Shown here: in pieces, positions 1 to 64,000 of the stretch | Layout: every line of letters begins with the position of its first letter | Numbering within the stretch: the first letter of the stretch is position 1 | Assembly: GCF_010993745.1 (NCBI RefSeq) | Contig: NZ_WOTN01000003.1 | Coordinates: forward strand, 1,426,001-1,490,000 | Source: Fodinicola acaciae | GTDB lineage: Bacteria; Actinomycetota; Actinomycetes; Mycobacteriales; HKI-0501 | Direction of reading: 5' to 3' | DNA length: 64,000 nt | Made by a program: the position numbers and the translations under genes | The notes under the pieces: generated by a model | Database searches by the model: none | Told to the model about the DNA's origin: nothing | What the model saw: the letters and a program-made list of their open reading frames with translations, nothing else

Positions 1-210
1 GTAGAGGACAGCCAGATGTTCTTCCGGCGTCACGTAGATCCGGGCCGGGTCGTAGTGCTCGAAATCGGCCTGGCCGAGCAGGTGCAGTGTGCCGCCGCGC
101 TGTCCCGGCAGCGCGATCGAGCTGCTGGTGCCGCCAGCCGTACACGCGGCGGCCATCGAGGTGGCGACAAGTCCGGCGGCGAGAATACGCGCCGTTTTCT
201 GCCAGCTCAC
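1..210 (-). CDS. ABC transporter substrate-binding lipoprotein (family 5 type), N-terminal part only
   Basis: Only the first 70 codons are inside the window; the gene runs off the left edge. It starts with GTG at 210, with AGGGGCAGG just upstream, and overlaps the thpR stop by 4 bp (GTGA), so the two are probably co-translated. The N-terminus has a basic start, a hydrophobic stretch and a lipobox-like MAAAC, then a Ser/Gly linker and GGTLHLLGQADFEHYDPARI. The 'GGTL...DP' pattern after a lipobox is typical of SBP_bac_5 peptide/nickel-type binding proteins anchored to the outside of the membrane. The ligand cannot be told from this fragment. Confidence 0.8.
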   Translation of the reverse strand, partial: MSWQKTARILAAGLVATSMAAACTAGGTSSSIALPGQRGGTLHLLGQADFEHYDPARIYVTPEEHLAVLY

Positions 211-857
211 GATGCCTGCCCCTTGTCGTCCGGTTTCCCCCGACCGTAGCGGTCCCGGTCGCCGGCGTGGTCCGCATTCGCGGAATCGTGATCTTCACCG
301 CGACCGGTCAACGGCCAGCTCGCGAGCACGGTGTAGTGCGACGAACCCCGGTCGCCGGCGCCGAGTTCGCTGGAGAAAAGCTGGAGCTCGTCGACCGTCC
401 ACGATGGACCGCGATAGCCGCGTAGGAGATCCAGCGCCGGCCGTGCGTCGCGTACGTCCCGGGCGAGCGTGAGGTGGCCGTTGTAGGGCCTGGTGTCCGG
501 CTCGACGCCGAGCGCGTCGCCGGTGGCCTGCCGGACGGCCGTCGCGAGGCTGGTGAGCCGGTCGGTCTGGCCGGCCAGACCGGCCCACACGATCTTGCGC
601 GGCCCGCTGCCGAAGGTGCCAGCGCCGGCGATCCGCAGCCGCGCCGGAGCCGCGCGCTCGGCGACCGCGGCGAGGCACGCGCGTACGACCGGCTGGCGCT
701 GGTCGTCGACCTGGCCGAGGAACTCCAGCGTCACGTGCCAGCCGTCGACCGGCGTCGGCCGTCCGGACCGCAGCCGCCGCCGAGCGATGTCCCAGCGCGC
801 CGCCAACCCGTCGAGCGCCGCCGTCGCCGGCGTCACCGCCACGAACATCCGCGTCAT
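207..857 (-). CDS. thpR: RNA 2',3'-cyclic phosphodiesterase (2'-5' RNA ligase family)
   Basis: About 216 residues beginning MTRMFVAVTPAT. The two HxTx catalytic motifs of the 2H phosphoesterase family are present: HVTL near residue 41 and HLTL near residue 128, the usual spacing for ThpR/LigT proteins, which open 2',3'-cyclic phosphates on RNA ends. The C-terminus carries a polar Asp/Arg-rich tail of about 30 residues beyond the family's usual end. An open frame continues upstream but runs through a perfect palindrome (868-920), so the ATG at 857 (or 848) is the plausible start. It overlaps the downstream transporter gene by 4 bp. Confidence 0.88.
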   Translation of the reverse strand: MTRMFVAVTPATAALDGLAARWDIARRRLRSGRPTPVDGWHVTLEFLGQVDDQRQPVVRACLAAVAERAAPARLRIAGAGTFGSGPRKIVWAGLAGQTDRLTSLATAVRQATGDALGVEPDTRPYNGHLTLARDVRDARPALDLLRGYRGPSWTVDELQLFSSELGAGDRGSSHYTVLASWPLTGRGEDHDSANADHAGDRDRYGRGKPDDKGQAS

Positions 858-867
858 GAAACTCGAT

Positions 868-920
868 GGTCGCATGGCCACCATGCGTGCGTTGGACGCA
901 CGCATGGTGGCCATGCGACC
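868..920. repeat. Perfect 25-bp-arm palindrome, dispersed repeat family B
   Basis: Arms 868-892 and 896-920 are exact reverse complements around a 3-base loop; the core is GCATGGCCACCATGCG. It lies 7 bases past the stop of the minus-strand gene at 928 and before the thpR start, so it could act as a terminator or mRNA-end hairpin. A second, slightly imperfect palindrome is at 21121-21167 and a lone arm at 11744-11769. Confidence 0.9.
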
Positions 921-927
921 GAAGACG

Positions 928-1350
928 TCAGCAGGGGTGGTGGCGGGGGGTGGGGAGGGCGAGCACCAGGCCGGCGCGCTCCAGCTCGGCCTCCACCCGG
1001 ATGCGCTCGACCGAGTGCGCGAAGCCGTGCACGGCGCACAGCTCCTCGTCGATGCCGAGCGTCGCGCAGGCGTCCGAGAGCGTCCGGTCGTACGCCAGCT
1101 GGATGCCGTGATAACGCGCGGCGGACAGGTGCCGTGGATCCTCAAGCATCCCCCGCAACCGGCGCAGAGTCGCAGCCGTGCACTCCAGCGGTGGCGAGAC
1201 CGGCTGCGGGCCGTGCCGCCACAGCCGCCAGTGCTCACCGAACCAGGCGCCGACCTGGCCGATGTCGAGGAACATGCGTACCAACAACGCGGGCACCGTA
1301 CACGTCACGAGAAGCAGGACAAGGTCGGCCGCTACCAGGAGGCCGTTCAT
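928..1350 (-). CDS. Conserved small membrane-anchored protein of unknown function
   Basis: 140 residues. The start MNGLLVAADL at 1350 is chosen because GGAG lies 5 bases upstream; the longer open frame lacks a ribosome site. One N-terminal transmembrane segment (about residues 3-25) is followed by a soluble, mostly helical region with Cys and Arg residues (SAARYHGIQLAYDRTLSDAC). I do not recognise a catalytic motif. It lies between the MFS exporter and thpR on the same strand, with a strong hairpin behind its stop. Confidence 0.65.
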   Translation of the reverse strand: MNGLLVAADLVLLLVTCTVPALLVRMFLDIGQVGAWFGEHWRLWRHGPQPVSPPLECTAATLRRLRGMLEDPRHLSAARYHGIQLAYDRTLSDACATLGIDEELCAVHGFAHSVERIRVEAELERAGLVLALPTPRHHPC

Positions 1351-1400
1351 GCTCTCCAACGGTATTCCTGTCCGCCGACCGGAACAAGGCAATATACGGC

Positions 1401-2834
1401 TCAGGAATCCTTGGTCTGACCTGCGGATACGGAGTCAGGCTCCGGTTGCTTGGAGCGCGCGATCACCCGCGAGTGCGAGCCGGGCGCCGGCGCCGGTTTG
1501 ACACCGGGCACCGCCTCCAGCGGGCCCTCGGCGCGGCTGGCCGTCTCCAGGTCGTCGGCGCTGCGTCCAGGAGCGATGCTGCGCGAGCCGTCGGTCACCA
1601 GCCGGACCCGTGGCAGCCGGCCGGATTCCCACTGCACGCGGGTGCCGTGCCGGTAAGCGCGCATCGCGGCGAGTACGCCGGCGGCAAGCAACACCGACAC
1701 GCCACCGACGACGAAGCCGGCGCGTACGCCCCACCACTGACAGATGGCGCCGATGACGATCGCGCCCAGCGGCGTGCCACCGAAGAACAGCACCATGTAG
1801 AGCGCCATCACGCGGCCGCGCAGATGCGGTGCCGCGCCGAGCTGGACACGCGCGTTTGCGGCGGTGTTGCAGGCGATCAGGAATCCACCGGTCGGTACGA
1901 GCACGAGGCCGGCGATCCAGAACCACGGCGCCGCGGCGACGGTGATCTCCAGAATTCCGAATATCGCGGCGAAGGCCAGCAGCGCCGAGGCTGGTGGACG
2001 TACGCGCCGGCGGCTGCCGACCAACGCGCCGCACAGCGCACCGGCGGCGAAACAGGTCGACAGCAGGCCGAAACTCGCCGCGCCGACGCCGAAATCGGCG
2101 CGCGCCAGCAGCGGAATGGTGAAGTTGAAGTTCATCCCGAGCGTGCCGACCACGGCCATCAGCGCGAACACCATCAGCAGGTCGGGCCGCGAGCGCACGT
2201 ATCCGAACGCCTCGCGCAGCTGGCCGCCGGCGCGCGACAACCGCTTGGTGCGGTGCAACTTCGCTGGATCCATCCGGAAAAGCGAGGCGAGCACGGCGAT
2301 GTAGGTCAGCGAGTTGAGCAGGAACGCCGGACCGACGCCGACCGCGGCGATCACCAGGCCGCCGACCGCCGGACCGAGAATGCGCGCGGTGTTGAAGGTG
2401 GCCGAATTCAGCGAGACCGCGTTGGGCAGCAGGTCGTTGCCGACCAGCTCGGTCACGAACGCCTGCCGGCCGGGATTGTCGAAGGCCTGCGCGGTCCCCA
2501 GCGCGGCCGCGAAGACGAACACGTGCCACACCTGCGCGTGGCCGCTGACCACCAGAACTCCCATACCCAGAGCCAAAAACCCGATGACGGTCTGGGTGAC
2601 CATGAGCATCTTGCGCTTGTCGAAGCGGTCGGCGATCAGCCCGCCGTAGAGCATCAGCAACATCATCGGCGCGAACTGCAGCGCGGTGACCAGGCCGATC
2701 GCGGTGGCCGAATTGTGGGTCAGCTGCAGCACCAGCCAGTCCTGCGCGGTGGTCTGCATCCACGAGCCGGTGAGCGAGACGATCTGGCCCGACACGAACA
2801 ATCTGTAGTTGCGTACCCGTAACGAACGGGTCAT
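1401..2834 (-). CDS. MFS transporter, MFS_3 / enterobactin-exporter-like
   Basis: About 477 residues with the twelve-helix pattern of major facilitator proteins. The N-terminal signature SLRVRNYRLFVSGQIVSLTG and the loop GGLIADRFDKRK (helix 2-3, the GxLaDrxGrr motif) place it in the MFS_3/EntS-like group that exports siderophores or drugs. The C-terminal ~70 residues are hydrophilic, an extension beyond the transport domain. Two starts are possible: GTG at 2870 without a ribosome site, or ATG at 2834 preceded by CGGGG; I prefer 2834. The substrate is unknown. Confidence 0.85.
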   Translation of the reverse strand: MTRSLRVRNYRLFVSGQIVSLTGSWMQTTAQDWLVLQLTHNSATAIGLVTALQFAPMMLLMLYGGLIADRFDKRKMLMVTQTVIGFLALGMGVLVVSGHAQVWHVFVFAAALGTAQAFDNPGRQAFVTELVGNDLLPNAVSLNSATFNTARILGPAVGGLVIAAVGVGPAFLLNSLTYIAVLASLFRMDPAKLHRTKRLSRAGGQLREAFGYVRSRPDLLMVFALMAVVGTLGMNFNFTIPLLARADFGVGAASFGLLSTCFAAGALCGALVGSRRRVRPPASALLAFAAIFGILEITVAAAPWFWIAGLVLVPTGGFLIACNTAANARVQLGAAPHLRGRVMALYMVLFFGGTPLGAIVIGAICQWWGVRAGFVVGGVSVLLAAGVLAAMRAYRHGTRVQWESGRLPRVRLVTDGSRSIAPGRSADDLETASRAEGPLEAVPGVKPAPAPGSHSRVIARSKQPEPDSVSAGQTKDS

Positions 2835-2988
2835 GTCCCCGAGTGCGTGTAATCGTCCCTTGCTATTCACGATGTCTCGGAGGAAGTCGGCATGATAATT
2901 AGCCTAGCTCAACAATCGGCCGAGTGACTTTTCCGACACACGTGAGCTAGGACACGGTGGCCATTGCGGGCCAGAAACCTAGGAAAAC

Positions 2989-4473
2989 TCAGCCAATTCC
3001 GAGAAGCTTCTCGATCGGCGTGATGGCGAAATAGACCACGAACAGCGCCGCGACGACCCACATGAGCGGATGCACCTCGCGAGCGCGGCCCTGCGCGGCG
3101 CGGATCACCGCGTACGAGATCAGGCCGGCGCCGATGCCGACGGTGATGCTGTAGGTGAACGGCATCAGCACCACGGTAAGGAAAGCCGGGATGGCGACGC
3201 CGTAATCCGACCAGTTGATGTCGCGGATCTGAGTCATCATCAGAAAACCGACGACGACCAGCGCCGGCGTCGCCGCCTCGAACGGCACGATCGCCACCAG
3301 CGGCGTGAGAAACATGGCCACCAGGAACAACAATCCGGTGACCACGTTGGCGAACCCGGTGCGCGCGCCCTCGCCGACACCGGCGGCCGACTCGACGTAG
3401 ACGGTCGTGCTGGAGACGCTGCCGACACCGCCGGCGGCGGCCGCCGCGGCGTCGACCAGCAGTACGCGGTCGAAGCCGGGCAGGTCGCCCTTGGCGTCGA
3501 GCAGGTTTCCCTCCTTGCTGATGCCGACGATCGTCCCCATCGAGTCGAAGAAATCGCTGAGCGCCAAGGTGAAAACGAACAGCAGCGCGGTGACCACGCC
3601 GACCCGCGACCAGGAGCCGAGCAGGTTGAACTGGCCGACCAGCGACAGGTTGGGGATCTGCAGGAGGCGGTCCGGCAGCTCCGGTACGACCAGCTGCCAG
3701 CCGGTCGGGTTGGTGACCTTGCCGGCCGTACTCGCCGGACCGACCTTGGCGACCGCCTCGACGACGATCGCCAGCACCGTGCTCACCGCGATGCCGATCA
3801 GGATTCCGCCCTTGACCTTGCGCGCGACCAGGACGGCGGTCAGGATCAGGCCGACCACGAAAACCAGCGTCGGCCAGCCGTTGAGATGGCCGCCGGCGCC
3901 GAGCTCGATCGGCGTACCGCCGGCCGACTTGCGCACGAAACCGGCATCGACGAATCCGATCAGTGCGATGAAAAGTCCGATGCCGACAGCGATCGCGGTC
4001 TTCAGATCAGCTGGCAACGCGTTGAAAATGGCGCGCCGCAGACCGACCAGCACCATGACGACGATGATCAGGCCTTCGATGACCACCAGCCCCATGGCGT
4101 CGGCCCAGGTCATCTCCGCCGCGATCCCGAAGGCCACGAAGGCGTTGAGGCCCAGACCGGTGGCGACCGCGAACGGGTATTTTCCGATCACTCCCATGGC
4201 GAGCGTGACGATGCCGGCGACCAGCGCGGTCGCGGCGGCGACCAACGGGATCGCGTCGGCCGGTGAGGCGACGCCGCCGATGAACTTCTTGTCGGCGTCG
4301 GTGACCGTACCGATGATCAACGGGTTGAGCACGACAATGTAGGACATGGTGAAAAACGTGACGATTCCGCCGCGTATTTCCTGCAGCCAGCTGGATCCAC
4401 GCGCGGTGACGGCGAAATAACGGTCCAGCGGCGCGAGAAATCCGCGTCCGGCCTTACCTGTCCTGGCTGTCAT
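2989..4473 (-). CDS. NCS2-family nucleobase permease (AzgA/guanine-hypoxanthine type)
   Basis: 494 residues, polytopic. Start ATG at 4473 is preceded by GAGGAG at good spacing; the longer open frame has no ribosome site. It begins with a short polar head and FLAPLDRYFAV...GSSWLQEIRGGIVTFFTMSYIV, then the highly conserved NPLIIG and ATGLGLNAFVAF segments that mark the AzgA-like branch of purine:cation symporters. Probable role is uptake of hypoxanthine, guanine or adenine across the cytoplasmic membrane. No purine-enzyme neighbours are present to narrow the substrate. Confidence 0.9.
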   Translation of the reverse strand: MTARTGKAGRGFLAPLDRYFAVTARGSSWLQEIRGGIVTFFTMSYIVVLNPLIIGTVTDADKKFIGGVASPADAIPLVAAATALVAGIVTLAMGVIGKYPFAVATGLGLNAFVAFGIAAEMTWADAMGLVVIEGLIIVVMVLVGLRRAIFNALPADLKTAIAVGIGLFIALIGFVDAGFVRKSAGGTPIELGAGGHLNGWPTLVFVVGLILTAVLVARKVKGGILIGIAVSTVLAIVVEAVAKVGPASTAGKVTNPTGWQLVVPELPDRLLQIPNLSLVGQFNLLGSWSRVGVVTALLFVFTLALSDFFDSMGTIVGISKEGNLLDAKGDLPGFDRVLLVDAAAAAAGGVGSVSSTTVYVESAAGVGEGARTGFANVVTGLLFLVAMFLTPLVAIVPFEAATPALVVVGFLMMTQIRDINWSDYGVAIPAFLTVVLMPFTYSITVGIGAGLISYAVIRAAQGRAREVHPLMWVVAALFVVYFAITPIEKLLGIG

Positions 4474-4664
4474 GCCGGCTCCTCGAGATCGGTGGCCTGA
4501 AGCAGCCTGCCAGATCCGCGCCGCGCCGCGACGACGACGCCGGCCGGACACGCCGTGCTCCGCGACTCGCCGGTCTTGATCGAACCGGAGGGTGCCTCAA
4601 GTGGCGGAGACACGCTGTCACAAATAGCCTGCGGCCTACCGACACCAATCGGAGGGGGTACGAC

Positions 4665-5132
4665 ATGTCGTACAACGACGAACGTGATGGTGAACAGGGA
4701 GGGTACGGCGGCAACGGCGGCGGCTCCGGAGCGGACTCCGGCGGCTACGGCGGTGGCTCCGACCGTGACTCCGGCGGGGGCTACGGCGGCGGAGACGACC
4801 GCGGCGGTGACTCCGGTGGCTTCGGAGGCGGTGACGATCGCGGCGGCTCCGGTGGTTTCGGCGGCGGCGACGATCGCGGCGACTCCGGCGGCGGCTACGG
4901 CGGCGGAGACAACGATCGCGGCGGTGACCGTGGCGGCGACGGCGGAGGCTTCGGCGGAGGCGACTCCGGCGGAGGTTACGGCGGCGACAATGATCGCGGC
5001 GGTGACTCCGGCGGCGGCTATGGCGGTGGCAACGACTCGGGTGGCGGCTATGGCGGCGACTCCGACCGTGACTCCGGCGGCTCCGGCGGCGGCTATGGCG
5101 GCGGTGGCGAGTACGGCGGCGACAACCGCTAA
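4665..5132 (+). CDS. Glycine-rich low-complexity protein (GGY/GGF-DDRGG repeats)
   Basis: 155 residues, roughly half glycine, with Asp, Ser, Arg, Tyr and Phe making up most of the rest. Short units such as GGYGGG, GGFGGGDDRGG and DRGGDSGG are repeated along the whole length. There is no signal peptide or folded domain. The start ATG has an excellent GGAGGGGG ribosome site 5 bases upstream, and the only other open frames here are Arg/His- or Ala-rich shadows, so this frame is real. The composition resembles RGG/GY disordered proteins that bind RNA or phase-separate; that parallel is an inference. A strong hairpin follows the stop. Confidence 0.8.
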   Translation: MSYNDERDGEQGGYGGNGGGSGADSGGYGGGSDRDSGGGYGGGDDRGGDSGGFGGGDDRGGSGGFGGGDDRGDSGGGYGGGDNDRGGDRGGDGGGFGGGDSGGGYGGDNDRGGDSGGGYGGGNDSGGGYGGDSDRDSGGSGGGYGGGGEYGGDNR

Positions 5133-5149
5133 CCACCGGTAGACCACAC

Positions 5150-5207
5150 CGAGGGTGACGTTTTGACGGCGTACGATCGCGTACCGGCCGGCAAAACGTC
5201 ACCCTCG
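5150..5207. terminator. Strong hairpin terminator after the glycine-rich gene
   Basis: Arms 5150-5165 and 5192-5207 (CGAGGGTGACGTTTTG and its exact reverse complement) form a 16-bp stem starting 17 bases after the stop at 5132. It separates the glycine-rich gene from the next plus-strand gene. Confidence 0.8.
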
Positions 5208-5230
5208 TCGTGGTTGTTAGGGTCTGCCGC

Positions 5231-6916
5231 ATGGTGGTGGCGGAGGCCGACAGCGTGGCCGAGGTGTCCGAGGAACCAGCGGCCGAGCGCCTTCTCGCGC
5301 GCCTGCACCGGTGGCTGAACCTCGCGTACTGGATCGTCGCGGCCGTCGCCATCGCGCTTGTGACGGCACAGGCGTATTCCTCTGTCCTCTACAACGCTTC
5401 GCTGCGATACGACGAGATCAACGTCGTCGTCAGCATCATCGAGCGGTCGTACGCGCAACTGCATCCGCCGCTGGACTATCTGCAGTCGGCGCCGATCGGC
5501 TGGCTGTGGCTGGAAAAACTCGGCGTCGACCTGTTTGGCAACACCGAGATCGTGCTGCGTTTCCCGTCGGTGATCGCGACGGCCGGCGCGCTCACCCTGA
5601 CCGCCTTCCTGGCACGGCGGATGCTGCCGCCGCTCGGCGCGCTGCTCACGATCCTGTTCGTGGCGACCAACTACTACGTCGCCTACTACGCGTACGACGC
5701 GAAGCCGTACGCGCTGGACATGGTGTGCTCGGTGGCGCTGGTGCTCTCGGCGCTGGCCGCGCGGCGACGTGCGATGACCTTCTGGATCGTCGCCACCGTC
5801 ACCTCTTTTTTCAGCTATCCGGCGGTTTTCTGCGCCGCGGCGCTCGCGCTCGTGCTCGGTGTCGAGCGGTTGCTGCGAGCCGGTGGCTGGCGCCCGGCGA
5901 TCCGCGCCGGCCTGCTTTTCAGCGCCGGCGCCATTCCGTGGCTGGCGATGGTCGCGTTCGTCTACGTCTTCTCGCTGCGGTCGACCGCCGGCAACGACTT
6001 TCTTTACGCGTACTTCGCGCGTTCTTTCCCCGGTGCTGGCATCGGTGGCCGGCTGGGGTGGCTGGCGACCGCGCTGTTCACCTTCGGCGGCACGGCGTTG
6101 ACGCCCGGCGCGGCCTGGCTCGCGTCGCTGGTCCTGGTCGGCGCGGTCGTACTCGTCATCCGGCGGCGGTGGGACGCGGCGTTGCTGATCGCGCCGGTCG
6201 CGATCGGCTTCGTACTCGCCGGCCTGCGGATCTATCCGATGGCCGACCGGCTGTCGATGTATGCCGTGCCGGTGGCCGCGGTGCTGCTCTTCGGCTTTAC
6301 CGACGTGCCGCGCGCGGCGGTCGCCCGGCTGCTGCGCCGCCAGTGGTCGCCGTGGCCGGTCGTCGCCTGCCTGCTCGCGCTCGTACTGGCCGCGCCGGCG
6401 GTGTGGCGGGTCGAGGGTCAGGTGGCCGGCTACTATCGCGAGCAGAGCGCCGACTCGTTGCGTACGTGGACGCAGACCCGGCAGCTGTTCGTCTACCTCA
6501 AGCAGCAACTGCGGCCCGGCGACGTGCTGCTGGCCAGTCCGACCGACGAGGTCGCCTTCCGTTATTACGGCAAGCGCGTCGGCCTGCCGGCGCCGACCAG
6601 CTATGTGTTGCTGCAGGAGCCGGGGCCGGCCTGCGGCGGCGCGGAGATCCGGCCGCTGGTCGCGGCGGCGTCGCGGATCTGGATGATCACCAGCTTCGGC
6701 AACAACGTCACGCCGTACGCACGGCTGGAGAAGGTGCTCGGCGCCTTCGGGCCGGTCGCCGCGTCACTGCACCTCGCGCACGGCCGGCTGGACGCTTACC
6801 GGGTCGTCAACCGGCAGGGGCCGGACGTACGCGACCCGGCGCTGGCGGCGGCGACGCGGGGGCTGACCTGCCTCAAGCCGATGCGGCCGCCGTTCCCGTT
6901 CCCTCCGCCCCGCTGA
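5231..6916 (+). CDS. GT39/GT-C-fold polytopic membrane glycosyltransferase
   Basis: 561 residues from ATG 5231; the earlier GTG at 5210 lies at the edge of the terminator hairpin and is unlikely. After a cytoplasmic head (about 30 residues) and the first membrane helix comes the periplasmic loop with SLRYDEINVVV, where Asp61-Glu62 correspond to the acidic pair of dolichyl-phosphate-mannose mannosyltransferases (PMT_2/GT39). About ten further hydrophobic segments follow, then a C-terminal extracytoplasmic domain of about 150 residues. The family transfers sugars from polyprenyl-phosphate donors outside the membrane; acceptor and donor are unknown here. Confidence 0.75.
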   Translation: MVVAEADSVAEVSEEPAAERLLARLHRWLNLAYWIVAAVAIALVTAQAYSSVLYNASLRYDEINVVVSIIERSYAQLHPPLDYLQSAPIGWLWLEKLGVDLFGNTEIVLRFPSVIATAGALTLTAFLARRMLPPLGALLTILFVATNYYVAYYAYDAKPYALDMVCSVALVLSALAARRRAMTFWIVATVTSFFSYPAVFCAAALALVLGVERLLRAGGWRPAIRAGLLFSAGAIPWLAMVAFVYVFSLRSTAGNDFLYAYFARSFPGAGIGGRLGWLATALFTFGGTALTPGAAWLASLVLVGAVVLVIRRRWDAALLIAPVAIGFVLAGLRIYPMADRLSMYAVPVAAVLLFGFTDVPRAAVARLLRRQWSPWPVVACLLALVLAAPAVWRVEGQVAGYYREQSADSLRTWTQTRQLFVYLKQQLRPGDVLLASPTDEVAFRYYGKRVGLPAPTSYVLLQEPGPACGGAEIRPLVAAASRIWMITSFGNNVTPYARLEKVLGAFGPVAASLHLAHGRLDAYRVVNRQGPDVRDPALAAATRGLTCLKPMRPPFPFPPPR

Positions 6917-7026
6917 GGGTCTCCCGCACGCTGGCGGCGGCGGGCGAATGCACGCAGGGTGGCACTGCGGCCAATCCGGCCGCACGCAAGGACTCCCTAC
7001 GCGCACTGGCCGCGGCCGCGCCGCGG

Positions 7027-7139
7027 CCAAGATCAATTTCGAACTTGGGTAAGTAGCCACGCGAACCCACCCCCCGCCCGATCTGGGTGGGGGCCCAGAT
7101 TGGCAGGTGGGTATGACAGTTTCTCGCCGTAGCGGGTAG
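7027..7139 (-). repeat. Dispersed 3'-UTR repeat family A, copy 1
   Basis: Read on the minus strand it starts 8 bases after the stop of the gene at 7148: CTACCCGCTACGGCGAGAAA, then CTGTCATACCCACCTGCC, then the GC hairpin CCCCCACCC-AGATC-GGGCGGGGG and GTGGGTTCGCGTGGCTACTT. The same order recurs behind four other genes in the window. Confidence 0.85.
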
Positions 7140-7147
7140 TTCGTGGC

Positions 7148-8740
7148 TCAGTGGAAGGTCTCGGCGGATACGCGGTAGAGCCTGGACTTGTCCGGGCCAG
7201 TGCCGGCCGGCGCGCCGAGGGCGGCTGGCGGCGGGCCGTCGACAGTCCCCCACAGGACCCACTTCACGTGGTATTTCGCGATCACCGCCGACCGCTGCGC
7301 GGCTGAGGCCGACGCGGAGAAGAAGCGCGCGACGGCGGCCCGGCGTACGGCGTCGTCAGGAGTGAACGCGTCGGGGTATGGCGACACGACGAGGATGGCG
7401 CCGTTCGCCAGCGCTGGTACGGCGATCCGCCACTGGCTGGCGAGCACCACGTCGCCTTCGCCGAAAGCGCGGTCCAGATAGCCAAACTGCGACACGTCCG
7501 GTACGCGCTGCGCGCCCTGCCGGACGAAGCCGGGCAGTTTGCCGCGCGACACGGCCTGCACGAGTCCGTCGCCGGAGCCGGCGAAGCCGATGCAGCAGCC
7601 GAACGTCAGCACCGCCATGGCGACCCCGGCGACCGGCACCGGCAGCAGCCGGCCAGGCAACGGAAAACCCGACACGGCGAGCCAGTCGGCGATCTCCAGC
7701 GCCGCGCCGACATGAGCACACACGGCGACCAGCGTGATGATCCGGCCAAACGCGAACTGTCCGGTGAGCCCGCCAGCCAGGTAGATCGCCACCGCCACCA
7801 GGAAACCCAGCGCGAAAGGGTCAAGCCGGTCACGCCACCAGCGCCGCGCCAGCAGCGGCGCGCACAGCAGGATCAGCCAGCCGCGGCTCACCGTCGCCAC
7901 GTACAACTGCTGGTGCACCAGCGAGTACGCCGGCCCGGCGTTGCTGAGCTTCAAAACCGAATAATACGGCCAAAGCAGCGTGAGCACACCGGCGACCACA
8001 ACGCCACCGGCCAACAGACCGGCGACCTTCCAGTCGAGCTTTTTCCGATGCTGCAACAGGATCAGCAGCAAGCCGATCGCGTCGCAGGCGGCACTGAACG
8101 CGTGCACCGTGGCGATCATGACGGTGATGACGACGAGCAGACCGAGCAGCCACCAGCTCCGCTTACGCAGGAAATGCAGGAACACGGCCCAGTGCAACAA
8201 AAGCAGCGCGAGGCCGGTCGTACTTGGATAGGGCAGCACGAAACCGAGCGAGTTCATCGCCAGCACGCCACTGAAAATCCAGGTGCGCGACCCCCACAGC
8301 AGCATCGTGAAGATCAGCGCGAGCGGCGCGGCCAGCGGCTGCCTGGTGATCGCGCGGCACAGCAACACGAACCCGGCCACCAGCAGCACGGTGTTGAGCA
8401 CGGCCCACATCGTCAGACCGTCATAGCCGCTGCCACCGACCAGCCGCACCAGCCAGCCGATCACCAGGCTGACCGGCGTGATGTACGGGCTTTCCTGCGG
8501 GCCGCCGATGATCGGCTCGTGCGGATGCAGCGGGTTGGCGGCGATGTCGCGTATCACCGCCGCGTGCAGGAACGCGTCGCCGGCCCACCGCCGCTGCAGC
8601 GTCTGGACGACCGCCGGCAGGAACAGCACGCCGGCCGCGACCCACGCGGCGATCGCCAGCCAACGCAGGCTCGCGGCCCGGGGCCGGCGCGTCTGCTCCG
8701 GCGGCTCGGACGATGCCGTCCTGACCGAACCGGCGACCAT
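7148..8740 (-). CDS. Large polytopic membrane protein, possible GT-C glycosyltransferase
   Basis: 530 residues with about ten to twelve hydrophobic segments. The first periplasmic loop carries WAGDAFLHAAVIRD, an Asp near a His as in GT-C type sugar transferases, but the match is weak and no named family is certain. The C-terminal ~130 residues are soluble (GEGDVVLASQWRIAVPAL) and resemble the C-terminal domains of the two neighbouring large membrane proteins, suggesting a related set acting at the outer face of the membrane. It is divergent from the gene at 8846 and is followed by repeat family A copy 1. Confidence 0.6.
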   Translation of the reverse strand: MVAGSVRTASSEPPEQTRRPRAASLRWLAIAAWVAAGVLFLPAVVQTLQRRWAGDAFLHAAVIRDIAANPLHPHEPIIGGPQESPYITPVSLVIGWLVRLVGGSGYDGLTMWAVLNTVLLVAGFVLLCRAITRQPLAAPLALIFTMLLWGSRTWIFSGVLAMNSLGFVLPYPSTTGLALLLLHWAVFLHFLRKRSWWLLGLLVVITVMIATVHAFSAACDAIGLLLILLQHRKKLDWKVAGLLAGGVVVAGVLTLLWPYYSVLKLSNAGPAYSLVHQQLYVATVSRGWLILLCAPLLARRWWRDRLDPFALGFLVAVAIYLAGGLTGQFAFGRIITLVAVCAHVGAALEIADWLAVSGFPLPGRLLPVPVAGVAMAVLTFGCCIGFAGSGDGLVQAVSRGKLPGFVRQGAQRVPDVSQFGYLDRAFGEGDVVLASQWRIAVPALANGAILVVSPYPDAFTPDDAVRRAAVARFFSASASAAQRSAVIAKYHVKWVLWGTVDGPPPAALGAPAGTGPDKSRLYRVSAETFH

Positions 8741-8845
8741 TGCCTGGCTACCTCACTTTCAGCCCTGCTTCCAGCGACAACGACAGATGTACGGCCGGCG
8801 ACCAGGTGCCGGCCCGTGGCGGCCACCCGGCTAACATCGGCGGCC

Positions 8846-10591
8846 ATGACCGCGACTGCGTCCGTGATGCTACCGAGAGCGCGGCGCCACTCCTTCCTTC
8901 GCACCGCCGTCACGCGTTCGCGGGCCGCCACCGAGCTGACCGTCGTCGGCATCGTGGCGACCGTCGTCAGCATCGCCTGGACGTGGCCGCTGGTGTTGTT
9001 CCTCGGCAGCCGGCTGCCGGCCCACCCCAACGACCCGACGCTGCTGTCCTGGTCGATGGCCTGGACCGCGCACGGCGTCTTCACCGGCAACGTCTTCGAC
9101 GCCAACCAGTTCTATCCGTTCCCCGACACGCTCGCGCTCAGCGACTCGCTGCTCGGCTATCTGCCGCTCTCGTTGATCGGCAGCGGACCGGTGGCGGCGG
9201 TCGTACGGCACAACGTGCTCTACATCCTGGTGCCGGCGCTGTGCGCGGTCGGCGGGTACGCACTGGCGCGCCAGCTCGGTGCGCGGCTGCCGGCCGCCGC
9301 TTTCGTCGCCGTCGTCGTCACCTGGGCTCCGTGGCGCGTCGCGCAGGGCTCGCACCTGCACGTACTGTCCATCGAGGCGGCGCTGTTCGCGGTCGCCGCG
9401 CTGGTCCGCGGTCACGGTTTCAGCTTCACCAAGGGTTACCAGCCGGCCCTCGTACGGCCGAAGTGGATCGTGATCGGCTGGCTGATGGCCGCCTGGCAGA
9501 CCACGATCGGCTGGACGATCGCGATGCCGATGGCCTGGATCCTGGCCATCCTGTGCGTGCTGACGGTGGTCTTCTGGCTGGTCGCCGGGCGCCCGGCGGT
9601 GCCGCGCCGGCTGGTGGTGGCCAACCTGGCCGGCGGCGCCGCCTTCGCGGTCGTCGCGGCGCTGATGGCCTGGCCGTACCTGCAGGCCACCAAGCTCTAT
9701 CCGGACGGCCTCGCGACCCGGTTGCGCGAGCTGACCATCTACTCGCCGACCGTGCAGTCGTTCTTGGCCGCTCCGCCCAACTCCACGCTCTGGGCCCGGC
9801 CGACCGCACACTTCCGCGACCAGGTCTACGGCTCCGAGGAGATGTGGCTGTTTCCGGGCGTGATGATCGTGATCCTGGCGGCGATCGGCCTGGTCGTCAG
9901 CCGCTGGTCCGTACGCGCCCGGATCATGCTGGCGGCGGCGCTGATCGTCACCGTGGTCTTCACCATGGGTACGCGGATCGCCGACGGCAGGTTCACGTAC
10001 ATGGTGCTGGTCGACTATGTGCCTGGCGGCAACTACTCGCGGACGCCCGGACGGCTGATCATCTTCGCCGCGATCATCGCCGCGGTGCTGGCGGCCGGCG
10101 CGCTGAGCCGGCTGATGGACCTGGCGCAGGCCGGGCTCGGCGAGCGGCGGCGGCCGTGGGTCGTCGTGGCGGCGGCGCTGGTGTGCCTGGTCGCGCTGGC
10201 GGAGGGCCGATCGCACACGGTCACGACGCCGGTGACGTACGCGCCGCCGGCGTACGCGGCCGCGCAGGGTCCGACGCTGGTGTTGCCGAGCGGGTCGCAG
10301 ACCGACACCACCGCGCTGCTCTGGTCGACCGATCGTTTTCTGCCGATGCGCAACGGTTACGGCGGCCAGACGCCGCAGGCGGTGAACGTCACGCGCGCGC
10401 TGATGCAGAAGTTTCCGGACGCGGCGTCCGTACGCGACCTGCAGTCGGCCGGCATCCGGTCGGTCGTCGTCGACCTGCGGCGGCTGGCCGGCACGCCGTA
10501 CGCGGGTGTGCCGGGCCGGCCGGTGGCCGGGTTGCCGGTGACCAAACGGGTGATGGGTCCGTCGATCCTTTACCAGATCGCGCCGAGGTAG
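8846..10591 (+). CDS. Large polytopic membrane protein, GT-C-like
   Basis: 581 residues from ATG 8846; the open frame extends far upstream only as an antisense shadow of the 7148 gene. About ten membrane helices are followed by an extracytoplasmic C-terminal domain (about residues 450-581). Early in the protein, PNDPTLLSWSMAWTAHG and NQFYPFPDTLALSD form the first large outer loop, the position where GT-C enzymes place catalytic acids. Function not certain. It shares a promoter region with the divergent 7148 gene and is followed closely by the DUF2530 gene. Confidence 0.65.
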   Translation: MTATASVMLPRARRHSFLRTAVTRSRAATELTVVGIVATVVSIAWTWPLVLFLGSRLPAHPNDPTLLSWSMAWTAHGVFTGNVFDANQFYPFPDTLALSDSLLGYLPLSLIGSGPVAAVVRHNVLYILVPALCAVGGYALARQLGARLPAAAFVAVVVTWAPWRVAQGSHLHVLSIEAALFAVAALVRGHGFSFTKGYQPALVRPKWIVIGWLMAAWQTTIGWTIAMPMAWILAILCVLTVVFWLVAGRPAVPRRLVVANLAGGAAFAVVAALMAWPYLQATKLYPDGLATRLRELTIYSPTVQSFLAAPPNSTLWARPTAHFRDQVYGSEEMWLFPGVMIVILAAIGLVVSRWSVRARIMLAAALIVTVVFTMGTRIADGRFTYMVLVDYVPGGNYSRTPGRLIIFAAIIAAVLAAGALSRLMDLAQAGLGERRRPWVVVAAALVCLVALAEGRSHTVTTPVTYAPPAYAAAQGPTLVLPSGSQTDTTALLWSTDRFLPMRNGYGGQTPQAVNVTRALMQKFPDAASVRDLQSAGIRSVVVDLRRLAGTPYAGVPGRPVAGLPVTKRVMGPSILYQIAPR

Positions 10592-10601
10592 CCTTCAGGT
10601 T

Positions 10602-10922
10602 ATGCCGCGCGAGCCCGCCGAGCGGGCCACCTATCCGGCTCGGCCCACCCCCGAGCCGCTCGCCGTGGACGCGGTGAAGGTGGTCGCCATCGGCATCGGC
10701 GGCTGGGTCGTCGCGTCGGCGGCGGTGGTCGTCTTCCTGCCGTGGCTGACCGCCAACGGTCACGGCGCGTGGCTGTGGACGTGCCTGTGGGGCCTCGGGA
10801 TCGGCCTGGTCGGGTTGGCGCTGTGCTGGCGGCGGCGCAAGCGGCTCGGCGTACGCGCCGCCGCCCGCGACACCGCCGCGGCGCGGGAGGACGGCGAGGC
10901 CGACCGGGAACTGCAGCGCTGA
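10602..10922 (+). CDS. DUF2530 domain protein, two-helix membrane protein
   Basis: 106 residues. The pattern EPLAVDAVKVVAIGIGGWVV followed by a second helix and an Arg/Lys-rich exit (CWRRRKRLGV) is typical of DUF2530, a small actinobacterial inner-membrane family of unknown role. N-terminus and C-terminus are both hydrophilic. It starts 10 bases after the preceding stop and is followed 25 bases later by the holin-like gene, so the three genes are probably one transcript. Confidence 0.8.
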   Translation: MPREPAERATYPARPTPEPLAVDAVKVVAIGIGGWVVASAAVVVFLPWLTANGHGAWLWTCLWGLGIGLVGLALCWRRRKRLGVRAAARDTAAAREDGEADRELQR

Positions 10923-10947
10923 CCGGCTCGTGGCAGCATCAGGGCCC

Positions 10948-11337
10948 ATGAGGATCCTCGCCAAGATCGTCGTCACCGCCATCGCGCTGTGGGCGACCAC
11001 GATCCTGCCCGGCATCGAGCTGAGCGGGAGCAACATCTGGGCCAACATCGGCACGCTGCTGGTGGTGGCGATCATCTTCGGCGTCGTGAACGCCGTCATC
11101 AAGCCGGTGATCAAGACGCTCGGCTGCGCCTTCTATGTGCTGACGTTAGGCCTGATCGCGCTGGTCGTGAACGCGCTGCTGTTCCTGCTGGTCGGCTGGC
11201 TGGCCGGCCTGCTGCACCTGCCGTTCACCGTGACCGGCTTCTGGACCGCCCTGCTCGGCGCCGTCATCGTGGCGGTCGTCAGCTGGGTCCTGCACCTGGT
11301 CATCCCGGACAGCATCGACAAGGGCGACACGCACTAG
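10948..11337 (+). CDS. Phage holin family protein (DUF360/Phage_holin_4_2), four-helix membrane protein
   Basis: 129 residues beginning MRILAKIVVTAIALWATTIL. Four hydrophobic segments with the conserved VNAVIKPVIK sequence between helices 2 and 3 identify the PF04020-type family. Despite the family name, chromosomal members like this are not shown to be holins, and the protein is probably a small envelope protein. ATG at 10948 is chosen; the frame opens 6 codons earlier without better support. Confidence 0.85.
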   Translation: MRILAKIVVTAIALWATTILPGIELSGSNIWANIGTLLVVAIIFGVVNAVIKPVIKTLGCAFYVLTLGLIALVVNALLFLLVGWLAGLLHLPFTVTGFWTALLGAVIVAVVSWVLHLVIPDSIDKGDTH

Positions 11338-11542
11338 GACCAGGGCCGGTGCGGCTGGGTCGCCTCGCGGCGATAGGCGCAACGCGGCTCCAGCCGAACG
11401 GTATTCCGCGAAGGCAGTTGTTCATTGCGGCCCGGGGACACCGAACCGCACCGGCTGCCTCATACAACGAGACCCCCACCCCGGAGATTCCCTCCCCGAC
11501 CGCCGAATTTGTTAGCCACCCCACGTAGTCGCCGGTCCGACC

Positions 11543-11702
11543 CGAAACTGTCGTACCCAGCTGCCAATCTGGGCCCCCACCCAAATTGGGCGGGGGGTGG
11601 GTTAGAGGCCTTGCTTTCCATTTTTGTCGCGTAAGGCCTCTCGACCCACCCCCCGCCCGTCCTGGGTGGGGGCAATTTTTCGGGTTGGGTACGACAGTTT
11701 CG
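11543..11702. repeat. Inverted pair of repeat family A (copies 2 and 3)
   Basis: Two 70-base arms, 11543-11612 and 11633-11702, are near-perfect reverse complements around a 20-base AT-rich loop. Each arm is a copy of the family A core (CGAAACTGTCGTACCC ... GGGGGGTGGGT). The whole would fold into one very long hairpin. It lies between convergent genes, about 200 bases from one stop and 830 from the other. Confidence 0.85.
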
Positions 11703-11743
11703 CGTCGTAGCAGGTATTCGGCGCGTACGCCCGAGCCGGCGCT

Positions 11744-11769
11744 GGTCGCATGGCCACCATGCGTGCGTC
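11744..11769. repeat. Half-copy of palindromic repeat family B
   Basis: GGTCGCATGGCCACCATGCG and the next six bases match one arm of the palindrome at 868-920. The second arm is missing here. Confidence 0.75.
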
Positions 11770-12111
11770 CAGCGCCAGGGACTTGGTGGTTGGCGTCACG
11801 ATGCTCCACGTCGCTGCTCGGCGTCGCTGCTGCATCGCCAGTCGCATCAGTCACCTCCGTCACGGGCGGCGTGCGAAGTGATGCTGGCAGGGACGCCATA
11901 CGTGCGTCAGACGTGAGTTTTAGCCTCTCGGTTGATGAGTGGTTCCGGGCCACTGGACGCCCGACGGCTGGCCTCCCCTGCTCCCAGAGCTGCCCATTCG
12001 GGTCATCGTCCGGCAGCGCAGCGACCGGGTGGTGTCCTTCCGGCCATCGGCTGCGCGGACCGGCTCGGAAGGTGTCATGGCGTCCCGGTACGTGGCGAAA
12101 GGATCCACTCA

Positions 12112-12258
12112 ATGGGATCCACAGGCTCGTGTAACGCTAAATGTCCGCCTTGTGAGGTTTACCGGAGGCGTGAATGTCGAGTTACTGGCGCTAGATGCAA
12201 GAAACACGGCTTTCACGCCGACGTGACCACCAGCCCATGCGGTAGGTGTGACTGCTGA
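12112..12258 (+). CDS. Possible 48-residue cysteine-rich peptide
   Basis: ATG at 12112 follows GAAAGGA by 9 bases. The 48-residue frame has eight cysteines (positions 7, 11, 14, 22, 29, 43, 46, 48), including CPPC and CGRC, which could be two zinc knuckles. The DNA is less GC-rich than its surroundings. An overlapping frame from ATG 12076 (49 residues, MASRYVAKGSTQWDPQ) also has a possible ribosome site and ends 30 bases earlier, so the reading frame is undecided. Function unknown. Confidence 0.3.
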   Translation: MGSTGSCNAKCPPCEVYRRRECRVTGARCKKHGFHADVTTSPCGRCDC

Positions 12259-12534
12259 GGCCAGTATTGCCGTTGTGACTACTCGCCGAGCCGGGCTCAA
12301 TGTCCGCGTGTGCCAATTGCCCGGGTTTGTTGCCTTGTTAACCACGTATTACCGGTCAGGCCGTCTCGCCTGCACGGTTGACCACAACAGTCACACCAGC
12401 ACCGCCCCAGCCGCCACTGGACGCTCACAGACACTCCTGATCACCCCAGCACCCGACGCGCCCCACCCAAGAACCGCAAAACAGACACAGCCCCCAAAAC
12501 GCCAGAGCCAAGAGCGGCAGAGGATTCCCGCGGC
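12259..12534. other. Intergenic stretch without a visible gene
   Basis: Nothing convincing is encoded here. This is the 3' flank of the minus-strand sacsin-like gene that ends at 12535. Confidence 0.5.
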
Positions 12535-15249
12535 TCAGAGCTCGGACGCGAGCGTCACGTCCAGCAGCTCCGCGACCGTCTCCGGATCGGCGCCCCCGAG
12601 GATCGGATGGCGACCCTCCAGCGGATGCCACGGCTCGTCCAGCACCACCACGCGGTCGGCGGCGGCGACGGCGTCCGGCGCGACGCGTACGTGGTCGGGC
12701 GGGTCCACCTCGACGCCGCTCAGCGCCTCGGCCAACCGCGCGTAGAGCAGCGGCAACACGGCCGGATGCACCGACCGCGCCGGGTCCGCCAGCCGGCCGA
12801 GCAGGTCGACGGCCGACTCCGGGTCCTCCAGCACGTCCAGCAGGCCGGTACGGCAGCCGAGCGCGGCCAGGAACTCGTCGTCGAGCACGCCGGCGACCGC
12901 CTCGTCCACGTCGAACAGGCTCGGCGGACCGTCGTCGGCCGGCAGCTGCGGCACCTCGTCATACAGGCCGACCAGCTCGGCGGCGTCGGACAGCCGCAGA
13001 TCCGCCGGCCGGTGGCCGCCCAGCAGCGGTCGCCGCGCGAACCACCAGCGCAGATACGGCTGCACCGGCACGATGCTGCCGTCGCGCAACTCCGCCGTGC
13101 AGCCGGCCGAGATCGCCGCGCGCGCGGCTCCGGCCGCCAGCAGCCGCAGCGCCTGCGGCCAGGCGTCGTCGCGTACCAGCTCCAGGTCGCGTACGGCGGT
13201 GAACCGCAGCAGCCGCACCGGCTCCTCGCCGAGCGCGTCGACCACCTCGTCGGCCCACTCCGAGACGCCGTCCAGCGCGAGCTCGTCCACCTCGGTCAGG
13301 TCGAGGTCGGCGTGGTCGATCACCGCGAAGGTCGCGAGCGTGCCGACGGCGGCCAGTACGTCGGCGCCGTAGTCCTCGACCAGCTGCCGGTCAGCGGTGC
13401 CAAACGGTACGTCGGCGCCGATCAGCCAGGCCAGCGGCGCGCCAGGCAGCAGCAGCTCGCCGGCCGGCCGCCAGTCGCCGTCCGCGTCCGGCAGGGCCAG
13501 CTCGGCCAGCCACGGCAGCTCACCGGGTTCGAGGTCGGTGGCCGCCACCAGGGCGAGCACGGCCTCGGCGACCGGCGCCGGGTCGTCGGAGTCGTACGAG
13601 TGCTCCACCGCCGCGCGTACGCGGTCGTCGGCCAACACGGACGCCGGCGACGCGTCTCTGGCGCCGAGCCGCAGCAGCAACGGATGCGCGGCCTCCGGAT
13701 GGACGACACGCAGTCCGAGCGCGCCGACCAGGCCGGCCGGCAGGTCGTCGGACGGCAGCAGCGTGTCACGCGCGCCGGTGACCGTGCGCCCGTCGGCCAG
13801 CGGCACTCGCAGCGCGGCGACCGAGTCCAGCTCGGTGCGCGGATCGTCACGCAACACCGCATCGATCGCGTCGTAGAGCTCGTGCCACCAGGACGGCTCG
13901 CCGTCCGCGCCGGCCAGCGCGTCGACGACTTCGGCGACACCGAGTTTCCGTACGCCCAGAGACCTCAGCGCCGGTGCGGTCGCGGATGTCCACCAGCCGG
14001 CCGGAAGTACGCCGTCGAGCACCTCGGCCGCGATCGACACCAGCGGAGCGTCGACGGCGACGGCACGCGCCGGCGGCAGCCACTGGCCGTGCGTGTCCGG
14101 CAGCCAGACCGCGGCACGCAGCTGCCGGTCGAGCTCGTCGCGCAGCAGCGAGTCCACAGTGGACAGTGGTAGCTCGGCGCCGGGCAGCAACGCGAGCACG
14201 GCAGGATCGCCGCTGCAGCCGGAAACCAGGTCGGTGATCGCCTCAGCGGCCTGCTCGACCAGGTGCCGGGTGACCGCGGTGTCGGGTACGCGGCGCCGGT
14301 CCGGCGAGGTGGGGAACGTGCCGATCAGCCGGATCGGCACGCCGATCCGCTCGTCGGTCGGCGTCGGTGCGTACAAGAGCTGCGGCCTGGCCAGCGGCAG
14401 CGGACCGTCGCCGACCGGTATGGCCGCGGTGACCTGCCACGCCTGGCGCAGCCGCTCCTCGACCGGCCGGCCTTTCAGGAGCTCCACTGGCAAATCGCCG
14501 GTCGCCACCACGCATCGCCAGCGGGTCGTCGTGCCGTTGTCGGTGAGCGCGACCGTCTGCTCGTCGACCTCCGACCGCTCGATGACCCGGCCGTCGACGT
14601 CCACAGTGGACAGTCCAGGCAACGCGAGCAGCAGGCTTGGGTCGAAGTCGCGCAGCGTACGCTCGACCGCCGCGACGGCTTCGTCGTCGCGCAGCGGCAG
14701 CCGGATTTCGGTGTCAAAGCCGGCGATCGGCGCGTCGTCGACCGGCCAGGCGAGCCGCAGGACCGGCGCCCGGCCGTCGCGGCGGTCCAGCTCGCGGGCC
14801 GGTTCGCCGCCGAGCTCGCGTACGGCCTTGTCCGTGTCGGCAAGGGAAAACCGCAGGCCGCCGGCGGTGGACCGGATCTCCGGCTGGTCGCTGACCGCGA
14901 GCGTCGCGGCGAACCCGACACCGAACCGGCCGGTGCTGCGCTGTTCGTCGCGTTTTCCGGACGCGCGCAGCGATGTCAGGCTGTCGACTCCGGCGGCGTC
15001 CAGTGGCGCGCCGGTGTTGGCGGCGGACAGCGTACGGTTTTCCAGCGTGAGCCGGAGCTTTCCGGACTGTCCGGCGCGTACGGCCGCGTCACTGGCGTTT
15101 TGCGCGAGCTCGACCAGCAGTCGGTCGGCGTATCCACCGAGGACCAGATCCTCCTCGGCGTTGGCGTCCTCGCGGAAGCGGGTCGCCGACGACCCCCAGG
15201 CCGCCAGCACGGCGTCGCGCCGGCCGGCGGTGTCGAACGGGTCGCTCAC
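12535..15249 (-). CDS. Sacsin N-terminal / Hsp90-like ATP-binding domain protein
   Basis: 904 residues. The N-terminal ~200 residues carry GHKL ATPase motifs: the N box ELAQNASDA (Glu47, Asn51, Asp54) and the glycine-rich lid STGRFGVGFAA at about 105-114, as in Hsp90 and sacsin 'SR' repeats. The remaining ~700 residues are Leu/Asp-rich, with no transmembrane segment. Members in actinobacteria are annotated as sacsin-like, with unproven chaperone-type roles. GTG start at 15249 overlaps the DUF3027 stop by 4 bp (GTGA), so the two are co-translated; their pairing is a recurring actinobacterial arrangement. Confidence 0.82.
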   Translation of the reverse strand: MSDPFDTAGRRDAVLAAWGSSATRFREDANAEEDLVLGGYADRLLVELAQNASDAAVRAGQSGKLRLTLENRTLSAANTGAPLDAAGVDSLTSLRASGKRDEQRSTGRFGVGFAATLAVSDQPEIRSTAGGLRFSLADTDKAVRELGGEPARELDRRDGRAPVLRLAWPVDDAPIAGFDTEIRLPLRDDEAVAAVERTLRDFDPSLLLALPGLSTVDVDGRVIERSEVDEQTVALTDNGTTTRWRCVVATGDLPVELLKGRPVEERLRQAWQVTAAIPVGDGPLPLARPQLLYAPTPTDERIGVPIRLIGTFPTSPDRRRVPDTAVTRHLVEQAAEAITDLVSGCSGDPAVLALLPGAELPLSTVDSLLRDELDRQLRAAVWLPDTHGQWLPPARAVAVDAPLVSIAAEVLDGVLPAGWWTSATAPALRSLGVRKLGVAEVVDALAGADGEPSWWHELYDAIDAVLRDDPRTELDSVAALRVPLADGRTVTGARDTLLPSDDLPAGLVGALGLRVVHPEAAHPLLLRLGARDASPASVLADDRVRAAVEHSYDSDDPAPVAEAVLALVAATDLEPGELPWLAELALPDADGDWRPAGELLLPGAPLAWLIGADVPFGTADRQLVEDYGADVLAAVGTLATFAVIDHADLDLTEVDELALDGVSEWADEVVDALGEEPVRLLRFTAVRDLELVRDDAWPQALRLLAAGAARAAISAGCTAELRDGSIVPVQPYLRWWFARRPLLGGHRPADLRLSDAAELVGLYDEVPQLPADDGPPSLFDVDEAVAGVLDDEFLAALGCRTGLLDVLEDPESAVDLLGRLADPARSVHPAVLPLLYARLAEALSGVEVDPPDHVRVAPDAVAAADRVVVLDEPWHPLEGRHPILGGADPETVAELLDVTLASEL

Positions 15250-16061
15250 CCGTGTCCGAACTCTTCGGTCTCGTCGCTGACCGAGCCGTCGGAGGTCGGG
15301 GCCTTCACCAGGTCGACGATGCTGTCGTCGAACGCGATCGGCGGCGCGCTCGTCGGTGTGGTGGCCTGCACCAGCGCCTCGGAGTGCGCGCCGCAGCCGT
15401 GGTCGACCGACACCGCGCGGCCGTCGTCCGGTGCGAACATGTTGCCGCAGACGCCGAACATCGACCGCAGCGAGCCGGCCAGCGGCAGGAAGAAGCCGCA
15501 GGTGCCGCAGTTGGCCGGCGCGTGCTCGGCGATCGGTGCGTGCGGGCCCGGCTCGGCGCTGTGCCAGCGCTCGGCGGCCTCCTCGCGGCCGAGCCGGCTC
15601 ATCACCCGGACCCGGCCGACGCCGAGCTCGAACGCGTTGGGCTCGTCGGCGAAGTCGTCGGCCTCGGACTCGTATGAGGCATACGACGGCACCAGCCGGT
15701 CGTCGTCGGGGTCGGTCGGCACGATGTCGCCGACACCGAGGTCACCGGGCCGGATCCGCTCGCTCCACGGCAGCCACTCCGGCGCCAGGACCGACCTGTC
15801 GCCGGGCATCAGGACGACCTCGCACACCGTCGCCACCCTGGCTCGTGGCGCACGTGCCACGGTCACCGACCACTCCCAGCCGACGTAGCCGCGCTCCAGC
15901 GCGGCGAACCGGTGGGTCACCAACCGCTCGCCGTCGGGACGGACGCCGAGGTGGTCGCCGACCTCACCTCGCGCGGCGTCGACGGCGGCCGCTCGGGCCG
16001 CGTCGACCGCGTCGGCGCAGACCTTGTCGAGCTTCTTCGGAGCGAGGCGCACGGTAGCCAT
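15246..16061 (-). CDS. DUF3027 family protein
   Basis: 271 residues from ATG 16061 (MATVRLAPKKLDKVCADAVD), preceded by GGACGG; an in-frame ATG at 16082 lacks a ribosome site. The central part has the family's GYVGWEWSVTVARAPRARVATV block. The C-terminal half has a cysteine cluster, NCGTCGFFLPLAGS...GVCGNMFAP...DHGCGAHSE, that looks like a zinc-binding site, and ends in an acidic tail. Function is unknown. First gene of a two-gene operon with the sacsin-like ATPase and divergent from the DUF2771 lipoprotein. Confidence 0.88.
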   Translation of the reverse strand: MATVRLAPKKLDKVCADAVDAARAAAVDAARGEVGDHLGVRPDGERLVTHRFAALERGYVGWEWSVTVARAPRARVATVCEVVLMPGDRSVLAPEWLPWSERIRPGDLGVGDIVPTDPDDDRLVPSYASYESEADDFADEPNAFELGVGRVRVMSRLGREEAAERWHSAEPGPHAPIAEHAPANCGTCGFFLPLAGSLRSMFGVCGNMFAPDDGRAVSVDHGCGAHSEALVQATTPTSAPPIAFDDSIVDLVKAPTSDGSVSDETEEFGHG

Positions 16062-16145
16062 TGTCCGTCCATTGAACACCATCGGGTGGCACAGTTTTGG
16101 CCGCAGGGCCTCCCTATCGCCGGCCTCGGTGCGCCGGTCGGTAGC

Positions 16146-16610
16146 GTGACGCTCGTGCGTACGTTCCGGGTGGTGGCGGTCCTGCTGGTGCTGGCCGCCG
16201 GTCTGTCCGCGTGCCAGAAGCCGCTGCCGTACGCGCGACTGGTCAACGGGACCGCTTTCGCGAGCGTGCCGGCGAACGCTTACTGCTTCGACATCCAGAC
16301 CACCAGGACGGCTTGCCGCACGACCGACGCGCTGCCGGGCCGGCTGACCGTACGCGCCGGCACCCCGGTCGGCATCGAGGTCCCCGCCGAGCTGCGCAAC
16401 GTGCCGTGGGTCGTACGCCTGGTCGCGACCACGGCCGCCGGCAAGACGCAGGCGCAGACGACCCCGCCGCAGCTCGGCGCGTCGTACCTGTCGCTGACCC
16501 CGAGCTTCGGCGACAACCGCGCGCTGCTGCTCGACGTGGTCGCCCTCTCCGCCGCAGGCACCCAGACCGTCGTCGTCGGCCGCTGGTCCTTCCTCCTGCT
16601 CCGCGCCTGA
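16146..16610 (+). CDS. DUF2771 family lipoprotein
   Basis: 154 residues from GTG 16146 (or 151 from GTG 16155). A short basic start, hydrophobic core and the lipobox LSAC (AAGLSACQKPLPYARL) indicate an exported lipoprotein. The remainder is a beta-rich domain with one Cys pair (YCFDIQTTRTACRT) and alternating hydrophobic residues, as in DUF2771. Function unknown. The gene is divergent from DUF3027, and its stop runs directly into repeat family A copy 4, which provides a hairpin followed by TTTTTT. Confidence 0.82.
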   Translation: MTLVRTFRVVAVLLVLAAGLSACQKPLPYARLVNGTAFASVPANAYCFDIQTTRTACRTTDALPGRLTVRAGTPVGIEVPAELRNVPWVVRLVATTAAGKTQAQTTPPQLGASYLSLTPSFGDNRALLLDVVALSAAGTQTVVVGRWSFLLLRA

Positions 16611-16723
16611 ACTACCCGCTACAGCGCGAAACTGTCGTACCCCCCTGCCAATCTTGGCCCCCACCCAGATCGGGTGGGGGGTGGGTCTGAGAGGTTTTTT
16701 AGACAAGAGAAAAACGACAAAAG
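16609..16723 (+). repeat. Dispersed 3'-UTR repeat family A, copy 4 (terminator-like)
   Basis: Begins at the DUF2771 stop codon: CTACCCGCTACAGCGCGAAA, CTGTCGTACC, the hairpin CCCCCACCC-AGATC-GGGTGGGGG, then GTGGGTCTGAGAGG and TTTTTT. In this copy the hairpin plus T-run is a plausible intrinsic terminator. Confidence 0.85.
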
Positions 16724-16831
16724 CCTCATTTAGCGCATTCTGTCAGGTGTTCGATGCGGGGCGAGCGGTCGCAGGGAACCCTTACGTGCACAGACCTACC
16801 CATGCGCCGTCAGCGCGACGGCCTGGCTGTC

Positions 16832-16908
16832 GATCTTGTTTTTCTTGTCTACCCAAACCGGACATCGCGGCGAAATGTCGGTTTTGGGTAGACAAGAAAA
16901 ACAAGATC
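16832..16908. repeat. AT-rich 34-bp-arm inverted repeat
   Basis: Arms 16832-16865 and 16875-16908 (right arm ending TAGACAAGAAAAACAAGATC) pair at 32 of 34 positions around a 9-base loop. Low-GC content stands out from the flanks. It sits between repeat A copies 4 and 5, and its outer sequence GACAAGAAAAAC resembles the tail of copy 4. Confidence 0.85.
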
Positions 16909-17158
16909 AAACTCCGCCTGCATCATCCGGCACTCACTGCGCTCCGGTGCCGTGGCCAGCGGCGACAAAACCCCGGCGTTCACCGAGCGCCGCCACAAAC
17001 GCGACAGGAAACGTCGACCGTCGCCCAAAAAGCGGCGCTGGCCGAGCGCCGCCCTTTCGGCGGCGGTCACCGCCGCACGCTCCTTGGCCGCGCGGTGCGA
17101 GCGGCGCGTCACGGTGTCCATGATCAACACCGCCGCGCCCGTCGACCGTGCGGGCCGA
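16909..17158. other. Intergenic stretch between repeats
   Basis: GC-rich sequence with no supported gene; a 93-codon minus-strand frame over 16849-17130 runs through the inverted repeat and has no recognisable product. Confidence 0.5.
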
Positions 17159-17258
17159 CCAAGATCAACTTGCTACTTATCTAAGTTTCCACGCGAACCC
17201 ACCCCCCACCCGATCTGGGTGGGGGCAATTTTTCGGGGTGGGTATGACAGTTTTGGCG
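17159..17258 (-). repeat. Dispersed 3'-UTR repeat family A, copy 5
   Basis: On the minus strand it starts 27 bases after the cold-shock gene's stop and contains AAAACTGTCATACCCACCCC, then the CCCCCACCC / GGGTGGGGG hairpin and GGTTCGCGTGG. It is inverted relative to copy 4, the two bracketing about 430 bases. Confidence 0.85.
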
Positions 17259-17285
17259 ACCTCTCGGCGTGTCGCGGGACGGCGG

Positions 17286-17672
17286 TCAGATCTCCAGTTC
17301 GCGCGCGACCGCGTGTACGACCTCGGCGATCGTCTTGGAGGTCTTCTTGTCCGGATAGCGGCCGCGCCGCAGGTCCGGCTGGACCTTGGCCTCCAGCAGC
17401 TTGATCATGTCCTCGACCATGCCGTGCAGCTCGTCGGCCGGCCGGCGGTTGGCGGCGGCCAGCGACGGCGCCTGCGCCAGGATGCGCACCGACAGCGCCT
17501 GCTCGCCGCGGCGGCCCTCGGCCACCCCGAACTCGACCCGCGTGCCGGGTTTCAGCTCCGTCGTCCCCGCCGGCAACGCACCTTTGTGCACGAAGACGTC
17601 GCCGCCGTCGTCGCGGGAGAGGAAGCCGAATCCCTTCTCCGCGTCAAACCACTTCACCCTGCCGGTGGGCAC
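17286..17672 (-). CDS. cspB: Cold-shock domain protein with C-terminal extension (CspB-like)
   Basis: 128 residues from GTG 17672 with GAGG 6 bases upstream; the longer open frame adds a non-homologous leader. Residues 1-65 are a cold-shock domain with both RNA-binding motifs, KGFGFLSRD (RNP1) and DVFVHKGAL (RNP2), that bind single-stranded RNA or DNA. A second region of about 60 residues ([37 protein letters not shown]) is the extension seen in the longer actinobacterial CspB type. Probable role: RNA chaperone in the cytoplasm. Followed by repeat A copy 5. Confidence 0.88.
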
Positions 17673-17864
17673 CGCTACCTCGCTGACCTCGGGTCGCCTT
17701 GGACCCCGAAACTGCCGATGGACACACAATGGACACACAATGGGCACCCGGATGGGCACCCGGCCTACCAGGCTAGCGGTGCGAGCCGGCAGAGCAAGCA
17801 AGTAACCACCGTCCAACCGTGCAGTAATCTCCGGCGCCCGACCGGTTTTGCGGCGAAAAGCCCG

Positions 17865-18578
17865 CTATCCGACAGATGCCGTCACGACACGCACCGGCGG
17901 ATGCAGCTGCCACCGCAGCCTCGACCGCCGTACGCTTCGCGCACCTGAGCGGCGGAGCACGTCGGCGTAATGCGCGGTGCCGCGGAAGTCCATGATCACC
18001 ACGCGGCCGCCGGGTTTGAGCACGCGGACGATCTCGGCGACGGCCCGCGCCTGGTCGCCGGCCGGCAGGTTGTGGATGGCGAAACTGGCGACCACGACGT
18101 CGAACTCGCCGTCCTCGCACGGAAGGGCGCGCATGTCCCCGTCGCGTACGTCGATGCGGTCTTCGACACCGGCGATCCGCGCGTTGCTCAGCAGCGCCTC
18201 GGGACCGTTGCCCGACTGGTCCTGCTGCCGCCAGATGTCCACGCCGACGGCCCGGCCGCGCGGCAGCCGCTTGGCGACCTGTACGAGTACGGCGCCACGG
18301 CCCGGACCGACCTCCAGGACCCGCTCGTCACCGCGCAACCCCAGCCGGTCCAGCTCGCGAGCCCAGAACCGCCGCTTGCCGGCCAGACTGCTGTGCAGCA
18401 TCCAGCCGAGCTGCACCCAGCAGTCCACCATGTAGATCCCCAGCAACGTGACCACGACCACGCGCAGCCAACCGTCCAGCAGCGCGTACGCCACCACGAC
18501 CAAAACCGTCACAGCCGCGCCGAGCAGCGCGAACGCGCGCACCACGCCAGGTGCGTCGATGCCATATCTCTCTCGCAT
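17865..18578 (-). CDS. Membrane-anchored class I SAM-dependent methyltransferase
   Basis: 237 residues. Two hydrophobic N-terminal segments (about residues 13-55) anchor a Rossmann methyltransferase with motif I VLEVGPGRG, an acidic end of strand 2 (GVDIW), DGDMRALPCEDGEFDVVV and LKPGGRVVIMDF. Substrate unknown; the layout resembles ubiquinone/menaquinone-type or small-molecule methyltransferases. ATG at 18578 lies one base after an operator-like palindrome, so the transcript may be leaderless or nearly so. Divergent from, and probably repressed by, the TetR gene at 18638. Confidence 0.85.
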   Translation of the reverse strand: MRERYGIDAPGVVRAFALLGAAVTVLVVVAYALLDGWLRVVVVTLLGIYMVDCWVQLGWMLHSSLAGKRRFWARELDRLGLRGDERVLEVGPGRGAVLVQVAKRLPRGRAVGVDIWRQQDQSGNGPEALLSNARIAGVEDRIDVRDGDMRALPCEDGEFDVVVASFAIHNLPAGDQARAVAEIVRVLKPGGRVVIMDFRGTAHYADVLRRSGARSVRRSRLRWQLHPPVRVVTASVG

Positions 18579-18579
18579 T

Positions 18580-18615
18580 TTTACACTGTAAAGCTAGTGG
18601 CTTTACGCTGTAAAG
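18580..18615. promoter_or_regulatory. Two TetR-type operator palindromes
   Basis: TTTACACTGTAAA (18580-18592) and CTTTACGCTGTAAAG (18601-18615) are near-identical palindromes in the short divergent region between the methyltransferase and TetR genes. Their position overlaps where both promoters must lie. Confidence 0.8.
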
Positions 18616-18637
18616 CCCGTTCGCGTACGCTGGCGCC

Positions 18638-19243
18638 ATGCGCGGCGAGCTCAGCCAGGAGGCGATCGTCAAGGCAGCTCTCGAGCTGGTCGACAAGGAC
18701 GGCCTGGCGGCGCTGTCGATGCGACGGCTCGGCGCGGCGCTCGGCGTACAGGGGATGGCGATCTATCACCATTTCGCCAGCAAGGAGGCGGTGCTGGATG
18801 CGACCGCGGCGAGTGTCTCGCCGGCGCCGCCGGCGCCCACCGGCGACTGGCGGGTGGACCTGCGCGCGCTGAGCCACCAGTTCCGCGACGCGCTCAACGC
18901 GCATCCGGCGCTGCTGCCGCATCTGCTCACCCGGCCGGTGCACGCCTACCAGATGGCCGCGCTGCGCGAGGCACAGTACGCGGCGCTGCGGCGGGCCGGC
19001 CTGGACGGATCGGTGCTGCTGGACGCGCACCGCACCTGGGGGTCATACCTGCTCGGCTACCTGGTGGTCGAGCAGCTGGGCCGCAGCGGCGGGTTCAGCG
19101 ACGCCGACTGGCGGCCGCCGATCCGCGGCGAGTTTCCGATCAGCGCCGAGGTCGACGCGTACCAGGCCGTCCGCGACTGGGACGAGCAGTTCGACATCGG
19201 CCTGGAGATGATCTTCGACGGCATCGCCGGCCTGAAGCCCTGA
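18638..19243 (+). CDS. TetR/AcrR-family transcriptional repressor
   Basis: 201 residues. The N-terminal helix-turn-helix is clear: SQEAIVKAALELVDKDGLAALSMRRLGAALGVQGMAIYHHFASKEAVLD. The C-terminal ligand domain (RDALNAHPALLPHLLTRPV..., about residues 75-195) is of the TetR_C tetracycline-repressor-like class. It probably represses itself and the divergent methyltransferase through the two palindromes at 18580-18615. A bidirectional terminator follows the stop immediately. Confidence 0.9.
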   Translation: MRGELSQEAIVKAALELVDKDGLAALSMRRLGAALGVQGMAIYHHFASKEAVLDATAASVSPAPPAPTGDWRVDLRALSHQFRDALNAHPALLPHLLTRPVHAYQMAALREAQYAALRRAGLDGSVLLDAHRTWGSYLLGYLVVEQLGRSGGFSDADWRPPIRGEFPISAEVDAYQAVRDWDEQFDIGLEMIFDGIAGLKP

Positions 19244-19246
19244 CGT

Positions 19247-19303
19247 CGCCGCAACGACTCGTTGCCGGCACCTGGCGCCGGTGACGAGTCGTTGCGGCGT
19301 TTT
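19247..19303. terminator. Bidirectional hairpin terminator
   Basis: Arms 19247-19262 (CGCCGCAACGACTCGT) and 19284-19299 are exact reverse complements, followed by TTTT. It lies between the convergent TetR and acyl-CoA synthetase genes. Confidence 0.85.
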
Positions 19304-19308
19304 CGCGC

Positions 19309-20949
19309 TCAGGCGTGCTTGGCGGCGGCCGCGGACTCCAGGCCGAGCTCCTTGATCGACACCTCGCGCATCTCGACCTTGCGGACCTTGCCGCTGACCG
19401 TCATCGGGAAGTCGTCGACCAGTCGTACGTACCGCGGGATCTTGTAGTGCGCGAGCTTGCCGGTGCAGTACGCGCGCAGGCTCTCGGCGGTCAGCGTCTC
19501 GGCGCCGGACCGCAGCTTGACCCAGGCCATCAGCTCCTCGCCGTACTTCTCGTCCGGCACGCCGATCACCTGCACGTCGACCACGTCCGGGTGGCCGTAG
19601 AGGAACTCCTCGATCTCGCGCGGATAGATGTTCTCGCCACCGCGGATCACCATGTCCTTCGACCGGCCGACGATGTTGAGATAGCCGTTGGCGTCCATGG
19701 TCGCGAGGTCACCGGTGTGCATCCAGCGCGCCCTGTCGATCGCCTCGGCGGTCTTCTCCGGCTCGTTCCAGTAGCCGAGCATCACCGAGTATCCGCGCGT
19801 ACACAGCTCACCGGTCTGGCCGCGCGGCACCGTCAGGCCGCTCTCCGGGTCGACGACCTTGACCTCGACGTGGGGATGTACGGCGCCGACGGTCGACACC
19901 CGCCGCTCGATGTCGTCGTTGGCACCGGTCTGCGTGGACACTGGCGAGGTCTCGGTCATGCCATAGCAGATCGTCACCTCGTTCATCCCCATGTCGCTGA
20001 TGACCCGCTTCATCACCTCGACCGGGCACGGCGAGCCGGCCATGATTCCGGTACGCAGGCTGGAAAGGTCGTACGAGGCGAAATCCGGCAACCCCAGCTC
20101 GGCGATGAACATCGTTGGTACGCCGTACAAAGACGTGCACTTCTCGTCCTGCACGGCCTTCAGCGTGGCGGCCGGGTCGAAGCCGGGCGCCGGCAGCACC
20201 ATGCACGCGCCATGGCTGGTGGCGGCGAGATTTCCCATTGTCATGCCGAAGCAGTGATAGTACGGGACCGGGATGCAGATCCGGTCCTGCTCGGTGTAGC
20301 GGCAGCCCTCACCGACGAAATAGCCGTTGTTGAGAATGTTGTGGTGGGAAAGCGTGGCACCCTTGGGAAAACCGGTGGTGCCGGAGGTGTACTGGATGTT
20401 GATCGGGTCGTCGCACGACAGGCTCGCCTGCGCCGCGGCGAGCCGCTCCTGGTCCGGCTCGCTCGGCAGCGCGTTCCACTCGGTGGAGCCGAGGAGCACG
20501 ACCTGGCGCAGGTCCGGACAGTTGTCGCGGACCTCCTCGATCATGCCGGCGTAGTCGCTGGTCTTGAACTTCGGCGCGGCGACCAGCATCGTGATGCCGG
20601 CCTGCTTCAGCACGTACGCGAGCTCGTACGTCCGGTAGGCCGGGTTGATGTTGACCATGATCGCGCCGATCTTCGCCGTCGCGTACTGCACGAACGCCCA
20701 CTCGGCGCAGTTCGGCGCCCAGATGCCGACCCGGTCGCCCTTGCCGATGCCGGCGTCCAGCAAGCCGATCGCGAGCCGGTCGACGGTGTCGACGAACTGC
20801 GCGTACGTCCATCTCTGCCCCGCCGCGCAGTCGACCAGTGCCTCGCGGTCGGGGAACCGCTCGGCGGTGCGGTCGAGGTTGTCGCCGATGGTGTCGCCGA
20901 GCAGCGGGATCGTCGAGATCCCGGACGAGTACGACGGTTGGCTTGGCAC
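19309..20949 (-). CDS. Acyl-CoA synthetase (AMP-forming), FadD type
   Basis: 546 residues from GTG 20949, preceded by GGGGGTGG; homologues start at the same point (PSQPSYSS...[14 protein letters not shown]). All adenylate-forming motifs are present: [11 protein letters not shown] (P-loop), [34 protein letters not shown], and the catalytic lysine in MTVSGKVRK. It activates a fatty or other carboxylic acid to the acyl-CoA through an acyl-AMP. It matches the medium/long-chain FadD group; chain length cannot be judged. Upstream lie repeat B2 and repeat A copy 6. Confidence 0.92.
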
Positions 20950-21120
20950 TGAGCCACCCCCAGGGTCGGGTGCATGCGATGCCAGCATCATGACGCGCCG
21001 GCCGCCGCCGCGAAACCCGACAACCGAGCAGGTCCAGCCCGTTCCAACCGCCGCCGGTCGGTGGCCGGGGAGCGGCGCTGAGGCTCAGCGGCGCGGGCTC
21101 AGCAGCGCGGGGCCGATGCG

Positions 21121-21167
21121 CGCATGGCCACCATGCTTGCGCTCGACGCACGCATGGTGGCCATGCG
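21121..21167. repeat. Palindromic repeat family B, copy 2
   Basis: Arms 21121-21141 and 21147-21167, with core GCATGGCCACCATGC, match 20 of 21 positions. Located between the acyl-CoA synthetase start and the yidD end. Confidence 0.85.
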
Positions 21168-21209
21168 TGCGCCAAGCAGGTGGGGGCTGGCGCGACCCGG
21201 GCGGCGCGA

Positions 21210-21327
21210 CCAAGATCGACTTTCTATGTATGTAAGTAGCCACGCGAACCCACCCCCCGCCCGATCTGGGTGGGGGCCCAGATTGGCACCTGGGTACGAC
21301 AGTTTCGCGCCGTAGCGGGTATTCGGC
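21210..21327 (-). repeat. Dispersed 3'-UTR repeat family A, copy 6
   Basis: On the minus strand it starts at the base after the yidD stop: CGAATACCCGCTACGGCGCG, AAACTGTCGTACCCAGGTGC, then the CCCCCACCC / GGGCGGGGG hairpin and GTTCGCGTGGCTACTTACAT. The copy most complete at both ends. Confidence 0.88.
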
Positions 21328-21738
21328 CTATGGCACCGGGTCGGCGGTGCCGCGAGGCACGTCCCGGTTGCAGCGCCGCAGGCGAGCGGCGGCCAGCTGC
21401 GACCCGGCCTTCAGGCCGTACTTGGACACCGCGCCGGCCGCGTATGCGCTGCACGACGGCACATAGCGGCAACGCGCCGGCAGGTGCGCGCTGACGCCGG
21501 TCTGGTAGCCGCGGATCGCCGCCAGCCCCATCCGCGCCGGCATCGTCGGCCGGGACCGTTCGCGCAGGACCGCCGGCATTCCGAGCAGTGGGATCCAGGC
21601 GATCAGGCAGGAGCCGCAGTCGCAGCCGCCTACGTCACAGCCGTCCGGGACGAAGTCGCAGCCGCAGTCGTCCGGTACGCACGAGTCGAGGTTGTCCTTG
21701 ATCCGGTCGCGCCAGGTCTGGCGCGGCTCCCCCGTCAC
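21328..21738 (-). CDS. yidD: YidD-family membrane-insertion efficiency factor with Cys-rich N-terminus
   Basis: 136 residues. The C-terminal ~75 residues are a YidD domain: IRGYQTGVSAHLPARCRYVPSCSAYAAGAVSKYGL...AAARLRRCNRD. YidD supports insertion of proteins by YidC/SecYEG. The N-terminal ~45 residues are unusual, with many Cys and Asp (DDCGCDF, DVGGCDCGSC). The gene is not in the standard rnpA-yidD-yidC locus, so it may be a second copy. Its start overlaps the stop of the upstream 63-residue gene by 4 bp. Confidence 0.85.
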   Translation of the reverse strand: MTGEPRQTWRDRIKDNLDSCVPDDCGCDFVPDGCDVGGCDCGSCLIAWIPLLGMPAVLRERSRPTMPARMGLAAIRGYQTGVSAHLPARCRYVPSCSAYAAGAVSKYGLKAGSQLAAARLRRCNRDVPRGTADPVP

Positions 21739-21926
21739 GCGTCCGGCAGCGAGGCGTGCTCGTATTCGACCTGGTCAAGCGGCAATGGAAAGCGCATGTC
21801 CTCACCGAACGGCGACGGCGGTCCCTGCCGTACGAACAGCAGCTCGGTCATCGGCAGGTGTCCCGGCTTGGGCGCCTTGCGAGTGGCGACCTCTTTCTTC
21901 GCCGCCTTGCTCTCGTCCAGGGTCAT
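21735..21926 (-). CDS. Small hypothetical protein upstream of yidD
   Basis: 63 residues from ATG 21926 (a GTG directly before it is possible); GGAGG lies upstream. It begins MTLDESKAAKKEVATRKAPK and has no hydrophobic stretch. ATGA-type overlap with yidD indicates co-translation. No family recognised. It is divergent from the Ssl2-like gene at 21986. Confidence 0.6.
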   Translation of the reverse strand: MTLDESKAAKKEVATRKAPKPGHLPMTELLFVRQGPPSPFGEDMRFPLPLDQVEYEHASLPDA

Positions 21927-21985
21927 CACGGGATTCAGCCTCCGCAGTGCTCGTTTCCACCTACGAGCAGGCTAGCGTTGATCCA

Positions 21986-24289
21986 ATGCGCGACGAAAGC
22001 CAGCACCCGAGCCGCCAACGCGGTCTCGCCGACCACCTGCGCGCGCTCGACGACCGCGCGCTGGTCGAGTTGCTGCGTGCGCGTCCCGACCTGGCCACCC
22101 CGCTGCCGCCTGACCTGTCCGTGCTGGCCAGCCGCGTACACGCACGCATGTCGGTGGCCAGGGCGATGGAGCAGGTCGACCGTTTCAGCCTGGAGATCCT
22201 GGACGCGATCCGGCTGTGCGACGCGCCGGCCACCGTCGCCAAGGTCCACGAGCTGGTCGGCGCCGCGGCCAAACCGGAGCGGATCGACGAGGCGATCGGC
22301 CGGCTGCGTACGACCGCGCTCGTCTGGGGACCCGACGAGGCACTGAAGGTCGTCGCCGGTGTGACCGACGTCGCCGGCCCCTACCCCGCCGGTCTCGGCC
22401 GGCCGGCGGCGGAGCTGACTGACGGCGGCAAGGAGCGCAGCCGCGCCGAGCTCGCGGCGCAGATCACCGCCGCTCCGATCGCCGCCACCGACGTGTTGCG
22501 CCGGCTCGCCGACGGCCCGCCGGTCGGTACGGTACGCGGCGCGCGCCGGCCGGCCGTCGCGGGCGACGAGTCTCCGGTGCGCTGGCTGCTCGCCCACGGC
22601 CTGCTGATCCCGATCGGCGAGGACACCGTCGAGCTGCCACGCGAGATCGCGCTGATCCTGCGCGGCTCGTCTCCGCTCGGCGAGCTGCATCCCGACCCGC
22701 CGGTGCCACAGTCGAGGCATTTCAACATCGACGCGGTCGACGACTCCGGCGCCGGTCAGGCGGCCGAGGCGGTACGCCTGGTCGAGGCCGTCCTGGAGGC
22801 GTGTACGACAGAGCCGCCAGCGGTCCTGCGCAGCGGCGGCATCGGCATACGCGAGCTGCGGCGGATCGCCAAGGCCATCGGTGCCACCGACGAGACGACC
22901 GGCGTGCTGCTGGAGATCTGCCACACCGCCGGCCTGCTCGACGCGACCACCGACGCCGACCAGGTGTGGCTGCCGACCGCCGAGTACGACGGCTGGCTGA
23001 CCAGGTCGATGGCGCAGCGCTGGCAGCGGGTCGCCGCCGCCTGGCTGACGATGAACCGGCTGCCGATGCTGATCGGCCTCCGGGACGACCGCGACCGCCT
23101 GATCAACGCGCTCTCGACCGAGGTCGTACGCTCCACGGCCCCGATCGCGCGGATGGACGCACTGCGCGCGGTCGCCGCGCAGCCGGCCGGCGACGCGCCC
23201 GATCCGCAAGGCATCGCCGACTACGTCGCCTGGACGCATCCTCGGCGCGGCGGCAGCGGCCGCGACGACGCGATCCTGGCCGCGCTGGAGGAGGCCGCGC
23301 TGCTCGGCATCACCGGCCGCGGCGCGCTCACCCGGTTCGGCCGTGCGCTGCTGGCCGACCAGCCGGTGACCGACCTGCTTGGCGACCTGCTGCCGACGCC
23401 GCTGGACCACGTGCTCGTCCAGCCAGACCTCACCGTCGTCGCGCCAGGACCGCTCGAGCCGGACCTCTCCGCGACCATGGGCCTGGTCGCCGATGTCGAG
23501 TCGGCCGGCGCGGCGACCGTCTACCGGGTCACCGCCGGCAGCCTGCGGCGAGCGCTGGACGCCGGCTGGTCGGCCGACCGGCTGCACCGGCTCTTCGCGG
23601 AGCGGTCGCGTACGCCGGTGCCGCAGTCGCTCACCTACCTGATCGACGACACCGCACGCCGCCACGGCGGCCTGCGCGCCGGCACGGCCGGTTGCTATCT
23701 GCGCAGCGACGACGCCGCGCTGTTGGCCGGCATCCTGGCCGACCGCGGCAACACGCCACTGCGGCTGCGCCGGATCGCGCCGACCGTGCTGATCAGCCCG
23801 CTCTCGCGCGAGCGCGTGCTGGACGGCCTGCGCGCCGGCGGGTACGTGCCGGTGCCGGAAGACACCGAAGGCGCCGTCGTCATCAGCAAACCGCAGTCAC
23901 GCCGGTCGACGCTGCGGACGCGCTCGATCCGGCCAGGCGCGGATCTGCCGGTGATGGACGACGAACGGCTGGCCGGCATCGTACGCGCGTTGCGCGCGGC
24001 CGACGCCGACGCGCGCCGCAACCGCCGCGCGACGACCATCGACATCACCGAAATGCCGGGCATGACCACGGCCGCGACGCTCGCTGTCCTGCAACGTGCG
24101 GCGCGCCAACGCGGCCGCGTACAACTCGGCTACGTCGACGCGCACGGCGGCGGCGTCCAGCGGATCGTGCGCCCTGTGTCGATCGGCGCCGGCTATCTGC
24201 GCGCCGAGGACGACCGTACGGACGTGCTGCACACCTTCGCCCTGCACCGCATCACCGCAGCCACTCCGCTCGAGCCCGAAGCGGACTGA
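21986..24289 (+). CDS. Helicase-associated (XPB/Ssl2-like) domain protein
   Basis: 767 residues from ATG 21986. There is no Walker motif: this is the non-catalytic 'helicase-associated' family that actinobacteria encode near the XPB-type helicase. N-terminal winged-helix-like segments (LADHLRALDDRALVELLRARPDLATPLPPDLSVLASR) open the protein. LDHVLVQPDLTVVAPGPLEP (about residues 470-490) is the family's hallmark. The C-terminus (VQLGYVDAHGGGVQRIVRPVSIGAGYLRAEDD) resembles a WYL-type sensor. Role in DNA repair or regulation is inferred from the family. Confidence 0.85.
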   Translation: MRDESQHPSRQRGLADHLRALDDRALVELLRARPDLATPLPPDLSVLASRVHARMSVARAMEQVDRFSLEILDAIRLCDAPATVAKVHELVGAAAKPERIDEAIGRLRTTALVWGPDEALKVVAGVTDVAGPYPAGLGRPAAELTDGGKERSRAELAAQITAAPIAATDVLRRLADGPPVGTVRGARRPAVAGDESPVRWLLAHGLLIPIGEDTVELPREIALILRGSSPLGELHPDPPVPQSRHFNIDAVDDSGAGQAAEAVRLVEAVLEACTTEPPAVLRSGGIGIRELRRIAKAIGATDETTGVLLEICHTAGLLDATTDADQVWLPTAEYDGWLTRSMAQRWQRVAAAWLTMNRLPMLIGLRDDRDRLINALSTEVVRSTAPIARMDALRAVAAQPAGDAPDPQGIADYVAWTHPRRGGSGRDDAILAALEEAALLGITGRGALTRFGRALLADQPVTDLLGDLLPTPLDHVLVQPDLTVVAPGPLEPDLSATMGLVADVESAGAATVYRVTAGSLRRALDAGWSADRLHRLFAERSRTPVPQSLTYLIDDTARRHGGLRAGTAGCYLRSDDAALLAGILADRGNTPLRLRRIAPTVLISPLSRERVLDGLRAGGYVPVPEDTEGAVVISKPQSRRSTLRTRSIRPGADLPVMDDERLAGIVRALRAADADARRNRRATTIDITEMPGMTTAATLAVLQRAARQRGRVQLGYVDAHGGGVQRIVRPVSIGAGYLRAEDDRTDVLHTFALHRITAATPLEPEAD

Positions 24290-24517
24290 AAATCAGACCG
24301 TCCCAGCCGACAGGCGCGAACGGATCCGGCAACGATCGGTGAGCCAGAACAGCGGCTCGTCCGCGCCATTCCGTGCGCCACGAGGAAATCGCTCTGTTTC
24401 GGCAGCGCGAACCTGGCGCCAGCGATTGTCTGACCGTCACGCCGGTCGAGTGGAATCGTCCGTGACTCTGCCGACTACGCCAAGCCGGAGCGACAGGGTG
24501 TCCGCGAGCGACCACGG

Positions 24518-25204
24518 CTATGGCTGGGATTTTCTGGCGATCGTCACGCAGCAGCGGCCGGGGCCGGCGTCGAGGCGGGTTTCCAGCTCGTCATGCCCGA
24601 GTGCGTCGACCAGCGCCGACACGTACGCCTTGTTCATGCCGCAGATCAGCTCGGTGTGCGCCGCCGCGAGCGCGTGGAACGGACAGTTCAGCAACACGAT
24701 CCGGTCGCCGTCGCGCCGCGGTTCGAAGCCGTTTTCGCTCAGCGCCTCGAAAGCCGAACCGATCGCACCGCGCCGGCCGGTCTTCGCGTCAGCACCGGCC
24801 TGCGCACCATGTGTGGCCGCGGCGTCGTGCAGCGATTCCAGGATCGGCCGGCCGGTCGCGGCGGAGTCGGCGATCGCGTCGGCCATCAGCAGGCCGGCCT
24901 GCTCGTACGACCGGCTCGGCAGCGACACCGCGATCTCGCGGCCGGACCGCCGGTAGAGCTTGGCCGGCCGGCCGGCGCCGGGGCCGCTGCGGCCACCCAT
25001 CCGCGCGTAGTCGGACTCCAGCAAACCCTCGGCCTCCAGCCGGTCGAGGTGGAACTTGGCCTGATGCCGTGCGATTCCGACGGCGTCGGCCGCCTGGTCG
25101 CGGCTGACCGCGGCCGGTTGCGCGCAGACATACAGATAGAGCTCGCGGCGCATCGGCTCGGCCAAGGTGCCGATGCCGGCCACGTTCCGCTCGAACTCGC
25201 CCAT
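24518..25204 (-). CDS. HTH transcriptional regulator with C-terminal Cys/His sensor domain
   Basis: 228 residues from ATG 25204. The N-terminal winged helix is ArsR/MarR-like: PAAVSRDQAADAVGIARHQAKFHLDRLEAEGLL. The C-terminal part has a group of possible metal or cluster ligands, LLNCPFHALAAAHTELICGMNK and PGRCCVTIARK, as in regulators carrying an Fe-S or metal sensor domain. It is divergent from folE with an inverted repeat between them, so it may control folE and itself. The signal is unknown. Confidence 0.78.
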   Translation of the reverse strand: MGEFERNVAGIGTLAEPMRRELYLYVCAQPAAVSRDQAADAVGIARHQAKFHLDRLEAEGLLESDYARMGGRSGPGAGRPAKLYRRSGREIAVSLPSRSYEQAGLLMADAIADSAATGRPILESLHDAAATHGAQAGADAKTGRRGAIGSAFEALSENGFEPRRDGDRIVLLNCPFHALAAAHTELICGMNKAYVSALVDALGHDELETRLDAGPGRCCVTIARKSQP

Positions 25205-25252
25205 CGTGACCCTTCTTACCGACGGACTCCTTGACGATACGCACAGGCCGTA

Positions 25253-25280
25253 TCTAACGTACAGAATAACATCCGTTAGA
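25253..25280. promoter_or_regulatory. Inverted repeat between the regulator and folE
   Basis: TCTAACG (25253-25259) and CGTTAGA (25274-25280) are exact reverse complements separated by 14 bases in the divergent promoter region. A likely binding site of the HTH regulator at 24518; inferred from position only. Confidence 0.5.
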
Positions 25281-25292
25281 ACGGGAGTGGCG

Positions 25293-25319
25293 ATGCGACC
25301 GACCGGCGACGCGCGATGA
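25293..25319 (+). CDS. Possible 8-residue leader peptide of folE
   Basis: ATG 25293, preceded by GGGAGTGG, encodes MRPTGDAR and stops at TGA 25317-25319, overlapping the folE ATG (ATGA). It could provide translational coupling or attenuation. Such a short frame may also be chance. Confidence 0.35.
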   Translation: MRPTGDAR

Positions 25320-25906
25320 TCGAGACCGTCGACGATCTTGACCTGCAAGTCAGCACGCGGCCGGACCTCGCGGCGGCGACCCGCGCGGCCCGCGATTTCC
25401 TCGCCGCACTCGGAGTTTCCTGCGACAACCCGGGCATGCGCAAGAGCCCGCAGCGGATGGCCGAGGCGTACGCGGCGATGATCACCGCGCGGCCTTTCGA
25501 AATGACGACATTTCCCAACGACGAACGGTATGACGAGCTCGTCGTGGTGAAATCCATTCCGGTGCAGTCGGTCTGCGAGCACCATCTGTTGCCTTTTGTG
25601 GGTCTCGCGCATGTCGGTTATCTGCCCGCCGACCGCATCCTCGGCCTGTCGAAATTCGCCCGCGTGGTGGAGATGTTCGCGCACCGGCCGCAGGTGCAGG
25701 AACGCCTGACACAGCAGATCGCCCGCTGGCTCGATGACCAGCTGGCACCCAAAGGCGTCGGAGTGGTCATCGAGGCCGAGCACATGTGCATGACCCTTCG
25801 CGGCGTACGCGCACCGGGCACGGTCACCCGCACGTCGGCGGTTTTCGGTGTCATCCGCGACATTCCCGAATCCAGAGCGGAATTCTTCAGCGCGGTGGCG
25901 AAGTAG
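25316..25906 (+). CDS. folE: GTP cyclohydrolase I
   Basis: 196 residues. The zinc ligands are visible as Cys87 and His90 in SVCEHHLLPF and Cys158 in AEHMCMTLRGVR. LSKFARVVEMFAHRPQVQERLTQQIA and KGVGVVIEAEHMCM are highly conserved. The enzyme converts GTP to 7,8-dihydroneopterin triphosphate, the first step to folate or pterins. It stands alone, without other folate genes, next to a regulator with a sensor domain, so it may be a second, regulated copy. Its last 20 bases overlap the convergent downstream gene. Confidence 0.93.
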   Translation: MIETVDDLDLQVSTRPDLAAATRAARDFLAALGVSCDNPGMRKSPQRMAEAYAAMITARPFEMTTFPNDERYDELVVVKSIPVQSVCEHHLLPFVGLAHVGYLPADRILGLSKFARVVEMFAHRPQVQERLTQQIARWLDDQLAPKGVGVVIEAEHMCMTLRGVRAPGTVTRTSAVFGVIRDIPESRAEFFSAVAK

Positions 25907-26315
25907 ACTCGCGGCGCGTCAACGCGACCACCGGAATCGTACGGGTCACTTTCGCCTGATAATCGGCCCAACCGGCATTGCCGGCCACCGCTCGGGCGAA
26001 CACCCGGTCGCGTTCGTCGCCGTCGAGGACGACGGCTTCCGCCTCATAGCTGGAAGATCCGTCCTCGACGCGTACGCGCGGATGTGCGACCAGGTTGTGA
26101 AACCAGGCCGGATGCCGCGGCGAGCCACCGGCCGAGCCGATCACCAGGATCCGCTCGCCGTCCGGGAGAAACGCGAGCGGAACGGTGTGCTCCCGACCGG
26201 TACGCGCGCCGCGTGTGGTGAGCAGGACCAGCCGCGCACCTTCGAAATATCCACCGACCTTTCCCGAATTGGCACGAAACTCGTCGACAACCTGTTGGTT
26301 GAAACTTGTGGACAC
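25887..26315 (-). CDS. Nitroreductase-type deazaflavin (F420)-dependent oxidoreductase
   Basis: 142 residues from GTG 26315 with GAGGAG upstream. The sequence FRANSGKVGGYFEGARLVLLTTRGARTGREHTVPLAF...GSPRHPAWFHNLVAHPRVRVE is the standard signature of the F420-binding split-barrel (DDN/Rv3547-like) family. These cytoplasmic or membrane-associated enzymes use reduced F420 to reduce quinones or nitro compounds; the substrate is unknown. Convergent with folE, with a 20-base overlap. Confidence 0.88.
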   Translation of the reverse strand: MSTSFNQQVVDEFRANSGKVGGYFEGARLVLLTTRGARTGREHTVPLAFLPDGERILVIGSAGGSPRHPAWFHNLVAHPRVRVEDGSSSYEAEAVVLDGDERDRVFARAVAGNAGWADYQAKVTRTIPVVALTRRESTSPPR

Positions 26316-26471
26316 ACTTCTCCTCGATGTCGTTTTTGCCGATCTGTCAGGAGAAGTGGAGGCGGCGGCCCGCGCGACCGCCTGGCGCTCACGCCGTGAC
26401 CGGGAACCTCACTCGTGCGTGGCCAGTGGCCGACCCGGTAGTCACGATGATCATCCTAACCGACGAACGCG

Positions 26472-27416
26472 TCAGAACGTGGCGATCGGGTTGACCGGGC
26501 TGCCGGACGTGCCGGCGAAGCGGACCGGCGCGACCGACAGATGGAAGTCCCACTGGCCGAGCTCGGCGGCGGTCGCCACGCACGCCTCCAGGTCACAGTT
26601 GTCCAGCAGCCACAACCCCATCGCGACGAGACCGACCGCGTGGACCGGCATCAGCACGTCGTCGAAGCCGGACGGCTGTACGTCCTGCGGGGTGTCGGCG
26701 CCGATCAGCGCGACCTCGCGTTCGCGCAACCACGGCAGGCAGGACGCGTGCCAGCCGGCCTGGGTGACGCTGAAGCCCGGTGTCCCGCCGGCCTCGTGCC
26801 GCACCCGGCCGTAGCCGGTCCGGATGAACACCGCGTCGCCGGATCGTACGCGCACACCCTGGCGACGCTCGGCCTCCTCGAGATCCTCGGGATGGACGCC
26901 CTGTCCCGGTTCCAACCAGGGCACGCCGCGGACCTGCGCGATGTCCAGCACGACGCCACGCGTGACGATGCCGTTCGCCGCGGCCGTGACTGCTCCCCAC
27001 GCCGACCCTGTTTCCGCGTCGACCAGGGAATGCGGCCGGCCGTTGTACATCCGGCCGTCCCAGAAGATGTGGCACGGCGAGTCGATGTGGGTGATCGTGT
27101 TGCCGTGGAACAGGATGCCGAGCCGTTCGTTCGAAAAGCCCCAGTGCCGGTCGTTGCGGAACGTCGGCACCGGCATGCTCTCGGCGCCCGGCATGTCGGC
27201 GGCACACGGACACGTCGTCGTCGACCGCTCCATCTCATCCGGCACGGCGATCTCCCACCCGCACGACACGCTCCTGCCGTGGCGTACCGCCCGCGCGGCC
27301 GCCAGCCGTACGTCGTCGGTGATGTGGTTCAGGGTGCCGAGCTCGTCGTCGTCACCCCACCGTCCCCAGTTCGACAGCGTTTCGAAATACCCGAGCACAT
27401 CGTCCTGCGTCGTCAT
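26472..27416 (-). CDS. Cyclase / kynurenine-formamidase-like metal-dependent hydrolase
   Basis: 314 residues. The metal-binding motif HGNTITHIDSPCH (His104 to His116) is the family's HxGTHxDxPxH, with Asn in place of Gly. Additional conserved parts are GAVTAAANGIVTRGVVLDI and FIRTGYGRV. The family hydrolyses amides or lactones, such as N-formylkynurenine or isatin; the long form with LSNWGRWGDDDELGTLN at the N-terminus is common in soil actinobacteria. The start overlaps the stop of a truncated MFS frame by 4 bp. Confidence 0.88.
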   Translation of the reverse strand: MTTQDDVLGYFETLSNWGRWGDDDELGTLNHITDDVRLAAARAVRHGRSVSCGWEIAVPDEMERSTTTCPCAADMPGAESMPVPTFRNDRHWGFSNERLGILFHGNTITHIDSPCHIFWDGRMYNGRPHSLVDAETGSAWGAVTAAANGIVTRGVVLDIAQVRGVPWLEPGQGVHPEDLEEAERRQGVRVRSGDAVFIRTGYGRVRHEAGGTPGFSVTQAGWHASCLPWLREREVALIGADTPQDVQPSGFDDVLMPVHAVGLVAMGLWLLDNCDLEACVATAAELGQWDFHLSVAPVRFAGTSGSPVNPIATF

Positions 27417-27697
27417 CCGTTTATCGACTCCTTCTGGCGAGCGGTTTGAGATCCGACCCTATGTTGGGTCGCTCGGTCCGTACGTCCCGGCTCGGACAGT
27501 CGCAGGCCGGGGCCGAGTGCCACGGTGACGGCGATCGACGCCACCGCCAGCGCCGACAACAGCGGAGAGTCGGTGCGGTCGTCGACCAATGTGGCCAATG
27601 CGATGCCGGTCAGTGTGGTCGCTGCGACCTGCGCCGACGACCCGCCGAACAGTGCGAGGAACTCCGGCGAGCGGCACAGCTCTCGATACGTACGCAT
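27413..27697 (-). pseudogene. MFS transporter, N-terminal fragment
   Basis: 94 codons: MRTYRELCRSPEFLALFGGS followed by two hydrophobic segments, the normal start of an MFS protein, then an abrupt change to a polar tail (GLRLSEPGRTDRATQHRVG) and a stop. The remaining ten helices are absent. The stop overlaps the cyclase start by ATGA, but this is probably the result of a deletion. It is divergent from a damaged ArsR gene. Confidence 0.75.
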
Positions 27698-27734
27698 GGC
27701 CGGAAGTGTCGGCAGCGCGGCCGGCCGGCGGGTA

Positions 27735-27973
27735 ATGTTTCGTGTGGAGGCGAAACACGGGGGCTCTGGCTGGTCAGCGCGGACCTGCTGGCTGGCAGCC
27801 GGTTCCGGGTGTCGCGGCTGGCCGAGACCATCGCGACCCTGAACGTGCCGCTTGGCCTCAAGGTGCTCCTCGACGCCCAGGTCGTACGTCGCCGCCGCGC
27901 CGGCCGGTCTGTGCTCTATTACCGCACACCAGACGGCGACCGCCTGATCGCCGCCACAACCACACCACCGTAA
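27735..27973 (+). pseudogene. ArsR-type regulator remnant (frameshift plus internal deletion)
   Basis: Frame one gives MFRVEAKHG at 27735. The protein then continues in another frame as LWLVSADLLAGSRFRVSRLAETIATLN and joins VPLGLKVLLDAQVVRRRRAGRSVLYYRT, which is the recognition helix and wing of an ArsR HTH. Most of the protein between those parts is missing. Together with the truncated divergent MFS gene this is a decayed regulator-efflux pair. Confidence 0.7.
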
Positions 27974-28010
27974 CGACCGCGTATTTGGCCGTTTGCCACA
28001 GCAGCCTCGA

Positions 28011-28559
28011 TCACGCCCGCGTTTGCCGGCTGTCCATCCGCGATCCAGTGGCGGCCGGCCGGCGGTTGCGCCAGGTCGCGATAGTGGCGATGAGGCCGGC
28101 GACACAGGGCACCAGTGTCAGCGCGCCATAGCCGTAGGGGACGACGATGTCGTACGCCCCTCCCTTGAGGCTGAAGTCGATCAGGGGGAACAGCAGGCCC
28201 GCGACCAGGCCGGCGGTGGCGGCGATCGGTGCCCACCGTTTCCCTTTCCGGACGGCGTGGATGGCCATCAGCCAGACCGGTACGCCCAGGGCGTTGCTGG
28301 CCACGAGATAGATCGCGATCGCATTGCGGTCGATCGCCACCAGATGGGGCGCCCACTGCGGATAGGCGTCGCGGACGTGACTGGTCAGGGTGTCGACGGT
28401 GGCGAGGTCCAGCAGCGGCGCGACCGTGGCCAGCACGGTCAGCGCCAGCCCCACGTACATCGCGATCGGACGCGCGGCACCACCCGCATGTGTCTGGCCG
28501 GACTCACCACCCTGGCCGGTCGTACGGCTGGACGTGGTCGAACTGGTCGCGAAAGCCAT
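28011..28559 (-). CDS. Four-helix integral membrane protein controlled by divergent TetR
   Basis: 182 residues. A Ser/Thr/Gly-rich head is followed by four hydrophobic segments with a conserved-looking loop (YPQWAPHLVAIDRNAIAIYLVASNALGVPVW). No named family recognised. ATG 28559 has GGAGAGG upstream. Divergent from the TetR gene at 28652 with two operator palindromes between, so it is the probable regulatory target. Confidence 0.7.
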   Translation of the reverse strand: MAFATSSTTSSRTTGQGGESGQTHAGGAARPIAMYVGLALTVLATVAPLLDLATVDTLTSHVRDAYPQWAPHLVAIDRNAIAIYLVASNALGVPVWLMAIHAVRKGKRWAPIAATAGLVAGLLFPLIDFSLKGGAYDIVVPYGYGALTLVPCVAGLIATIATWRNRRPAATGSRMDSRQTRA

Positions 28560-28583
28560 CACCGAGATCCTCTCCGACTAAAC

Positions 28584-28629
28584 CTACACTGTAGAATAGC
28601 GCTGCCGTCAGCTTAGCCCTACGGTGTAG
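28584..28629. promoter_or_regulatory. Paired TetR operators
   Basis: CTACACTGTAG (28584-28594) and CTACGGTGTAG (28619-28629), each palindromic, lie in opposite orientation inside a longer inverted repeat (AAACCTACACTGTAG / CTACGGTGTAGGTTT). They cover the divergent promoter region. Confidence 0.78.
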
Positions 28630-28651
28630 GTTTGGCAAAGGAGGACACCGC

Positions 28652-29290
28652 GTGGCGCACCGCACACCCGGCACATCGGCCGGCCTGGACCGGCGACGGA
28701 TCCTCACCGTCGCCGTCGAACTGGTCGACCGCGACGGGCTGGAAAAGTTTGGGATCCGGCGCTTGGCACAAGCGCTCAACGTCGATCCGATGTCCATCTA
28801 CCACCACGTCAAAGGCAAGGCGGCACTGCTGGACGCGATCTGCGAAACGATGCTCGCCGAGATCAGGGTCGAGACCCCTGCGCAGACCACAGACCCGACA
28901 ACAGACTGGCGACCGCTCGCCCGGGCGACCGCGCACGCCTACCGCACGATGGCCTACCGGCACCCCCGGGTGTTCCCGTTGCTCGTCACTCGCCCGCAGA
29001 CCTCACCGGCGGCACTGACCGCCCTCGAAGGGCTGGCCACAGCCATGCGCACCGCCGGGCTCCCCGACCGCGTCATCGCCGACGCCCTAACGACGCTCTT
29101 CGGCTTTCTCAACGGCTATCTACTCGCCGTACTCAGCGAGGACTCCGGCAGGCCCCTGCCGGACATCGACGCCACCCACTACCCGACCATGGCCGCGCTG
29201 GCGCCACTGACCGCTGACTACGGGACTCTCGCCGAGTTCGACCGCATCCTGGACACCGTACTCACCGGCATCGGTGCCGGAAGGGGGTAG
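28652..29290 (+). CDS. TetR/AcrR-family transcriptional repressor
   Basis: 212 residues from GTG 28652, with a perfect AAAGGAGG ribosome site. Helix-turn-helix: DRRRILTVAVELVDRDGLEKFGIRRLAQALNVDPMSIYHHVKGKAALLDAI. The C-terminal domain is TetR_C_1-like. It resembles the TetR at 18638 in the HTH, and both control divergent membrane proteins through similar C/TTTACACTGTA-type palindromes. Followed by a hairpin that starts inside the last codons. Confidence 0.9.
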   Translation: MAHRTPGTSAGLDRRRILTVAVELVDRDGLEKFGIRRLAQALNVDPMSIYHHVKGKAALLDAICETMLAEIRVETPAQTTDPTTDWRPLARATAHAYRTMAYRHPRVFPLLVTRPQTSPAALTALEGLATAMRTAGLPDRVIADALTTLFGFLNGYLLAVLSEDSGRPLPDIDATHYPTMAALAPLTADYGTLAEFDRILDTVLTGIGAGRG

Positions 29291-29311
29291 GGCTAGCCCC
29301 ACCCCCTTCGG
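29277..29311. terminator. Hairpin terminator overlapping the TetR stop
   Basis: CCGGAAGGGGGTAGGGCT pairs with AGCCCCACCCCCTTCGG immediately after, nearly without loop and with one bulge. It overlaps the stop codon at 29288-29290. Confidence 0.7.
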
Positions 29312-29360
29312 ACGTCCAAGCCCATGCCGCCGCGTCCGCTGCTTTTCTAGCGTTGTGGGT

Positions 29361-29789
29361 ATGAAAACAACCGCCACTGCTGTCAAACCCGCCGCGCCAT
29401 TCACAACCGCCGAATGCGAGGAAACGTTTGACAAGATACGGAAATCGATCGCGCTCTACGGTGTCGTCAGCGCGATCGTCCTGGGTACGGTCGCCGCACT
29501 GACCCTGGCCACCAACCTGCACGGCACGCCGTTCATGTGGATCCGCGGCGGCATTCTCCTCGCCCTCACCCCGTTGTTGCTCCGCTGGGCCAGCAGGGCC
29601 GCACGCGGCGACCGTGGCGCCCTCAAACGCCTGACCGTCATCACCACCACCCTGCCGGTGGCCGTCATCGGCATCGACCTGATCCCCGGAATGTGCCCCA
29701 CCTGGTATGCCGTGATGCAGGGCATCAGCGTCCTGCCGCTGATCGCGGTCACCATCCTCGCTCGCGGCACACACCTGCGCCGAGGTTAG
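29361..29789 (+). CDS. Hypothetical four-helix membrane protein
   Basis: 142 residues, MKTTATAVKPAAPFTTAECEETFDKI then about four hydrophobic segments, ending in a polar C-terminus. No family recognised. The ribosome site is weak (GTGGGT). Its last 4 bases overlap the end of the convergent damaged gene at 29786. Confidence 0.6.
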   Translation: MKTTATAVKPAAPFTTAECEETFDKIRKSIALYGVVSAIVLGTVAALTLATNLHGTPFMWIRGGILLALTPLLLRWASRAARGDRGALKRLTVITTTLPVAVIGIDLIPGMCPTWYAVMQGISVLPLIAVTILARGTHLRRG

Positions 29790-30459
29790 ATGATTCCGGT
29801 GGCTACGAGAACTATCACGATCCAACCGATCAGCAGGGCGGCCACCAGCGGCCCGCCGATGAGCCAGTAAAGCGCTCTTGGGTGGTTGAGAAACCAATTA
29901 GCGACATTGGCGTTCGACAGGCCGATGAGATAACGCTCGTCCCGTACGCTCGCGATTGGCGTCCGCTCGCTGGTCCCGGTCAGCCGAACCAGCTCCGGAT
30001 CCCAGGCGTCCGGGGGCCGCGACCGGGTCATCCGGCGGCCGGCTGAGCTCGGGTACGCCGAAACCGTAGATTTCCTGGCCGGGCCGGATGATCCATTCCT
30101 GGAGCAGCGTGATCCTCCTGCCCTTTCCGCCGCGTTGGAGGCGGTTGCGAGTGACCCGCGTCGGCGACCACGATGGCATCGTCGGGAGCGAACTCGACTC
30201 GCCCGGTCTCGTCGACGATCAGAAATGGCGCGGTCGAGTCATCGATCCGCTGGACGTCCCGCTTCCATGCGGACATCCGCGTCGGTGGCGAGTAGGTGGT
30301 CGGAACGTACGCGGGAACCTTTGCCACGTACGTACCGGTGACCCTGGCTGATTCTGGTCGGGTCCTTGAACGGCGACGTGACCGCCCGATACCAGACGCA
30401 GCTTTCGCCGGAGATCGCCGGCCGGCAAGTCGCCCCATTGGCTTATAGCGGTCGTTCAC
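29786..30459 (-). pseudogene. GIDE-like membrane protein gene broken by two frameshifts
   Basis: Three consecutive minus-strand frames give parts of one protein. 30459 to about 30120: MSAWKRDVQRIDDSTAPFLI and VDETGRVEFAPDDAIVVADA. Then GRRITLLQEWIIRPGQEIYG and FGVPELSRPPDDP in the second frame. Then LVRLTGTSERTPIASVRDER and a C-terminal membrane segment in the third, to 29786. The 'DETG...P..A' plus 'E..I.PG..IY.FG' layout is that of the GIDE domain of membrane E3-ligase-like proteins in actinobacteria. Sequencing errors cannot be ruled out. Confidence 0.65.
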
Positions 30460-30481
30460 GAGAAGTCGGCTATTCGTGAGA

Positions 30482-31186
30482 TTACGTCAGCAAGAACAGT
30501 CCGACGCTGCTGAAGAGATTGAAACCGCAGTGCAGGATGACGCCGGGCCAGATCGAGTCGCTGCGGCGGCGCAGCTCGGCGGTGAGCAGGCCGACGATGA
30601 ACGCGATGGGCAACAGGCTGCTGAAGCCGTGCAGCACGGCGAAAATCACCGAGCTGCCGACAACGCCGATGATCGCGCCATAACGTAGCAGCGCGGTCGC
30701 GACCACGCCGCGAAAGAGCAATTCCTCGCAGATGGGCGTGGCGATGCCGAGAAACAGAAATCCGGCGATCAGCGTCCAGACACCGCCGTTGACGGCCGAC
30801 CAGCTCTCCTGCGCCGCGACGTGGTCGCCGGTCAAAGCCGTGTATCCGGCGACCGCCGGAATTTTCAGAAGCGTCGCGACAACGGCTCCGGCAAGACCGA
30901 TCAGCAGCCAACGCCACGTCGTTCTGCGTACGCCGAACGCGCTCCAGGAGCGGATCCGTACGAGCGCGGCCGCGCCAAACCCACCGCCGGCGACAATCGC
31001 CGACAACGAGGTCATGAAGACCGCGAGTGCCACCGGAGATGGTTTGGTGGCCAGAAACAGGCGATAGCAGCCGACTTCCAGCACCAGCAACGCGACGATG
31101 CCGACGATGAGCTCGGTCCAGCCCGGCCGCGGCGCTGCTGGCTCGGCTGACGGCGTCGCGGTTTGGTCGTGTGATGCGGCGTGCAT
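30482..31186 (-). CDS. CPBP-family intramembrane glutamic endopeptidase
   Basis: 234 residues from ATG 31186, with AAGGGG upstream. About seven membrane segments. The three motifs of the ABI/CPBP family are present: CEELLFRG (Glu154, Glu155, Arg159), FAVLHG (His186) and HCGFN (His219, Asn223). Such proteases act inside the membrane; bacterial members are linked to prenyl-like processing, bacteriocin immunity or stress. It follows the MerR gene by 22 bases on the same strand and is probably its target. Confidence 0.9.
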   Translation of the reverse strand: MHAASHDQTATPSAEPAAPRPGWTELIVGIVALLVLEVGCYRLFLATKPSPVALAVFMTSLSAIVAGGGFGAAALVRIRSWSAFGVRRTTWRWLLIGLAGAVVATLLKIPAVAGYTALTGDHVAAQESWSAVNGGVWTLIAGFLFLGIATPICEELLFRGVVATALLRYGAIIGVVGSSVIFAVLHGFSSLLPIAFIVGLLTAELRRRSDSIWPGVILHCGFNLFSSVGLFLLT

Positions 31187-31208
31187 CGCGAATCCCCTTC
31201 CCATCCGG

Positions 31209-31925
31209 TCAGCCGTCGGCATCGGCCGGCGGCAGAAGCTGCGAGACGCGTACGAGAACGTCGAGCTGTGCGCGGTTGTAGATCTCCGCGAGGGCCTTGC
31301 CCAGATCGGGTCCTGTGATCGGTGACCCGCCGTACTTGTCCCTGATCCGCTGGCTCTGCGGCAACATGCGCGCGGCCAGGTCGGCGCGAGTACGTTCGTC
31401 GGCATCGGCTGGCAGCTCGATGAACTCGCGGTCGGCGTCCGTCGGCTCCGCGGACGCGATCCAGTCCTGGAAGTTGTCCCACTGCCGGGGGCCGAGCAGC
31501 CGCGACAGGACCAGGATCACCGAGTTGTCGGCGTCGGACAGCTCGGTCCTCACCATCGCGGTGCTGAAGCCCGGCGGCAGGTCGGCGGAGGTCTCCTCGC
31601 GCAGCATCCGCGCGATCTCGCCGCGGGTGGCCTGCAGTCGTTCGATGGTCGCCGCCAGTTCGGCGTCGAGCGCCCGCAACGCTTCGGTGGCGGTGTCCCC
31701 CGAGAGGTCCTCGTCGGCGTCCATCTCGGCGATCCGCGACAGCGAGAAGCCCAGGTCGACGTATCGTTTGATGCGCAGCAGCCGCACCAGGTGTTCCACG
31801 CCGTACGACTTGTAGCCGTTGGCGCGACGCTCCGGCAGGGGCAGCAGTCCAACGTCGTGATAGTGGCGCACCGCGCGCAGGCTCGTACCAGCGAGTTTCG
31901 CCAGCTCACGCGTGCTCCAGGCCAT
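31209..31925 (-). CDS. MerR-family transcriptional regulator
   Basis: 238 residues from ATG 31925. MAWSTRELAKLAGTSLRAVRHYHDVGLLPLPERRANGYKSYGVEHLVRLLRIKRYVDLGFSLSRI is a textbook MerR winged helix and coiled-coil start. The C-terminal ~130 residues form a helical effector domain with no cysteines suited to metal binding, so an organic ligand is more likely. The promoter carries the 19-bp spacer typical of MerR control. Operon with the CPBP protease. Confidence 0.92.
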   Translation of the reverse strand: MAWSTRELAKLAGTSLRAVRHYHDVGLLPLPERRANGYKSYGVEHLVRLLRIKRYVDLGFSLSRIAEMDADEDLSGDTATEALRALDAELAATIERLQATRGEIARMLREETSADLPPGFSTAMVRTELSDADNSVILVLSRLLGPRQWDNFQDWIASAEPTDADREFIELPADADERTRADLAARMLPQSQRIRDKYGGSPITGPDLGKALAEIYNRAQLDVLVRVSQLLPPADADG

Positions 31926-31961
31926 GATTCCCCGCTCCTTTGGTGCCAGCTGCGCCATCCA

Positions 31962-31992
31962 GTTGACACTGTGCCGTAACGGCACGGTCAAG
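31962..31992 (-). promoter_or_regulatory. MerR-type promoter/operator with 19-bp spacer
   Basis: On the minus strand TTGACC and TCAACT are separated by 19 bases that contain the palindrome GTGCCGTTACGGCAC (31971-31985). The long spacer with the dyad inside is the hallmark of MerR-activated promoters. The other strand also shows TTGACA with a similar spacing. Confidence 0.7.
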
Positions 31993-32143
31993 AGGCGTTG
32001 TCGGAACGTACGGTTCGGGCTCGCGTCCATCGGTTTCCCGGTGGCAGTGGAAAGAACCCGCTCGTAGGCCGGTCCAGTGCCGTGAACCGGGAGGCGTAAA
32101 GCTGCCCGAGAGGGGTGGTAGAGCAGCGAGGGAAGGAGTCGCT

Positions 32144-33515
32144 GTGCCTCTCGTACGGCCTCACTCTTACTGGCTCGACACCGCACCGGCACCTGACCGC
32201 GGCGACCGTCCGCTGCCAGCGCAAGCCGATGCTGTCGTCGTCGGCGGTGGAATCGCTGGCATCACGGTCGCGTATCTGCTCGCCCGCGCCGGCCGCGTGG
32301 TGGTGCTGTTGGAGGCCGGCCGGCTGGGCGGTGGTGTCAGCGGACATATGACAGCCAAGGTGTCGGCGCAACACGCGCTCATCTACGACGAACTGACGCG
32401 TAGTAAGGGAAAGATGCGGGCGGCCGAGTACGGTGCCAGCCAGCTCGCGGCGATCGGCCGGATCGAGCGGGTAAGCCAGGCGCTGGGAATCGACTGCGAG
32501 TTCGGCCGCCGCGACAGTCTCGTCTACGCCAGCGATCCGCGGCGCCGGGACGCGATGGCAGCCGAGGCGGCCGGTGCCGAGCAGGCCGGTCTGCCGGCCA
32601 GTTTCGTGGAAAATCCGGGGTATCCAGCCGAGGCCGGCTGGGGCGTACGGTTCGAGCGCCAGGCGCAGTTTCATCCGCGGAAGTGGTTGCTCGGGCTCGC
32701 CGACCGGATCGAGGCTGCCGGCGGGACGGTCGTGGAGCGTACCCGGGTCACCGGCGTGCGAGAGGGCGATCCGTGTGCTGTCGTCACCGAACGAGGCGAC
32801 ATACGCGCGCGGGACGTTGTCATCGCCACGCACTATCCGATTCTGGATCGCGGCCTGTATTGCGCCCGCCTGGAGCCGATCCGTGACCTGGTCGTCGCCG
32901 GACCGGTCGATGCGGCGCAAGCGCCGCCGGGGATGTATCTGGAGGCGGACACACATCGGTCACTGCGGTCGGCGCCGTTGCCCGATGACCGCCAGTTGTT
33001 GATCGCCGGGGCGAGCACTATCGTCTCGGCGATCAGGTGGATGTCGAGGCACGCTACCGAAAACTCGCCGACTGGGCGCGCGACACGCGAGGACTGACCG
33101 ACGTGACCCACCGGTGGACGGCGCACGACCTGTCCACGACCGACCGGGTGCCCTACGTCGGGCGTTATCACCCGGGCGCCCGGCGGCTGTGGGTGGCGAC
33201 CGGTTTCGGGCAGTGGGCATGTCCGGCGGCACCGCCGCGGGGCTGTTGCTGCACGATCTGGTGCTGGGGCGGGAAAATCCGGACGCCGAGCCTTCAACAA
33301 CGCGGAAGAGCTGGGACTGTCCCTGCCACGGCTCCCGTTTCGGGACCGACGGATCGGTGATTCAGGGGGCTGCGACCGAACCGCTACGCCGGCTTCGGAC
33401 CGCCCGCCCACCGACCGACAGCCGAGCGGTGTCAGACAGCCGGAACGCAGCCCTACCGTGGGGACACGGCCTACGGGTGCGGCGAGCGGCCCGGAGAAAC
33501 GGACCGGGTGGTTGA
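32144..33515 (+). pseudogene. FAD-dependent oxidoreductase with Rieske domain, frameshifted
   Basis: GTG 32144 with AAGGAG upstream opens a DAO-type flavoprotein: ADAVVVGGGIAGITVAYLLARAG (dinucleotide-binding site), then EAGRLGGGVSGHMTAKVSAQH. Near 33010 the frame shifts (GEHYRLGDQVDVEARYRKLA continues in another frame). It shifts again near 33218 (LWVATGFGQW then GMSGGTAAGLLLHDLVLGRE). The C-terminal Rieske part retains only WDCPCHGSRFGTDGSVIQG; the upstream CxH half is missing. Both shifts fit single-base losses in G runs. The intact family couples amino-acid-type oxidation to a 2Fe-2S cluster. Confidence 0.8.
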
Positions 33516-34802
33516 CATCCGCTTCGCGGCGACAGCGGACGCGCTCAGCGCCACCGCGAACAGGAGGTAGGAGGCCAGCAGTCCTCCGGTGTTGTCGGCC
33601 GAACTCAGGGTCCCCCCGATCGCGCGGCCCAGGAGTTGTCCGGTGGCTTCCGCCGTGATGACCGCGGTCGCCAGCTCCGCGGCGGTGAACCCGCTGGTGC
33701 CTGCGGTGGTGGCCGCGAGGTAGACGCCAGGGTAGGCCGCGCCGACGCCGACGCCGGCGACGGTCCAGGCGGCGAGAATCCCGGCGAGCGACCCGCCAAC
33801 AACCAACTGGACGGCCAGCGCGGACACGCCGAGGGCTGTCAGGCTCAACCCGGCCGTCGGAAAGCGTCGGGTCGAGGTGAGGCGGGTAATGACGATGCTT
33901 GTCATGGCCCAGGCCAATGGGGCGGCGGTCAAGACGGTCGCGGCCTGTCCCAGGCTCCTCTGAAAACCGGTCGTCAACAGTACGGTGATCAGGCTGTCCG
34001 CACCGAAATAGCCGACCGCGAACAGCACCATCGCACCGAGCGCGGCAGGAGTGCCTGGCCGCAGGCGCGCGGTCCCCGCTGGCAGGACCGTCATCATCCC
34101 GGCCAGGGTGATCATCGTTCCGCCGATGACCAGTGGCCACCATCCACCGCTCAGCACGACACATGCCGCCCCAAGTGGAATCAGGAACGTTCGCCCCAAC
34201 GGCCGTTGCCGCGCGGACTGGTCGGGCGGATCGTCGCGGACGGCGCGTACCACCAGCACTCTCCCGAACAGGACCAGGGGCAGCGGTGCGAGCAACGTCC
34301 AGCGCCATCCCAGCAGATGCTGCAGGCCAATGGTCGCCGCGGGACCGATCAGGGCGGGCACGATCCACATCGCCGACGAGGCCGCGATCACCCGGATGCG
34401 CAGCCTGTCGTCCAGCTGCCGGACCGCGGAACTGACCCCGAAGACCGCCAGGACACCGCCGGCCAGGCCGCTGAGAAACTGGCCGGTCGCGAACATCCAT
34501 GCGTCCTGGGCGATGGCGGCCAGCGACAGTCCGCCGACGTACGCGAACGTTCCAGCGGCCAGAGTGCCATGTGCGCCCAACCGGCCCAGGACGCGGTTGG
34601 CCAGCGGTAACGCAACGAAGAAACCCAGGGTGCCGCCGGCCAGCAGCAGTCCGAGCCTGCCCCGGGCATCCAGGTCACCAGCGACGATCGGCAGAAGCGT
34701 GGAACCAACGAAGCTGCCGACGGCGGCCGCGAACTCCAGCGCGACGATCCCCATCGCGAGGAGCAGCGATCCGGTTCTCCGGACCCGTTGATCTTGGGTC
34801 AC
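33471..34802 (-). CDS. MFS drug-type transporter
   Basis: 443 residues from GTG 34802, which overlaps the VOC gene stop by 4 bp (GTGA); a start at 34841 would overlap more and is less likely. About twelve to fourteen membrane segments, with an MFS DHA-like layout (AAAVGSFVGSTLLPIVAGDL, LPLANRVLGRLGAHG). Third gene of an RHH-VOC-MFS operon, so export of a compound that is also bound or modified by the VOC protein is a reasonable inference. Confidence 0.85.
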   Translation of the reverse strand: MTQDQRVRRTGSLLLAMGIVALEFAAAVGSFVGSTLLPIVAGDLDARGRLGLLLAGGTLGFFVALPLANRVLGRLGAHGTLAAGTFAYVGGLSLAAIAQDAWMFATGQFLSGLAGGVLAVFGVSSAVRQLDDRLRIRVIAASSAMWIVPALIGPAATIGLQHLLGWRWTLLAPLPLVLFGRVLVVRAVRDDPPDQSARQRPLGRTFLIPLGAACVVLSGGWWPLVIGGTMITLAGMMTVLPAGTARLRPGTPAALGAMVLFAVGYFGADSLITVLLTTGFQRSLGQAATVLTAAPLAWAMTSIVITRLTSTRRFPTAGLSLTALGVSALAVQLVVGGSLAGILAAWTVAGVGVGAAYPGVYLAATTAGTSGFTAAELATAVITAEATGQLLGRAIGGTLSSADNTGGLLASYLLFAVALSASAVAAKRMSTTRSVSPGRSPHP

Positions 34803-35146
34803 GTGTAGAGCTGTCTGTCGTACGTATTGAGCTGCACCCACACACCATCGGGATCCTGAACGCGCAGCGACTCGCCGAAACCCTCGTCGATCACCGGTCC
34901 CGGCTCGAATCCGGCCTCTCGCAGCCGCGTTGCGACGTCCTCCAGCGACTCACTCACTTCGAAGGCCAGCTCGCATCGGCCCACCTCCTCACCGGAGGAA
35001 CGGTGGATCGCCAGCATGCCGCCATCCGCGGACAACTCGATCCACCCGCCAGGACGTGACACCGCCCCCATCCGCAGGCCGAGCACCCGATAGAACCGGG
35101 TCATGGCCGAGACATCCGAGGTGTAGCGGATCGGCACCACTCTCAT
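34799..35146 (-). CDS. VOC-family (glyoxalase/bleomycin-resistance) protein
   Basis: 115 residues, two beta-alpha-beta-beta-beta modules: RVVPIRYTSDVSAMTRFYRVLGL and ...GFGESLRVQDPDGVWVQLNTYD, the last being the usual metal-side edge. The family includes dioxygenases, glyoxalase I and drug-binding resistance proteins. Coupled by 4-bp overlaps both to the RHH gene upstream and to the MFS gene downstream, which points to a resistance function. Confidence 0.88.
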   Translation of the reverse strand: MRVVPIRYTSDVSAMTRFYRVLGLRMGAVSRPGGWIELSADGGMLAIHRSSGEEVGRCELAFEVSESLEDVATRLREAGFEPGPVIDEGFGESLRVQDPDGVWVQLNTYDRQLYT

Positions 35147-35313
35147 CGCGATCGTTCCTCACTCGTAGCGCCGCTTCGTCGCAAGTGGTCCTCGAGCACC
35201 CGCTCGACGAACGACGACAGCGACTCGTCGGCGTCGACAGAGGCGTGCTTCACCCGCCTGATGAGCTCGGTCGGCAGGTAGACGCTGAACTGCCGCTTGG
35301 GACTTTCCGGCAT
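35143..35313 (-). CDS. Ribbon-helix-helix (CopG/ParD-like) small protein
   Basis: 56 residues: MPESPKRQFSVYLPTELIRR then VKHASVDADESLSSFVERVL. The short beta strand (RQFSVYLP) followed by two helices is the RHH DNA-binding fold. Its stop overlaps the VOC start (ATGA). It is the first gene of the VOC-MFS operon and probably its autorepressor, rather than an antitoxin, as no toxin gene adjoins. Confidence 0.8.
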   Translation of the reverse strand: MPESPKRQFSVYLPTELIRRVKHASVDADESLSSFVERVLEDHLRRSGATSEERSR

Positions 35314-35497
35314 GCCAAGATGCTAGCAAATGAACATGCCCGCCTAAAGGTATGGCCCGCCTCCAACAGACTCGGCCACCGCCTGTGGCCTGGAAGGGCG
35401 GCGCCGCCGCGGGAGGCGGGAACCATTCGTCAGGGCGGCAAGTGCCGGAGCGCACGCGACTCTCGCCGCCGCCCGCCTCAGATCCGGCGAAGCACTA
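35314..35497. other. Short intergenic stretch
   Basis: Between the RHH start and the left end of the insertion sequence; holds the presumed RHH-operon promoter, not clearly identifiable. Confidence 0.4.
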
Positions 35498-36509
35498 GGG
35501 CGTGTTTCCAAACCCTCGGCGCTGTTTTCGGGCATGCTGGGGTGATGGTGTTTAGGCAGGAGATTTCGGACGAGTCGTGGGCTTTGTTGGAGCCGTTTTT
35601 TCCGAAGTGGAAGGGGAATGGTCGGCCGATCTCGGATATGCGGCGGGTGGTGGAGGGGATCGCGTGGCGGTTTCGGACCGGGGCGCCGTGGCGGGATATG
35701 CCGGAGCGTTTCGGGCACTGGAACACGATTTATGGCTGGTTCTGGGACTGGTCGAAAGACGGTACCTGGGATCGAGTGCTGCAGGAGGTGCGGAAACAGG
35801 CCGCCAGCGCTGGTGACCTGGAGTGGGTGGTGTCGGTGGACGGGTCGATCGTGCGTGTCCATCAGCACGGCGCAACCCTCGCGCGCGACACGAGTGACGC
35901 AGGTGACCACACAGGGGGCTCTACAGGGGGCTCTACAGGGGGCTCTACAGGGGGCTCTGTCGAATTACAAGAAAACCCGCGACCCCGGACCAGGTGAACC
36001 GGCCGGTCACGGAATCGGTAAGTCCAGGGGTGGCCTGACGACGAAGTTCCACGTCGCGGCCGACCTCAAGCAGCGACCGTTGGGGCTGGTGGTCACCGGC
36101 GGACACGCCGCGGACTCCACGTTCATGCACGTGGTACTGGAGACCATCAGCATCTCCAATGGCCGGCCCGGCCGGCCGCGGACCAGGCCGGACCGGGTGA
36201 TCGCCGACAAGGCGTACACCGGCAAGCCGTGCCGCGACTACCTGGCCCGGCGCGGCATCAAAGCCACCATCCCCGAACGTGGGGACCAAAAACGTGGTCG
36301 CGCCAACCGCGGGTCCGCCGGCGGCCGACCTCGCACTTTCGATCCAGAAATCTACAAAGGCCGCAACGTCGTGGAACGCTGCAACAACAAACTCAAACAA
36401 TGGCGCGGCATCGCCATGAGAACAGACAAAACCGCACGCAGCTACCTCGCCGGACTCACCCTCGCCGCCACGCTCATCTGGACCAAATCACTAGTTTAGA
36501 AACACGGCC
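35498..36509 (+). mobile_element. IS5-family (IS427-like group) insertion sequence
   Basis: Terminal inverted repeats GGGCGTGTTTCCAAAC (35498) and GTTTAGAAACACGGCC (ending 36509) match at 14 of 16 positions, and the element is flanked by TA on both sides (35496-35497 and 36510-36511), a 2-bp target duplication. About 1012 bp with one transposase gene in two frames. Inserted between the RHH promoter region and the cobalamin-binding protein gene. Confidence 0.88.
35545..36499 (+). CDS. IS5-family DDE transposase in two overlapping frames
   Basis: Frame one (35545-35997) encodes the N-terminal HTH-like part (FRQEISDESWALLEPFFPKW, WRFRTGAPWRDMPERFG) and the first catalytic Asp in VVSVDGSIVRVHQHG. 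Frame two carries SRGGLTTKFHVAADLKQRPL, the second Asp in RVIADKAYTGKP and the catalytic Glu in VVERCNNKLKQWRGIAMR, up to 36499. The frames meet near four copies of a 12-bp unit (GGGGGCTCTACA, 35914-35961) and a CAAGAAAACCC sequence. Either programmed frameshifting or an inactivating shift; the rest of the element is intact. Confidence 0.85.
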
Positions 36510-36571
36510 TAGGTCACCGGTCTGTCGTAGGCGCGGCGGACTCTGGAGTCGGGGACCAAAGTCCGGCGGCC

Positions 36572-37291
36572 TCACAGCCGTACGCCCAGACCGTCCCGTT
36601 CCGCGCGCGCCGGATCGTGCAACACGGCCGCGAGGATCGCGGCGCCGTCGACCACCCGCGGCCCCGGCCGGTTGAAGTACGCCGGCCCGTCCAGCACCCA
36701 CACCGCCGGCAGCTCGCAGAAACCCGGCAGCCGCGTCAGCGACGACAGCTCGGTGAGCGTACGACGCGGCGGAAACCCGCACGGCATCAGCAAAACCACG
36801 TCCGGCCGCGCCTCGACTACGGCCGCCCGTTCGATCGCCGACGTGTGCTCACCAGCCGCGGCCAGCAACGGCTCGCCACCGGCGTACCGGATCTGCTCCG
36901 GCACCCAGTGCCCGGCTGGCCACACCGGATCCAGCCACTCGATCGCCACCACCCGCGGCCGCGACAACCCCGCGACCCGCACCGCCGCGGAAACGCGCTC
37001 GTACGAGAGCGCACACACATCGCAAAGATCCTGCGTAAGTACGACATCAGGCCGAAGCGCGGCCAGCAACGAGGCATCCAACTGATGGATCGACGACCCT
37101 TGATGAGCGGCCGCCGCGGAGATCTCCCGGCTCGCCATCCGGTCCTGGTCGATCAAGCTCGACGTCACGATCGGTACGGACGCGACCGCGGCCCGCCAGT
37201 CGCACTCGTGCGTACGCCCGACCAACTCCGGCAAGCGCTCCAGTACGGCCACGAAGTCGGTCGCCGCAGGCAGCAGAGAGACAATACGCAC
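36572..37291 (-). CDS. BtuF-like cobalamin/vitamin-binding protein without signal peptide
   Basis: About 239 residues from GTG 37291 ([20 protein letters not shown]); a GTG at 37309 is also possible. The sequence [20 protein letters not shown] and [17 protein letters not shown] follow the periplasmic-binding fold of BtuF/FhuD-type proteins, but there is no signal peptide or lipobox. Cytoplasmic 'cobalamin-binding protein' members of this kind are common in actinobacteria and their role is not established. Confidence 0.8.
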
Positions 37292-37358
37292 GACTAATTT
37301 GTAACCCACTCTTCGCGTGCGTTCGTCTCCCTATTGCCGAAAAGACGTGGGGAGTCCG

Positions 37359-37490
37359 GTGATCGACAGGCTGGAGGAGCTGTTCCGGGTGGGCCATCAG
37401 CGCCTGGTACTCATCAACGTCGCCATCGTCAAGGCACGGCTGCAGCGTGCCGCAGCACCTGCGCCGGATGAGCACGAATCCGGTCAGTAA
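37359..37490 (+). CDS. Small 43-residue hypothetical protein
   Basis: GTG 37359 has a near-ideal ribosome site (GGGGAG, 4 bases away) and the frame keeps strong G/C third-position bias: VIDRLEELFRVGHQRLVLIN, then VAIVKARLQRAAAPAPDEHE, stop TAA. Mostly a single amphipathic helix. No family recognised. Confidence 0.55.
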   Translation: MIDRLEELFRVGHQRLVLINVAIVKARLQRAAAPAPDEHESGQ

Positions 37491-37533
37491 ATTGCCGATA
37501 CTGCCGCGGCGTAACGCACATTTCAATTCCCGT

Positions 37534-37827
37534 ATGAACGAACACGCGTCATCGGACCACAGCGGCGGCAGTAGCCTGGAAAACAGTTTCCTGCTCTCCC
37601 CAACCGAGCTGTCCGCCGCCACTATCCCTGGGTGGGCCGCGATTGGCATCGTCTTCGCCTGGATCGTCGCTGGCGACCTGGTCGGGCGCTGGCAGGGTAT
37701 TCTCGCGAGTTCAGCGTATCCGTGTCTGTCTCTCGCGTGTGCGCCTCGCTATGTCCTACACGGCTGGTCGACACCACCGCCGACGCAGATCACCGGAGCT
37801 GACGTTCGGGCCTCACAGTATCGTTGA
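37534..37827 (+). CDS. Doubtful small membrane protein
   Basis: ATG 37534: MNEHASSDHSGGSSLENSFL followed by one hydrophobic segment (AAIGIVFAWIVAGDLVG). Codon bias is good for about 60 codons and then fades. There is no ribosome site, and the end overlaps the convergent lipoprotein gene. Included with low confidence; otherwise 37491-37748 is empty. Confidence 0.2.
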   Translation: MNEHASSDHSGGSSLENSFLLSPTELSAATIPGWAAIGIVFAWIVAGDLVGRWQGILASSAYPCLSLACAPRYVLHGWSTPPPTQITGADVRASQYR

Positions 37828-38267
37828 ACGCCGCCACGACTGGTCGCCGGTTTGGCATAGACGCCGGTGATTTCGGCACCCGCGATCGCCAAACCGGAAA
37901 CTCCGCTCTCTCGTACGAGCGTCGCCATCCCCTGCGCGTCGGTGACGGAAGATCCGATGATTCGACCTTCGGGTACGCCTTGTCCTCTCGCTTCAACGAA
38001 AAACGTCACTTCATTTCCGGGCAGCGCAGTGCCTCCGTCAGAGACCTTGGCGAGGAGAGTGACCGGCGCATGGATATTAACGACGCGCACGGTCGGTACA
38101 GAAACCGTGAGCGTTGTGCACCTGGAACAGCCGGCGACCGCAACAGCTCCCGCGACGGTCACGGTCGCCGCGGTGAAGACGGCTCCGCAGAGGACGAACA
38201 TCCGACGACAACTGGCAATGAGAGACACCGCAGCGCGCGCGAGAGGCATACGTATGCGACCAGGCAT
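37749..38267 (-). CDS. Secreted lipoprotein with one bacterial Ig-like (Big_1) domain
   Basis: 172 residues from ATG 38267 (GTG directly before it possible); AAAGGA lies about 14 bases upstream. A long signal peptide ends in a lipobox-like AVAGC. The mature part has VNIHAPVTLLAKVSDGGTAL, PGNEVTFFVEARGQG and VTDAQGMATLVRE, the pattern of invasin/intimin-type Ig-like repeats. Probably an extracellular membrane-anchored protein. No partner genes recognised. Confidence 0.7.
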   Translation of the reverse strand: MPGRIRMPLARAAVSLIASCRRMFVLCGAVFTAATVTVAGAVAVAGCSRCTTLTVSVPTVRVVNIHAPVTLLAKVSDGGTALPGNEVTFFVEARGQGVPEGRIIGSSVTDAQGMATLVRESGVSGLAIAGAEITGVYAKPATSRGGVQRYCEARTSAPVICVGGGVDQPCRT

Positions 38268-38460
38268 CACGAACAACAGGCATCCTTTCGCTGTCGTGGA
38301 AACGATAGAATCGCCATGCGGTCGCCGCAATACGCACAAGTACGCAACCCTGCACTGGCACTCCCACCGAGTTGGCACTCGAGCCAGTCACAGGCGCGTC
38401 GAGACGACGGATACTCCGCGACGTGATATATGCTGCCGGAGCCCGTGTGGCACGTTGGGG

Positions 38461-39360
38461 TCAACCGGTCGTCGGCGGTTTTCCTTCCAGGTCGAGGGTT
38501 CCTCGGGCCATGATGGTGGTGTGACCGCCGACGCTGGTACGGATGAGTTGCCCGTTTTCCTTCTCCGCGGTGCATTCGATGAAGCTCGAGCGGCCCATTC
38601 GGACACCTTGGTTGATCTGGACGCGGTAACTGCCGGTCGGTTCGGGTGCGTGGACGGCCAGGTGCGCGACGAGTCCGGCGGCGGCCGATCCGGTGGCCGG
38701 GTCCTCCGCGATGCCGAATGCCGGAACGAACGCGCGGGCATAAATGGACGCGCCGTCGCGAAGCTCGCCGGCGAAGAAGTAGAGATTCGGCGACCAGCGG
38801 TTGGCCAACTCGGCGTTCCAAGTCGCCTGGTCGAGAAAAGCGGCGTCGACGGAGTCGATGCTGTCGAGGTGGACGTAGCAGAACGGCAGCCCGACGCTGC
38901 CGTACCAACATCCCCGGAGCTGTTTTTCGTCCAGGGAAAGCGAGGCGGCGATGGCTTGACGCGGTGGCTGTTCGTACGGCGCCTCGAATGCTGTCGTGGC
39001 GATCAGGCGGCTGAAGGTGCCAGCGGTCTCGACGGTGACCGGTCCGACTCCTTCTTCGAGTACGAATGATTGTCCGGGTTCCACCGGGACGTGGCCGTCG
39101 GCGGCCAGCACCGAGGCCGTTCCCACCGTCGGATGGCCGGCGAAGGGAAGTTCCTGGGTCGGCGTGAAAATGCGTACCTGGCGGGTGTGGCACGGGTCCC
39201 GTGGAGGCAGGACGAACGTGGTCTCGGAGAAGCCGAACTCATTGGCCAGGCTCTGCATCAACCGCTCGGACAGCCCGCGTGCGTCCGGAATGACGGCGAG
39301 CTGATTGCCCCCGAACGCCTCCTGCGCGAAGACGTCGGCGATGACGAACTCGTATCTCAT
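38461..39360 (-). CDS. PhzF-family isomerase
   Basis: 299 residues. NQLAVIPDARGL, GFSETTFVL (catalytic Glu46), RIFTPTQELPFAGHPTVGTA and EDPATGSAAAGLVAHL are the PhzF fold's conserved segments. PhzF-like proteins isomerise or epimerise small acids; only some make phenazines, and no phenazine genes are here. Last gene of a MarR-RidA-PhzF operon. Confidence 0.92.
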   Translation of the reverse strand: MRYEFVIADVFAQEAFGGNQLAVIPDARGLSERLMQSLANEFGFSETTFVLPPRDPCHTRQVRIFTPTQELPFAGHPTVGTASVLAADGHVPVEPGQSFVLEEGVGPVTVETAGTFSRLIATTAFEAPYEQPPRQAIAASLSLDEKQLRGCWYGSVGLPFCYVHLDSIDSVDAAFLDQATWNAELANRWSPNLYFFAGELRDGASIYARAFVPAFGIAEDPATGSAAAGLVAHLAVHAPEPTGSYRVQINQGVRMGRSSFIECTAEKENGQLIRTSVGGHTTIMARGTLDLEGKPPTTG

Positions 39361-39374
39361 CGTGTACGCCTTCC

Positions 39375-39755
39375 TTATCCAACGATCGCGTCGATCTCGA
39401 CCGCCGCACCCAACGGCAGCGCCGCGACGGCGATCGCCGTACGGGCCGGACAGGGGCTGGTGAAGTGGCGTTCGTACACCTCGTTCACGGCCCGGAAATC
39501 GGCCATGTCGGTCAGGTACACCCCGACGCGTACGACGTCGTCGAGGCTCTTTCCCGCGGCCTCCAACACAGCCGTCAGATTGCGGAATATTTGTTCGGCC
39601 TGGCCGGCCGTGTCCGTGTCGATCAGTGCTCCGGAGGCGGGATCCTGCGCGATCTGGCCGCTCAGAAAGGTGAATCCGTTGGATTGCACCGCCGCCGAGA
39701 ACGGACCCGCCGGCGCGGCGATCTTCCCAGTTGTCACGACCTGTCGTGTCATCAT
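39375..39755 (-). CDS. RidA-family (YjgF) protein
   Basis: 126 residues: VVTTGKIAAPAGPFSAAVQS, FLSGQIAQDPASG, VVRVGVYLTDMADFRAVNEV, PARTAIAVAALPLGAAVEID. The conserved Arg of the active site is in CPARTAI. RidA hydrolyses reactive enamines or imines from amino-acid metabolism. The ATG overlaps the MarR stop (ATGA); 14 bases separate it from the PhzF gene. Confidence 0.9.
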   Translation of the reverse strand: MMTRQVVTTGKIAAPAGPFSAAVQSNGFTFLSGQIAQDPASGALIDTDTAGQAEQIFRNLTAVLEAAGKSLDDVVRVGVYLTDMADFRAVNEVYERHFTSPCPARTAIAVAALPLGAAVEIDAIVG

Positions 39756-40204
39756 TTTGCTCCCGTGGCCGAAGATGCGAGTTTTTCCGATTCCCGGAGC
39801 AGCGCGCGCAACCGCTCCAGCAGGTCCTCCGTGTCATCGATCCCCAGCGCGTTGCGCAGCCGGTCCTGCGCGGTCTGCCACGACGTACGCGCATCGATCA
39901 GGCGGCGTTTGCCGACCGATGACAGCTTCACCATTCGCCGGCGCCGGTCGGTGCCGGCTTCGGTCGCCAACAGTCCGGCCGTCACCAACGCGTCGACCTC
40001 CCGTGAGCAGGTCGTACGCTCCATTGCCAGGCGCGCGGCGAGGTCGCTGATGGTAAACGGCCCCTCCGCGTCGACACGGGACAGGATCGAATAGCCGACC
40101 TGCCGCAAACCCGAGCCGCCAAGCGCACGGTCGTAGAGGCGTGCGACCGACCTGGTGGCCATCCGCAAAGTCGTACAGACGCAGGGTGTCTCCACAGGTT
40201 CCAT
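39752..40204 (-). CDS. MarR-family transcriptional regulator
   Basis: 150 residues with a winged helix: GYSILSRVDAEGPFTISDLA, ARLAMERTTCSREVDALVTA, GLLATEAGTDRRRRMVKLSS. Two cysteines near the recognition helix and start (CVCTTLR, TTCSRE) might be redox-sensitive. It is the first gene of the operon with RidA and PhzF, and lies directly beside a long palindrome at 40206-40229. Confidence 0.9.
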   Translation of the reverse strand: MEPVETPCVCTTLRMATRSVARLYDRALGGSGLRQVGYSILSRVDAEGPFTISDLAARLAMERTTCSREVDALVTAGLLATEAGTDRRRRMVKLSSVGKRRLIDARTSWQTAQDRLRNALGIDDTEDLLERLRALLRESEKLASSATGAK

Positions 40205-40205
40205 T

Positions 40206-40229
40206 CAATGAGTGTATATACACTCATTG
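40206..40229. promoter_or_regulatory. 24-bp perfect palindrome, MarR operator
   Basis: CAATGAGTGTAT followed by its exact reverse complement ATACACTCATTG, starting 2 bases upstream of the MarR start codon. Its place and symmetry make it the obvious binding site for autorepression of the MarR-RidA-PhzF operon. Confidence 0.88.
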
Positions 40230-40521
40230 GCCTGTCAAGCCGTCGACCGACAGTGATCCGTCCCTCGCCGAGCAGCGCTCGTGGCCGATGGGCGTCCGAA
40301 CACGTTCGGCTCGTTCGAAGAACGTACGGCCAGAAGATCCCACCCTCGAAGCCGACGATGTCCTCGAGCGAATCGCCGTCCACGGTGAACTGATGACTGG
40401 AGCGGTGCGCTTTCGCAACATCTGTACATGGGTACGAGAAAGCGGCCTGATAAGAATACCCCGGCTCCGGACAATCGACCGGTGATCGTTTGCGATTGAT
40501 GGCAGCAGGAAGACGAGGTAC
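40230..40521. other. Intergenic stretch at the edge of the accessory region
   Basis: No supported gene. Minus-strand frames here lack ribosome sites and homologous-looking sequence. Confidence 0.5.
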
Positions 40522-40734
40522 GTGACCTGCTCGGCGATCCCCATCTATCGGATGTGCGACGAGAAGACAAGACGCGTATTCATCGACGCGGCATTCACCA
40601 AGCTGTGGATCGACATCGACCCAGAACACAAGATGTCGACCGTAGCCGAGGACGAACTCGCCGCGCCATTCGCGCCACTGATCAACGAGACGCGCCGCAT
40701 CACACATCCACGCGGCCGACCCAGCCCTAGGTAG
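40522..40734 (+). pseudogene. Serine recombinase, C-terminal remnant
   Basis: DEKTRRVFIDAAFTKLWIDI and AEDELAAPFAPLI resemble the end of large serine recombinases (pattern 'TRR.FNQAFFTK.YID...AEPF..L'). The catalytic N-terminal and zinc parts are absent, so this is a remnant of an older integrated element. Confidence 0.5.
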
Positions 40735-40818
40735 TCCGGAGCCAGACCCAAACCGGACCTGGCTCCACGCCACCTTGGCGCATCACCCAACTCAGGGTCC
40801 CGAGTTTGAGTAACACAC

Positions 40819-41037
40819 GCATGGAGGACCTGATGCGCGCCTATTCGCACCCGGACGCCAGGAAACAAACCGCCGCAAACGCGCTCGACGCAACCACAGC
40901 TGGGGGTCCGGGGGCTTGCCCCGGCCGGGGTCTGGGGGCTGGGCCCCCAGGACGATGGCGGAACAAGAACGGCTCGCGCTCTCCGCGAGCACGAGCCTCC
41001 TACTTGTGGACCTGATGGCCGCTTATTCGCACCCGGA
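40819..41037 (+). repeat. Imperfect direct repeat around a GC-rich block
   Basis: GACCTGATGCGCGCCTATTC at 40827 and GACCTGATGGCCGCTTATTC at 41010, both followed by GCACCCGGAC, are two copies of one coding segment about 183 bases apart. Between them lies a G/C-rich block with several short inverted repeats (around 40905-40952). Suggests an insertion or duplication. Confidence 0.65.
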
Positions 41038-41305
41038 CCTTCTGGTGGATATGCGGAAGATACGGCTGACGGTGCAGCAGGGTGACGAGCTTCCGGAAGC
41101 GCAAGTGCTCGATGGGCAAGTCGGTGAGGAGGCACGTCACCGGCTGGCTGACCGCTTGAGTGAGGCCGAGGTGCGGCAGCTGGTCGCGCGGTTTGAGGCT
41201 GGCGAGACGCGGGCGGCGCTGGGTCAGGCGTACGGCGTGAGTGTCAGCAGCGTCGGGCGGCTACTTCGACGACAGCGAGACGGCAACCTCCTCAAGGTCC
41301 GCTAA
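40955..41305 (+). CDS. HTH protein, possibly recombinase-associated
   Basis: 116 residues from ATG 40955. The C-terminal part RLSEAEVRQLVARFEAGETRAALGQAYGVSVSSVGRLLRR is a Hin/resolvase-type helix-turn-helix. The N-terminal half (LMAAYSHPDLLVDMRKIRLT) has no recognised fold. Probably regulatory or a fragment of a recombinase system. It lies directly after the duplicated segment. Confidence 0.55.
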   Translation: MAEQERLALSASTSLLLVDLMAAYSHPDLLVDMRKIRLTVQQGDELPEAQVLDGQVGEEARHRLADRLSEAEVRQLVARFEAGETRAALGQAYGVSVSSVGRLLRRQRDGNLLKVR

Positions 41306-41330
41306 CGGCCCTGACGTGCGCGAACGGCTT

Positions 41331-41364
41331 AATTACAAGCGTGTGCTACAGTGCTGCTGTAATT
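41331..41364. promoter_or_regulatory. Inverted repeat upstream of the MerR-like gene
   Basis: AATTACA and TGTAATT (41331-41337, 41358-41364) with 20 bases between, inside an AT-rich promoter-like stretch ahead of the gene at 41384. Confidence 0.45.
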
Positions 41365-41383
41365 GACTGCAGTGAAGGTGATC

Positions 41384-42115
41384 ATGGTGGCCATCTCAGG
41401 TGACTTCATGGAGTTCATCGCGCTGGAGTCTGGTGAGCCTGAGTTGGTGACCAAGTCCGAACTAATCGCCAAGGTCAGGGCAGCCGGGTACTCCGTCAGC
41501 GACCGACAGCTGACGTTCTATGTCACCGAGGGCATCTTGCCTCGCTCGATCCGCGTTGGGTCGCGGGCCGGCGCGTACCCGTCGGTCGTCGTGGAGCTGC
41601 TTACCTGGATTCTCCGCGCTCGGGACAGCGGCGTGCCGATCGAAACCCTCAAGGAGCTGCTGCCGGTTTGGAAGTTCCTGGTCCGTTCGCGGAAAGCCGA
41701 GGAGCTCAACCTCGCCGAGCTGGAGTATGTGGCACGGCAGCACGTCACCTCAATCGAAGGGGCGCTTACTGTCCCGCGGGTTGTCATGGACGTGCTCTTG
41801 CACCTCTGCGAGCAGTGCAGGGGGCAGGTACAAATCGTCGGCAAGGACGGTCAGCAAGTCCCAATGACCGGCTCCAATGTCACCGTGGGCTTTGCGATTG
41901 CCCGTATGCCGGATGACGACGTCGACGCCCCATCCAAGCCGCAATGGTTTGCATCGACACACATCAGCCTCGCCGGGACGTACGACTACGCGGCAGATCC
42001 CCGGACTGTGATCTTGGGCCTCAAGCCCAACGCCGAGCTTCCTCCTCCTCCTGTCGCTACATACAAGCACCAGGAGGATGAACCCGATATGCGTCGAGAG
42101 GAGCCCTCAAGGTAG
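41384..42115 (+). CDS. MerR-like DNA-binding protein of a mobile element
   Basis: 243 residues from ATG 41384, with GAAGGTG upstream. TKSELIAKVRAAGYSVSDRQLTFYVTEGILPRSIRVGSRAGAYPSVVVELL is a MerR-type winged helix placed about 15 residues from the start. The rest is a helical region and an uncharacterised C-terminal domain (LHLCEQCRGQVQIVGKDGQQ). Similar proteins occur on actinobacterial plasmids and integrated elements. Its target may be its own promoter repeat at 41331-41364. Confidence 0.65.
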   Translation: MVAISGDFMEFIALESGEPELVTKSELIAKVRAAGYSVSDRQLTFYVTEGILPRSIRVGSRAGAYPSVVVELLTWILRARDSGVPIETLKELLPVWKFLVRSRKAEELNLAELEYVARQHVTSIEGALTVPRVVMDVLLHLCEQCRGQVQIVGKDGQQVPMTGSNVTVGFAIARMPDDDVDAPSKPQWFASTHISLAGTYDYAADPRTVILGLKPNAELPPPPVATYKHQEDEPDMRREEPSR

Positions 42116-42257
42116 AGGCGAAGATGAAACGTCGTGGCGGGCATTGGCGTGCCCGCCACAACTGAGGGTCGCCTAAGCAAACCCCATCGAACAAGGTGCA
42201 GCTTACGACCCTCACCAGAAGTCAACAAGTTGGCCAAGCGTGAGGAGAAGAAAGCTC

Positions 42258-42539
42258 ATGGCCATCCGCATCACTGCCATTCGGCTGTCCGGTGGCACCA
42301 CACATCAGCACATCGTCCGTCTGTGGTGGGTCAACCCGTCCACCAGCGAGACCAGCAACAACTCGCGCGCCGAGATCGTCGCCTGGATCGAACAGAAGCA
42401 TGGGAAGGCGTACGTCGAAGACGCGTACAGCAAGCGTGCTGATGTCGGCGTCGTGACGCCGACACGCGGCGAGAAGTACCTCCGGACGCATGCCGACGGC
42501 ATATGGACGGACAATCTGCTGGCACTGCCGCAGCGGTAG
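42258..42539 (+). CDS. DUF3892 family protein
   Basis: 93 residues. The N-terminus MAIRITAIRLSGGTTHQHIV and the C-terminal GEKYLRTHADGIWTDNLLAL are typical of DUF3892, a small family of unknown function frequent on plasmids, phages and integrated elements. GAGGAG lies 13 bases upstream of ATG 42258. Soluble, cytoplasmic. Confidence 0.85.
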   Translation: MAIRITAIRLSGGTTHQHIVRLWWVNPSTSETSNNSRAEIVAWIEQKHGKAYVEDAYSKRADVGVVTPTRGEKYLRTHADGIWTDNLLALPQR

Positions 42540-42693
42540 GAACTGGCGGGCGGCCACACAGCGGGCCGCCCGCGCTTCCGAAGTGTAAAGCGACTTGTGC
42601 AAACGCTGTTAGGCAGAAATCGTCGGGCGACCCAGACCTCCAGCGTGACCTAAATAAGAAGCCTCAGCCGGCGCGGGGTGGGAACCTGGACCC

Positions 42694-43314
42694 ATGAGCG
42701 ACGAGTACGGCATCCCTGACAACATGTTCGGCTACGTTCCGCCCGAGGTGTACGACATCGTCGGACGTATCACGATGCTGGCCGCCGTCCTCGACATGAA
42801 GCTCCAGCACCTCACGGAGGCGCTGCACACGCTGGCGTTCGCCGTGGGTGGCGCCGATGACGCGGTCTTCGCGCGAGCTGGCGACTCGCGTACGGCGCTC
42901 ATCAAATGCTGCCGGAAGACGGTTGAGCACCTGGCGGCCGCTGGCGATTCGGGCAGTCTGCGCGCGGAGGTTTGCGCCTTCCTCGACGGTGCCGAAGCGG
43001 CGCTCAATGAGCGCAACGACGTTGTGCACAGCGTGTGGTCGAATCCGCGGACTGACCCGCTTTACGGCTGGCGGTACGCACGGCCTAAGCAGCGCGATGA
43101 GGGAGGACCTCCGGTGAGGTCGTACTTGCCGAGCGTTCAGCAGCTCAAGGACCTCATCGGGACCTTTGTGGCCCTGATTAACCATGTCCAGCAGCTCTTG
43201 CCGATTGTCAGTGGATTTACGCCGTTGCCTACGGACGCCCAATGGGGACAAGCCCACCGCAAAGGCAAAAGTCCGCACCTGACGATTGGCCGTCCTGGCG
43301 CGGCGCCGTCTTGA
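42694..43314 (+). CDS. Helical protein with RX4H motif (possible HEPN-like)
   Basis: 206 residues. Predicted mostly helical. Residues 107-112, RNDVVH in AALNERNDVVHSVW, form an Arg-x4-His motif as in HEPN ribonucleases, and the preceding conserved polar 'NE' is also usual. No partner nucleotidyltransferase (MNT) gene is beside it. It may be a stand-alone HEPN toxin or defence protein of the element, but the assignment rests on one motif. No family named with certainty. Confidence 0.5.
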   Translation: MSDEYGIPDNMFGYVPPEVYDIVGRITMLAAVLDMKLQHLTEALHTLAFAVGGADDAVFARAGDSRTALIKCCRKTVEHLAAAGDSGSLRAEVCAFLDGAEAALNERNDVVHSVWSNPRTDPLYGWRYARPKQRDEGGPPVRSYLPSVQQLKDLIGTFVALINHVQQLLPIVSGFTPLPTDAQWGQAHRKGKSPHLTIGRPGAAPS

Positions 43315-43355
43315 CCGAATGAGCTCACCTTGCGCTGCCGGTAGGGCTTAGGGCG

Positions 43356-43883
43356 TTACGAAGTAGGCGGCTCGTCTGCTTCAGCGAACTGCACAGTACC
43401 GCGGAATCCGCGTAGCCTGCCGACAGCATTCCACCAGGGACTAAACAGATACTCCTGGACCGGCTTAGTGTCCTGCACTAGCAACTCGGCTTTTTGTGCT
43501 GGAGTGCGGTCGGAGACCATGACCATGCGGGCTCGTAGGGCGTAGCTGACGGCTACGCGGCGCGGCCGGCCTATGTAGGTGCCGGCAGTCAGCATGTCGT
43601 CGTAGACAGCCTTGACCGTGTCGTCGAGGCGCTGGTAGCTCCGGTCAATTTCGGCTTGGTAGGCCCGCCGGTTGTCGTCTCGAACGTCGGCTGGCAGTTC
43701 CGGCCAGAGGACCTTTGTGGCTTCCATTGCCACGATGACGAGGCGTTCGCCGAGTTCGTAGCGGCGGCGGGCACTCTGGAGGAGGCGTTCCTTGCGGATC
43801 TCAAGCCATGGCTTCGCCAGCCACTCGATGCCAAGTGCGACAACCAGCGAGACCACGGCCGAGACGATGACGTTCGTTGTCAT
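43356..43883 (-). CDS. Hypothetical protein with N-terminal membrane anchor
   Basis: 175 residues: TTNVIVSAVVSLVVALGIEW is one membrane helix, followed by a basic, helical cytoplasmic region (KPWLEIRKERLLQSARRRYE). Convergent with the RX4H gene. No family recognised. Likely phage- or element-derived. Confidence 0.6.
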   Translation of the reverse strand: MTTNVIVSAVVSLVVALGIEWLAKPWLEIRKERLLQSARRRYELGERLVIVAMEATKVLWPELPADVRDDNRRAYQAEIDRSYQRLDDTVKAVYDDMLTAGTYIGRPRRVAVSYALRARMVMVSDRTPAQKAELLVQDTKPVQEYLFSPWWNAVGRLRGFRGTVQFAEADEPPTS

Positions 43884-44064
43884 GGCAGCAGTATCCGCGC
43901 TGTGAGCGAACGTCGGATCATCCGCTCAGGCCTTGGTCGTCTGCCGAGTGCATCGAACGTCCATGGCTATGAATTGTCGTTGACTGCGTTGTAAATTCCA
44001 CTTTTTCTATTTGGAACAATTAGTGCATACTGAATATTGGTAAGGATTGAAAGGAGGTCGATCA

Positions 44065-44520
44065 ATGCCGCATCCTGAACAAAGACAGCGAAAAACTCCG
44101 GTTAGTTTGCCCGAGTACCTCAGGAGCGGTCGAGAACACAAGGGGCTGACGTCAAGCGAGCTTGCGAGACGCTTGCACACTCGCGCTGCGTACGTCTCGC
44201 GGGTGGAGGCTGGGAAGTTCCGTCCGTCGCCTGAGCGACTATACCGCTGGGCCGCAGAGCTAGGGTTGAGTTACAACGATGCTTTCGGCTATGCCGGCTA
44301 CCCGAGCCCCGATGACCTACCAAGTTTTCCACCCTATCTGCGCGCCAAGTACGACATGAGCGATGCAGTAGCTCGGAAAATTTGTACGTACTTTGACAAG
44401 CTCAAAGCCGAACACGGCTTTGTCGAACGGCACACGCCAGAACCAGCCGACCCGCGCCACGACTTGACGTGGTCGGAGCTGCTGGAGCTGGATGAGCTGC
44501 CGCCCGAACTGTACAACTGA
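44065..44520 (+). CDS. XRE-family repressor of the integrated element
   Basis: 151 residues from ATG 44065, with a perfect AAAGGAGG ribosome site. HTH_3 domain: LPEYLRSGREHKGLTSSELARRLHTRAAYVSRVEAGKFRPSPERLYRWAAELGLSYNDAFGYAGY. The AT-rich upstream region has TTCCA/TGGAA inverted repeats (around 43997-44018). Followed by an ImmA/IrrE protease gene; in known elements (ImmR/ImmA) the protease cleaves the repressor on induction, so this pair probably controls the element's excision. Confidence 0.85.
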   Translation: MPHPEQRQRKTPVSLPEYLRSGREHKGLTSSELARRLHTRAAYVSRVEAGKFRPSPERLYRWAAELGLSYNDAFGYAGYPSPDDLPSFPPYLRAKYDMSDAVARKICTYFDKLKAEHGFVERHTPEPADPRHDLTWSELLELDELPPELYN

Positions 44521-44588
44521 AGGCACGGACCACCTGTTGCAACCGAATCGTAACGAAAAGGGGTGGGCATAACGACATAAGGAGCTAC

Positions 44589-45287
44589 ATGGAAGAACTG
44601 CCAACTAATACTATTCATCGCCTGCGCGACCAGATGCCCTCGATGCTGGACATCCTGCCGCGGGGCCTTACGACGGCCGAAGCGCGGCTAGTGGCTGAGC
44701 GCCAAGCCAGCCTGCTGCTGCGGCTGCTCGATGTGCGCCAGCCGTGCGCCGACATCGAACGGCTGCTGGAGCTGCCAGAGCTGGAGGTCGAGTTCCTGCC
44801 GGGCATCCCCGAGTCGGGCACGTCGGCGTGGCGCCGAGACCACTGGCATATCCGCCTGAACTCGGACGACGACCTGTGGCGCTCGCGCGTGACGCTGGCG
44901 CACGAGTTCAAGCACATCCTCGACGACCCGTTCCGGGAGCAGCTGTATCCGGGCTGGACGTACGACAGCGACGGCAAGGCCCCGCGGCAAGCCGAGGAGA
45001 TCTCGGACTACTTCGCGGGCTGTGTGCTGGTACCGAAGCGCTGGCTGGTGAATGTCTGGTACGCCGGCGTACATGACGTGCCGACGCTAGCGGCTACTTT
45101 CGACGTGTCCGAAAGTCTAATTTTGACGCGGCTGGAGCAAACCGGCATCGAGGAAAAGGCACAGCCGGAGCACGAGCGGCATCCGCGACGGCCGTATACG
45201 CGCGCTGCTCTTCCTCGACTGGGTAGGCGCCTGGAGAGCCAACCAGCGCGACGACACGCTCTTGAACTGACTGGAGAGCGCGGATGA
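44589..45287 (+). CDS. ImmA/IrrE-family metallopeptidase
   Basis: 232 residues. The zinc motif HEFKH (His105, Glu106, His109) with the downstream acidic ligand region PRQAEEISDYFAGCVLVP identifies the ImmA/IrrE family. It follows the XRE gene by 68 bases. Expected role: anti-repressor protease acting on the XRE protein. The basic, Pro/Arg-rich tail is longer than usual. The last 4 bases overlap the next gene (ATGA). Confidence 0.9.
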   Translation: MEELPTNTIHRLRDQMPSMLDILPRGLTTAEARLVAERQASLLLRLLDVRQPCADIERLLELPELEVEFLPGIPESGTSAWRRDHWHIRLNSDDDLWRSRVTLAHEFKHILDDPFREQLYPGWTYDSDGKAPRQAEEISDYFAGCVLVPKRWLVNVWYAGVHDVPTLAATFDVSESLILTRLEQTGIEEKAQPEHERHPRRPYTRAALPRLGRRLESQPARRHALELTGERG

Positions 45288-45556
45288 GCGATACCTTTGC
45301 GTCTCAACCCGAGCGCTACCTTATCGACCCGGCGGACGAGCCGGTCCTGCTAACCATTCCCGAAGCCATGGCCATCCTGGCAGTAAACCGCTGGGGGCTG
45401 CAGCGGCTCATATGGGATCGGCAACTGGCCACGGTGAAGATTGGCGGCCGGCGACTGGTCCCCGAGGAAGCAGTTAGCGCTGTGTTAGAACGACGACTGG
45501 TCGACATCGGGCCGGTGGATGACGTAGCACCGGAGCCGGCGAACAGCGCAACGTAA
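45284..45556 (+). CDS. Excisionase-like HTH protein 1
   Basis: 90 residues. VLLTIPEAMAILAVNRWGLQRLIWDRQLATVKIGGRRLVPEEAV is the HTH_17/MerR-like excisionase fold, which binds att-site DNA. ATGA overlap with the ImmA-like gene; 15 bases before the second excisionase-like gene. Confidence 0.75.
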   Translation: MSDTFASQPERYLIDPADEPVLLTIPEAMAILAVNRWGLQRLIWDRQLATVKIGGRRLVPEEAVSAVLERRLVDIGPVDDVAPEPANSAT

Positions 45557-45571
45557 ACGGAGAAGTCATGT

Positions 45572-45829
45572 ATGGAATCCAGCAAACAGAATAATCATTT
45601 AGAACCTGTTCTCAAGCTCAGAAGGATCGCCTCCTCTCGGCTGCGCGTGGACCGGATGCTGCTGACTGTCGCTGAGACAGCGGAACTTTTACGAGTCAGC
45701 AAGGCGACGGTCTTTGTCACTATTCGGTCGGGACGGCTCAAGAGCGTCAAGATTGGCGCACGACGACTCGTGCCGTTGGACGCTGTCCGCGCGTTCCTCG
45801 ACGAGCTGAGCCAGGAGGAAAACCTCTGA
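45572..45829 (+). CDS. Excisionase-like HTH protein 2
   Basis: 85 residues. MLLTVAETAELLRVSKATVFVTIRSGRLKSVKIGARRLVPLDAVRAFLDEL is a clear excisionase HTH_17 domain. Stop and integrase start share one base (TGATG). Probably the directionality factor of the integrase. Confidence 0.85.
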   Translation: MESSKQNNHLEPVLKLRRIASSRLRVDRMLLTVAETAELLRVSKATVFVTIRSGRLKSVKIGARRLVPLDAVRAFLDELSQEENL

Positions 45830-47379
45830 TGGCTCGGCGTGCTCGTGGCGAAGGTACGGTCTACCAGCGCAAGGACGGTCATGGTCGGTTTGAGGCGGCC
45901 TTCTACGTCCCAACTCTCAACGGAAAACGCAAGCGGCAGCGTGTCTATGGGAAAACACGCCAAGAGGCGCAAGAGAAGCGTATTGAAATGCTGGCGAAGG
46001 TCGGGAAGGGTATCCAGCTACCCGATAAGGATTGGAAACTGTCGGCGTTTCTGGACCATTGGCTGGAGTATGCCGTCAAGCCCAAATGGCGTCCAGCCAC
46101 ATACGTGCGCCACGAGTCGATAGTCCGCGTGCATTTGAAGCCTGGTCTTGGCACATATCGCTTGTCACGGCTGTCCGTGCTCGCGGTGCAGGACTACCTC
46201 GATCGACAATTGGCATCCGGACAGTCAAAGGCATCAGTTCATCAAATGCGCAAGGTTCTTGGTGCCGCGCTCACGTGGGCGCAGCGGAAGGAGTTCCTGT
46301 TCCGTAATGTGGCGCGTCTCGCGGAGCCGCCGGGCTATCAGGCCGCTGAAGCGAAGTACTGGACGCTTGACGAGGCGCGGCGCTTCCTTGCGGCAATACC
46401 CGGACATCGCCTGTACGCTGCCTTTCTGCTGATCGTCCTGTACGGCCTGCGTGAAGGCGAAACGCTCGGCCTGCGATGGGTGGACGTAGACTTTTCGGAA
46501 GGCGTACTGCACATCCGTCAACAGTTGCAGCAGATTAACAACGAACTGGTGCAGTGCGAGCTGAAAACCAAGGCGTCAAGACGTGACGAGGCGCTAGTTG
46601 GGCTGGCGGCCGATGCGCTCGCCGCTCGCCGCGCAGCCATGATTGCAAACGGAGAGTCAATCGAGGGGCTGGTCTTTACTGGCGCGACTGGCAAGCCGCT
46701 TTGGCCGCGGAACTTCATGCGTTGCTTCCGGCGAATCTGCGCCAACGAAGGTCTACGACCAATCAAGATTCACGAGCTGCGCCATACGAACGCGACGCTC
46801 TTGAAGAAGCTGGGCGTGCCTGATCGTGACATCCAAGCAATTCTTGGTCATTCAGACCCGGCGACGACCAGGCGTCTGTATCAGCATGTCGATGAGACCG
46901 ATAAAAATGCGGCCCTGGCGAAGCTTGAGGAGCTGTTCATCCCAGCTCCGGCCCCTGTAGCTTGCCGTCAAGAACTGCCGTCAAAATGGCAATCTGTTGT
47001 AGGATTTACGAAAAATACTTTGGTGGCTCCTCCCAGACTCGAACTGGGGACACAAGGCTCTTCAGGCGTCGGCCGAACTGCTGCGCTAAGACGCCACGAT
47101 TTCAGGAACCAGTCTGATTTTACTAAATCTTATCTGTTAAATCAATGTGCTCCGAAGTTTGGGGAGCGAGTGCGCGAAGTGAGTTGGCACACGAACTTGG
47201 CTAGAACGCAGTGGTTGTTAGGGGTTGTTGCCGTCATCAACTGCCGTCAGGAGCCGGTCAGAGAACTGGTTGAGTGTCCATGCTGCGGGCGAGATATCGC
47301 CACTCATCCAGCCAAGCTCCGAACAACTTCACCAGCGAAATACGTCTGCTCGCCTAACAAGATGGACAGCGCCGCATGA
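45829..47379 (+). CDS. Tyrosine-type site-specific integrase
   Basis: 516 residues. N-terminal AP2-like arm-binding part (GEGTVYQRKDGHGRFEAAFY), core-binding SAM-like domain (about residues 65-150) and catalytic domain with Arg208 (YGLREGETLGLRW), HELRH at 315-319, LGHSDPATT and Tyr351 (TRRLYQHVDE). The usual end is near residue 380; the frame then reads through a tRNA-like sequence (VAPPRLELGTQGS) and continues ~110 codons to 47379, so the extra tail is probably non-functional. Confidence 0.93.
   Translation: MARRARGEGTVYQRKDGHGRFEAAFYVPTLNGKRKRQRVYGKTRQEAQEKRIEMLAKVGKGIQLPDKDWKLSAFLDHWLEYAVKPKWRPATYVRHESIVRVHLKPGLGTYRLSRLSVLAVQDYLDRQLASGQSKASVHQMRKVLGAALTWAQRKEFLFRNVARLAEPPGYQAAEAKYWTLDEARRFLAAIPGHRLYAAFLLIVLYGLREGETLGLRWVDVDFSEGVLHIRQQLQQINNELVQCELKTKASRRDEALVGLAADALAARRAAMIANGESIEGLVFTGATGKPLWPRNFMRCFRRICANEGLRPIKIHELRHTNATLLKKLGVPDRDIQAILGHSDPATTRRLYQHVDETDKNAALAKLEELFIPAPAPVACRQELPSKWQSVVGFTKNTLVAPPRLELGTQGSSGVGRTAALRRHDFRNQSDFTKSYLLNQCAPKFGERVREVSWHTNLARTQWLLGVVAVINCRQEPVRELVECPCCGRDIATHPAKLRTTSPAKYVCSPNKMDSAA
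47021..47098 (-). other. tRNA-like sequence inside integrase end; probable attachment site
   Basis: On the minus strand the 3' half is a good tRNA end: T-arm CCCAGTTCGAGTCTGGG, acceptor AGGAGCC, then ACCA. The 5' half (GGCGTCTTAGCGCAGCAG) pairs poorly in the acceptor, D and anticodon stems, so it is not an intact tRNA gene. A 3' tRNA end beside an integrase is the expected att core after integration. Confidence 0.6.
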
Positions 47380-47483
47380 CTACGTCACGGGGCCGTACGA
47401 CAAGCCGACCGCGTTTGCGGCGCACTCAGTACATGCCGCGCGATGGTCCAATCAAGCATTGTGTCCGAGCTGCGTTGGTGTTC

Positions 47484-47750
47484 CTACGTCGTCTGCTGTT
47501 CGAGACGAGTCAGGCGTTGGTCGTGATCCGCCAGCTGCTCGGCATGAGCGTCGGCAATGGTCGCCAGTTTGGTGTCGATCTCGTCCAGCCGATTGCTGAC
47601 TTCGTTGAACCTCACATCTACCTTGGCGAACTTCGCGTCTATCGCAGCAAATTTGGCATCTAGCTCATCCCTCGTCGGCAGGTCAGCAGTCGCCTGCGTA
47701 ACTGCTGCGGTAATGAACTGCTTCAAATCGTTGAGTGTGTCTTCATCCAT
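47484..47750 (-). CDS. Small coiled-coil protein
   Basis: 88 residues: MDEDTLNDLKQFITAAVTQA then heptads DELDAKFAAIDAKFAKVDVR and FNEVSNRLDEIDTKLATIAD, an almost continuous coiled coil. No membrane segment or family certain; such proteins are frequent near integrases. Confidence 0.65.
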   Translation of the reverse strand: MDEDTLNDLKQFITAAVTQATADLPTRDELDAKFAAIDAKFAKVDVRFNEVSNRLDEIDTKLATIADAHAEQLADHDQRLTRLEQQTT

Positions 47751-47860
47751 AAGTGCTATCTATTCTGAAGCAAACCCAGTAGAAACGCAATGACGGCTCC
47801 GTGTCGCGTGATGCTATGCCGGCTGTGCGTTGACAATACAACTAAACAAGGAAACATCAC

Positions 47861-49597
47861 ATGGAACAACTCCCTACTCCCTACGAGGAGGAGGAACCCT
47901 CCCGTAACCCCTTCACCGGCTACGACCCGCACCTCGAACCGCCGTCCTTTGATGACCCCTACGACAGCCACATCCGCGAAGGCGTCATGTCCGCGGAAGC
48001 CGAACGCCGCCTCATCGACGACACCACAGCCGCCGTTATCGCCTTCAGTTACCACGGCGGCGTGGACTCGGCCTTCCTCCAGCTGGCCCGTACGGGCGAG
48101 CTCGACCCCGAGCGCCTGACCGCCGAAATCGCTGCCGCCAATGCCGAAGACATCGACTACGAAGGCGCCATGGACGCCTTAGCGGCATACTGCGCCGACC
48201 GCGCTTCCCGAGGTGCCATCGCTGCCATTCCCGACTGGGCCGACCGCGCCAGCCAAGAGCTCACCCGCCGCCACGCCGTCTGGGATGCCGCCGAAGTTGA
48301 GCGCCACCGCGACTGGCTCATCTCAGATGGCCTCTCCGCTGCCGAGGCCGAAGGCCGCGACATCGACCACCTCACGGCCCGCGAGATTGCCCGCCGCCTC
48401 CGTCCCTCTGGTATGGGGCCATTGGCGGAACTAGCCGGCTCTGGCGCCATCGAGGCGCATGGCGTCGTGGCGGAATTAGATGACATGGTCAACGCCGACA
48501 GCGGCTACGACCAGGAAATCCTGGCGCTCGGTTCGTACGTCAACAGTCGGCAGGAAGCCGGCGAGACCGCCGACATTCCCGGCTGGAACGAGCTAGGCGA
48601 GGACCACACCCACCGGCGTCGTGGCGTACATGCCGCTGGTTCTTCTGCGGATGCTGCGGCCGTGCGGACTCCCGAAGCTCCCACCGCGGAGCTTGACACC
48701 TTCTCGTGGGCTGACGCGGCTACCTGGCACGTCGACGACGAGCAGACCAGCGACCTGGACGAAGCAGCAGCCTACGCCGCGCGGTTGCGAGCCCTGTTCG
48801 AGCTTGCTAGCCAGGCGGACGCCGAACTCAGCAATCGCGCAGAGACAAACAAAATCTGGGTGGGCCGCTGCCCGTACGGCAACGATCGGCCCGGCGGCAT
48901 GGTCATGCTGCGCACACCCTACGGGGATGTCCGGATCTTTGAGACCGACTCCAGCGAGCGGCTGGCAGAGGAGTGGGAGCAGCTGGAACGGGAGCATGCG
49001 GCGTACGAGTCGGCCACGGCCGGGGCGACGGGTCGCGGGTCTGGGAGCGCTCGGCTGGACCCAGAGATATGGGTCGGTGGGCTGGCGGACTACAACGCGG
49101 GTCGGCTGCATGGTGCCTGGATGGATGCCACGCTCAGCGCGGAAGACTTGACTGACGCGGCGCGGTTCATGTTGCGCGGCAGTCACCAGCTGGGCGCCGA
49201 GGAAGCCGCGGTCTTCGACTACAGCGACTTTGGCGAACTGGGCCTGGCGGATGACCTGGGCGAGCATCCCAGCTTCGCCACGATTTCCAAGCTGGCTAGC
49301 GGCCTACGCGAGCACGGCGAGGCGTATGCGGCGTACGTGGCCGTCGTCGGCCTGCACAACCTCAACGACCTGGACACCTTCCGCGACGCTTACGAAGGCG
49401 CGTACGACACTGCGGAGGCTTGGGCCGAGGCCCACGTCGCTGCCATGGACGACAGCAACTTCCAGCAGCACGTTCCGGACTGGCTGGCGGAGCATGTGCA
49501 CATTGACTACGAGGGGCTAGCGGATGACCTGAGCAGCACCTACGAAACGGTTGCCCGGCCGGGAGGAGGCATCTATGTCTTCCGCACGGATGTCTAA
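47861..49597 (+). CDS. ardA: Antirestriction protein ArdA with long N-terminal extension
   Basis: 578 residues. From about residue 404 the ArdA fold is clear: IWVGGLADYNAGRLHGAWMD, EEAAVFDYSDFGELGLADDL, FATISKLASGLREHGEAYAA, LADDLSSTYETVARPGGGIY. ArdA mimics DNA and blocks type I restriction enzymes, helping a mobile element to enter a host. The N-terminal ~300 residues are acidic and Ala/Glu/Asp-rich with ArdA-like helical pieces (DTFRDAYEG-type repeats absent), roughly three times the normal ArdA length. The end overlaps the methyltransferase start by 23 bases. Confidence 0.85.
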   Translation: MEQLPTPYEEEEPSRNPFTGYDPHLEPPSFDDPYDSHIREGVMSAEAERRLIDDTTAAVIAFSYHGGVDSAFLQLARTGELDPERLTAEIAAANAEDIDYEGAMDALAAYCADRASRGAIAAIPDWADRASQELTRRHAVWDAAEVERHRDWLISDGLSAAEAEGRDIDHLTAREIARRLRPSGMGPLAELAGSGAIEAHGVVAELDDMVNADSGYDQEILALGSYVNSRQEAGETADIPGWNELGEDHTHRRRGVHAAGSSADAAAVRTPEAPTAELDTFSWADAATWHVDDEQTSDLDEAAAYAARLRALFELASQADAELSNRAETNKIWVGRCPYGNDRPGGMVMLRTPYGDVRIFETDSSERLAEEWEQLEREHAAYESATAGATGRGSGSARLDPEIWVGGLADYNAGRLHGAWMDATLSAEDLTDAARFMLRGSHQLGAEEAAVFDYSDFGELGLADDLGEHPSFATISKLASGLREHGEAYAAYVAVVGLHNLNDLDTFRDAYEGAYDTAEAWAEAHVAAMDDSNFQQHVPDWLAEHVHIDYEGLADDLSSTYETVARPGGGIYVFRTDV

Positions 49598-50645
49598 TCC
49601 CGCCGGCCGCGTCGACGAGCTGCCACGCCACACAGTGCTGGTTGGCGACGCACGGGCCGAGCTGTTCCGGTTGCCGGATGCCTCCGTGGACATAGTCTTG
49701 ACCAGTCCGCCGTATTTTCGGCTGCGGGACTACCAAATTGAAGGACAGTTCGGGCTGGAGCCGGATGTCGGGACGTGGGTTGGCATGCTGCGGAAGGTCA
49801 TGGCGGAAGTGGCGCGGGTGCTGGTGCCGACGGGCACGCTCTGGCTGAATCTCGGTGACAGCTACAGCTTGCATGACAAGCAAGGCGCGCCACCGAAGAG
49901 TCTGCTGCTGGCGCCGGAACGGTTGGCCGCGGCGTTGGTGGCAGATGGCTGGACGCTGCGCAACAAGGTCATCTGGAGCAAGACGAATCCCATGCCGAGC
50001 CCGGTACGCGACCGACTGAGTACGACGCACGAGTTTGTGTACGTGTTTGCGCGGCAAAAGCGGTATTTCTTTGACCTGGACGCCATCCGGCAGCCGCATG
50101 TCAGTGTGGTACGGCCACCGCGGTCGACGGCCCAGCCGGGTGTCGACAGCGTGCCGGCGAGTTGGCGCGGGCCGAACAGCGACGGCGGTTCCGGGCTGGC
50201 CAAGCTCCAGGCCGCCGGCGTGGTCGGGCATCCGCTAGGTAAGAACCCCGGCGACGTGTGGCGGTTGCCCACGGTGGGCTTCAAGGGACAGCACTTTGCC
50301 ACGTTCTCGCCGAAGCTCGTGGAGCGAGCCATCCTGGCGGGGTGTCCGGAAGCGCGGTGCGTACGGTGCAGGTTGCCGTGGCGGCGGTTGGCGATTCGGC
50401 AAGCTGGCCAGCCGGCGCGGCGCGGGAAGCTGCTGCCGACGTGCGGGTGCGGTGCCGGCGTGGGAAGCGAGCTGGGCCTGGTGCTTGACCCATTCCTGGG
50501 CAGTGGCACCACCGGCGTCGTGGCGGAACGGCTGAAGCGGGACTGGCTCGGTGTCGAGCTGCATCCGGCATACGCGGAGATCGCTGAGGAGCGGATCGCA
50601 GCAGCACGCGGACAACCAAGGGGTGGTATGGCCGCGGCGGCGTAA
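49575..50645 (+). CDS. Site-specific DNA methyltransferase (beta class, N4-cytosine or N6-adenine)
   Basis: 356 residues from ATG 49575, with GGAGGAGG upstream. Motif IV TSPPYFRLRDY (residues 43-53) precedes the SAM motif DPFLGSGTT (305-313), the beta-class order. TSPPY favours N4-cytosine or N6-adenine. An inserted Cys cluster, CPEARCVRCRLPW...TCGCGAG, lies between them and may bind zinc. No restriction enzyme gene adjoins, so a solitary modification enzyme that protects the element, together with ArdA, is likely. Confidence 0.9.
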   Translation: MSSARMSNPAGRVDELPRHTVLVGDARAELFRLPDASVDIVLTSPPYFRLRDYQIEGQFGLEPDVGTWVGMLRKVMAEVARVLVPTGTLWLNLGDSYSLHDKQGAPPKSLLLAPERLAAALVADGWTLRNKVIWSKTNPMPSPVRDRLSTTHEFVYVFARQKRYFFDLDAIRQPHVSVVRPPRSTAQPGVDSVPASWRGPNSDGGSGLAKLQAAGVVGHPLGKNPGDVWRLPTVGFKGQHFATFSPKLVERAILAGCPEARCVRCRLPWRRLAIRQAGQPARRGKLLPTCGCGAGVGSELGLVLDPFLGSGTTGVVAERLKRDWLGVELHPAYAEIAEERIAAARGQPRGGMAAAA

Positions 50646-50782
50646 GCCGTCAGACCTCTTGGCTCTCGTCCTCGGGAGCCTGCGGTCACCCGAACGCCGG
50701 GTTGTCGCAACCAGTGAAGGTGTCTGGTCACAGGACTGGACGCTGTGGTTGCGGGCCGCACCACCCCGAGGAGGTATCGGTC

Positions 50783-51139
50783 ATGACCGATCCTGCCCGT
50801 TCCGGCGTGAAAACGCTGGGAGTAAAGCTGTCAGACGAACTGCATGCGCAGTTTGCGCTGGTGGCGCAACTCGATGACATGTCGCTCGCCGACGCGGTGA
50901 AACGCGCGGTTGAGCACTACGTCGAGTACAAGCGTTCCGAGTCAGGCTTTGCGGCCAAGGCCAAGGCGGCGTTGGAGGAGATCCAGCGCGAGGCCATGGC
51001 GCAGCAGTCGGCGATTCAGTCGTTGTTTGGGGCGGAGGCGCCGACAGCGAAGACGGACGACACTGTCGTCCGGCCGCTGAGCAAGCCGAGTTCGGGACGG
51101 AAGACTGCTAAGCCGGAGGGCTCGCCGGGCAACGGCTAG
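50783..51139 (+). CDS. Ribbon-helix-helix type plasmid protein
   Basis: 118 residues from ATG 50783, with AGGAGG upstream. VKTLGVKLSDELHAQFALVAQLDDMSLADAVKRAVEHYVEYKR fits an RHH/Arc-type DNA-binding segment; a helical middle and a basic Ser/Pro-rich tail follow. Probably a regulator or partition-type protein of the element. Confidence 0.7.
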   Translation: MTDPARSGVKTLGVKLSDELHAQFALVAQLDDMSLADAVKRAVEHYVEYKRSESGFAAKAKAALEEIQREAMAQQSAIQSLFGAEAPTAKTDDTVVRPLSKPSSGRKTAKPEGSPGNG

Positions 51140-51186
51140 ACACATCCGTTGCTCGGGCTGAGTAGCCGGGAGGTGGTCGAATGACG

Positions 51187-51225
51187 GGCTGGGGGCTTTC
51201 GCTCTTTGAGCGGATGCTCCCAGCC
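51187..51225 (+). terminator. Possible hairpin terminator
   Basis: GGCTGGG (51187) and CCCAGCC (ending 51225) enclose 25 bases with a further GC block; follows the RHH gene by 48 bases. Weak. Confidence 0.35.
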
Positions 51226-51340
51226 TGAACCACTTGGAAAGTTCGGCATCGAAGATGGCTGAGAATGACTTTCGGATCCCCGCAGAGTAATGTGCCTCGG
51301 CAGCCGACCTACGTCGAACGGAGCAGCCGACTCTTCACAT

Positions 51341-51369
51341 TTGATCTTGAAGTCAAAGTGTGTTATTAC
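51341..51369 (+). promoter_or_regulatory. Sigma-70-like promoter
   Basis: TTGATC, 17 bases, TATTAC, ending 27 bases before the ATG at 51396. In an AT-rich stretch, unlike the surroundings. Confidence 0.55.
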
Positions 51370-51395
51370 TGACCAGTAGGTTAGGAGGCGTCAAA

Positions 51396-51869
51396 ATGGG
51401 CACACCAGAAAAATATCAAGGTTTACCTAGATCCACCGACTCGGCCAAAGAGTACTTGGCCGCTGAGATAGATGACTTCATCAACAGCGAGTTCATCTGT
51501 TGCGCTCCGAGAGCATCTTCAATGTCGCATCCCGATGAGCATTCTGGCGTTACTCCCGCGCCAAGCCCTGTCGAACTCGCTCGGGCGATATGTGAACGTC
51601 TTATACAGAGTAATGACGAACGATGTCAGGTTCGTTCTATCGATATTCTTGGCCGATTGGCAATTTCCGACCCTTCCGCAGGTTTGGCTGTTTGGCGCGA
51701 TCTTCTTGCGGTAGGCAACAATGCCGTGCGTCGGGCGGCTACTACAGTGCTTGATCACACGCTAGACGACCTGTCCCCATCAATGGCGTCATCATTCAAA
51801 CGAGTGTGGTGGCAGACCGAGCGGCGCTGCTGCCAGGCTGCCTGGTGCGATCACGCCAGATGGTACTAG
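51396..51869 (+). CDS. Hypothetical protein with HEAT-like C-terminal helices, convergent with the RADAR-like operon
   Basis: 157 residues from ATG 51396, with a TTAGGAGG ribosome site. The C-terminal part (LIQSNDERCQVRSIDILGRL, AVWRDLLAVGNNAVRRAATT, VLDHTLDDLSPSM) looks like two alpha-helical HEAT-type repeats. The lower GC content matches the neighbouring defence operon, with which it overlaps tail to tail by 4 bases. No family recognised. Confidence 0.6.
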   Translation: MGTPEKYQGLPRSTDSAKEYLAAEIDDFINSEFICCAPRASSMSHPDEHSGVTPAPSPVELARAICERLIQSNDERCQVRSIDILGRLAISDPSAGLAVWRDLLAVGNNAVRRAATTVLDHTLDDLSPSMASSFKRVWWQTERRCCQAAWCDHARWY

Positions 51870-54409
51870 AAGGTTCGTCTTACTGTGTCAAGGAGTCCAA
51901 AATAATAGGCAGCATTTTCGCCGGCTGGCGCCATGCCCTTAGCGGTCTCGGACAATCCTCTCTGTATCAACTCGCGAATCTCATCGAGGTCGAATCTGTA
52001 GGTTCCGAACAACGCAATAAATTCCTCCTCAATCAACGAAACAAATATTCCCGGGTCGTCGGTATTCACCGTGCAGTGCAGTCCCTCATCGAGGAACTTC
52101 TTGAGTGGGTGCTCCCAGAAACTACCGTATCCGCCCAGGGCTAGATTTGAAGATGGGCATGACTCAACAATGATTGGGCGCCCATCATCGCCCCCGGCAA
52201 TTAGGTCTCGCACCACGTGAGGGCGAAGTTGTTCGTATAGTTCGTCCGAGAGACGGTCGATCTCTGAAGCGCCGAAGTTCATCTCCTCTCGATCCGCATA
52301 TGAGATCTGGTGGACCCGTCCACCTTCCCGCCACGTATAGCTGCACTCGAATGTTGCCGCGGCAAGCAGGGTGTCGCTTAGCGTCGAGTGGTCCAAAGGA
52401 ATCTGTCGCTCGATGGCGGGATGCCATCGGATAGGGTAATCAAGGCTAGGTGCTTGCAGGCTGTTTACGCCGACTCTAGCGAGTGCCCCCATTGAGAACC
52501 GGCTGTCGTACCAGTCGACCAAGATTGTCTGTGGAACTGCCATTCCGAACACAAATTCGCTAGCCTGACCGAGCCAATGACGAAGACTTGTCGAGGCGCT
52601 CTTCGTGAGCATGATTTGTTTTCTTGACGCGAAACTTGCCGCCCAACAAAGGTCGTTCAGTACGTCACCGCCTCGATAAGAATATCTCTCGCCACCGCTG
52701 TGTTTACGACTCCGGTCAAGTGCTAAGCAGTGGCCGATTCGAGTTACAGGAACGCCGAAGGTCGTCGCCTCCGATATCCGCCGCAAACCTTGTAGCTGGC
52801 TGCCAAAGTATTCGCCTGCATGAACGGCATAGCTAAGAGGCGCCAGGTTCGGCAGATGCCCTCTTACCAGAGTATCTAAGTATTGGTAGGCGATTGCGAA
52901 GACCCAGTTAGGCGTCTCCTGCTCCGGCCCGGTCACGTCGACGCTTCCTATGAATCGACGCAGCGTCGGCTCCCGTCGCAGAACTTGAGCGATACCCTGC
53001 GAAAGCGCTAGCGCGCTCAATAGTTGAGTCTTATGTCGAACGCCCTGCGAGGTTGTAGCAGGTTCGTTCACTGTCGGTTGCGTTCGGTCATAGCCAATCG
53101 GCATCTGTACCGAAACAGTGGGAGTGTTCCCCTCTTCGCGCATGTACGCAGAGATGCCCCGTAGGTGCTCTGTAACGTCGTCAATGATTTCAGCTTCAGC
53201 GGGACGTGTAGGGCTCGGGGTCGGCATCTTGATCGTCTTTCGCAACTCTACGGCTGTAAGAAGCGTATTAGTACTAAGGTGATCAAGCGCTTTGGCTACC
53301 CTCAAGACGCCCGGCAGCTCCCAGTCACTCGACGGTCTGTTGCTTGATAGATGAATTTTTCGAAAGTCGCGTTGTAGCTTGAAGCGCGATGAAAATGTAG
53401 CCAGATTACTTGAAAGCGGGGAAGTCATCGAGCTGTGTAAAATACAGATGGCTGTCGCCACACCTCTGAGTAGGGTTGTGGTCGCCTGATCCGATACTTT
53501 ACCGGGATCCTCAATTGCTTTCCGGAGTGCAAGTTTTAAATTAGCAAAATGGGGTTCGAAGTCTGCGATTTGCAGCCTGCTAAGCCCCTCCCAGTACGGC
53601 CGCAGCCTCCCGACCGTAATCATCTCGGGATTGCGTACGAGTTGCGCCGTCTTTACCCAGAGCTTCCCTTGTATCGCCCAGTTCCCAGGCGGGCCGCCGT
53701 AACGTCGTGCGTTCTCACGCCAGTCGATGGCATAGCGACTCAACAGCGCTGCGACCCAGCTCAACGCTAAGACGAGTGGATAGAGGTGGCGAGTTGTCCA
53801 CTCAGCAGCGTCGTGACCGCCGAGGTCGGGAATCCGGAGTGTTGTATCAGATTTATCTGACTCGCGGGGAGTTGTTGCGTTTCCCAATGCGGCTGGTATG
53901 TGCCCTGCAATGTTTGCAAATACGAGGTCGAGCATGGTGCACAGCGGTGTAGCACCGCCGGAATGAACGTGTGCATCGGCAACGCCGGACGTAAACACCT
54001 GCTTGACCTCCTCCCGCGCGAAGCTCCTAAGGAGGTCTGCGCGAGATTGGCGCGTCACAAGCTCGATTATTTCATAAGGCATAATTCTGCGAAGGCTCCG
54101 TAAAGGATCCAAGCTGCTGCGGGCCTTGTCATTGGGATCGATGTAGTCACGAACGCTCAGAACAGCGAACTTCAGCAGCTGTATCCATGCAGGCCCGGGA
54201 CGCATCTCGCCCGCCAACGTCGTAAGTCTCTCAGTGACAGTTGCAGCGTTGACGCCATGTGCACCTGCGAGGGCATCGGCAAGTTCGGCGAACCAGTCAG
54301 CTTGTAGGTCGCCGACGATGTTTAGTGATTCGGTAATACAGAACGCATGCTTGGTAACATTTAAGACGAAGTCAACCTGTGCGCCGTTGCTGAAGCCAGT
54401 TGTGGTCAT
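51866..54409 (-). CDS. rdrB: RdrB-like adenosine deaminase of a RADAR-type defence system
   Basis: 847 residues, far larger than housekeeping adenosine deaminase (~350). All catalytic features of the deaminase fold are present: His147 and His149 in ADAHVHSGG, HAGE (His530-Glu533), RIGHCLAL (His560), SSNLALGG (754-761) and the zinc Asp in VNTDDPGIF (Asp784-Asp785). Large insertions between these motifs (about residues 160-520) match the RdrB type, which forms a shell and deaminates ATP/dATP or RNA adenosines on phage infection. ATGA overlap with the upstream ATPase gene. GC content is clearly lower than the chromosome. Confidence 0.8.
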   Translation of the reverse strand: MTTTGFSNGAQVDFVLNVTKHAFCITESLNIVGDLQADWFAELADALAGAHGVNAATVTERLTTLAGEMRPGPAWIQLLKFAVLSVRDYIDPNDKARSSLDPLRSLRRIMPYEIIELVTRQSRADLLRSFAREEVKQVFTSGVADAHVHSGGATPLCTMLDLVFANIAGHIPAALGNATTPRESDKSDTTLRIPDLGGHDAAEWTTRHLYPLVLALSWVAALLSRYAIDWRENARRYGGPPGNWAIQGKLWVKTAQLVRNPEMITVGRLRPYWEGLSRLQIADFEPHFANLKLALRKAIEDPGKVSDQATTTLLRGVATAICILHSSMTSPLSSNLATFSSRFKLQRDFRKIHLSSNRPSSDWELPGVLRVAKALDHLSTNTLLTAVELRKTIKMPTPSPTRPAEAEIIDDVTEHLRGISAYMREEGNTPTVSVQMPIGYDRTQPTVNEPATTSQGVRHKTQLLSALALSQGIAQVLRREPTLRRFIGSVDVTGPEQETPNWVFAIAYQYLDTLVRGHLPNLAPLSYAVHAGEYFGSQLQGLRRISEATTFGVPVTRIGHCLALDRSRKHSGGERYSYRGGDVLNDLCWAASFASRKQIMLTKSASTSLRHWLGQASEFVFGMAVPQTILVDWYDSRFSMGALARVGVNSLQAPSLDYPIRWHPAIERQIPLDHSTLSDTLLAAATFECSYTWREGGRVHQISYADREEMNFGASEIDRLSDELYEQLRPHVVRDLIAGGDDGRPIIVESCPSSNLALGGYGSFWEHPLKKFLDEGLHCTVNTDDPGIFVSLIEEEFIALFGTYRFDLDEIRELIQRGLSETAKGMAPAGENAAYYFGLLDTVRRTF

Positions 54410-56718
54410 GGCTTTGGCTCTGCCTTCGCGTCAGCTTCCAGTTCACGTAACGCCACAATTGCCGCCGAGTGTAGGGCGTCCTGGTCAGGTGACATATCCG
54501 TTGCTGTACTTACCGAGCTCTCGCCAATGCGTACGGCCAGGGCGCGTTGACGCTCGGCCTGTGCCGCTCGGTGCAGGCGCTCTATGTCATAAGCAACTGA
54601 TTCGTCGAAGAACTTCGTCAACTCAATAAACGGAACGATCCAGGATGCCTGGGTCGACTTTCGCAGCCGTTCGGACATGCGCGCAGCAAGGCGCGAATTG
54701 GCGATAGGTCCTCGTCCGAATTGGTCGACCATCCTCTGCCGAGACTTCAGTAGCTTCTCAGTAAACCAGCGTGGGCAGATAGCGGGATGACAAATGAAGA
54801 GAAGGTACACTTCCACCCAGAAGACGAAGTCCCTGGCGCGCTCTTCGTTCCGTTCTAGCTCGTTCCTGTACAGATGCTCGATACTCCGCCACACGGATTC
54901 GAAGTTTGCTTCAAGTGCACCTGCGTTCGCGCAGCTACGCACGATGTCGCCGAGAGATGACGGTAATGTCCGCTCGCGTTGGATGTGCGCATGTATTCTC
55001 CACCACTCCAGTGTCGCGGCGGCAATTATACTCTTATGGTCTGTTGCCGAAGTCCGGGCTATTCGAACCGCCTGATGTACTTCTGCCCATGCCTTTGATA
55101 CGAGAAAGTAGTCGTAATGGCCCTCCCATGCCGGATGCAAAAGCAGGAGGTTGTCGACTCGCTCCATGCCGAGACTCACACGGACAGCGTTAGAGCCGTT
55201 CATCCCGCCCTTGCTAGGAAGGCCACCAATACTTTCTTCGTCCACGAGTCGTTGGGAATAGCTGAACTCGCGAGCGAGGAGGAGCGAGTTCGTAGCTGCG
55301 ACGTCGATGCGCGCGGACATGCGCTCTCCGCCACGTCTCTCACTGAGCGTTCCGACGGTTTCGCTAAGTAATCCGAGTGCAATCTCGGAACCAGAGGGTA
55401 GGCTGCGGGTAGGTAGGGTAAGAGTCTCGGAAGGGCGATGCAGGGCAAGTCCAATCTTTTCAAAGTCGATACGTAAGGTATTGGTGCCGAAAGAAGGATC
55501 AAAGGTCATCAAATCCGATGCTCGTATAGATACCGGCGAATTGCGGAGACCAAATTGGAGCCCATGCTCCAGTATGGCACGCACTGCAAGCCGCGCGCCT
55601 AGGTCTGCTCTCTCCGCCCTGGCCTTCTGAAGCTGAAAATGCAGACTTTCTAAGTCTCTCGGATTAGACGAGAGGCAGCGTGCGTATGGGGACGGTTGGT
55701 CCTTGTCGCCGAGTGTAAATAGCTCTGCTAGTGTTGTTGCAGGTGCGCCTCCGGCTGGCAGTGAAAACCTGGCCAGCAAGTCCAGGAGCGGTTCACTGGA
55801 CGGCGTGTTTAGAGGGAAGTATGCGAGCCGTTCTCGCAAGGAGAGCTCGCGGATGGTGATCCGGCGCTGTGGCGGTATCGCTTTGGCCAGCTGGCTTTCG
55901 ATTATTCCATTCAACCGTTGCTGAAGTTCCATTTGGTACGCGGCATCGCTGCCCAGGTGTGGATAGGCTCGAAGATAGTGTTCACCCAAGGCGAATCTAG
56001 CCTCATCTATATCAATACATACGAGGCAGATAACGCCAGGGGCGGAGGTAAGTATCCGCAAGTCAACGAGTATTCTCGGTAGAAGTTCTGGCGTTAAGTC
56101 GGCATCGTCGATTGGTACAATCAAGATGCCTTGTCCATCGCCAATTTCTCTGAATACACGGCCAGCGAGTTCCGACCATTGATCGATGAACGCAGCGCCT
56201 GCTGACGCAGAGCGGACGAAGTCGTCCGCAATATTGTCTAGCGACTGCGCAAGAGGACGGTCGTATCCTAACTCCCGTGCCCCAACAATACTGGCTCTGC
56301 GGAAAAGTCTGTAAAGTGCCGTTGATATTGTTGTGTCATCGTCGATGGCGTGTGTAAGTAAGCCTTCGTATTTCTGGCCGAGTGTTCGCTCAAGGCTAGC
56401 GAGGGCCATGCCTAAGACTGAGTCGTTCGCCGAGAAGAACTCCGGTCGTATAACCGAGAGAACGATGTCCTTCCTGGTCTGGAGTTGGGAACAGATGCTG
56501 TGCAGAACGGTGGTCTTTCCGGCGCCTCGCCGCCCAGTGATGGCGATGACCGACTCACTTCTCCTATCAAGCATCGTTGTGGAGAAGTCACGACGATTGT
56601 GCCACGCCGCCAGTTCTTTTCGTGATCGGGCAATGGTGGCAAGAACCTGCGCGACGTGTCCTGCGTGCGGTTCCGGCAGTGGCATCATCTGATGGGGATT
56701 GGACATCTTGAGCGTCAC
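54406..56718 (-). CDS. rdrA: RdrA-like P-loop ATPase of a RADAR-type defence system
   Basis: 770 residues from GTG 56718 (GTGA overlap with the upstream gene; ATG 56706 is an alternative). Walker A GRRGAGKTT (Lys68) and Walker B ILIVPIDDADL (Asp204, Asp205, Asp207) in an AAA+/STAND-type nucleotide-binding domain; sensor-like CLVCIDIDEARFALG follows. The C-terminal ~400 residues are helical and without a known motif. Known RdrA assembles as a ring and delivers substrate or signals to RdrB. The gene order ATPase then deaminase, with 4-bp overlap, supports the assignment; sequence identity to known RdrA was not tested. Confidence 0.75.
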   Translation of the reverse strand: MTLKMSNPHQMMPLPEPHAGHVAQVLATIARSRKELAAWHNRRDFSTTMLDRRSESVIAITGRRGAGKTTVLHSICSQLQTRKDIVLSVIRPEFFSANDSVLGMALASLERTLGQKYEGLLTHAIDDDTTISTALYRLFRRASIVGARELGYDRPLAQSLDNIADDFVRSASAGAAFIDQWSELAGRVFREIGDGQGILIVPIDDADLTPELLPRILVDLRILTSAPGVICLVCIDIDEARFALGEHYLRAYPHLGSDAAYQMELQQRLNGIIESQLAKAIPPQRRITIRELSLRERLAYFPLNTPSSEPLLDLLARFSLPAGGAPATTLAELFTLGDKDQPSPYARCLSSNPRDLESLHFQLQKARAERADLGARLAVRAILEHGLQFGLRNSPVSIRASDLMTFDPSFGTNTLRIDFEKIGLALHRPSETLTLPTRSLPSGSEIALGLLSETVGTLSERRGGERMSARIDVAATNSLLLAREFSYSQRLVDEESIGGLPSKGGMNGSNAVRVSLGMERVDNLLLLHPAWEGHYDYFLVSKAWAEVHQAVRIARTSATDHKSIIAAATLEWWRIHAHIQRERTLPSSLGDIVRSCANAGALEANFESVWRSIEHLYRNELERNEERARDFVFWVEVYLLFICHPAICPRWFTEKLLKSRQRMVDQFGRGPIANSRLAARMSERLRKSTQASWIVPFIELTKFFDESVAYDIERLHRAAQAERQRALAVRIGESSVSTATDMSPDQDALHSAAIVALRELEADAKAEPKP

Positions 56719-57089
56719 TTCCTACTGGTTTTGCTAGATTCACTAGGAGGGCCGTCGTGGTCGGCAATTATCGCCGGTATACGTTGTTGCATGTATTTCT
56801 TCATATGTTGAAACTCTTGAGACACGATTATTTCGTGTTCTGGCACTACGCCAGCGAGCCAGGTAGCTCCTTCTTCTTGGTTGTTATTCGGTGAGGCGTC
56901 CTCCTCGTCGAGATGCGTAATAGCAGAAAACTCGTGGACCTGGTCGTCGCTCATTAGTCGGTAGATTCGACTGCCAACTCGTAGTTCGAGCACGTCGTTG
57001 AAACGCTCCAGTACTTCCCGTTTCTGGCGTGCTTCCAAGCGTGAGAGACCGAGTTCAATCAAGAGATTGTTGTCAAGCGTAATTTTCAT
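56715..57089 (-). CDS. Small DUF5663-like protein, first gene of the RADAR-like operon
   Basis: 124 residues from ATG 57089, with AAAGGGGG upstream. Residues 1-65, MKITLDNNLLIELGLSRLEA, RQKREVLERFNDVLELRVGS, MSDDQVHEFSAIT, show the pattern of DUF5663-like small helical proteins ('LGLs.L....E.L...N..LE.RVG..I...MSDeq..EF'). The C-terminal part (VVPEHEIIVSQEFQHMKKYM) has a helix and a polar tail. Overlaps rdrA by 4 bp. No membrane segment, unlike the SLATT or Csx27 accessories reported with RADAR. Possible regulator or adaptor. Confidence 0.65.
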   Translation of the reverse strand: MKITLDNNLLIELGLSRLEARQKREVLERFNDVLELRVGSRIYRLMSDDQVHEFSAITHLDEEDASPNNNQEEGATWLAGVVPEHEIIVSQEFQHMKKYMQQRIPAIIADHDGPPSESSKTSRK

Positions 57090-57286
57090 ACTCGACCCCC
57101 TTTTGTCACGTTTCGATCTAACGTCGCCGCGCGGTGTCGGCTATCGAACCTGAGTCGTCCCCAGGGCCGTTGTGATGTCGATACCTCAATGGCCGGCTTT
57201 CTCAGATCGTCCTCGTGCGTCGGTGGGGTCATGTGCCTTTTGCCTAAAGATTCGAGGAATCGGGACCGATTGGATGATGAAGGCAC
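57086..57286 (-). CDS. Possible small protein upstream of the RADAR-like operon
   Basis: 66 codons from GTG 57286 (or 48 from ATG 57232, preceded by AAAAGG). NRSRFLESLGKRHMTPPTHE, DDLRKPAIEVSTSQRPWGRL. The stop overlaps the next ATG by ATGA, which is the reason to list it. No family and a poor ribosome site for the longer start. Confidence 0.3.
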   Translation of the reverse strand: MPSSSNRSRFLESLGKRHMTPPTHEDDLRKPAIEVSTSQRPWGRLRFDSRHRAATLDRNVTKGGRV

Positions 57287-57592
57287 CGAGAAGTTACGGT
57301 GATCATGTATGCACTGAAGGTTAACGACGCGCGGCGGTGTCTCGAAATGCCGGCGGCTTGACGCCGCTGAAGTTAACTGCCATAAATATCAGCCGAACGC
57401 GTGGGCGGCTCGGGGCCTTTAGCCTCTATCGCGTCCCGCATCCGGTCCCCAAAGCTCGGCGTCGAGCAAACTTCCTATCGAACGCTGCCGGCGGAACGCG
57501 CAGCCATGTAACCCGATTCCTGGTGACTGCGGCTAGCCACACCGAAGGCACCAATCCGAGGCCTGTACACCGCCGACATATTGTCACGCACG
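57287..57592. other. Intergenic stretch upstream of the RADAR-like operon
   Basis: No supported gene. It should hold the operon promoter on the minus strand near 57290-57320; no clear -10/-35 pair stands out. Confidence 0.4.
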
Positions 57593-58018
57593 CTACGCCA
57601 AAATACGCTGCGCCCGCGCGGTGACTTGCTCTTCTCCAACCAATACCGCAGCTTCGTACACTGCCTCGCCAGCAGCTTCCGCCGCGTCGCTCAACAGCGC
57701 CAAGTACGCCGTCTCGTATCCGCGTGCCTGCCGCCATTGCCGGTCGGCCTCGGCCTCGTTGTTGTCCAGCTCCTTGGCTTCCCAGCTGGCCGCCTCCGCG
57801 GCGTCGCGCATGCCTTTGAGCCAGGTGCGCAACTCCGTCTCGCCGTAGGCACCCAAGCTGAAGGCGTGCTCGATCTGCGCTCGCCCATTCGTAACTGGCG
57901 CAGCATCCATCGCCATGGTGGTTACGGCGTACGCCACCTGCCGCTGCGTTGCGGCATCGGCGGCTTGCAGCTGCTGCCACAGCTCGGCGGCCAGCATGCG
58001 CAACCGGCTAGCGACCAT
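57593..58018 (-). CDS. Helical hypothetical protein
   Basis: 141 residues from ATG 58018, with AGGAGG upstream. Ala/Glu/Gln-rich helices (MLAAELWQQLQAADAATQRQ, YETAYLALLSDAAEAAGEAV), probably coiled. No membrane segment or family. Overlaps the upstream gene's end by 11 bases. Confidence 0.6.
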   Translation of the reverse strand: MVASRLRMLAAELWQQLQAADAATQRQVAYAVTTMAMDAAPVTNGRAQIEHAFSLGAYGETELRTWLKGMRDAAEAASWEAKELDNNEAEADRQWRQARGYETAYLALLSDAAEAAGEAVYEAAVLVGEEQVTARAQRILA

Positions 58019-58586
58019 GTTTCGGACCTCCTGACGGGCGTGGTGGTGGATCATACGGGCCGAGACCGCCGGGCCGTTTGCGCTGGCTCCGTAGAGCGTC
58101 GGCCTGTCGTTTCGTGATGGTGGCCGGCTTGATGCCCTCGGCTCGGATGAGGTCGTCGCATGGGTTGCACACCTCAAACCCGGCGCCAATGGCCTGCAGC
58201 TGCTTGCCGCTGCGCTTCACGAACGACACCCCGCGTACCTCGGCGTGGATCCATTCGTCGTCGAGTGGCACCTGCTCGAACTGGTAGTGCTCGATGATCT
58301 CGCGCAGTTCAGCCGGCGGCCGGCCGCGCTTGCCGCTGGCCGTGATGAGCCGCTGTTCGTTGCTACCGTCCAGGTCAGTCATAACGAGGGCGGCCATGCA
58401 TGTGGTTTGTACCCACTTCTGCTCACGTTGCGACCAGACCCACGGGACGTACTTCTGGAGATCGCTGGCCGTCCGGTTGCACCAGTCGTTGCGCTCCTGG
58501 CCGAGCAGCATGCCGCGGTAGCGGTTCTGGATGCTTTGGAGCTTGGCGAAGGATTGCTCCAAGCTCTCGTCTGGCATACCGGACAT
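58008..58586 (-). CDS. Hypothetical protein, possibly DNA-interacting
   Basis: 192 residues. Features: SFAKLQSIQNRYRGMLLGQE, WCNRTASDLQKYVPWVW, AALVMTDLDGSNEQRLITAS, a Cys pair in FEVCNPCDDLI, and a basic, Pro-rich C-terminus. I do not recognise the family. First of two overlapping minus-strand genes. Confidence 0.6.
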   Translation of the reverse strand: MSGMPDESLEQSFAKLQSIQNRYRGMLLGQERNDWCNRTASDLQKYVPWVWSQREQKWVQTTCMAALVMTDLDGSNEQRLITASGKRGRPPAELREIIEHYQFEQVPLDDEWIHAEVRGVSFVKRSGKQLQAIGAGFEVCNPCDDLIRAEGIKPATITKRQADALRSQRKRPGGLGPYDPPPRPSGGPKHGR

Positions 58587-58637
58587 GGTGCCTGACGGCC
58601 GAGCAGCCTGTAACTAGAACGGCACAGCTGGCAAGTG

Positions 58638-58868
58638 TCAGGCGGCCATCCGTACACGGCTGCACTCTCGGCAGCGGTGCACGCTCGGAATGTCGAACCA
58701 GTCGAGCTGTGGCGTCACGACCTGAAGTACGGCACCGCACAAGGCCAGCTGTGTATCGGCAACCGTGCGGTGAGCAATCGCGCAGCCCCGGCGTAGGTTG
58801 ACGCGCTCGGGCAGCTGGAGGCGGTCCCAGCCCACAAGATTCGTGTAGCTGTCCATGACCGCCACCAT
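58638..58868 (-). CDS. Small Cys/His protein, possible zinc-binding
   Basis: About 76 residues (starts at 58868 or 58856). LRRGCAIAHRTVADTQLALC and a C-terminal HRCRECSRVR: a CxxC pair with further Cys/His. Resembles the small zinc-finger-like proteins frequent near DUF397/DUF5753 loci. Start uncertain. Confidence 0.5.
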   Translation of the reverse strand: MVAVMDSYTNLVGWDRLQLPERVNLRRGCAIAHRTVADTQLALCGAVLQVVTPQLDWFDIPSVHRCRECSRVRMAA

Positions 58869-58939
58869 CCTCGGAGGCCAGCGCCTGAACAAGTGGTCAA
58901 AGGTGTGGTCGGCCACGCCGAATGACGGCTGACCGCAAC

Positions 58940-59386
58940 TCAACAGGCAGACTGTGTACGGCCATTAGACCCGCTGGTCGTAGCCTGTCGCAGTCGGCGG
59001 CCGGTGACGACATGGGGCCGGATGCTGATGAAGGTCTGCCGCTGGTACGTCGTCCAGGGCTTGAGCGGCAAGCTGCGGATGGCGGCCAGTTCAGCCGGTT
59101 TGGTGACTTCCTCGGACGGCCCGATGATGACCACGCTCCAGCCGCGCTCGACGGCTTGGTCGTACTCGTCGACCTCGAAGGCAACGATCGCGCCGCGGGT
59201 GGCCTTGGCCAGGCGGCTGCTGGCGTTGGTTTTGATGACGATGCCGCCGTTGTGCACAGCAAACGTGACTGGCAGGACGGCCGGCATGGCGCGAAGGGTA
59301 TAGACGATCCGGCCCACTGGCTGCGTAGCCAGCAGATCGAGGCATTGGTCATGGTCAAGCAGTTCAAGGCCATTGCTGTCATGCAT
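58940..59386 (-). CDS. Pyridoxamine 5'-phosphate oxidase-family (FMN split-barrel) protein
   Basis: 148 residues: LLDHDQCLDLLATQPVGRIV, YTLRAMPAVLPVTFAVHNGG, IVIKTNASSRLAKATRGAIV, VDEYDQAVERGWSVVIIGPS. Typical of the small actinobacterial PNPOx-like split-barrel proteins that bind flavin or F420; not the vitamin B6 enzyme. Function unknown. Confidence 0.85.
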   Translation of the reverse strand: MHDSNGLELLDHDQCLDLLATQPVGRIVYTLRAMPAVLPVTFAVHNGGIVIKTNASSRLAKATRGAIVAFEVDEYDQAVERGWSVVIIGPSEEVTKPAELAAIRSLPLKPWTTYQRQTFISIRPHVVTGRRLRQATTSGSNGRTQSAC

Positions 59387-59515
59387 GGCACGTTCCCAAC
59401 GTTGGAAAGCAGGTTGGGACAGTCTGTGTATGAACGGGTATGCAGCGGCAGGGGCGATCGTCCTGTGACTGGCGGGATTGACCGAGTGATGCGGCTACAG
59501 TCATCGAGCAAACAA

Positions 59516-59545
59516 CGGCGCCCCAGCCAAACGGCTGAGGCGCAG
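59516..59545. terminator. Hairpin between PNPOx and DUF397 genes
   Basis: GCGCCCCAGCC-AAAC-GGCTGAGGCGC folds with one mismatch, 16 bases after the DUF397 stop on the minus strand. Confidence 0.6.
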
Positions 59546-59560
59546 TGCGTCGATGATTGC

Positions 59561-59773
59561 TCAGGCCCGGAAGCCACCTTGGCTGGTCTGCAAGCCGTCG
59601 ATGAACGCTCGCCAGTCCGCCGCACTGAAGTGCAGAACGGGCGAGGCTACGCCGAGCTTGCTGTCGCGTACGAGTGTTTGTTCGTGCAGGTAATCGCTGA
59701 CCTCGACACAGTTGCCGCCGGCGCCGTTGCTGCGGGTGCTTTTGCGCCAGGTTGCGCCACTCAGGTCATTCAC
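59561..59773 (-). CDS. DUF397 family protein
   Basis: 70 residues: ATWRKSTRSNGAGGNCVEVS, LVRDSKLGVASPVLHFSAADWRAFIDGL. A classic DUF397 protein, the usual partner of the DUF5753-HTH regulator directly upstream (8-base overlap). These pairs are abundant in actinobacteria and control differentiation or behave like toxin-antitoxin-type units; here the role is unknown. Confidence 0.93.
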   Translation of the reverse strand: MNDLSGATWRKSTRSNGAGGNCVEVSDYLHEQTLVRDSKLGVASPVLHFSAADWRAFIDGLQTSQGGFRA

Positions 59774-60671
59774 GGGAGTGCCCTTCTATCGCTTCTCTGA
59801 TGAGTGTGGCCGATGCCTGTTGGTCGAGCGCGCAGGCCTCCAGGTTCTGCCAGATGTGCTGGTATTGCTCGACTTCGTCGGGGTCATTGAAGAACAGCGA
59901 CCCAGTCAGAGTCTCCACGTAGGCCGTGCGCGGTTCGATTGGTTTTCGTGTCCGGTGGTCGATCGGAAAGTTGAGGATGCTGAACGGACAGCCGGCCGCG
60001 CCGCCGTGTGCGCCGACGCTGAACGGCACGATGCGCACCGAGATCGAGGTACGTTGCATCATGTCCAGGAGGTGCTGGAGCTGCTCGGCCATGACTGCCG
60101 CGCCACCAATCGGGCGCCGGACGACGGCTTCGTTGAGTACGACCGATAGGTGTGGTGCCCGCGGCCGGGTCAGCAGCGACTGTCGTTCCAGGCGTACCTT
60201 GACCAGCTTCTCAATCTCGTCGTCATCGGGGTGAAGCGAGACGATGCGGAACAGCGTCTCGGCATAGGCACCGGTCTGCAGCAGACCGGGCACCACCTCG
60301 GCTTCGTAGTTGGAGATGGTCTCGGCGGAGTCTTCCAGCGCGACGTACAGCTTGAACCAGCTCGGTAAGGCCGTCGAGTTGTAGGCCTGCCACCAGCTGG
60401 TCTTCTTGCTGTTGCGCGTCTCGGCCGTGAGTGCCACCAGTAGTTCGGTCTCTTCCGGCGAGGCACCGAGGACCTTGAGCATGGCGCGTACGTCGACCTC
60501 GCGGAAGCGGACGCTCTCCTCGCCTTCCTCGATGCGCTGAATCGTGGTGCGCCCCTTGTCGACGGCCTTGGCCAGCTGTTCCAGCGTCAGGCCGGCCTGG
60601 CGGCGCAGTGCCTCAAAACGCCGGGCGATCTCCCGGCGCAGGACTGTCGCGCCAACCACGCTTTCCGACAT
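59766..60671 (-). CDS. XRE-type regulator with DUF5753
   Basis: 301 residues from ATG 60671, with GGAGG upstream. N-terminal HTH_31: LRREIARRFEALRRQAGLTLEQLAKAVDKGRTTIQRIEEGEESVR. From about residue 100 is DUF5753: YVALEDSAETISNYEAEVVPGLLQTGAYAETLFR and AVMAEQLQHLLDMMQRTSISVRIVPF. Forms a pair with the DUF397 gene. Divergent from the plus-strand run of small genes that starts at 60869 and may control it. Confidence 0.93.
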   Translation of the reverse strand: MSESVVGATVLRREIARRFEALRRQAGLTLEQLAKAVDKGRTTIQRIEEGEESVRFREVDVRAMLKVLGASPEETELLVALTAETRNSKKTSWWQAYNSTALPSWFKLYVALEDSAETISNYEAEVVPGLLQTGAYAETLFRIVSLHPDDDEIEKLVKVRLERQSLLTRPRAPHLSVVLNEAVVRRPIGGAAVMAEQLQHLLDMMQRTSISVRIVPFSVGAHGGAAGCPFSILNFPIDHRTRKPIEPRTAYVETLTGSLFFNDPDEVEQYQHIWQNLEACALDQQASATLIREAIEGHSRE

Positions 60672-60868
60672 ACCGCCTCCTTCTTTATGGGCGCGTGCCG
60701 CGCCCAATTAGACATGCCCACCGTTCGGGAAGGCAAATGACCAAGGGTTCAATGGGCATGGTATCTCAGGTATCAATTTTTTGGGCATGTCTCACTTGGG
60801 TATTGCCATGACGGTGCGTGGCGCGGTTCAATCAGGGCGTGTTGGTCGTCACAAACCCGGAGGACGCC

Positions 60869-61066
60869 GTGTATCGCCCGCATACCCACGTTCCCGGCGA
60901 ATCGGCCGGCGCCATCTGCCGGCCGCACGAGACGTTGGCCTTGGTGCGCTGCGTGCGCTGTGGCCGCATGCTCTGCAAGCCCGATGGTGATCCCACCGCG
61001 GCCTGGGAAACGGTCACCGAGTACATCTGCCGGAAGTTCCCGGCCTCACCAAACTCCCTGATCTGA
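60869..61066 (+). CDS. Small CxxC protein, first gene of the small-protein run
   Basis: 65 residues from GTG 60869, preceded by GGAGGA; the frame opens earlier without such a site. CRPHETLALVRCVRCGRMLC: a zinc-knuckle-like CVRC with further Cys, then TVTEYICRKF. Stop is one base before the next ATG. Confidence 0.6.
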   Translation: MYRPHTHVPGESAGAICRPHETLALVRCVRCGRMLCKPDGDPTAAWETVTEYICRKFPASPNSLI

Positions 61067-61067
61067 C

Positions 61068-61289
61068 ATGCACAGCTGTGCCAGCCGGGAGCACCGGCCC
61101 ATGGGCTTCTACCTGCCCGGTCTTGGACTTGAGGTCTGGGTCGGCGATGTGCATGTCGAACTCATCGGGGCCAGGTGCCAGTGCTGCGGCGCCAATTTGC
61201 TGGGCCTGGGCCAGCGCGAGGCGCCGGAACGCATCGGTGAATGGCAGGCCATGTCCAACGTGCTGCAGTGCGGCCGGACGGAGATCTGA
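61068..61289 (+). CDS. Small Cys-rich protein (paralogue family 1, member 1)
   Basis: 73 residues: FYLPGLGLEVWVGDVHVELI, GARCQCCGANLLGLGQ. The PG-GLxxWV...ARCxxC segment recurs in the next two genes. Probable zinc-binding small protein; no named family. Confidence 0.6.
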   Translation: MHSCASREHRPMGFYLPGLGLEVWVGDVHVELIGARCQCCGANLLGLGQREAPERIGEWQAMSNVLQCGRTEI

Positions 61290-61293
61290 CTGC

Positions 61294-61530
61294 ATGCGTT
61301 GCCGCCACGGCCACCACCAGCCGTACGACCGCTACGTCCCCGGCGTCGGTCTCCAGCTCTGGGTGCCGGCGGACACGAAGGTCTTTCTGGTGGCGGCTCG
61401 GTGCTGGTTCTGCCAGTGCTTGCTTGGCGGGCTGAGCGACCGCGCCGGGTCCGAGAACTTTGCACCACTCATTGAACTTTTCGGGCGGCCGGATGAGCCG
61501 CATTCCCATTCGTTGAACGTGAAGGGATGA
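61294..61530 (+). CDS. Small Cys-rich protein (paralogue family 1, member 2)
   Basis: 78 residues: MRCRHGHHQPYDRYVPGVGL, QLWVPADTKVFLVAARCWFC. Close in layout to the preceding protein (PGVGLQLWV...AARCWFCQCLL). The stop overlaps the next ATG (ATGA). Confidence 0.6.
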   Translation: MRCRHGHHQPYDRYVPGVGLQLWVPADTKVFLVAARCWFCQCLLGGLSDRAGSENFAPLIELFGRPDEPHSHSLNVKG

Positions 61531-61790
61531 GCCGCGTGCAGATTTGTGAGCGGCACGAGGTGGTGACGCCGAGCCGCATTGACGCGGTGCCGGTCGTCGA
61601 AGGCCATGTCGAGCTATTGGGTGGCTGCTGTGGTGATTGCGGCCAGACGGTTATGGCCTTGGACGTCGGCCACGGCGTACGCCAGTGGCACACCGTGTCA
61701 TCGGTGGTGACGCGGCTACGGCGGTATGAGCGACAGCGCGTGGCGGAGCAGCTGCTCGGTACGTCGTTGCAGGCGGGGATGCCGGCGTGA
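61527..61790 (+). CDS. Small Cys-rich protein (paralogue family 1, member 3)
   Basis: 87 residues: VQICERHEVVTPSRIDAVPV, VEGHVELLGGCCGDCGQTVM. GHVELLGGCCGDCG aligns with DVHVELIGARCQCCG of member 1. C-terminal basic helix. GTGA overlap with the next gene. Confidence 0.6.
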   Translation: MSRVQICERHEVVTPSRIDAVPVVEGHVELLGGCCGDCGQTVMALDVGHGVRQWHTVSSVVTRLRRYERQRVAEQLLGTSLQAGMPA

Positions 61791-62170
61791 TCGCCCCTCG
61801 TCGCCGAACGGTCGTCCCGTTCTGGCACCGGCGTCGGTTCCGCGACCGCGTCGGGGCTGCTGAGCGCTACCTCGTGCATTCAGACGAGCTAGAAGCGGTC
61901 GTCGTGGCCAAGGCCGCGGTCATTAACCGCGTCGGACAGCGCGACGGCAACTGGCTGGCGTTATCTCGTGAACTGAGCGGGCTTCTGAAACGCGAAGCCA
62001 GAATTTGCCAACGCTTGAGCCGATTCCGGGCGGATGAAGGCGACCTGTGCGCGGCCTTTCTGGCAGACGCCTGGGCCGGCCACCTGCGAACAGTGAACGC
62101 GCAGCAATACGTCGAGCAGACCTGGCTGGACTTGGCAGAGGATTCGCTTGGTGGTGGCCAGCGTGACTGA
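61787..62170 (+). CDS. Helical small protein (paralogue family 2, member 1)
   Basis: 127 residues: LSGLLKREARICQRLSRFRA, DAWAGHLRTVNAQQYVEQTW. A predicted all-helical protein. KREARICQxL...AGHLRxxxAQxYVExxW recurs in the genes at 62163 and 62789. 8-base overlap with the next start. Confidence 0.6.
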   Translation: MIAPRRRTVVPFWHRRRFRDRVGAAERYLVHSDELEAVVVAKAAVINRVGQRDGNWLALSRELSGLLKREARICQRLSRFRADEGDLCAAFLADAWAGHLRTVNAQQYVEQTWLDLAEDSLGGGQRD

Positions 62171-62498
62171 GCGCAAGTCGTCCACCTTGGCGCGACGCGT
62201 CTACGCCGCACTGTCCAACCAGCTCCTGGATGTCCTTGACGACAAGGACGCCGTACGCGCTCGCGTCGGCGAAGGCATCAGCCTGCCGACCTTGGCCGCC
62301 CAACTGCACCAGCTGGTGCAGCGTGAAGCCAAGATCTGCCAACAACTCGGTGAACTACGGGCTCGCGACGACGATGTCCCGGCCGCGTACGTGCACTGGA
62401 GCTGGGCGGCACACCTGCGGCAGTTCGATGCCCAGCGGTACGTCGAGCAGCTGTGGCTGGCGCAGTACGAAACCGACGCTTTGGACGAACCGTCGTGA
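62163..62498 (+). CDS. Helical small protein (paralogue family 2, member 2)
   Basis: 111 residues from GTG 62163 (GTGACTGA overlap with the previous stop; the frame opens 5 codons earlier). LVQREAKICQQLGELRARDD, SWAAHLRQFDAQRYVEQLWL: the closest paralogue of member 1. Role unknown. Confidence 0.6.
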   Translation: MTERKSSTLARRVYAALSNQLLDVLDDKDAVRARVGEGISLPTLAAQLHQLVQREAKICQQLGELRARDDDVPAAYVHWSWAAHLRQFDAQRYVEQLWLAQYETDALDEPS

Positions 62499-62658
62499 AC
62501 GAACCACCAGCCGCTTCGCTGCCGGCCGTACCGCAACGGCGGCAGCTAGCCCCCAACGCCAGCACGGAGACGGCGAGCAGTGGCCTGCTTTGCCTAGCCG
62601 GCCACGGTATTCGTGCTGGCGTTGGTACCTCTCATTCCTCCAGTGTCAAGGACGACTC

Positions 62659-62796
62659 ATGGATGCGTTCTTCTTTCTGCTGCTCGGCTTTATGGCTGGA
62701 ATCTTCGTCACGAACAACGCCTCGATGCGGACGTGCCTTGGCTGCCGGAAGCTGCTGGATGGCGAGCTGCCCGATGGCGATGACGACCATGCCTAA
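62659..62796 (+). CDS. 45-residue single-pass membrane protein with CxxC
   Basis: MDAFFFLLLGFMAGIFVTNN is one membrane helix, then ASMRTCLGCRKLLDGELPDG and an acidic end. AAGGAC lies upstream of the ATG. It overlaps the start region of the next gene in another frame. Confidence 0.5.
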   Translation: MDAFFFLLLGFMAGIFVTNNASMRTCLGCRKLLDGELPDGDDDHA

Positions 62797-63241
62797 ATTC
62801 TTGGTGTCGGTTGGGCCGGTGGCACAGCGGCATTTGCACGCCAGGTTCGGCAGTCCGGTGGCCCGGTGGCGCTGGCAGGTGGCGGAATGGATTCGCGGCC
62901 GGCCGGATGTGCTGGTCGACGGGCACGGCTTTCTGCGCCGCCGCTGGTGTGAGCTGCTGGCAGTGCATGTCGAGCAGAACGAACTCCTGGCCAGCATTCG
63001 GGATGGCGGAGACCGCTCGACGACCGCCACCGACCAGCTGCACGCGATGATGCAGCGCGAGCGCGCCATCTACCTGGCCGTGGCTCGGCACTACGCCGCG
63101 TACGGCGAAGACCTGGCGGCGCACGCCTGCCAGAGCTGGGCCTCGTACCTCCTGCAGTTGGACACGGCGACATTCATTGCGTCGTACGGAAAAAACAACC
63201 TGGACGACGACGCCTCATTGGTGGATGGTTGCCGTGACTGA
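62789..63241 (+). CDS. Helical small protein (paralogue family 2, member 3)
   Basis: About 150 residues from ATG 62789 (62774 and 62780 also possible). MMQRERAIYLAVARHYAAYG, ACQSWASYLLQLDTATFIAS is the family 2 pattern with diverged residues; the N-terminal part (FGSPVARWRWQVAEWIRGRP) is different. GTGACTGA overlap with the next gene. Confidence 0.6.
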   Translation: MPKFLVSVGPVAQRHLHARFGSPVARWRWQVAEWIRGRPDVLVDGHGFLRRRWCELLAVHVEQNELLASIRDGGDRSTTATDQLHAMMQRERAIYLAVARHYAAYGEDLAAHACQSWASYLLQLDTATFIASYGKNNLDDDASLVDGCRD

Positions 63242-63641
63242 CGAGCCGCCGGCCGAGGAACGGCCCCTGCTGACGGCGACGCCGCAGCTAGTCAAGACGG
63301 CGATTGAGCAGCTGCAACAGCACCAGCCGATTTCGCGCAAGGGCAAGAGCATTTGTCGGCGGTGCTGCCAGCCATGGACGTGTGAGATCCACCAGCACGC
63401 CGAAGAAGTCATCGTGGCGGCCGGCTTGCGGCTGGCCGACTTCGACTCGTGCGCAGCTGCCAAGCCGAAGTCCGACACGGGCTTGGTTGTGCTCGACACC
63501 AGCCAGCCGCGGCCGCGCAGCCACCGGCAGTCGCCCCAGCCGAAGCCACGGGTGCAGCTGCGCGACGACGGCTCGATGACGGTCACGGTGACGCCGGTCG
63601 GGACGGCCACCATGCGGTTGCCGCGCATCCGGCCGGATTAG
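63234..63641 (+). CDS. Small protein with zinc-ribbon-like Cys cluster
   Basis: 135 residues from GTG 63234 (or ATG 63225). KSICRRCCQPWTCEIHQHAE is a Cys/His cluster that could bind zinc; the C-terminal half is Pro/Arg/Gln-rich (PRPRSHRQSPQPKPRVQLRD). Last gene before the tiny ORFs and radical SAM gene. Confidence 0.6.
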   Translation: MTDEPPAEERPLLTATPQLVKTAIEQLQQHQPISRKGKSICRRCCQPWTCEIHQHAEEVIVAAGLRLADFDSCAAAKPKSDTGLVVLDTSQPRPRSHRQSPQPKPRVQLRDDGSMTVTVTPVGTATMRLPRIRPD

Positions 63642-63678
63642 CTGGCCGGCGAAAGTCTCATCTGCCGGCTGGGTGGGG

Positions 63679-63777
63679 ATGTTCGCTGCTTTTGAACCCC
63701 ACGGGCAGCGGATCTGGTCGGCGGATGAGCTGGGGAGGCCTCCGGTGCTGGTGCCGCTTTGTCGCGGGGTGGCATGA
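63679..63777 (+). CDS. Tiny ORF (32 codons) coupled to the next one
   Basis: MFAAFEPHGQRIWSADELGR then PPVLVPLCRGVA. G-rich upstream sequence (GGGTGGGG). The stop at 63775-63777 overlaps the next ATG (ATGA). Good codon bias. Could be a regulatory or partner peptide. Confidence 0.5.
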   Translation: MFAAFEPHGQRIWSADELGRPPVLVPLCRGVA

Positions 63778-63875
63778 GCCCGGAGGTTCTTCCGCAAGCT
63801 CAGGCGCTGGCATTTCGAGCATCCATCTCGATTTGCGAGAACTCCTGTCGGAGTTCGGAAAGGTACGCACCATGA
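63774..63875 (+). CDS. Tiny ORF (33 codons), candidate modified-peptide precursor
   Basis: MSPEVLPQAQALAFRASISI, then CENSCRSSERYAP. The first 19 residues could serve as leader and the Cys/Ser-rich tail (CENSCRSSERY) as core. Its stop TGA overlaps the ATG of the radical SAM gene (ATGA), giving strict translational coupling. Assignment as RiPP precursor rests on size, position and coupling only. Confidence 0.45.
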   Translation: MSPEVLPQAQALAFRASISICENSCRSSERYAP

Positions 63876-64000
63876 AGCGATCCCTGCTGATCGACACGCA
63901 CGCCAGTTCCTGCTATTTCCGTACGTCGGTCGCCGGCGACGGCCGTAAGGCGCTGGTGCAGATCACCGAGCGCTGCAACCTGCACTGCGCGCATTGCTTT
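63872..64000 (+). CDS. Radical SAM protein, N-terminal part only
   Basis: 43 codons to the window end. MKRSLLIDTHASSCYFRTSV, then ALVQITERCNLHCAHCF: the CxxxCxxC iron-sulfur motif (CNLHCAHC) of radical SAM enzymes. AAAGG lies 8 bases before the ATG. Peptide-modifying rSAM enzymes often begin in this way and sit directly behind a small precursor; the SPASM domain that would support this is outside the window. Confidence 0.85.
   Translation, partial: MKRSLLIDTHASSCYFRTSVAGDGRKALVQITERCNLHCAHCF

What the first reader, a model, noticed from the sequence alone, without database searches (positions are those of the whole stretch)
51866..57089. RADAR-type adenosine-deaminase defence operon in an actinobacterial mobile region
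Seen: a low-GC minus-strand operon with 4-bp overlaps encodes a P-loop ATPase (Walker A GRRGAGKTT, Walker B IVPIDDADL) and an 847-residue protein with HxH, HAGE, RIGH, SSN and NTDDP, i.e. a complete adenosine-deaminase active site with very large insertions. Known: this ATPase/deaminase pair is the architecture of RADAR (RdrA/RdrB). Inferred: a functional anti-phage system carried on an element. The housekeeping deaminase is less than half this size, so it is not nucleoside salvage.
Basis: partly seen in the sequence, partly recalled or inferred. Interest (0 to 1): 0.9.

Follow-up and report, generated by a model that had tools for sequence, protein, structure and literature searches.

The report
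Three-gene RADAR-like deaminase defence operon
This bacterial operon encodes a very divergent relative of the RADAR anti-phage machine, which poisons the cell's ATP pool during infection, and it carries a conserved third gene, of a kind otherwise seen in or beside other immune-type proteins, that the other RADAR loci examined lack.

Summary
Single-sequence tests are weak: RdrB 40.5 bits against a cut-off of 800, with ordinary adenosine deaminase scoring higher (58.5). Profile comparison and predicted folds decide it. The eight best PDB matches of the deaminase model are RdrB chains, the twenty best of the ATPase model RdrA chains. RdrB aligns over 620 residues, a plain deaminase over 309. Two other genomes, Geodermatophilus aquaeductus and a contig of uncertain host, carry the same DUF5663-ATPase-deaminase trio. 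The three form one lineage in both protein trees. No DUF5663 turned up in six frames of 89 other related loci. In the five other genomes found, DUF5663 lies inside NACHT-TPR or AAA-TPR proteins, or beside an ATPase or TPR gene. Best reading: a distinct RADAR-type lineage converting ATP/dATP to ITP/dITP on phage infection, with DUF5663 as a soluble sensing or gating adaptor for RdrA. Homology and architecture are shown; activity, defence and the DUF5663 role are inferred.

The parts
56715..57089 (-). gene 1: 124-aa soluble acidic DUF5663 protein (PF18908), conserved third component
   Evidence: Pfam 48.2 bits, E 1.6e-12, cut-off 23.7; pI 5.2; DUF5663 gene in the same place in L047 and L048
54406..56718 (-). 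gene 2: 770-aa RdrA-type AAA+ ATPase (GTG start)
   Evidence: Foldseek top 20 all RdrA; hhalign of the lineage to 18 other RdrAs score 196.5 over 310 columns
51866..54409 (-). gene 3: 847-aa RdrB-type adenosine-deaminase-fold protein
   Evidence: Foldseek top 8 all RdrB; hhalign of the lineage to 18 other RdrBs score 320 over 448 columns; Pfam A_deaminase 56 bits
56512..56535 (-). Walker A GRRGAGKT (residues 62-69 of gene 2)
   Evidence: R64, G65, G67, K68 invariant in 49 of 49 rows
56098..56121 (-). Walker B IVPIDDAD (residues 200-207 of gene 2)
   Evidence: D204, D205, D207 invariant in 49 of 49 rows
53963..53971 (-). metal-binding HVH (residues 147-149 of gene 3)
52811..52822 (-). HAGE, metal His530 and catalytic Glu533
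52730..52741 (-). RIGH, metal His560; start of the RIGHxLAL signature used to find relatives
52055..52060 (-). Asp784-Asp785 of NTDDP
57096..57104 (-). AAAAGGGGG, likely ribosome-binding site of gene 1
   Evidence: read from the sequence
45829..47379 (+). context: tyrosine integrase
   Evidence: Pfam Phage_integrase 85.7 bits, Phage_int_SAM_3 37.1 bits
47861..50645 (+). context: 578-aa protein with C-terminal ArdA domain, then N6/N4 DNA methylase
   Evidence: PADLOC MTase_II 241.9 bits

Best explanation
A mobile three-gene defence operon of RADAR type. The 770-aa protein is an RdrA-type AAA+ ATPase and the 847-aa protein an RdrB-type deaminase that keeps the full zinc/Glu site and RdrB's three large insertions. 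By analogy with RADAR they form a large ATPase-deaminase assembly. On phage infection this would turn ATP and dATP into ITP and dITP and stop phage growth at the cell's expense. The small DUF5663 protein is a soluble third component; other variants carry a membrane accessory (SLATT or Csx27) instead. The proposal is that it binds the RdrA ATPase or its helical C-terminal lobe and helps to sense infection or to hold the deaminase off. Shown: gene order, intact active sites, homology of both large proteins to RdrA and RdrB, and the conserved trio in three genomes. Inferred: complex formation, substrate, defence, and the role of DUF5663.
For: Deaminase model (pLDDT 73.4, pTM 0.81): PDB ranks 1-8 all RdrB (E 5.2e-14 to 1.7e-11), next an ordinary ADA at 6.5e-6. 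RdrB 8fnv aligns Z 26.2 over 620 residues; ADA 3ou8 Z 25.7 over 309; no listed non-RdrB chain exceeds 385. ATPase model (pLDDT 69.4, pTM 0.58): ranks 1-20 all RdrA (E 2.7e-8 to 8.9e-6), next 8.8e-3; Z 21.8 against 13.0 for Cdc6/Orc1. Without folding, hhalign of the lineage to 18 other RdrBs scores 320 over 448 columns, to 8 ordinary ADAs 138 over 85; RdrA lineage to 18 others 196.5 over 310. Spacing: HxH at residue 147, then 383, 30 and 224 residues to HAGE, RIGH and DD. Same DUF5663-ATPase-deaminase order in L034/L048 and L047. Lineage monophyletic in the RdrB tree (fork 98/91) and RdrA tree (100/94). DUF5663 absent from six frames of 89 other related loci. In the other five genomes found, DUF5663 is inside NACHT-TPR or AAA-TPR proteins (3) or beside an ATPase or a TPR gene (2).
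Against: Single-sequence tests prefer other deaminases to RdrB: NCBIfam ADA models in all three of the lineage (window 58.5 v 40.5, L034 70.1 v 55.5, L047 47.8 with no RdrB match at 1e-9); PADLOC CARF_ADA 38.2 v RdrB 30.9; PDB sequences, ADA 3.1e-9 v RdrB 0.0029. PADLOC ranks RdrA third for the ATPase, behind mad8 and PifA. Both fold models used alignments full of RdrA/RdrB relatives, so they are not independent. The superpositions are loose (query TM 0.52-0.56 for RdrB, 0.28-0.35 for RdrA). The ATPase C-terminal half is low-confidence. Only three loci carry the trio. The Geodermatophilus DUF5663 hit is 0.1 bit over the cut-off and shows no BLAST similarity to the window's. The RdrB tree places the lineage outside the 79 others; in the unrooted RdrA tree it groups with other RdrAs (nearest L099); long branches make both unsure. 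No functional data.
Confidence: 0.7

Rival explanations
1. A RADAR-type ATPase-deaminase pair that works as the published two-protein system does; the DUF5663 gene is a passenger or an expression or folding aid with no part in sensing.
For: Published RADAR is described as a two-protein system (PMC9994260, sections and passages). The small protein is poorly conserved (21 and 29% identity to the window's) and only three loci carry it.
Against: The gene overlaps the ATPase start by 4 bp in the window and directly precedes the ATPase gene in 3 of 3 lineage members. DUF5663 is otherwise rare: 6 of 200, 3 of 296 and 1 of 306 genomes in overlapping draws, the window's own genome counted each time. 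In the other genomes it also keeps company with NTPases or TPR proteins.
Confidence: 0.2
2. An ATPase-deaminase machine with another substrate or purpose, for example a different adenine nucleotide, a signalling nucleotide or nucleic acid, so 'works like RADAR' is wrong although the proteins are homologous.
For: The lineage lies on the ADA side of the RdrB tree and scores higher with ADA models than with RdrB. The HAGE-RIGH spacing is 30, where 21 of 21 other rows with a full motif set have 32 (two incomplete rows, L077 and L050, have 30 and 31). The RdrA sensor-1 Asp is kept in the window (D236) but, by the alignment, not in the two relatives.
Against: All catalytic residues and the RdrB-type insertions are kept. 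Cad1, another ADA-fold effector, also converts ATP to ITP (PMC11645235, title and start of abstract seen).
Confidence: 0.12
3. An enlarged housekeeping adenosine deaminase of purine salvage.
For: Pfam A_deaminase and TIGR01430 match.
Against: About 500 residues too long, 620 residues aligned to RdrB, co-operonic RdrA-type ATPase, low-GC island, and two ordinary ADA-type frames elsewhere in the genome.
Confidence: 0.02

Closest known systems
RADAR (RdrA/RdrB), e.g. E. coli 8fnt/8fnv/8fnw and S. suis 8fnu
   Same: AAA+ ATPase gene directly upstream of an ADA-fold deaminase with the same His tetrad plus Glu, N-terminal extension, core-splitting insertion and insertion after the last His; same Walker A/B and sensor-2 Arg
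   Different: A third gene (DUF5663); HAGE-RIGH spacing 30, not the usual 32; RdrB model score below all nine other divergent RdrBs tested and below the ADA models. The ATPase (770 aa) is shorter than the seven plasmid RdrAs (836-1027 aa, from coordinates), but not than some genome ones (700-800 aa), so length is no distinction
RADAR variants with a SLATT or Csx27 membrane accessory
   Same: An extra small gene in the operon (SLATT gene beside RADAR in L038; PMC11676413 passage)
   Different: The small protein matches DUF5663 and otherwise only one sub-threshold Pfam model, is acidic, shows no membrane stretch by eye, and is encoded upstream, whereas SLATT in L038 is downstream
Cad1 (CARF-fused adenosine deaminase of type III CRISPR)
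   Same: ADA-fold defence deaminase; PADLOC CARF_ADA matches residues 744-799
   Different: No CARF domain found, paired with an RdrA-type ATPase
NACHT/AAA-TPR proteins with an internal DUF5663 (L134, L135, L136)
   Same: The same small domain, together with an NTPase
   Different: There it is one domain of an 1175-2014 aa protein; here it is a separate gene beside an AAA+ ATPase gene

Membership tests
RADAR | RdrA-type ATPase gene directly upstream of an RdrB-type deaminase gene | tested here: met
   an upstream ATPase-sized ORF was called in 67 of 80 related loci (the 13 others are listed, and several of them are short or cut contigs)
RADAR | RdrB zinc site: His tetrad and catalytic Glu (E. 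coli H152, H154, H498, H530, E501) | tested here: met
   H147, H149, H530, H560, E533, invariant in 54 of 54 rows; E. coli numbering from PMC9994260
RADAR | Three large insertions in the deaminase core | tested here: met
   spacings; 620 residues aligned to RdrB against 309 to ADA 3ou8 and at most 385 to any other listed non-RdrB chain
RADAR | RdrA AAA+ core: Walker A, Walker B, sensor 1, sensor 2 | tested here: met
   K68/T69, D204/D205, D236, R354; the E. coli counterparts were located by reading the alignment (R377 falls in QPVRLL); fold match
RADAR | RdrA C-terminal helical lobe | tested here: inconclusive
   predicted helical but low pLDDT; the listed alignments to RdrA end by about residue 430
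RADAR | Heptameric RdrA and dodecameric RdrB joined in a supramolecular complex | not testable with these tools
   no complex prediction on hand
RADAR | ATP/dATP to ITP/dITP on infection; phage defence | not testable with these tools
   needs the bench
NCBIfam equivalogs RdrB NF041744 and RdrA NF041743 | score above the curated cut-off | tested here: not met
   40.5 of 800 and 27.6 of 600 bits; nine other divergent RdrBs also fail the RdrB cut-off at 99-201 bits, so it marks a subfamily, not RADAR as a whole
Ordinary adenosine deaminase (Add, TIGR01430) | about 330-360 aa single domain, score above cut-off 216.55 | tested here: not met
   847 aa, 58.5 bits, surplus residues follow RdrB
Cad1 (CARF-ADA) | N-terminal CARF domain | tested here: not met
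   Pfam finds A_deaminase alone; the listed Cad1 chains align only from about residue 129 on, with their own deaminase part
DUF5663 (PF18908) | score above Pfam gathering cut-off 23.7 | tested here: met
   window 48.2 bits; Geodermatophilus 23.8 bits; a second member of A8 at E 4.9e-14, which I attribute to the L047 ORF read

The most novel reading that the evidence does not exclude
DUF5663 is an exchangeable sensing or adaptor module shared by unrelated NTP-driven immune machines: built into trypsin-NACHT-TPR and AAA-TPR proteins, and supplied as a separate subunit to an early-branching three-component RADAR lineage. If so, this lineage shows how a RADAR machine is told that a phage is present, and may keep a state closer to the ancestor that linked ordinary adenosine deaminases to RdrB.
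Probability: 0.3. Interest if true: 0.7.

Novelty: new variant of a known kind. Interest (0 to 1): 0.55.

Why it matters
How RADAR detects phage is open; the authors of the E. coli structure suggest that the RdrA C-terminal domain may sense an unknown phage signal (PMC9994260, section 9). A lineage with a small, separable, conserved third subunit whose domain also occurs inside NACHT-TPR and AAA-TPR proteins makes that question directly testable by a gene deletion and a pull-down. It also shows that RADAR-type systems extend beyond what the curated RdrA/RdrB models catch: the window system fails both cut-offs, so routine annotation would probably show an adenosine-deaminase-domain protein and a hypothetical ATPase (inference).

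Tried and rejected
Ordinary salvage deaminase: rejected. Cad1: rejected. Close relatives by protein search: none in one genome-contig scan and one viral scan with the protein alone; among plasmids an Aliivibrio RdrB at 27.6% over 37% plus two short ADA-region matches; none in phages. Plasmid searches with the window ATPase or DUF5663 protein found nothing. An ATPase-alignment search of 394 genomes of the class found only the window's own (E up to 1e-8). Viral scans with alignments A1-A4 found nothing confirmed; A5 gave four loci that I did not analyse beyond the DUF5663 search. A phylum search matched 102 of 396 genomes, the window's own included; apart from the own locus and one broken match (G355) all listed matches lie in residues 704-839, so identity there is no sign of this system.

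Element ends: direct repeats of 18 bp or more around the integrase (20 of 23 families shown) gave no convincing att pair, and no tRNA was found in the window. The same-genus genome G413 (74% complete) shows no match to the operon stretch, only four short 66-77% matches elsewhere in the 16-kb query, which fits a mobile island but proves little. I dropped the idea that the third genome (L047) is actinobacterial: its record says Planococcus, its flanks have 66-70% GC, and a flank matches Rhodobacteraceae plasmids at about 70%; host undetermined. I dropped 'basal to all RADAR' as a claim, because the RdrA tree does not show it. In the RdrB tree I left out 5 of 88 deaminases by name and one without the HxGE motif, so 82 RdrB-type rows remained; of 11 loci tried for ADA rows only 3 gave a usable frame. 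In the RdrA tree 10 ATPase ORFs without RGxGK[ST] and 13 loci without a called ATPase were dropped. Only the best 80 of 147 confirmed loci were returned, so other trio carriers may exist among the 67 not seen. No paper in the library mentions DUF5663. RdrD and third-gene searches (20 of 270 and 8 of 211 rows listed) showed nothing on RADAR beyond one review. Most subscription papers are not held, and the original 2020 report of RADAR did not appear, so absence from print is not shown.
Full report
OBSERVATION. The interval holds three genes on the - strand: 124 aa (57089-56715), 770 aa (56718-54406) and 847 aa (54409-51866), joined by GTGA and ATGA overlaps. GC is 0.547 in the operon, against 0.57-0.75 in 2-kb windows away from it. 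An IrrE-type M78 peptidase, a tyrosine integrase, an ArdA-domain protein and a DNA methylase lie at 44.6-50.6 kb. This fits a mobile island, but no ends were found.

WHAT THE LARGE PROTEINS ARE. Single-sequence tests were ambiguous. NCBIfam gave the deaminase 58.5 bits with plain adenosine deaminase and 40.5 with RdrB (cut-off 800), and the ATPase 27.6 bits with RdrA (cut-off 600), its best model. PADLOC gave the deaminase 38.2 bits with CARF_ADA and 30.9 with RdrB, and the ATPase 19.2 with mad8, 17.7 with PifA and 13.2 with RdrA. By PDB sequence the deaminase's best match was an ordinary ADA (3.1e-9; RdrB 8fnv 0.0029) and the ATPase's was RdrA 8fnu at E 0.077. I therefore collected relatives: one other genome among 397 of the order (E up to 1e-12), seven RADAR pairs on plasmids, and the best 80 of 147 confirmed loci from the 84,980-species collection.

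With these the answer is clear. Comparing the three-member lineage (A12, A14) with 18 other RdrA or RdrB rows by hhalign gave 196.5 over 310 columns for the ATPase and 320 over 448 columns for the deaminase. Against eight ordinary ADAs the deaminase lineage gave 138 over 85 columns. Predicted folds agree. The deaminase model (pLDDT 73.4, pTM 0.81) has eight RdrB chains as its eight best PDB matches, E 5.2e-14 to 1.7e-11, then an ordinary ADA at 6.5e-6. In the second look RdrB aligns over 620 residues (Z 26.2), ADA 3ou8 over 309 (Z 25.7) and no other listed family over more than 385, so much of the surplus length is RdrB-like. The ATPase model (pLDDT 69.4, pTM 0.58) has 20 RdrA chains as its 20 best matches, then PCH-2 at 8.8e-3; Z is 21.8 for RdrA against 13.0 for the next family. 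The whole-chain superpositions are loose: query TM 0.52-0.56 for RdrB and 0.28-0.35 for RdrA. Both models were built on alignments of such relatives, so they are consistent with the profile result rather than independent of it.

ACTIVE SITES. His147, His149, His530, His560 and Glu533 correspond to E. coli RdrB H152, H154, H498, H530 and E501 (for the numbering) and are invariant in 54 of 54 rows. In the ATPase, Lys68, Asp204 and Asp205 and, from reading the alignment, Asp236 (sensor 1) and Arg354 (sensor 2, E. coli R377) are kept. Sensor 1 is not Asp in the two relatives. PMC9994260 (sections 8-10 read, passages of others) reports 22-25% identity among RdrA ATPase domains and 24-28% among RdrB C-terminal parts of working systems, so low identity alone does not exclude function.

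THE THIRD GENE. The first gene encodes a DUF5663 protein (48.2 bits, cut-off 23.7). Among 56 small ORFs upstream of the ATPase in 67 loci, two matched DUF5663: L048's and, by my reading, L047's. An HMM built from six DUF5663 sequences, run on six frames of 93 loci, found the window, L047 and L048 (all three used in building it) and the control L138 (not used), and nothing in the other 89: 7 plasmid, 4 viral and 78 genome loci, some of them cut contigs, and at least one viral locus (L043) matched only in the ADA-type tail. DUF5663 is rare: 6 of 200 genomes of the order, 3 of 296 of the class, 1 of 306 of the phylum, in overlapping draws that each include the window's own genome and give seven distinct genomes. 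Two of the seven are this system. In two it is inside a trypsin-NACHT-DUF5663-TPR protein (L134, L135) and in one inside an AAA-DUF5663-TPR protein (L136, where AAA_16 is under its cut-off and NPHP3_N over it). In one it is a separate gene that shares one base with an 805-aa TrwB/HerA-like ATPase gene (L133), and in one a separate gene overlapping that of a 1004-aa TPR protein (L138). Six of seven contexts thus join it to a P-loop NTPase, and the seventh to a TPR protein.

LINEAGE. The three deaminases form one group (fork 98/91) that falls on the ADA side of the 79 other RdrBs (99/83), with long branches flagged by the program. The three ATPases also form one group (100/94), but in that unrooted tree they group with other RdrAs, the nearest being L099. 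Nine other divergent RdrBs score 99-201 bits with the RdrB model as their best; the three of this lineage score higher with ADA models. It is a distinct lineage; whether it is the deepest one is open.

HOW IT PROBABLY WORKS. By homology: an RdrA-type ring docked on an RdrB-type shell, activated on infection, turning ATP and dATP into ITP and dITP. The DUF5663 protein is proposed as a soluble adaptor on the ATPase side, because its gene overlaps the ATPase gene here and because elsewhere the domain sits inside NTPase-TPR proteins between NTPase and repeats. All of this paragraph is inference. Known accessory genes of RADAR are SLATT or Csx27 membrane proteins (PMC11676413 passage; SLATT gene in L038); I found no mention of DUF5663 in the library.

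VERDICT. A new variant of a known kind.

Noticed in passing
L134:6600-12326, L135:5069-11113, L136:7109-10636: DUF5663 lies inside large NTPase-TPR proteins: trypsin-NACHT-DUF5663-TPR (1908 and 2014 aa) and AAA-DUF5663-TPR (1175 aa).
   Followed up: partly
L133:6197-8988: A stand-alone 124-aa DUF5663 gene abuts an 805-aa TrwB/HerA-like ATPase gene (shared base 8614; PADLOC mad8 59 bits); possibly an undescribed system.
   Followed up: no
L138:4541-7905: A stand-alone DUF5663 gene overlaps the end of a 1004-aa TPR protein gene.
   Followed up: no
L037:2688-10707: A Rhizobium leguminosarum plasmid carries an RdrA/RdrB pair followed by an adenylosuccinate synthetase gene, a purine enzyme next to an adenine deaminase system.
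   Followed up: no
window 47861-50645: The gene of a 578-aa protein with a C-terminal ArdA (antirestriction) domain overlaps an N6/N4 DNA methylase gene; no partner nuclease identified.
   Followed up: no
window 44589-47379: IrrE/M78 peptidase, two small ORFs and a tyrosine integrase in a row, probably the core of an integrated element.
   Followed up: partly
L047: The record is named Planococcus, but the flanks have 66-70% GC and one flank matches Rhodobacteraceae plasmids at about 70%, so the organism label looks wrong or the contig is mixed.
   Followed up: partly
window 35900-35959: Four overlapping 24-nt copies at 12-bp spacing.
   Followed up: no
window 61787-62498: Two adjacent ORFs share a 59-nt segment at 71% identity (62071 and 62402), perhaps a small gene duplication.
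   Followed up: no
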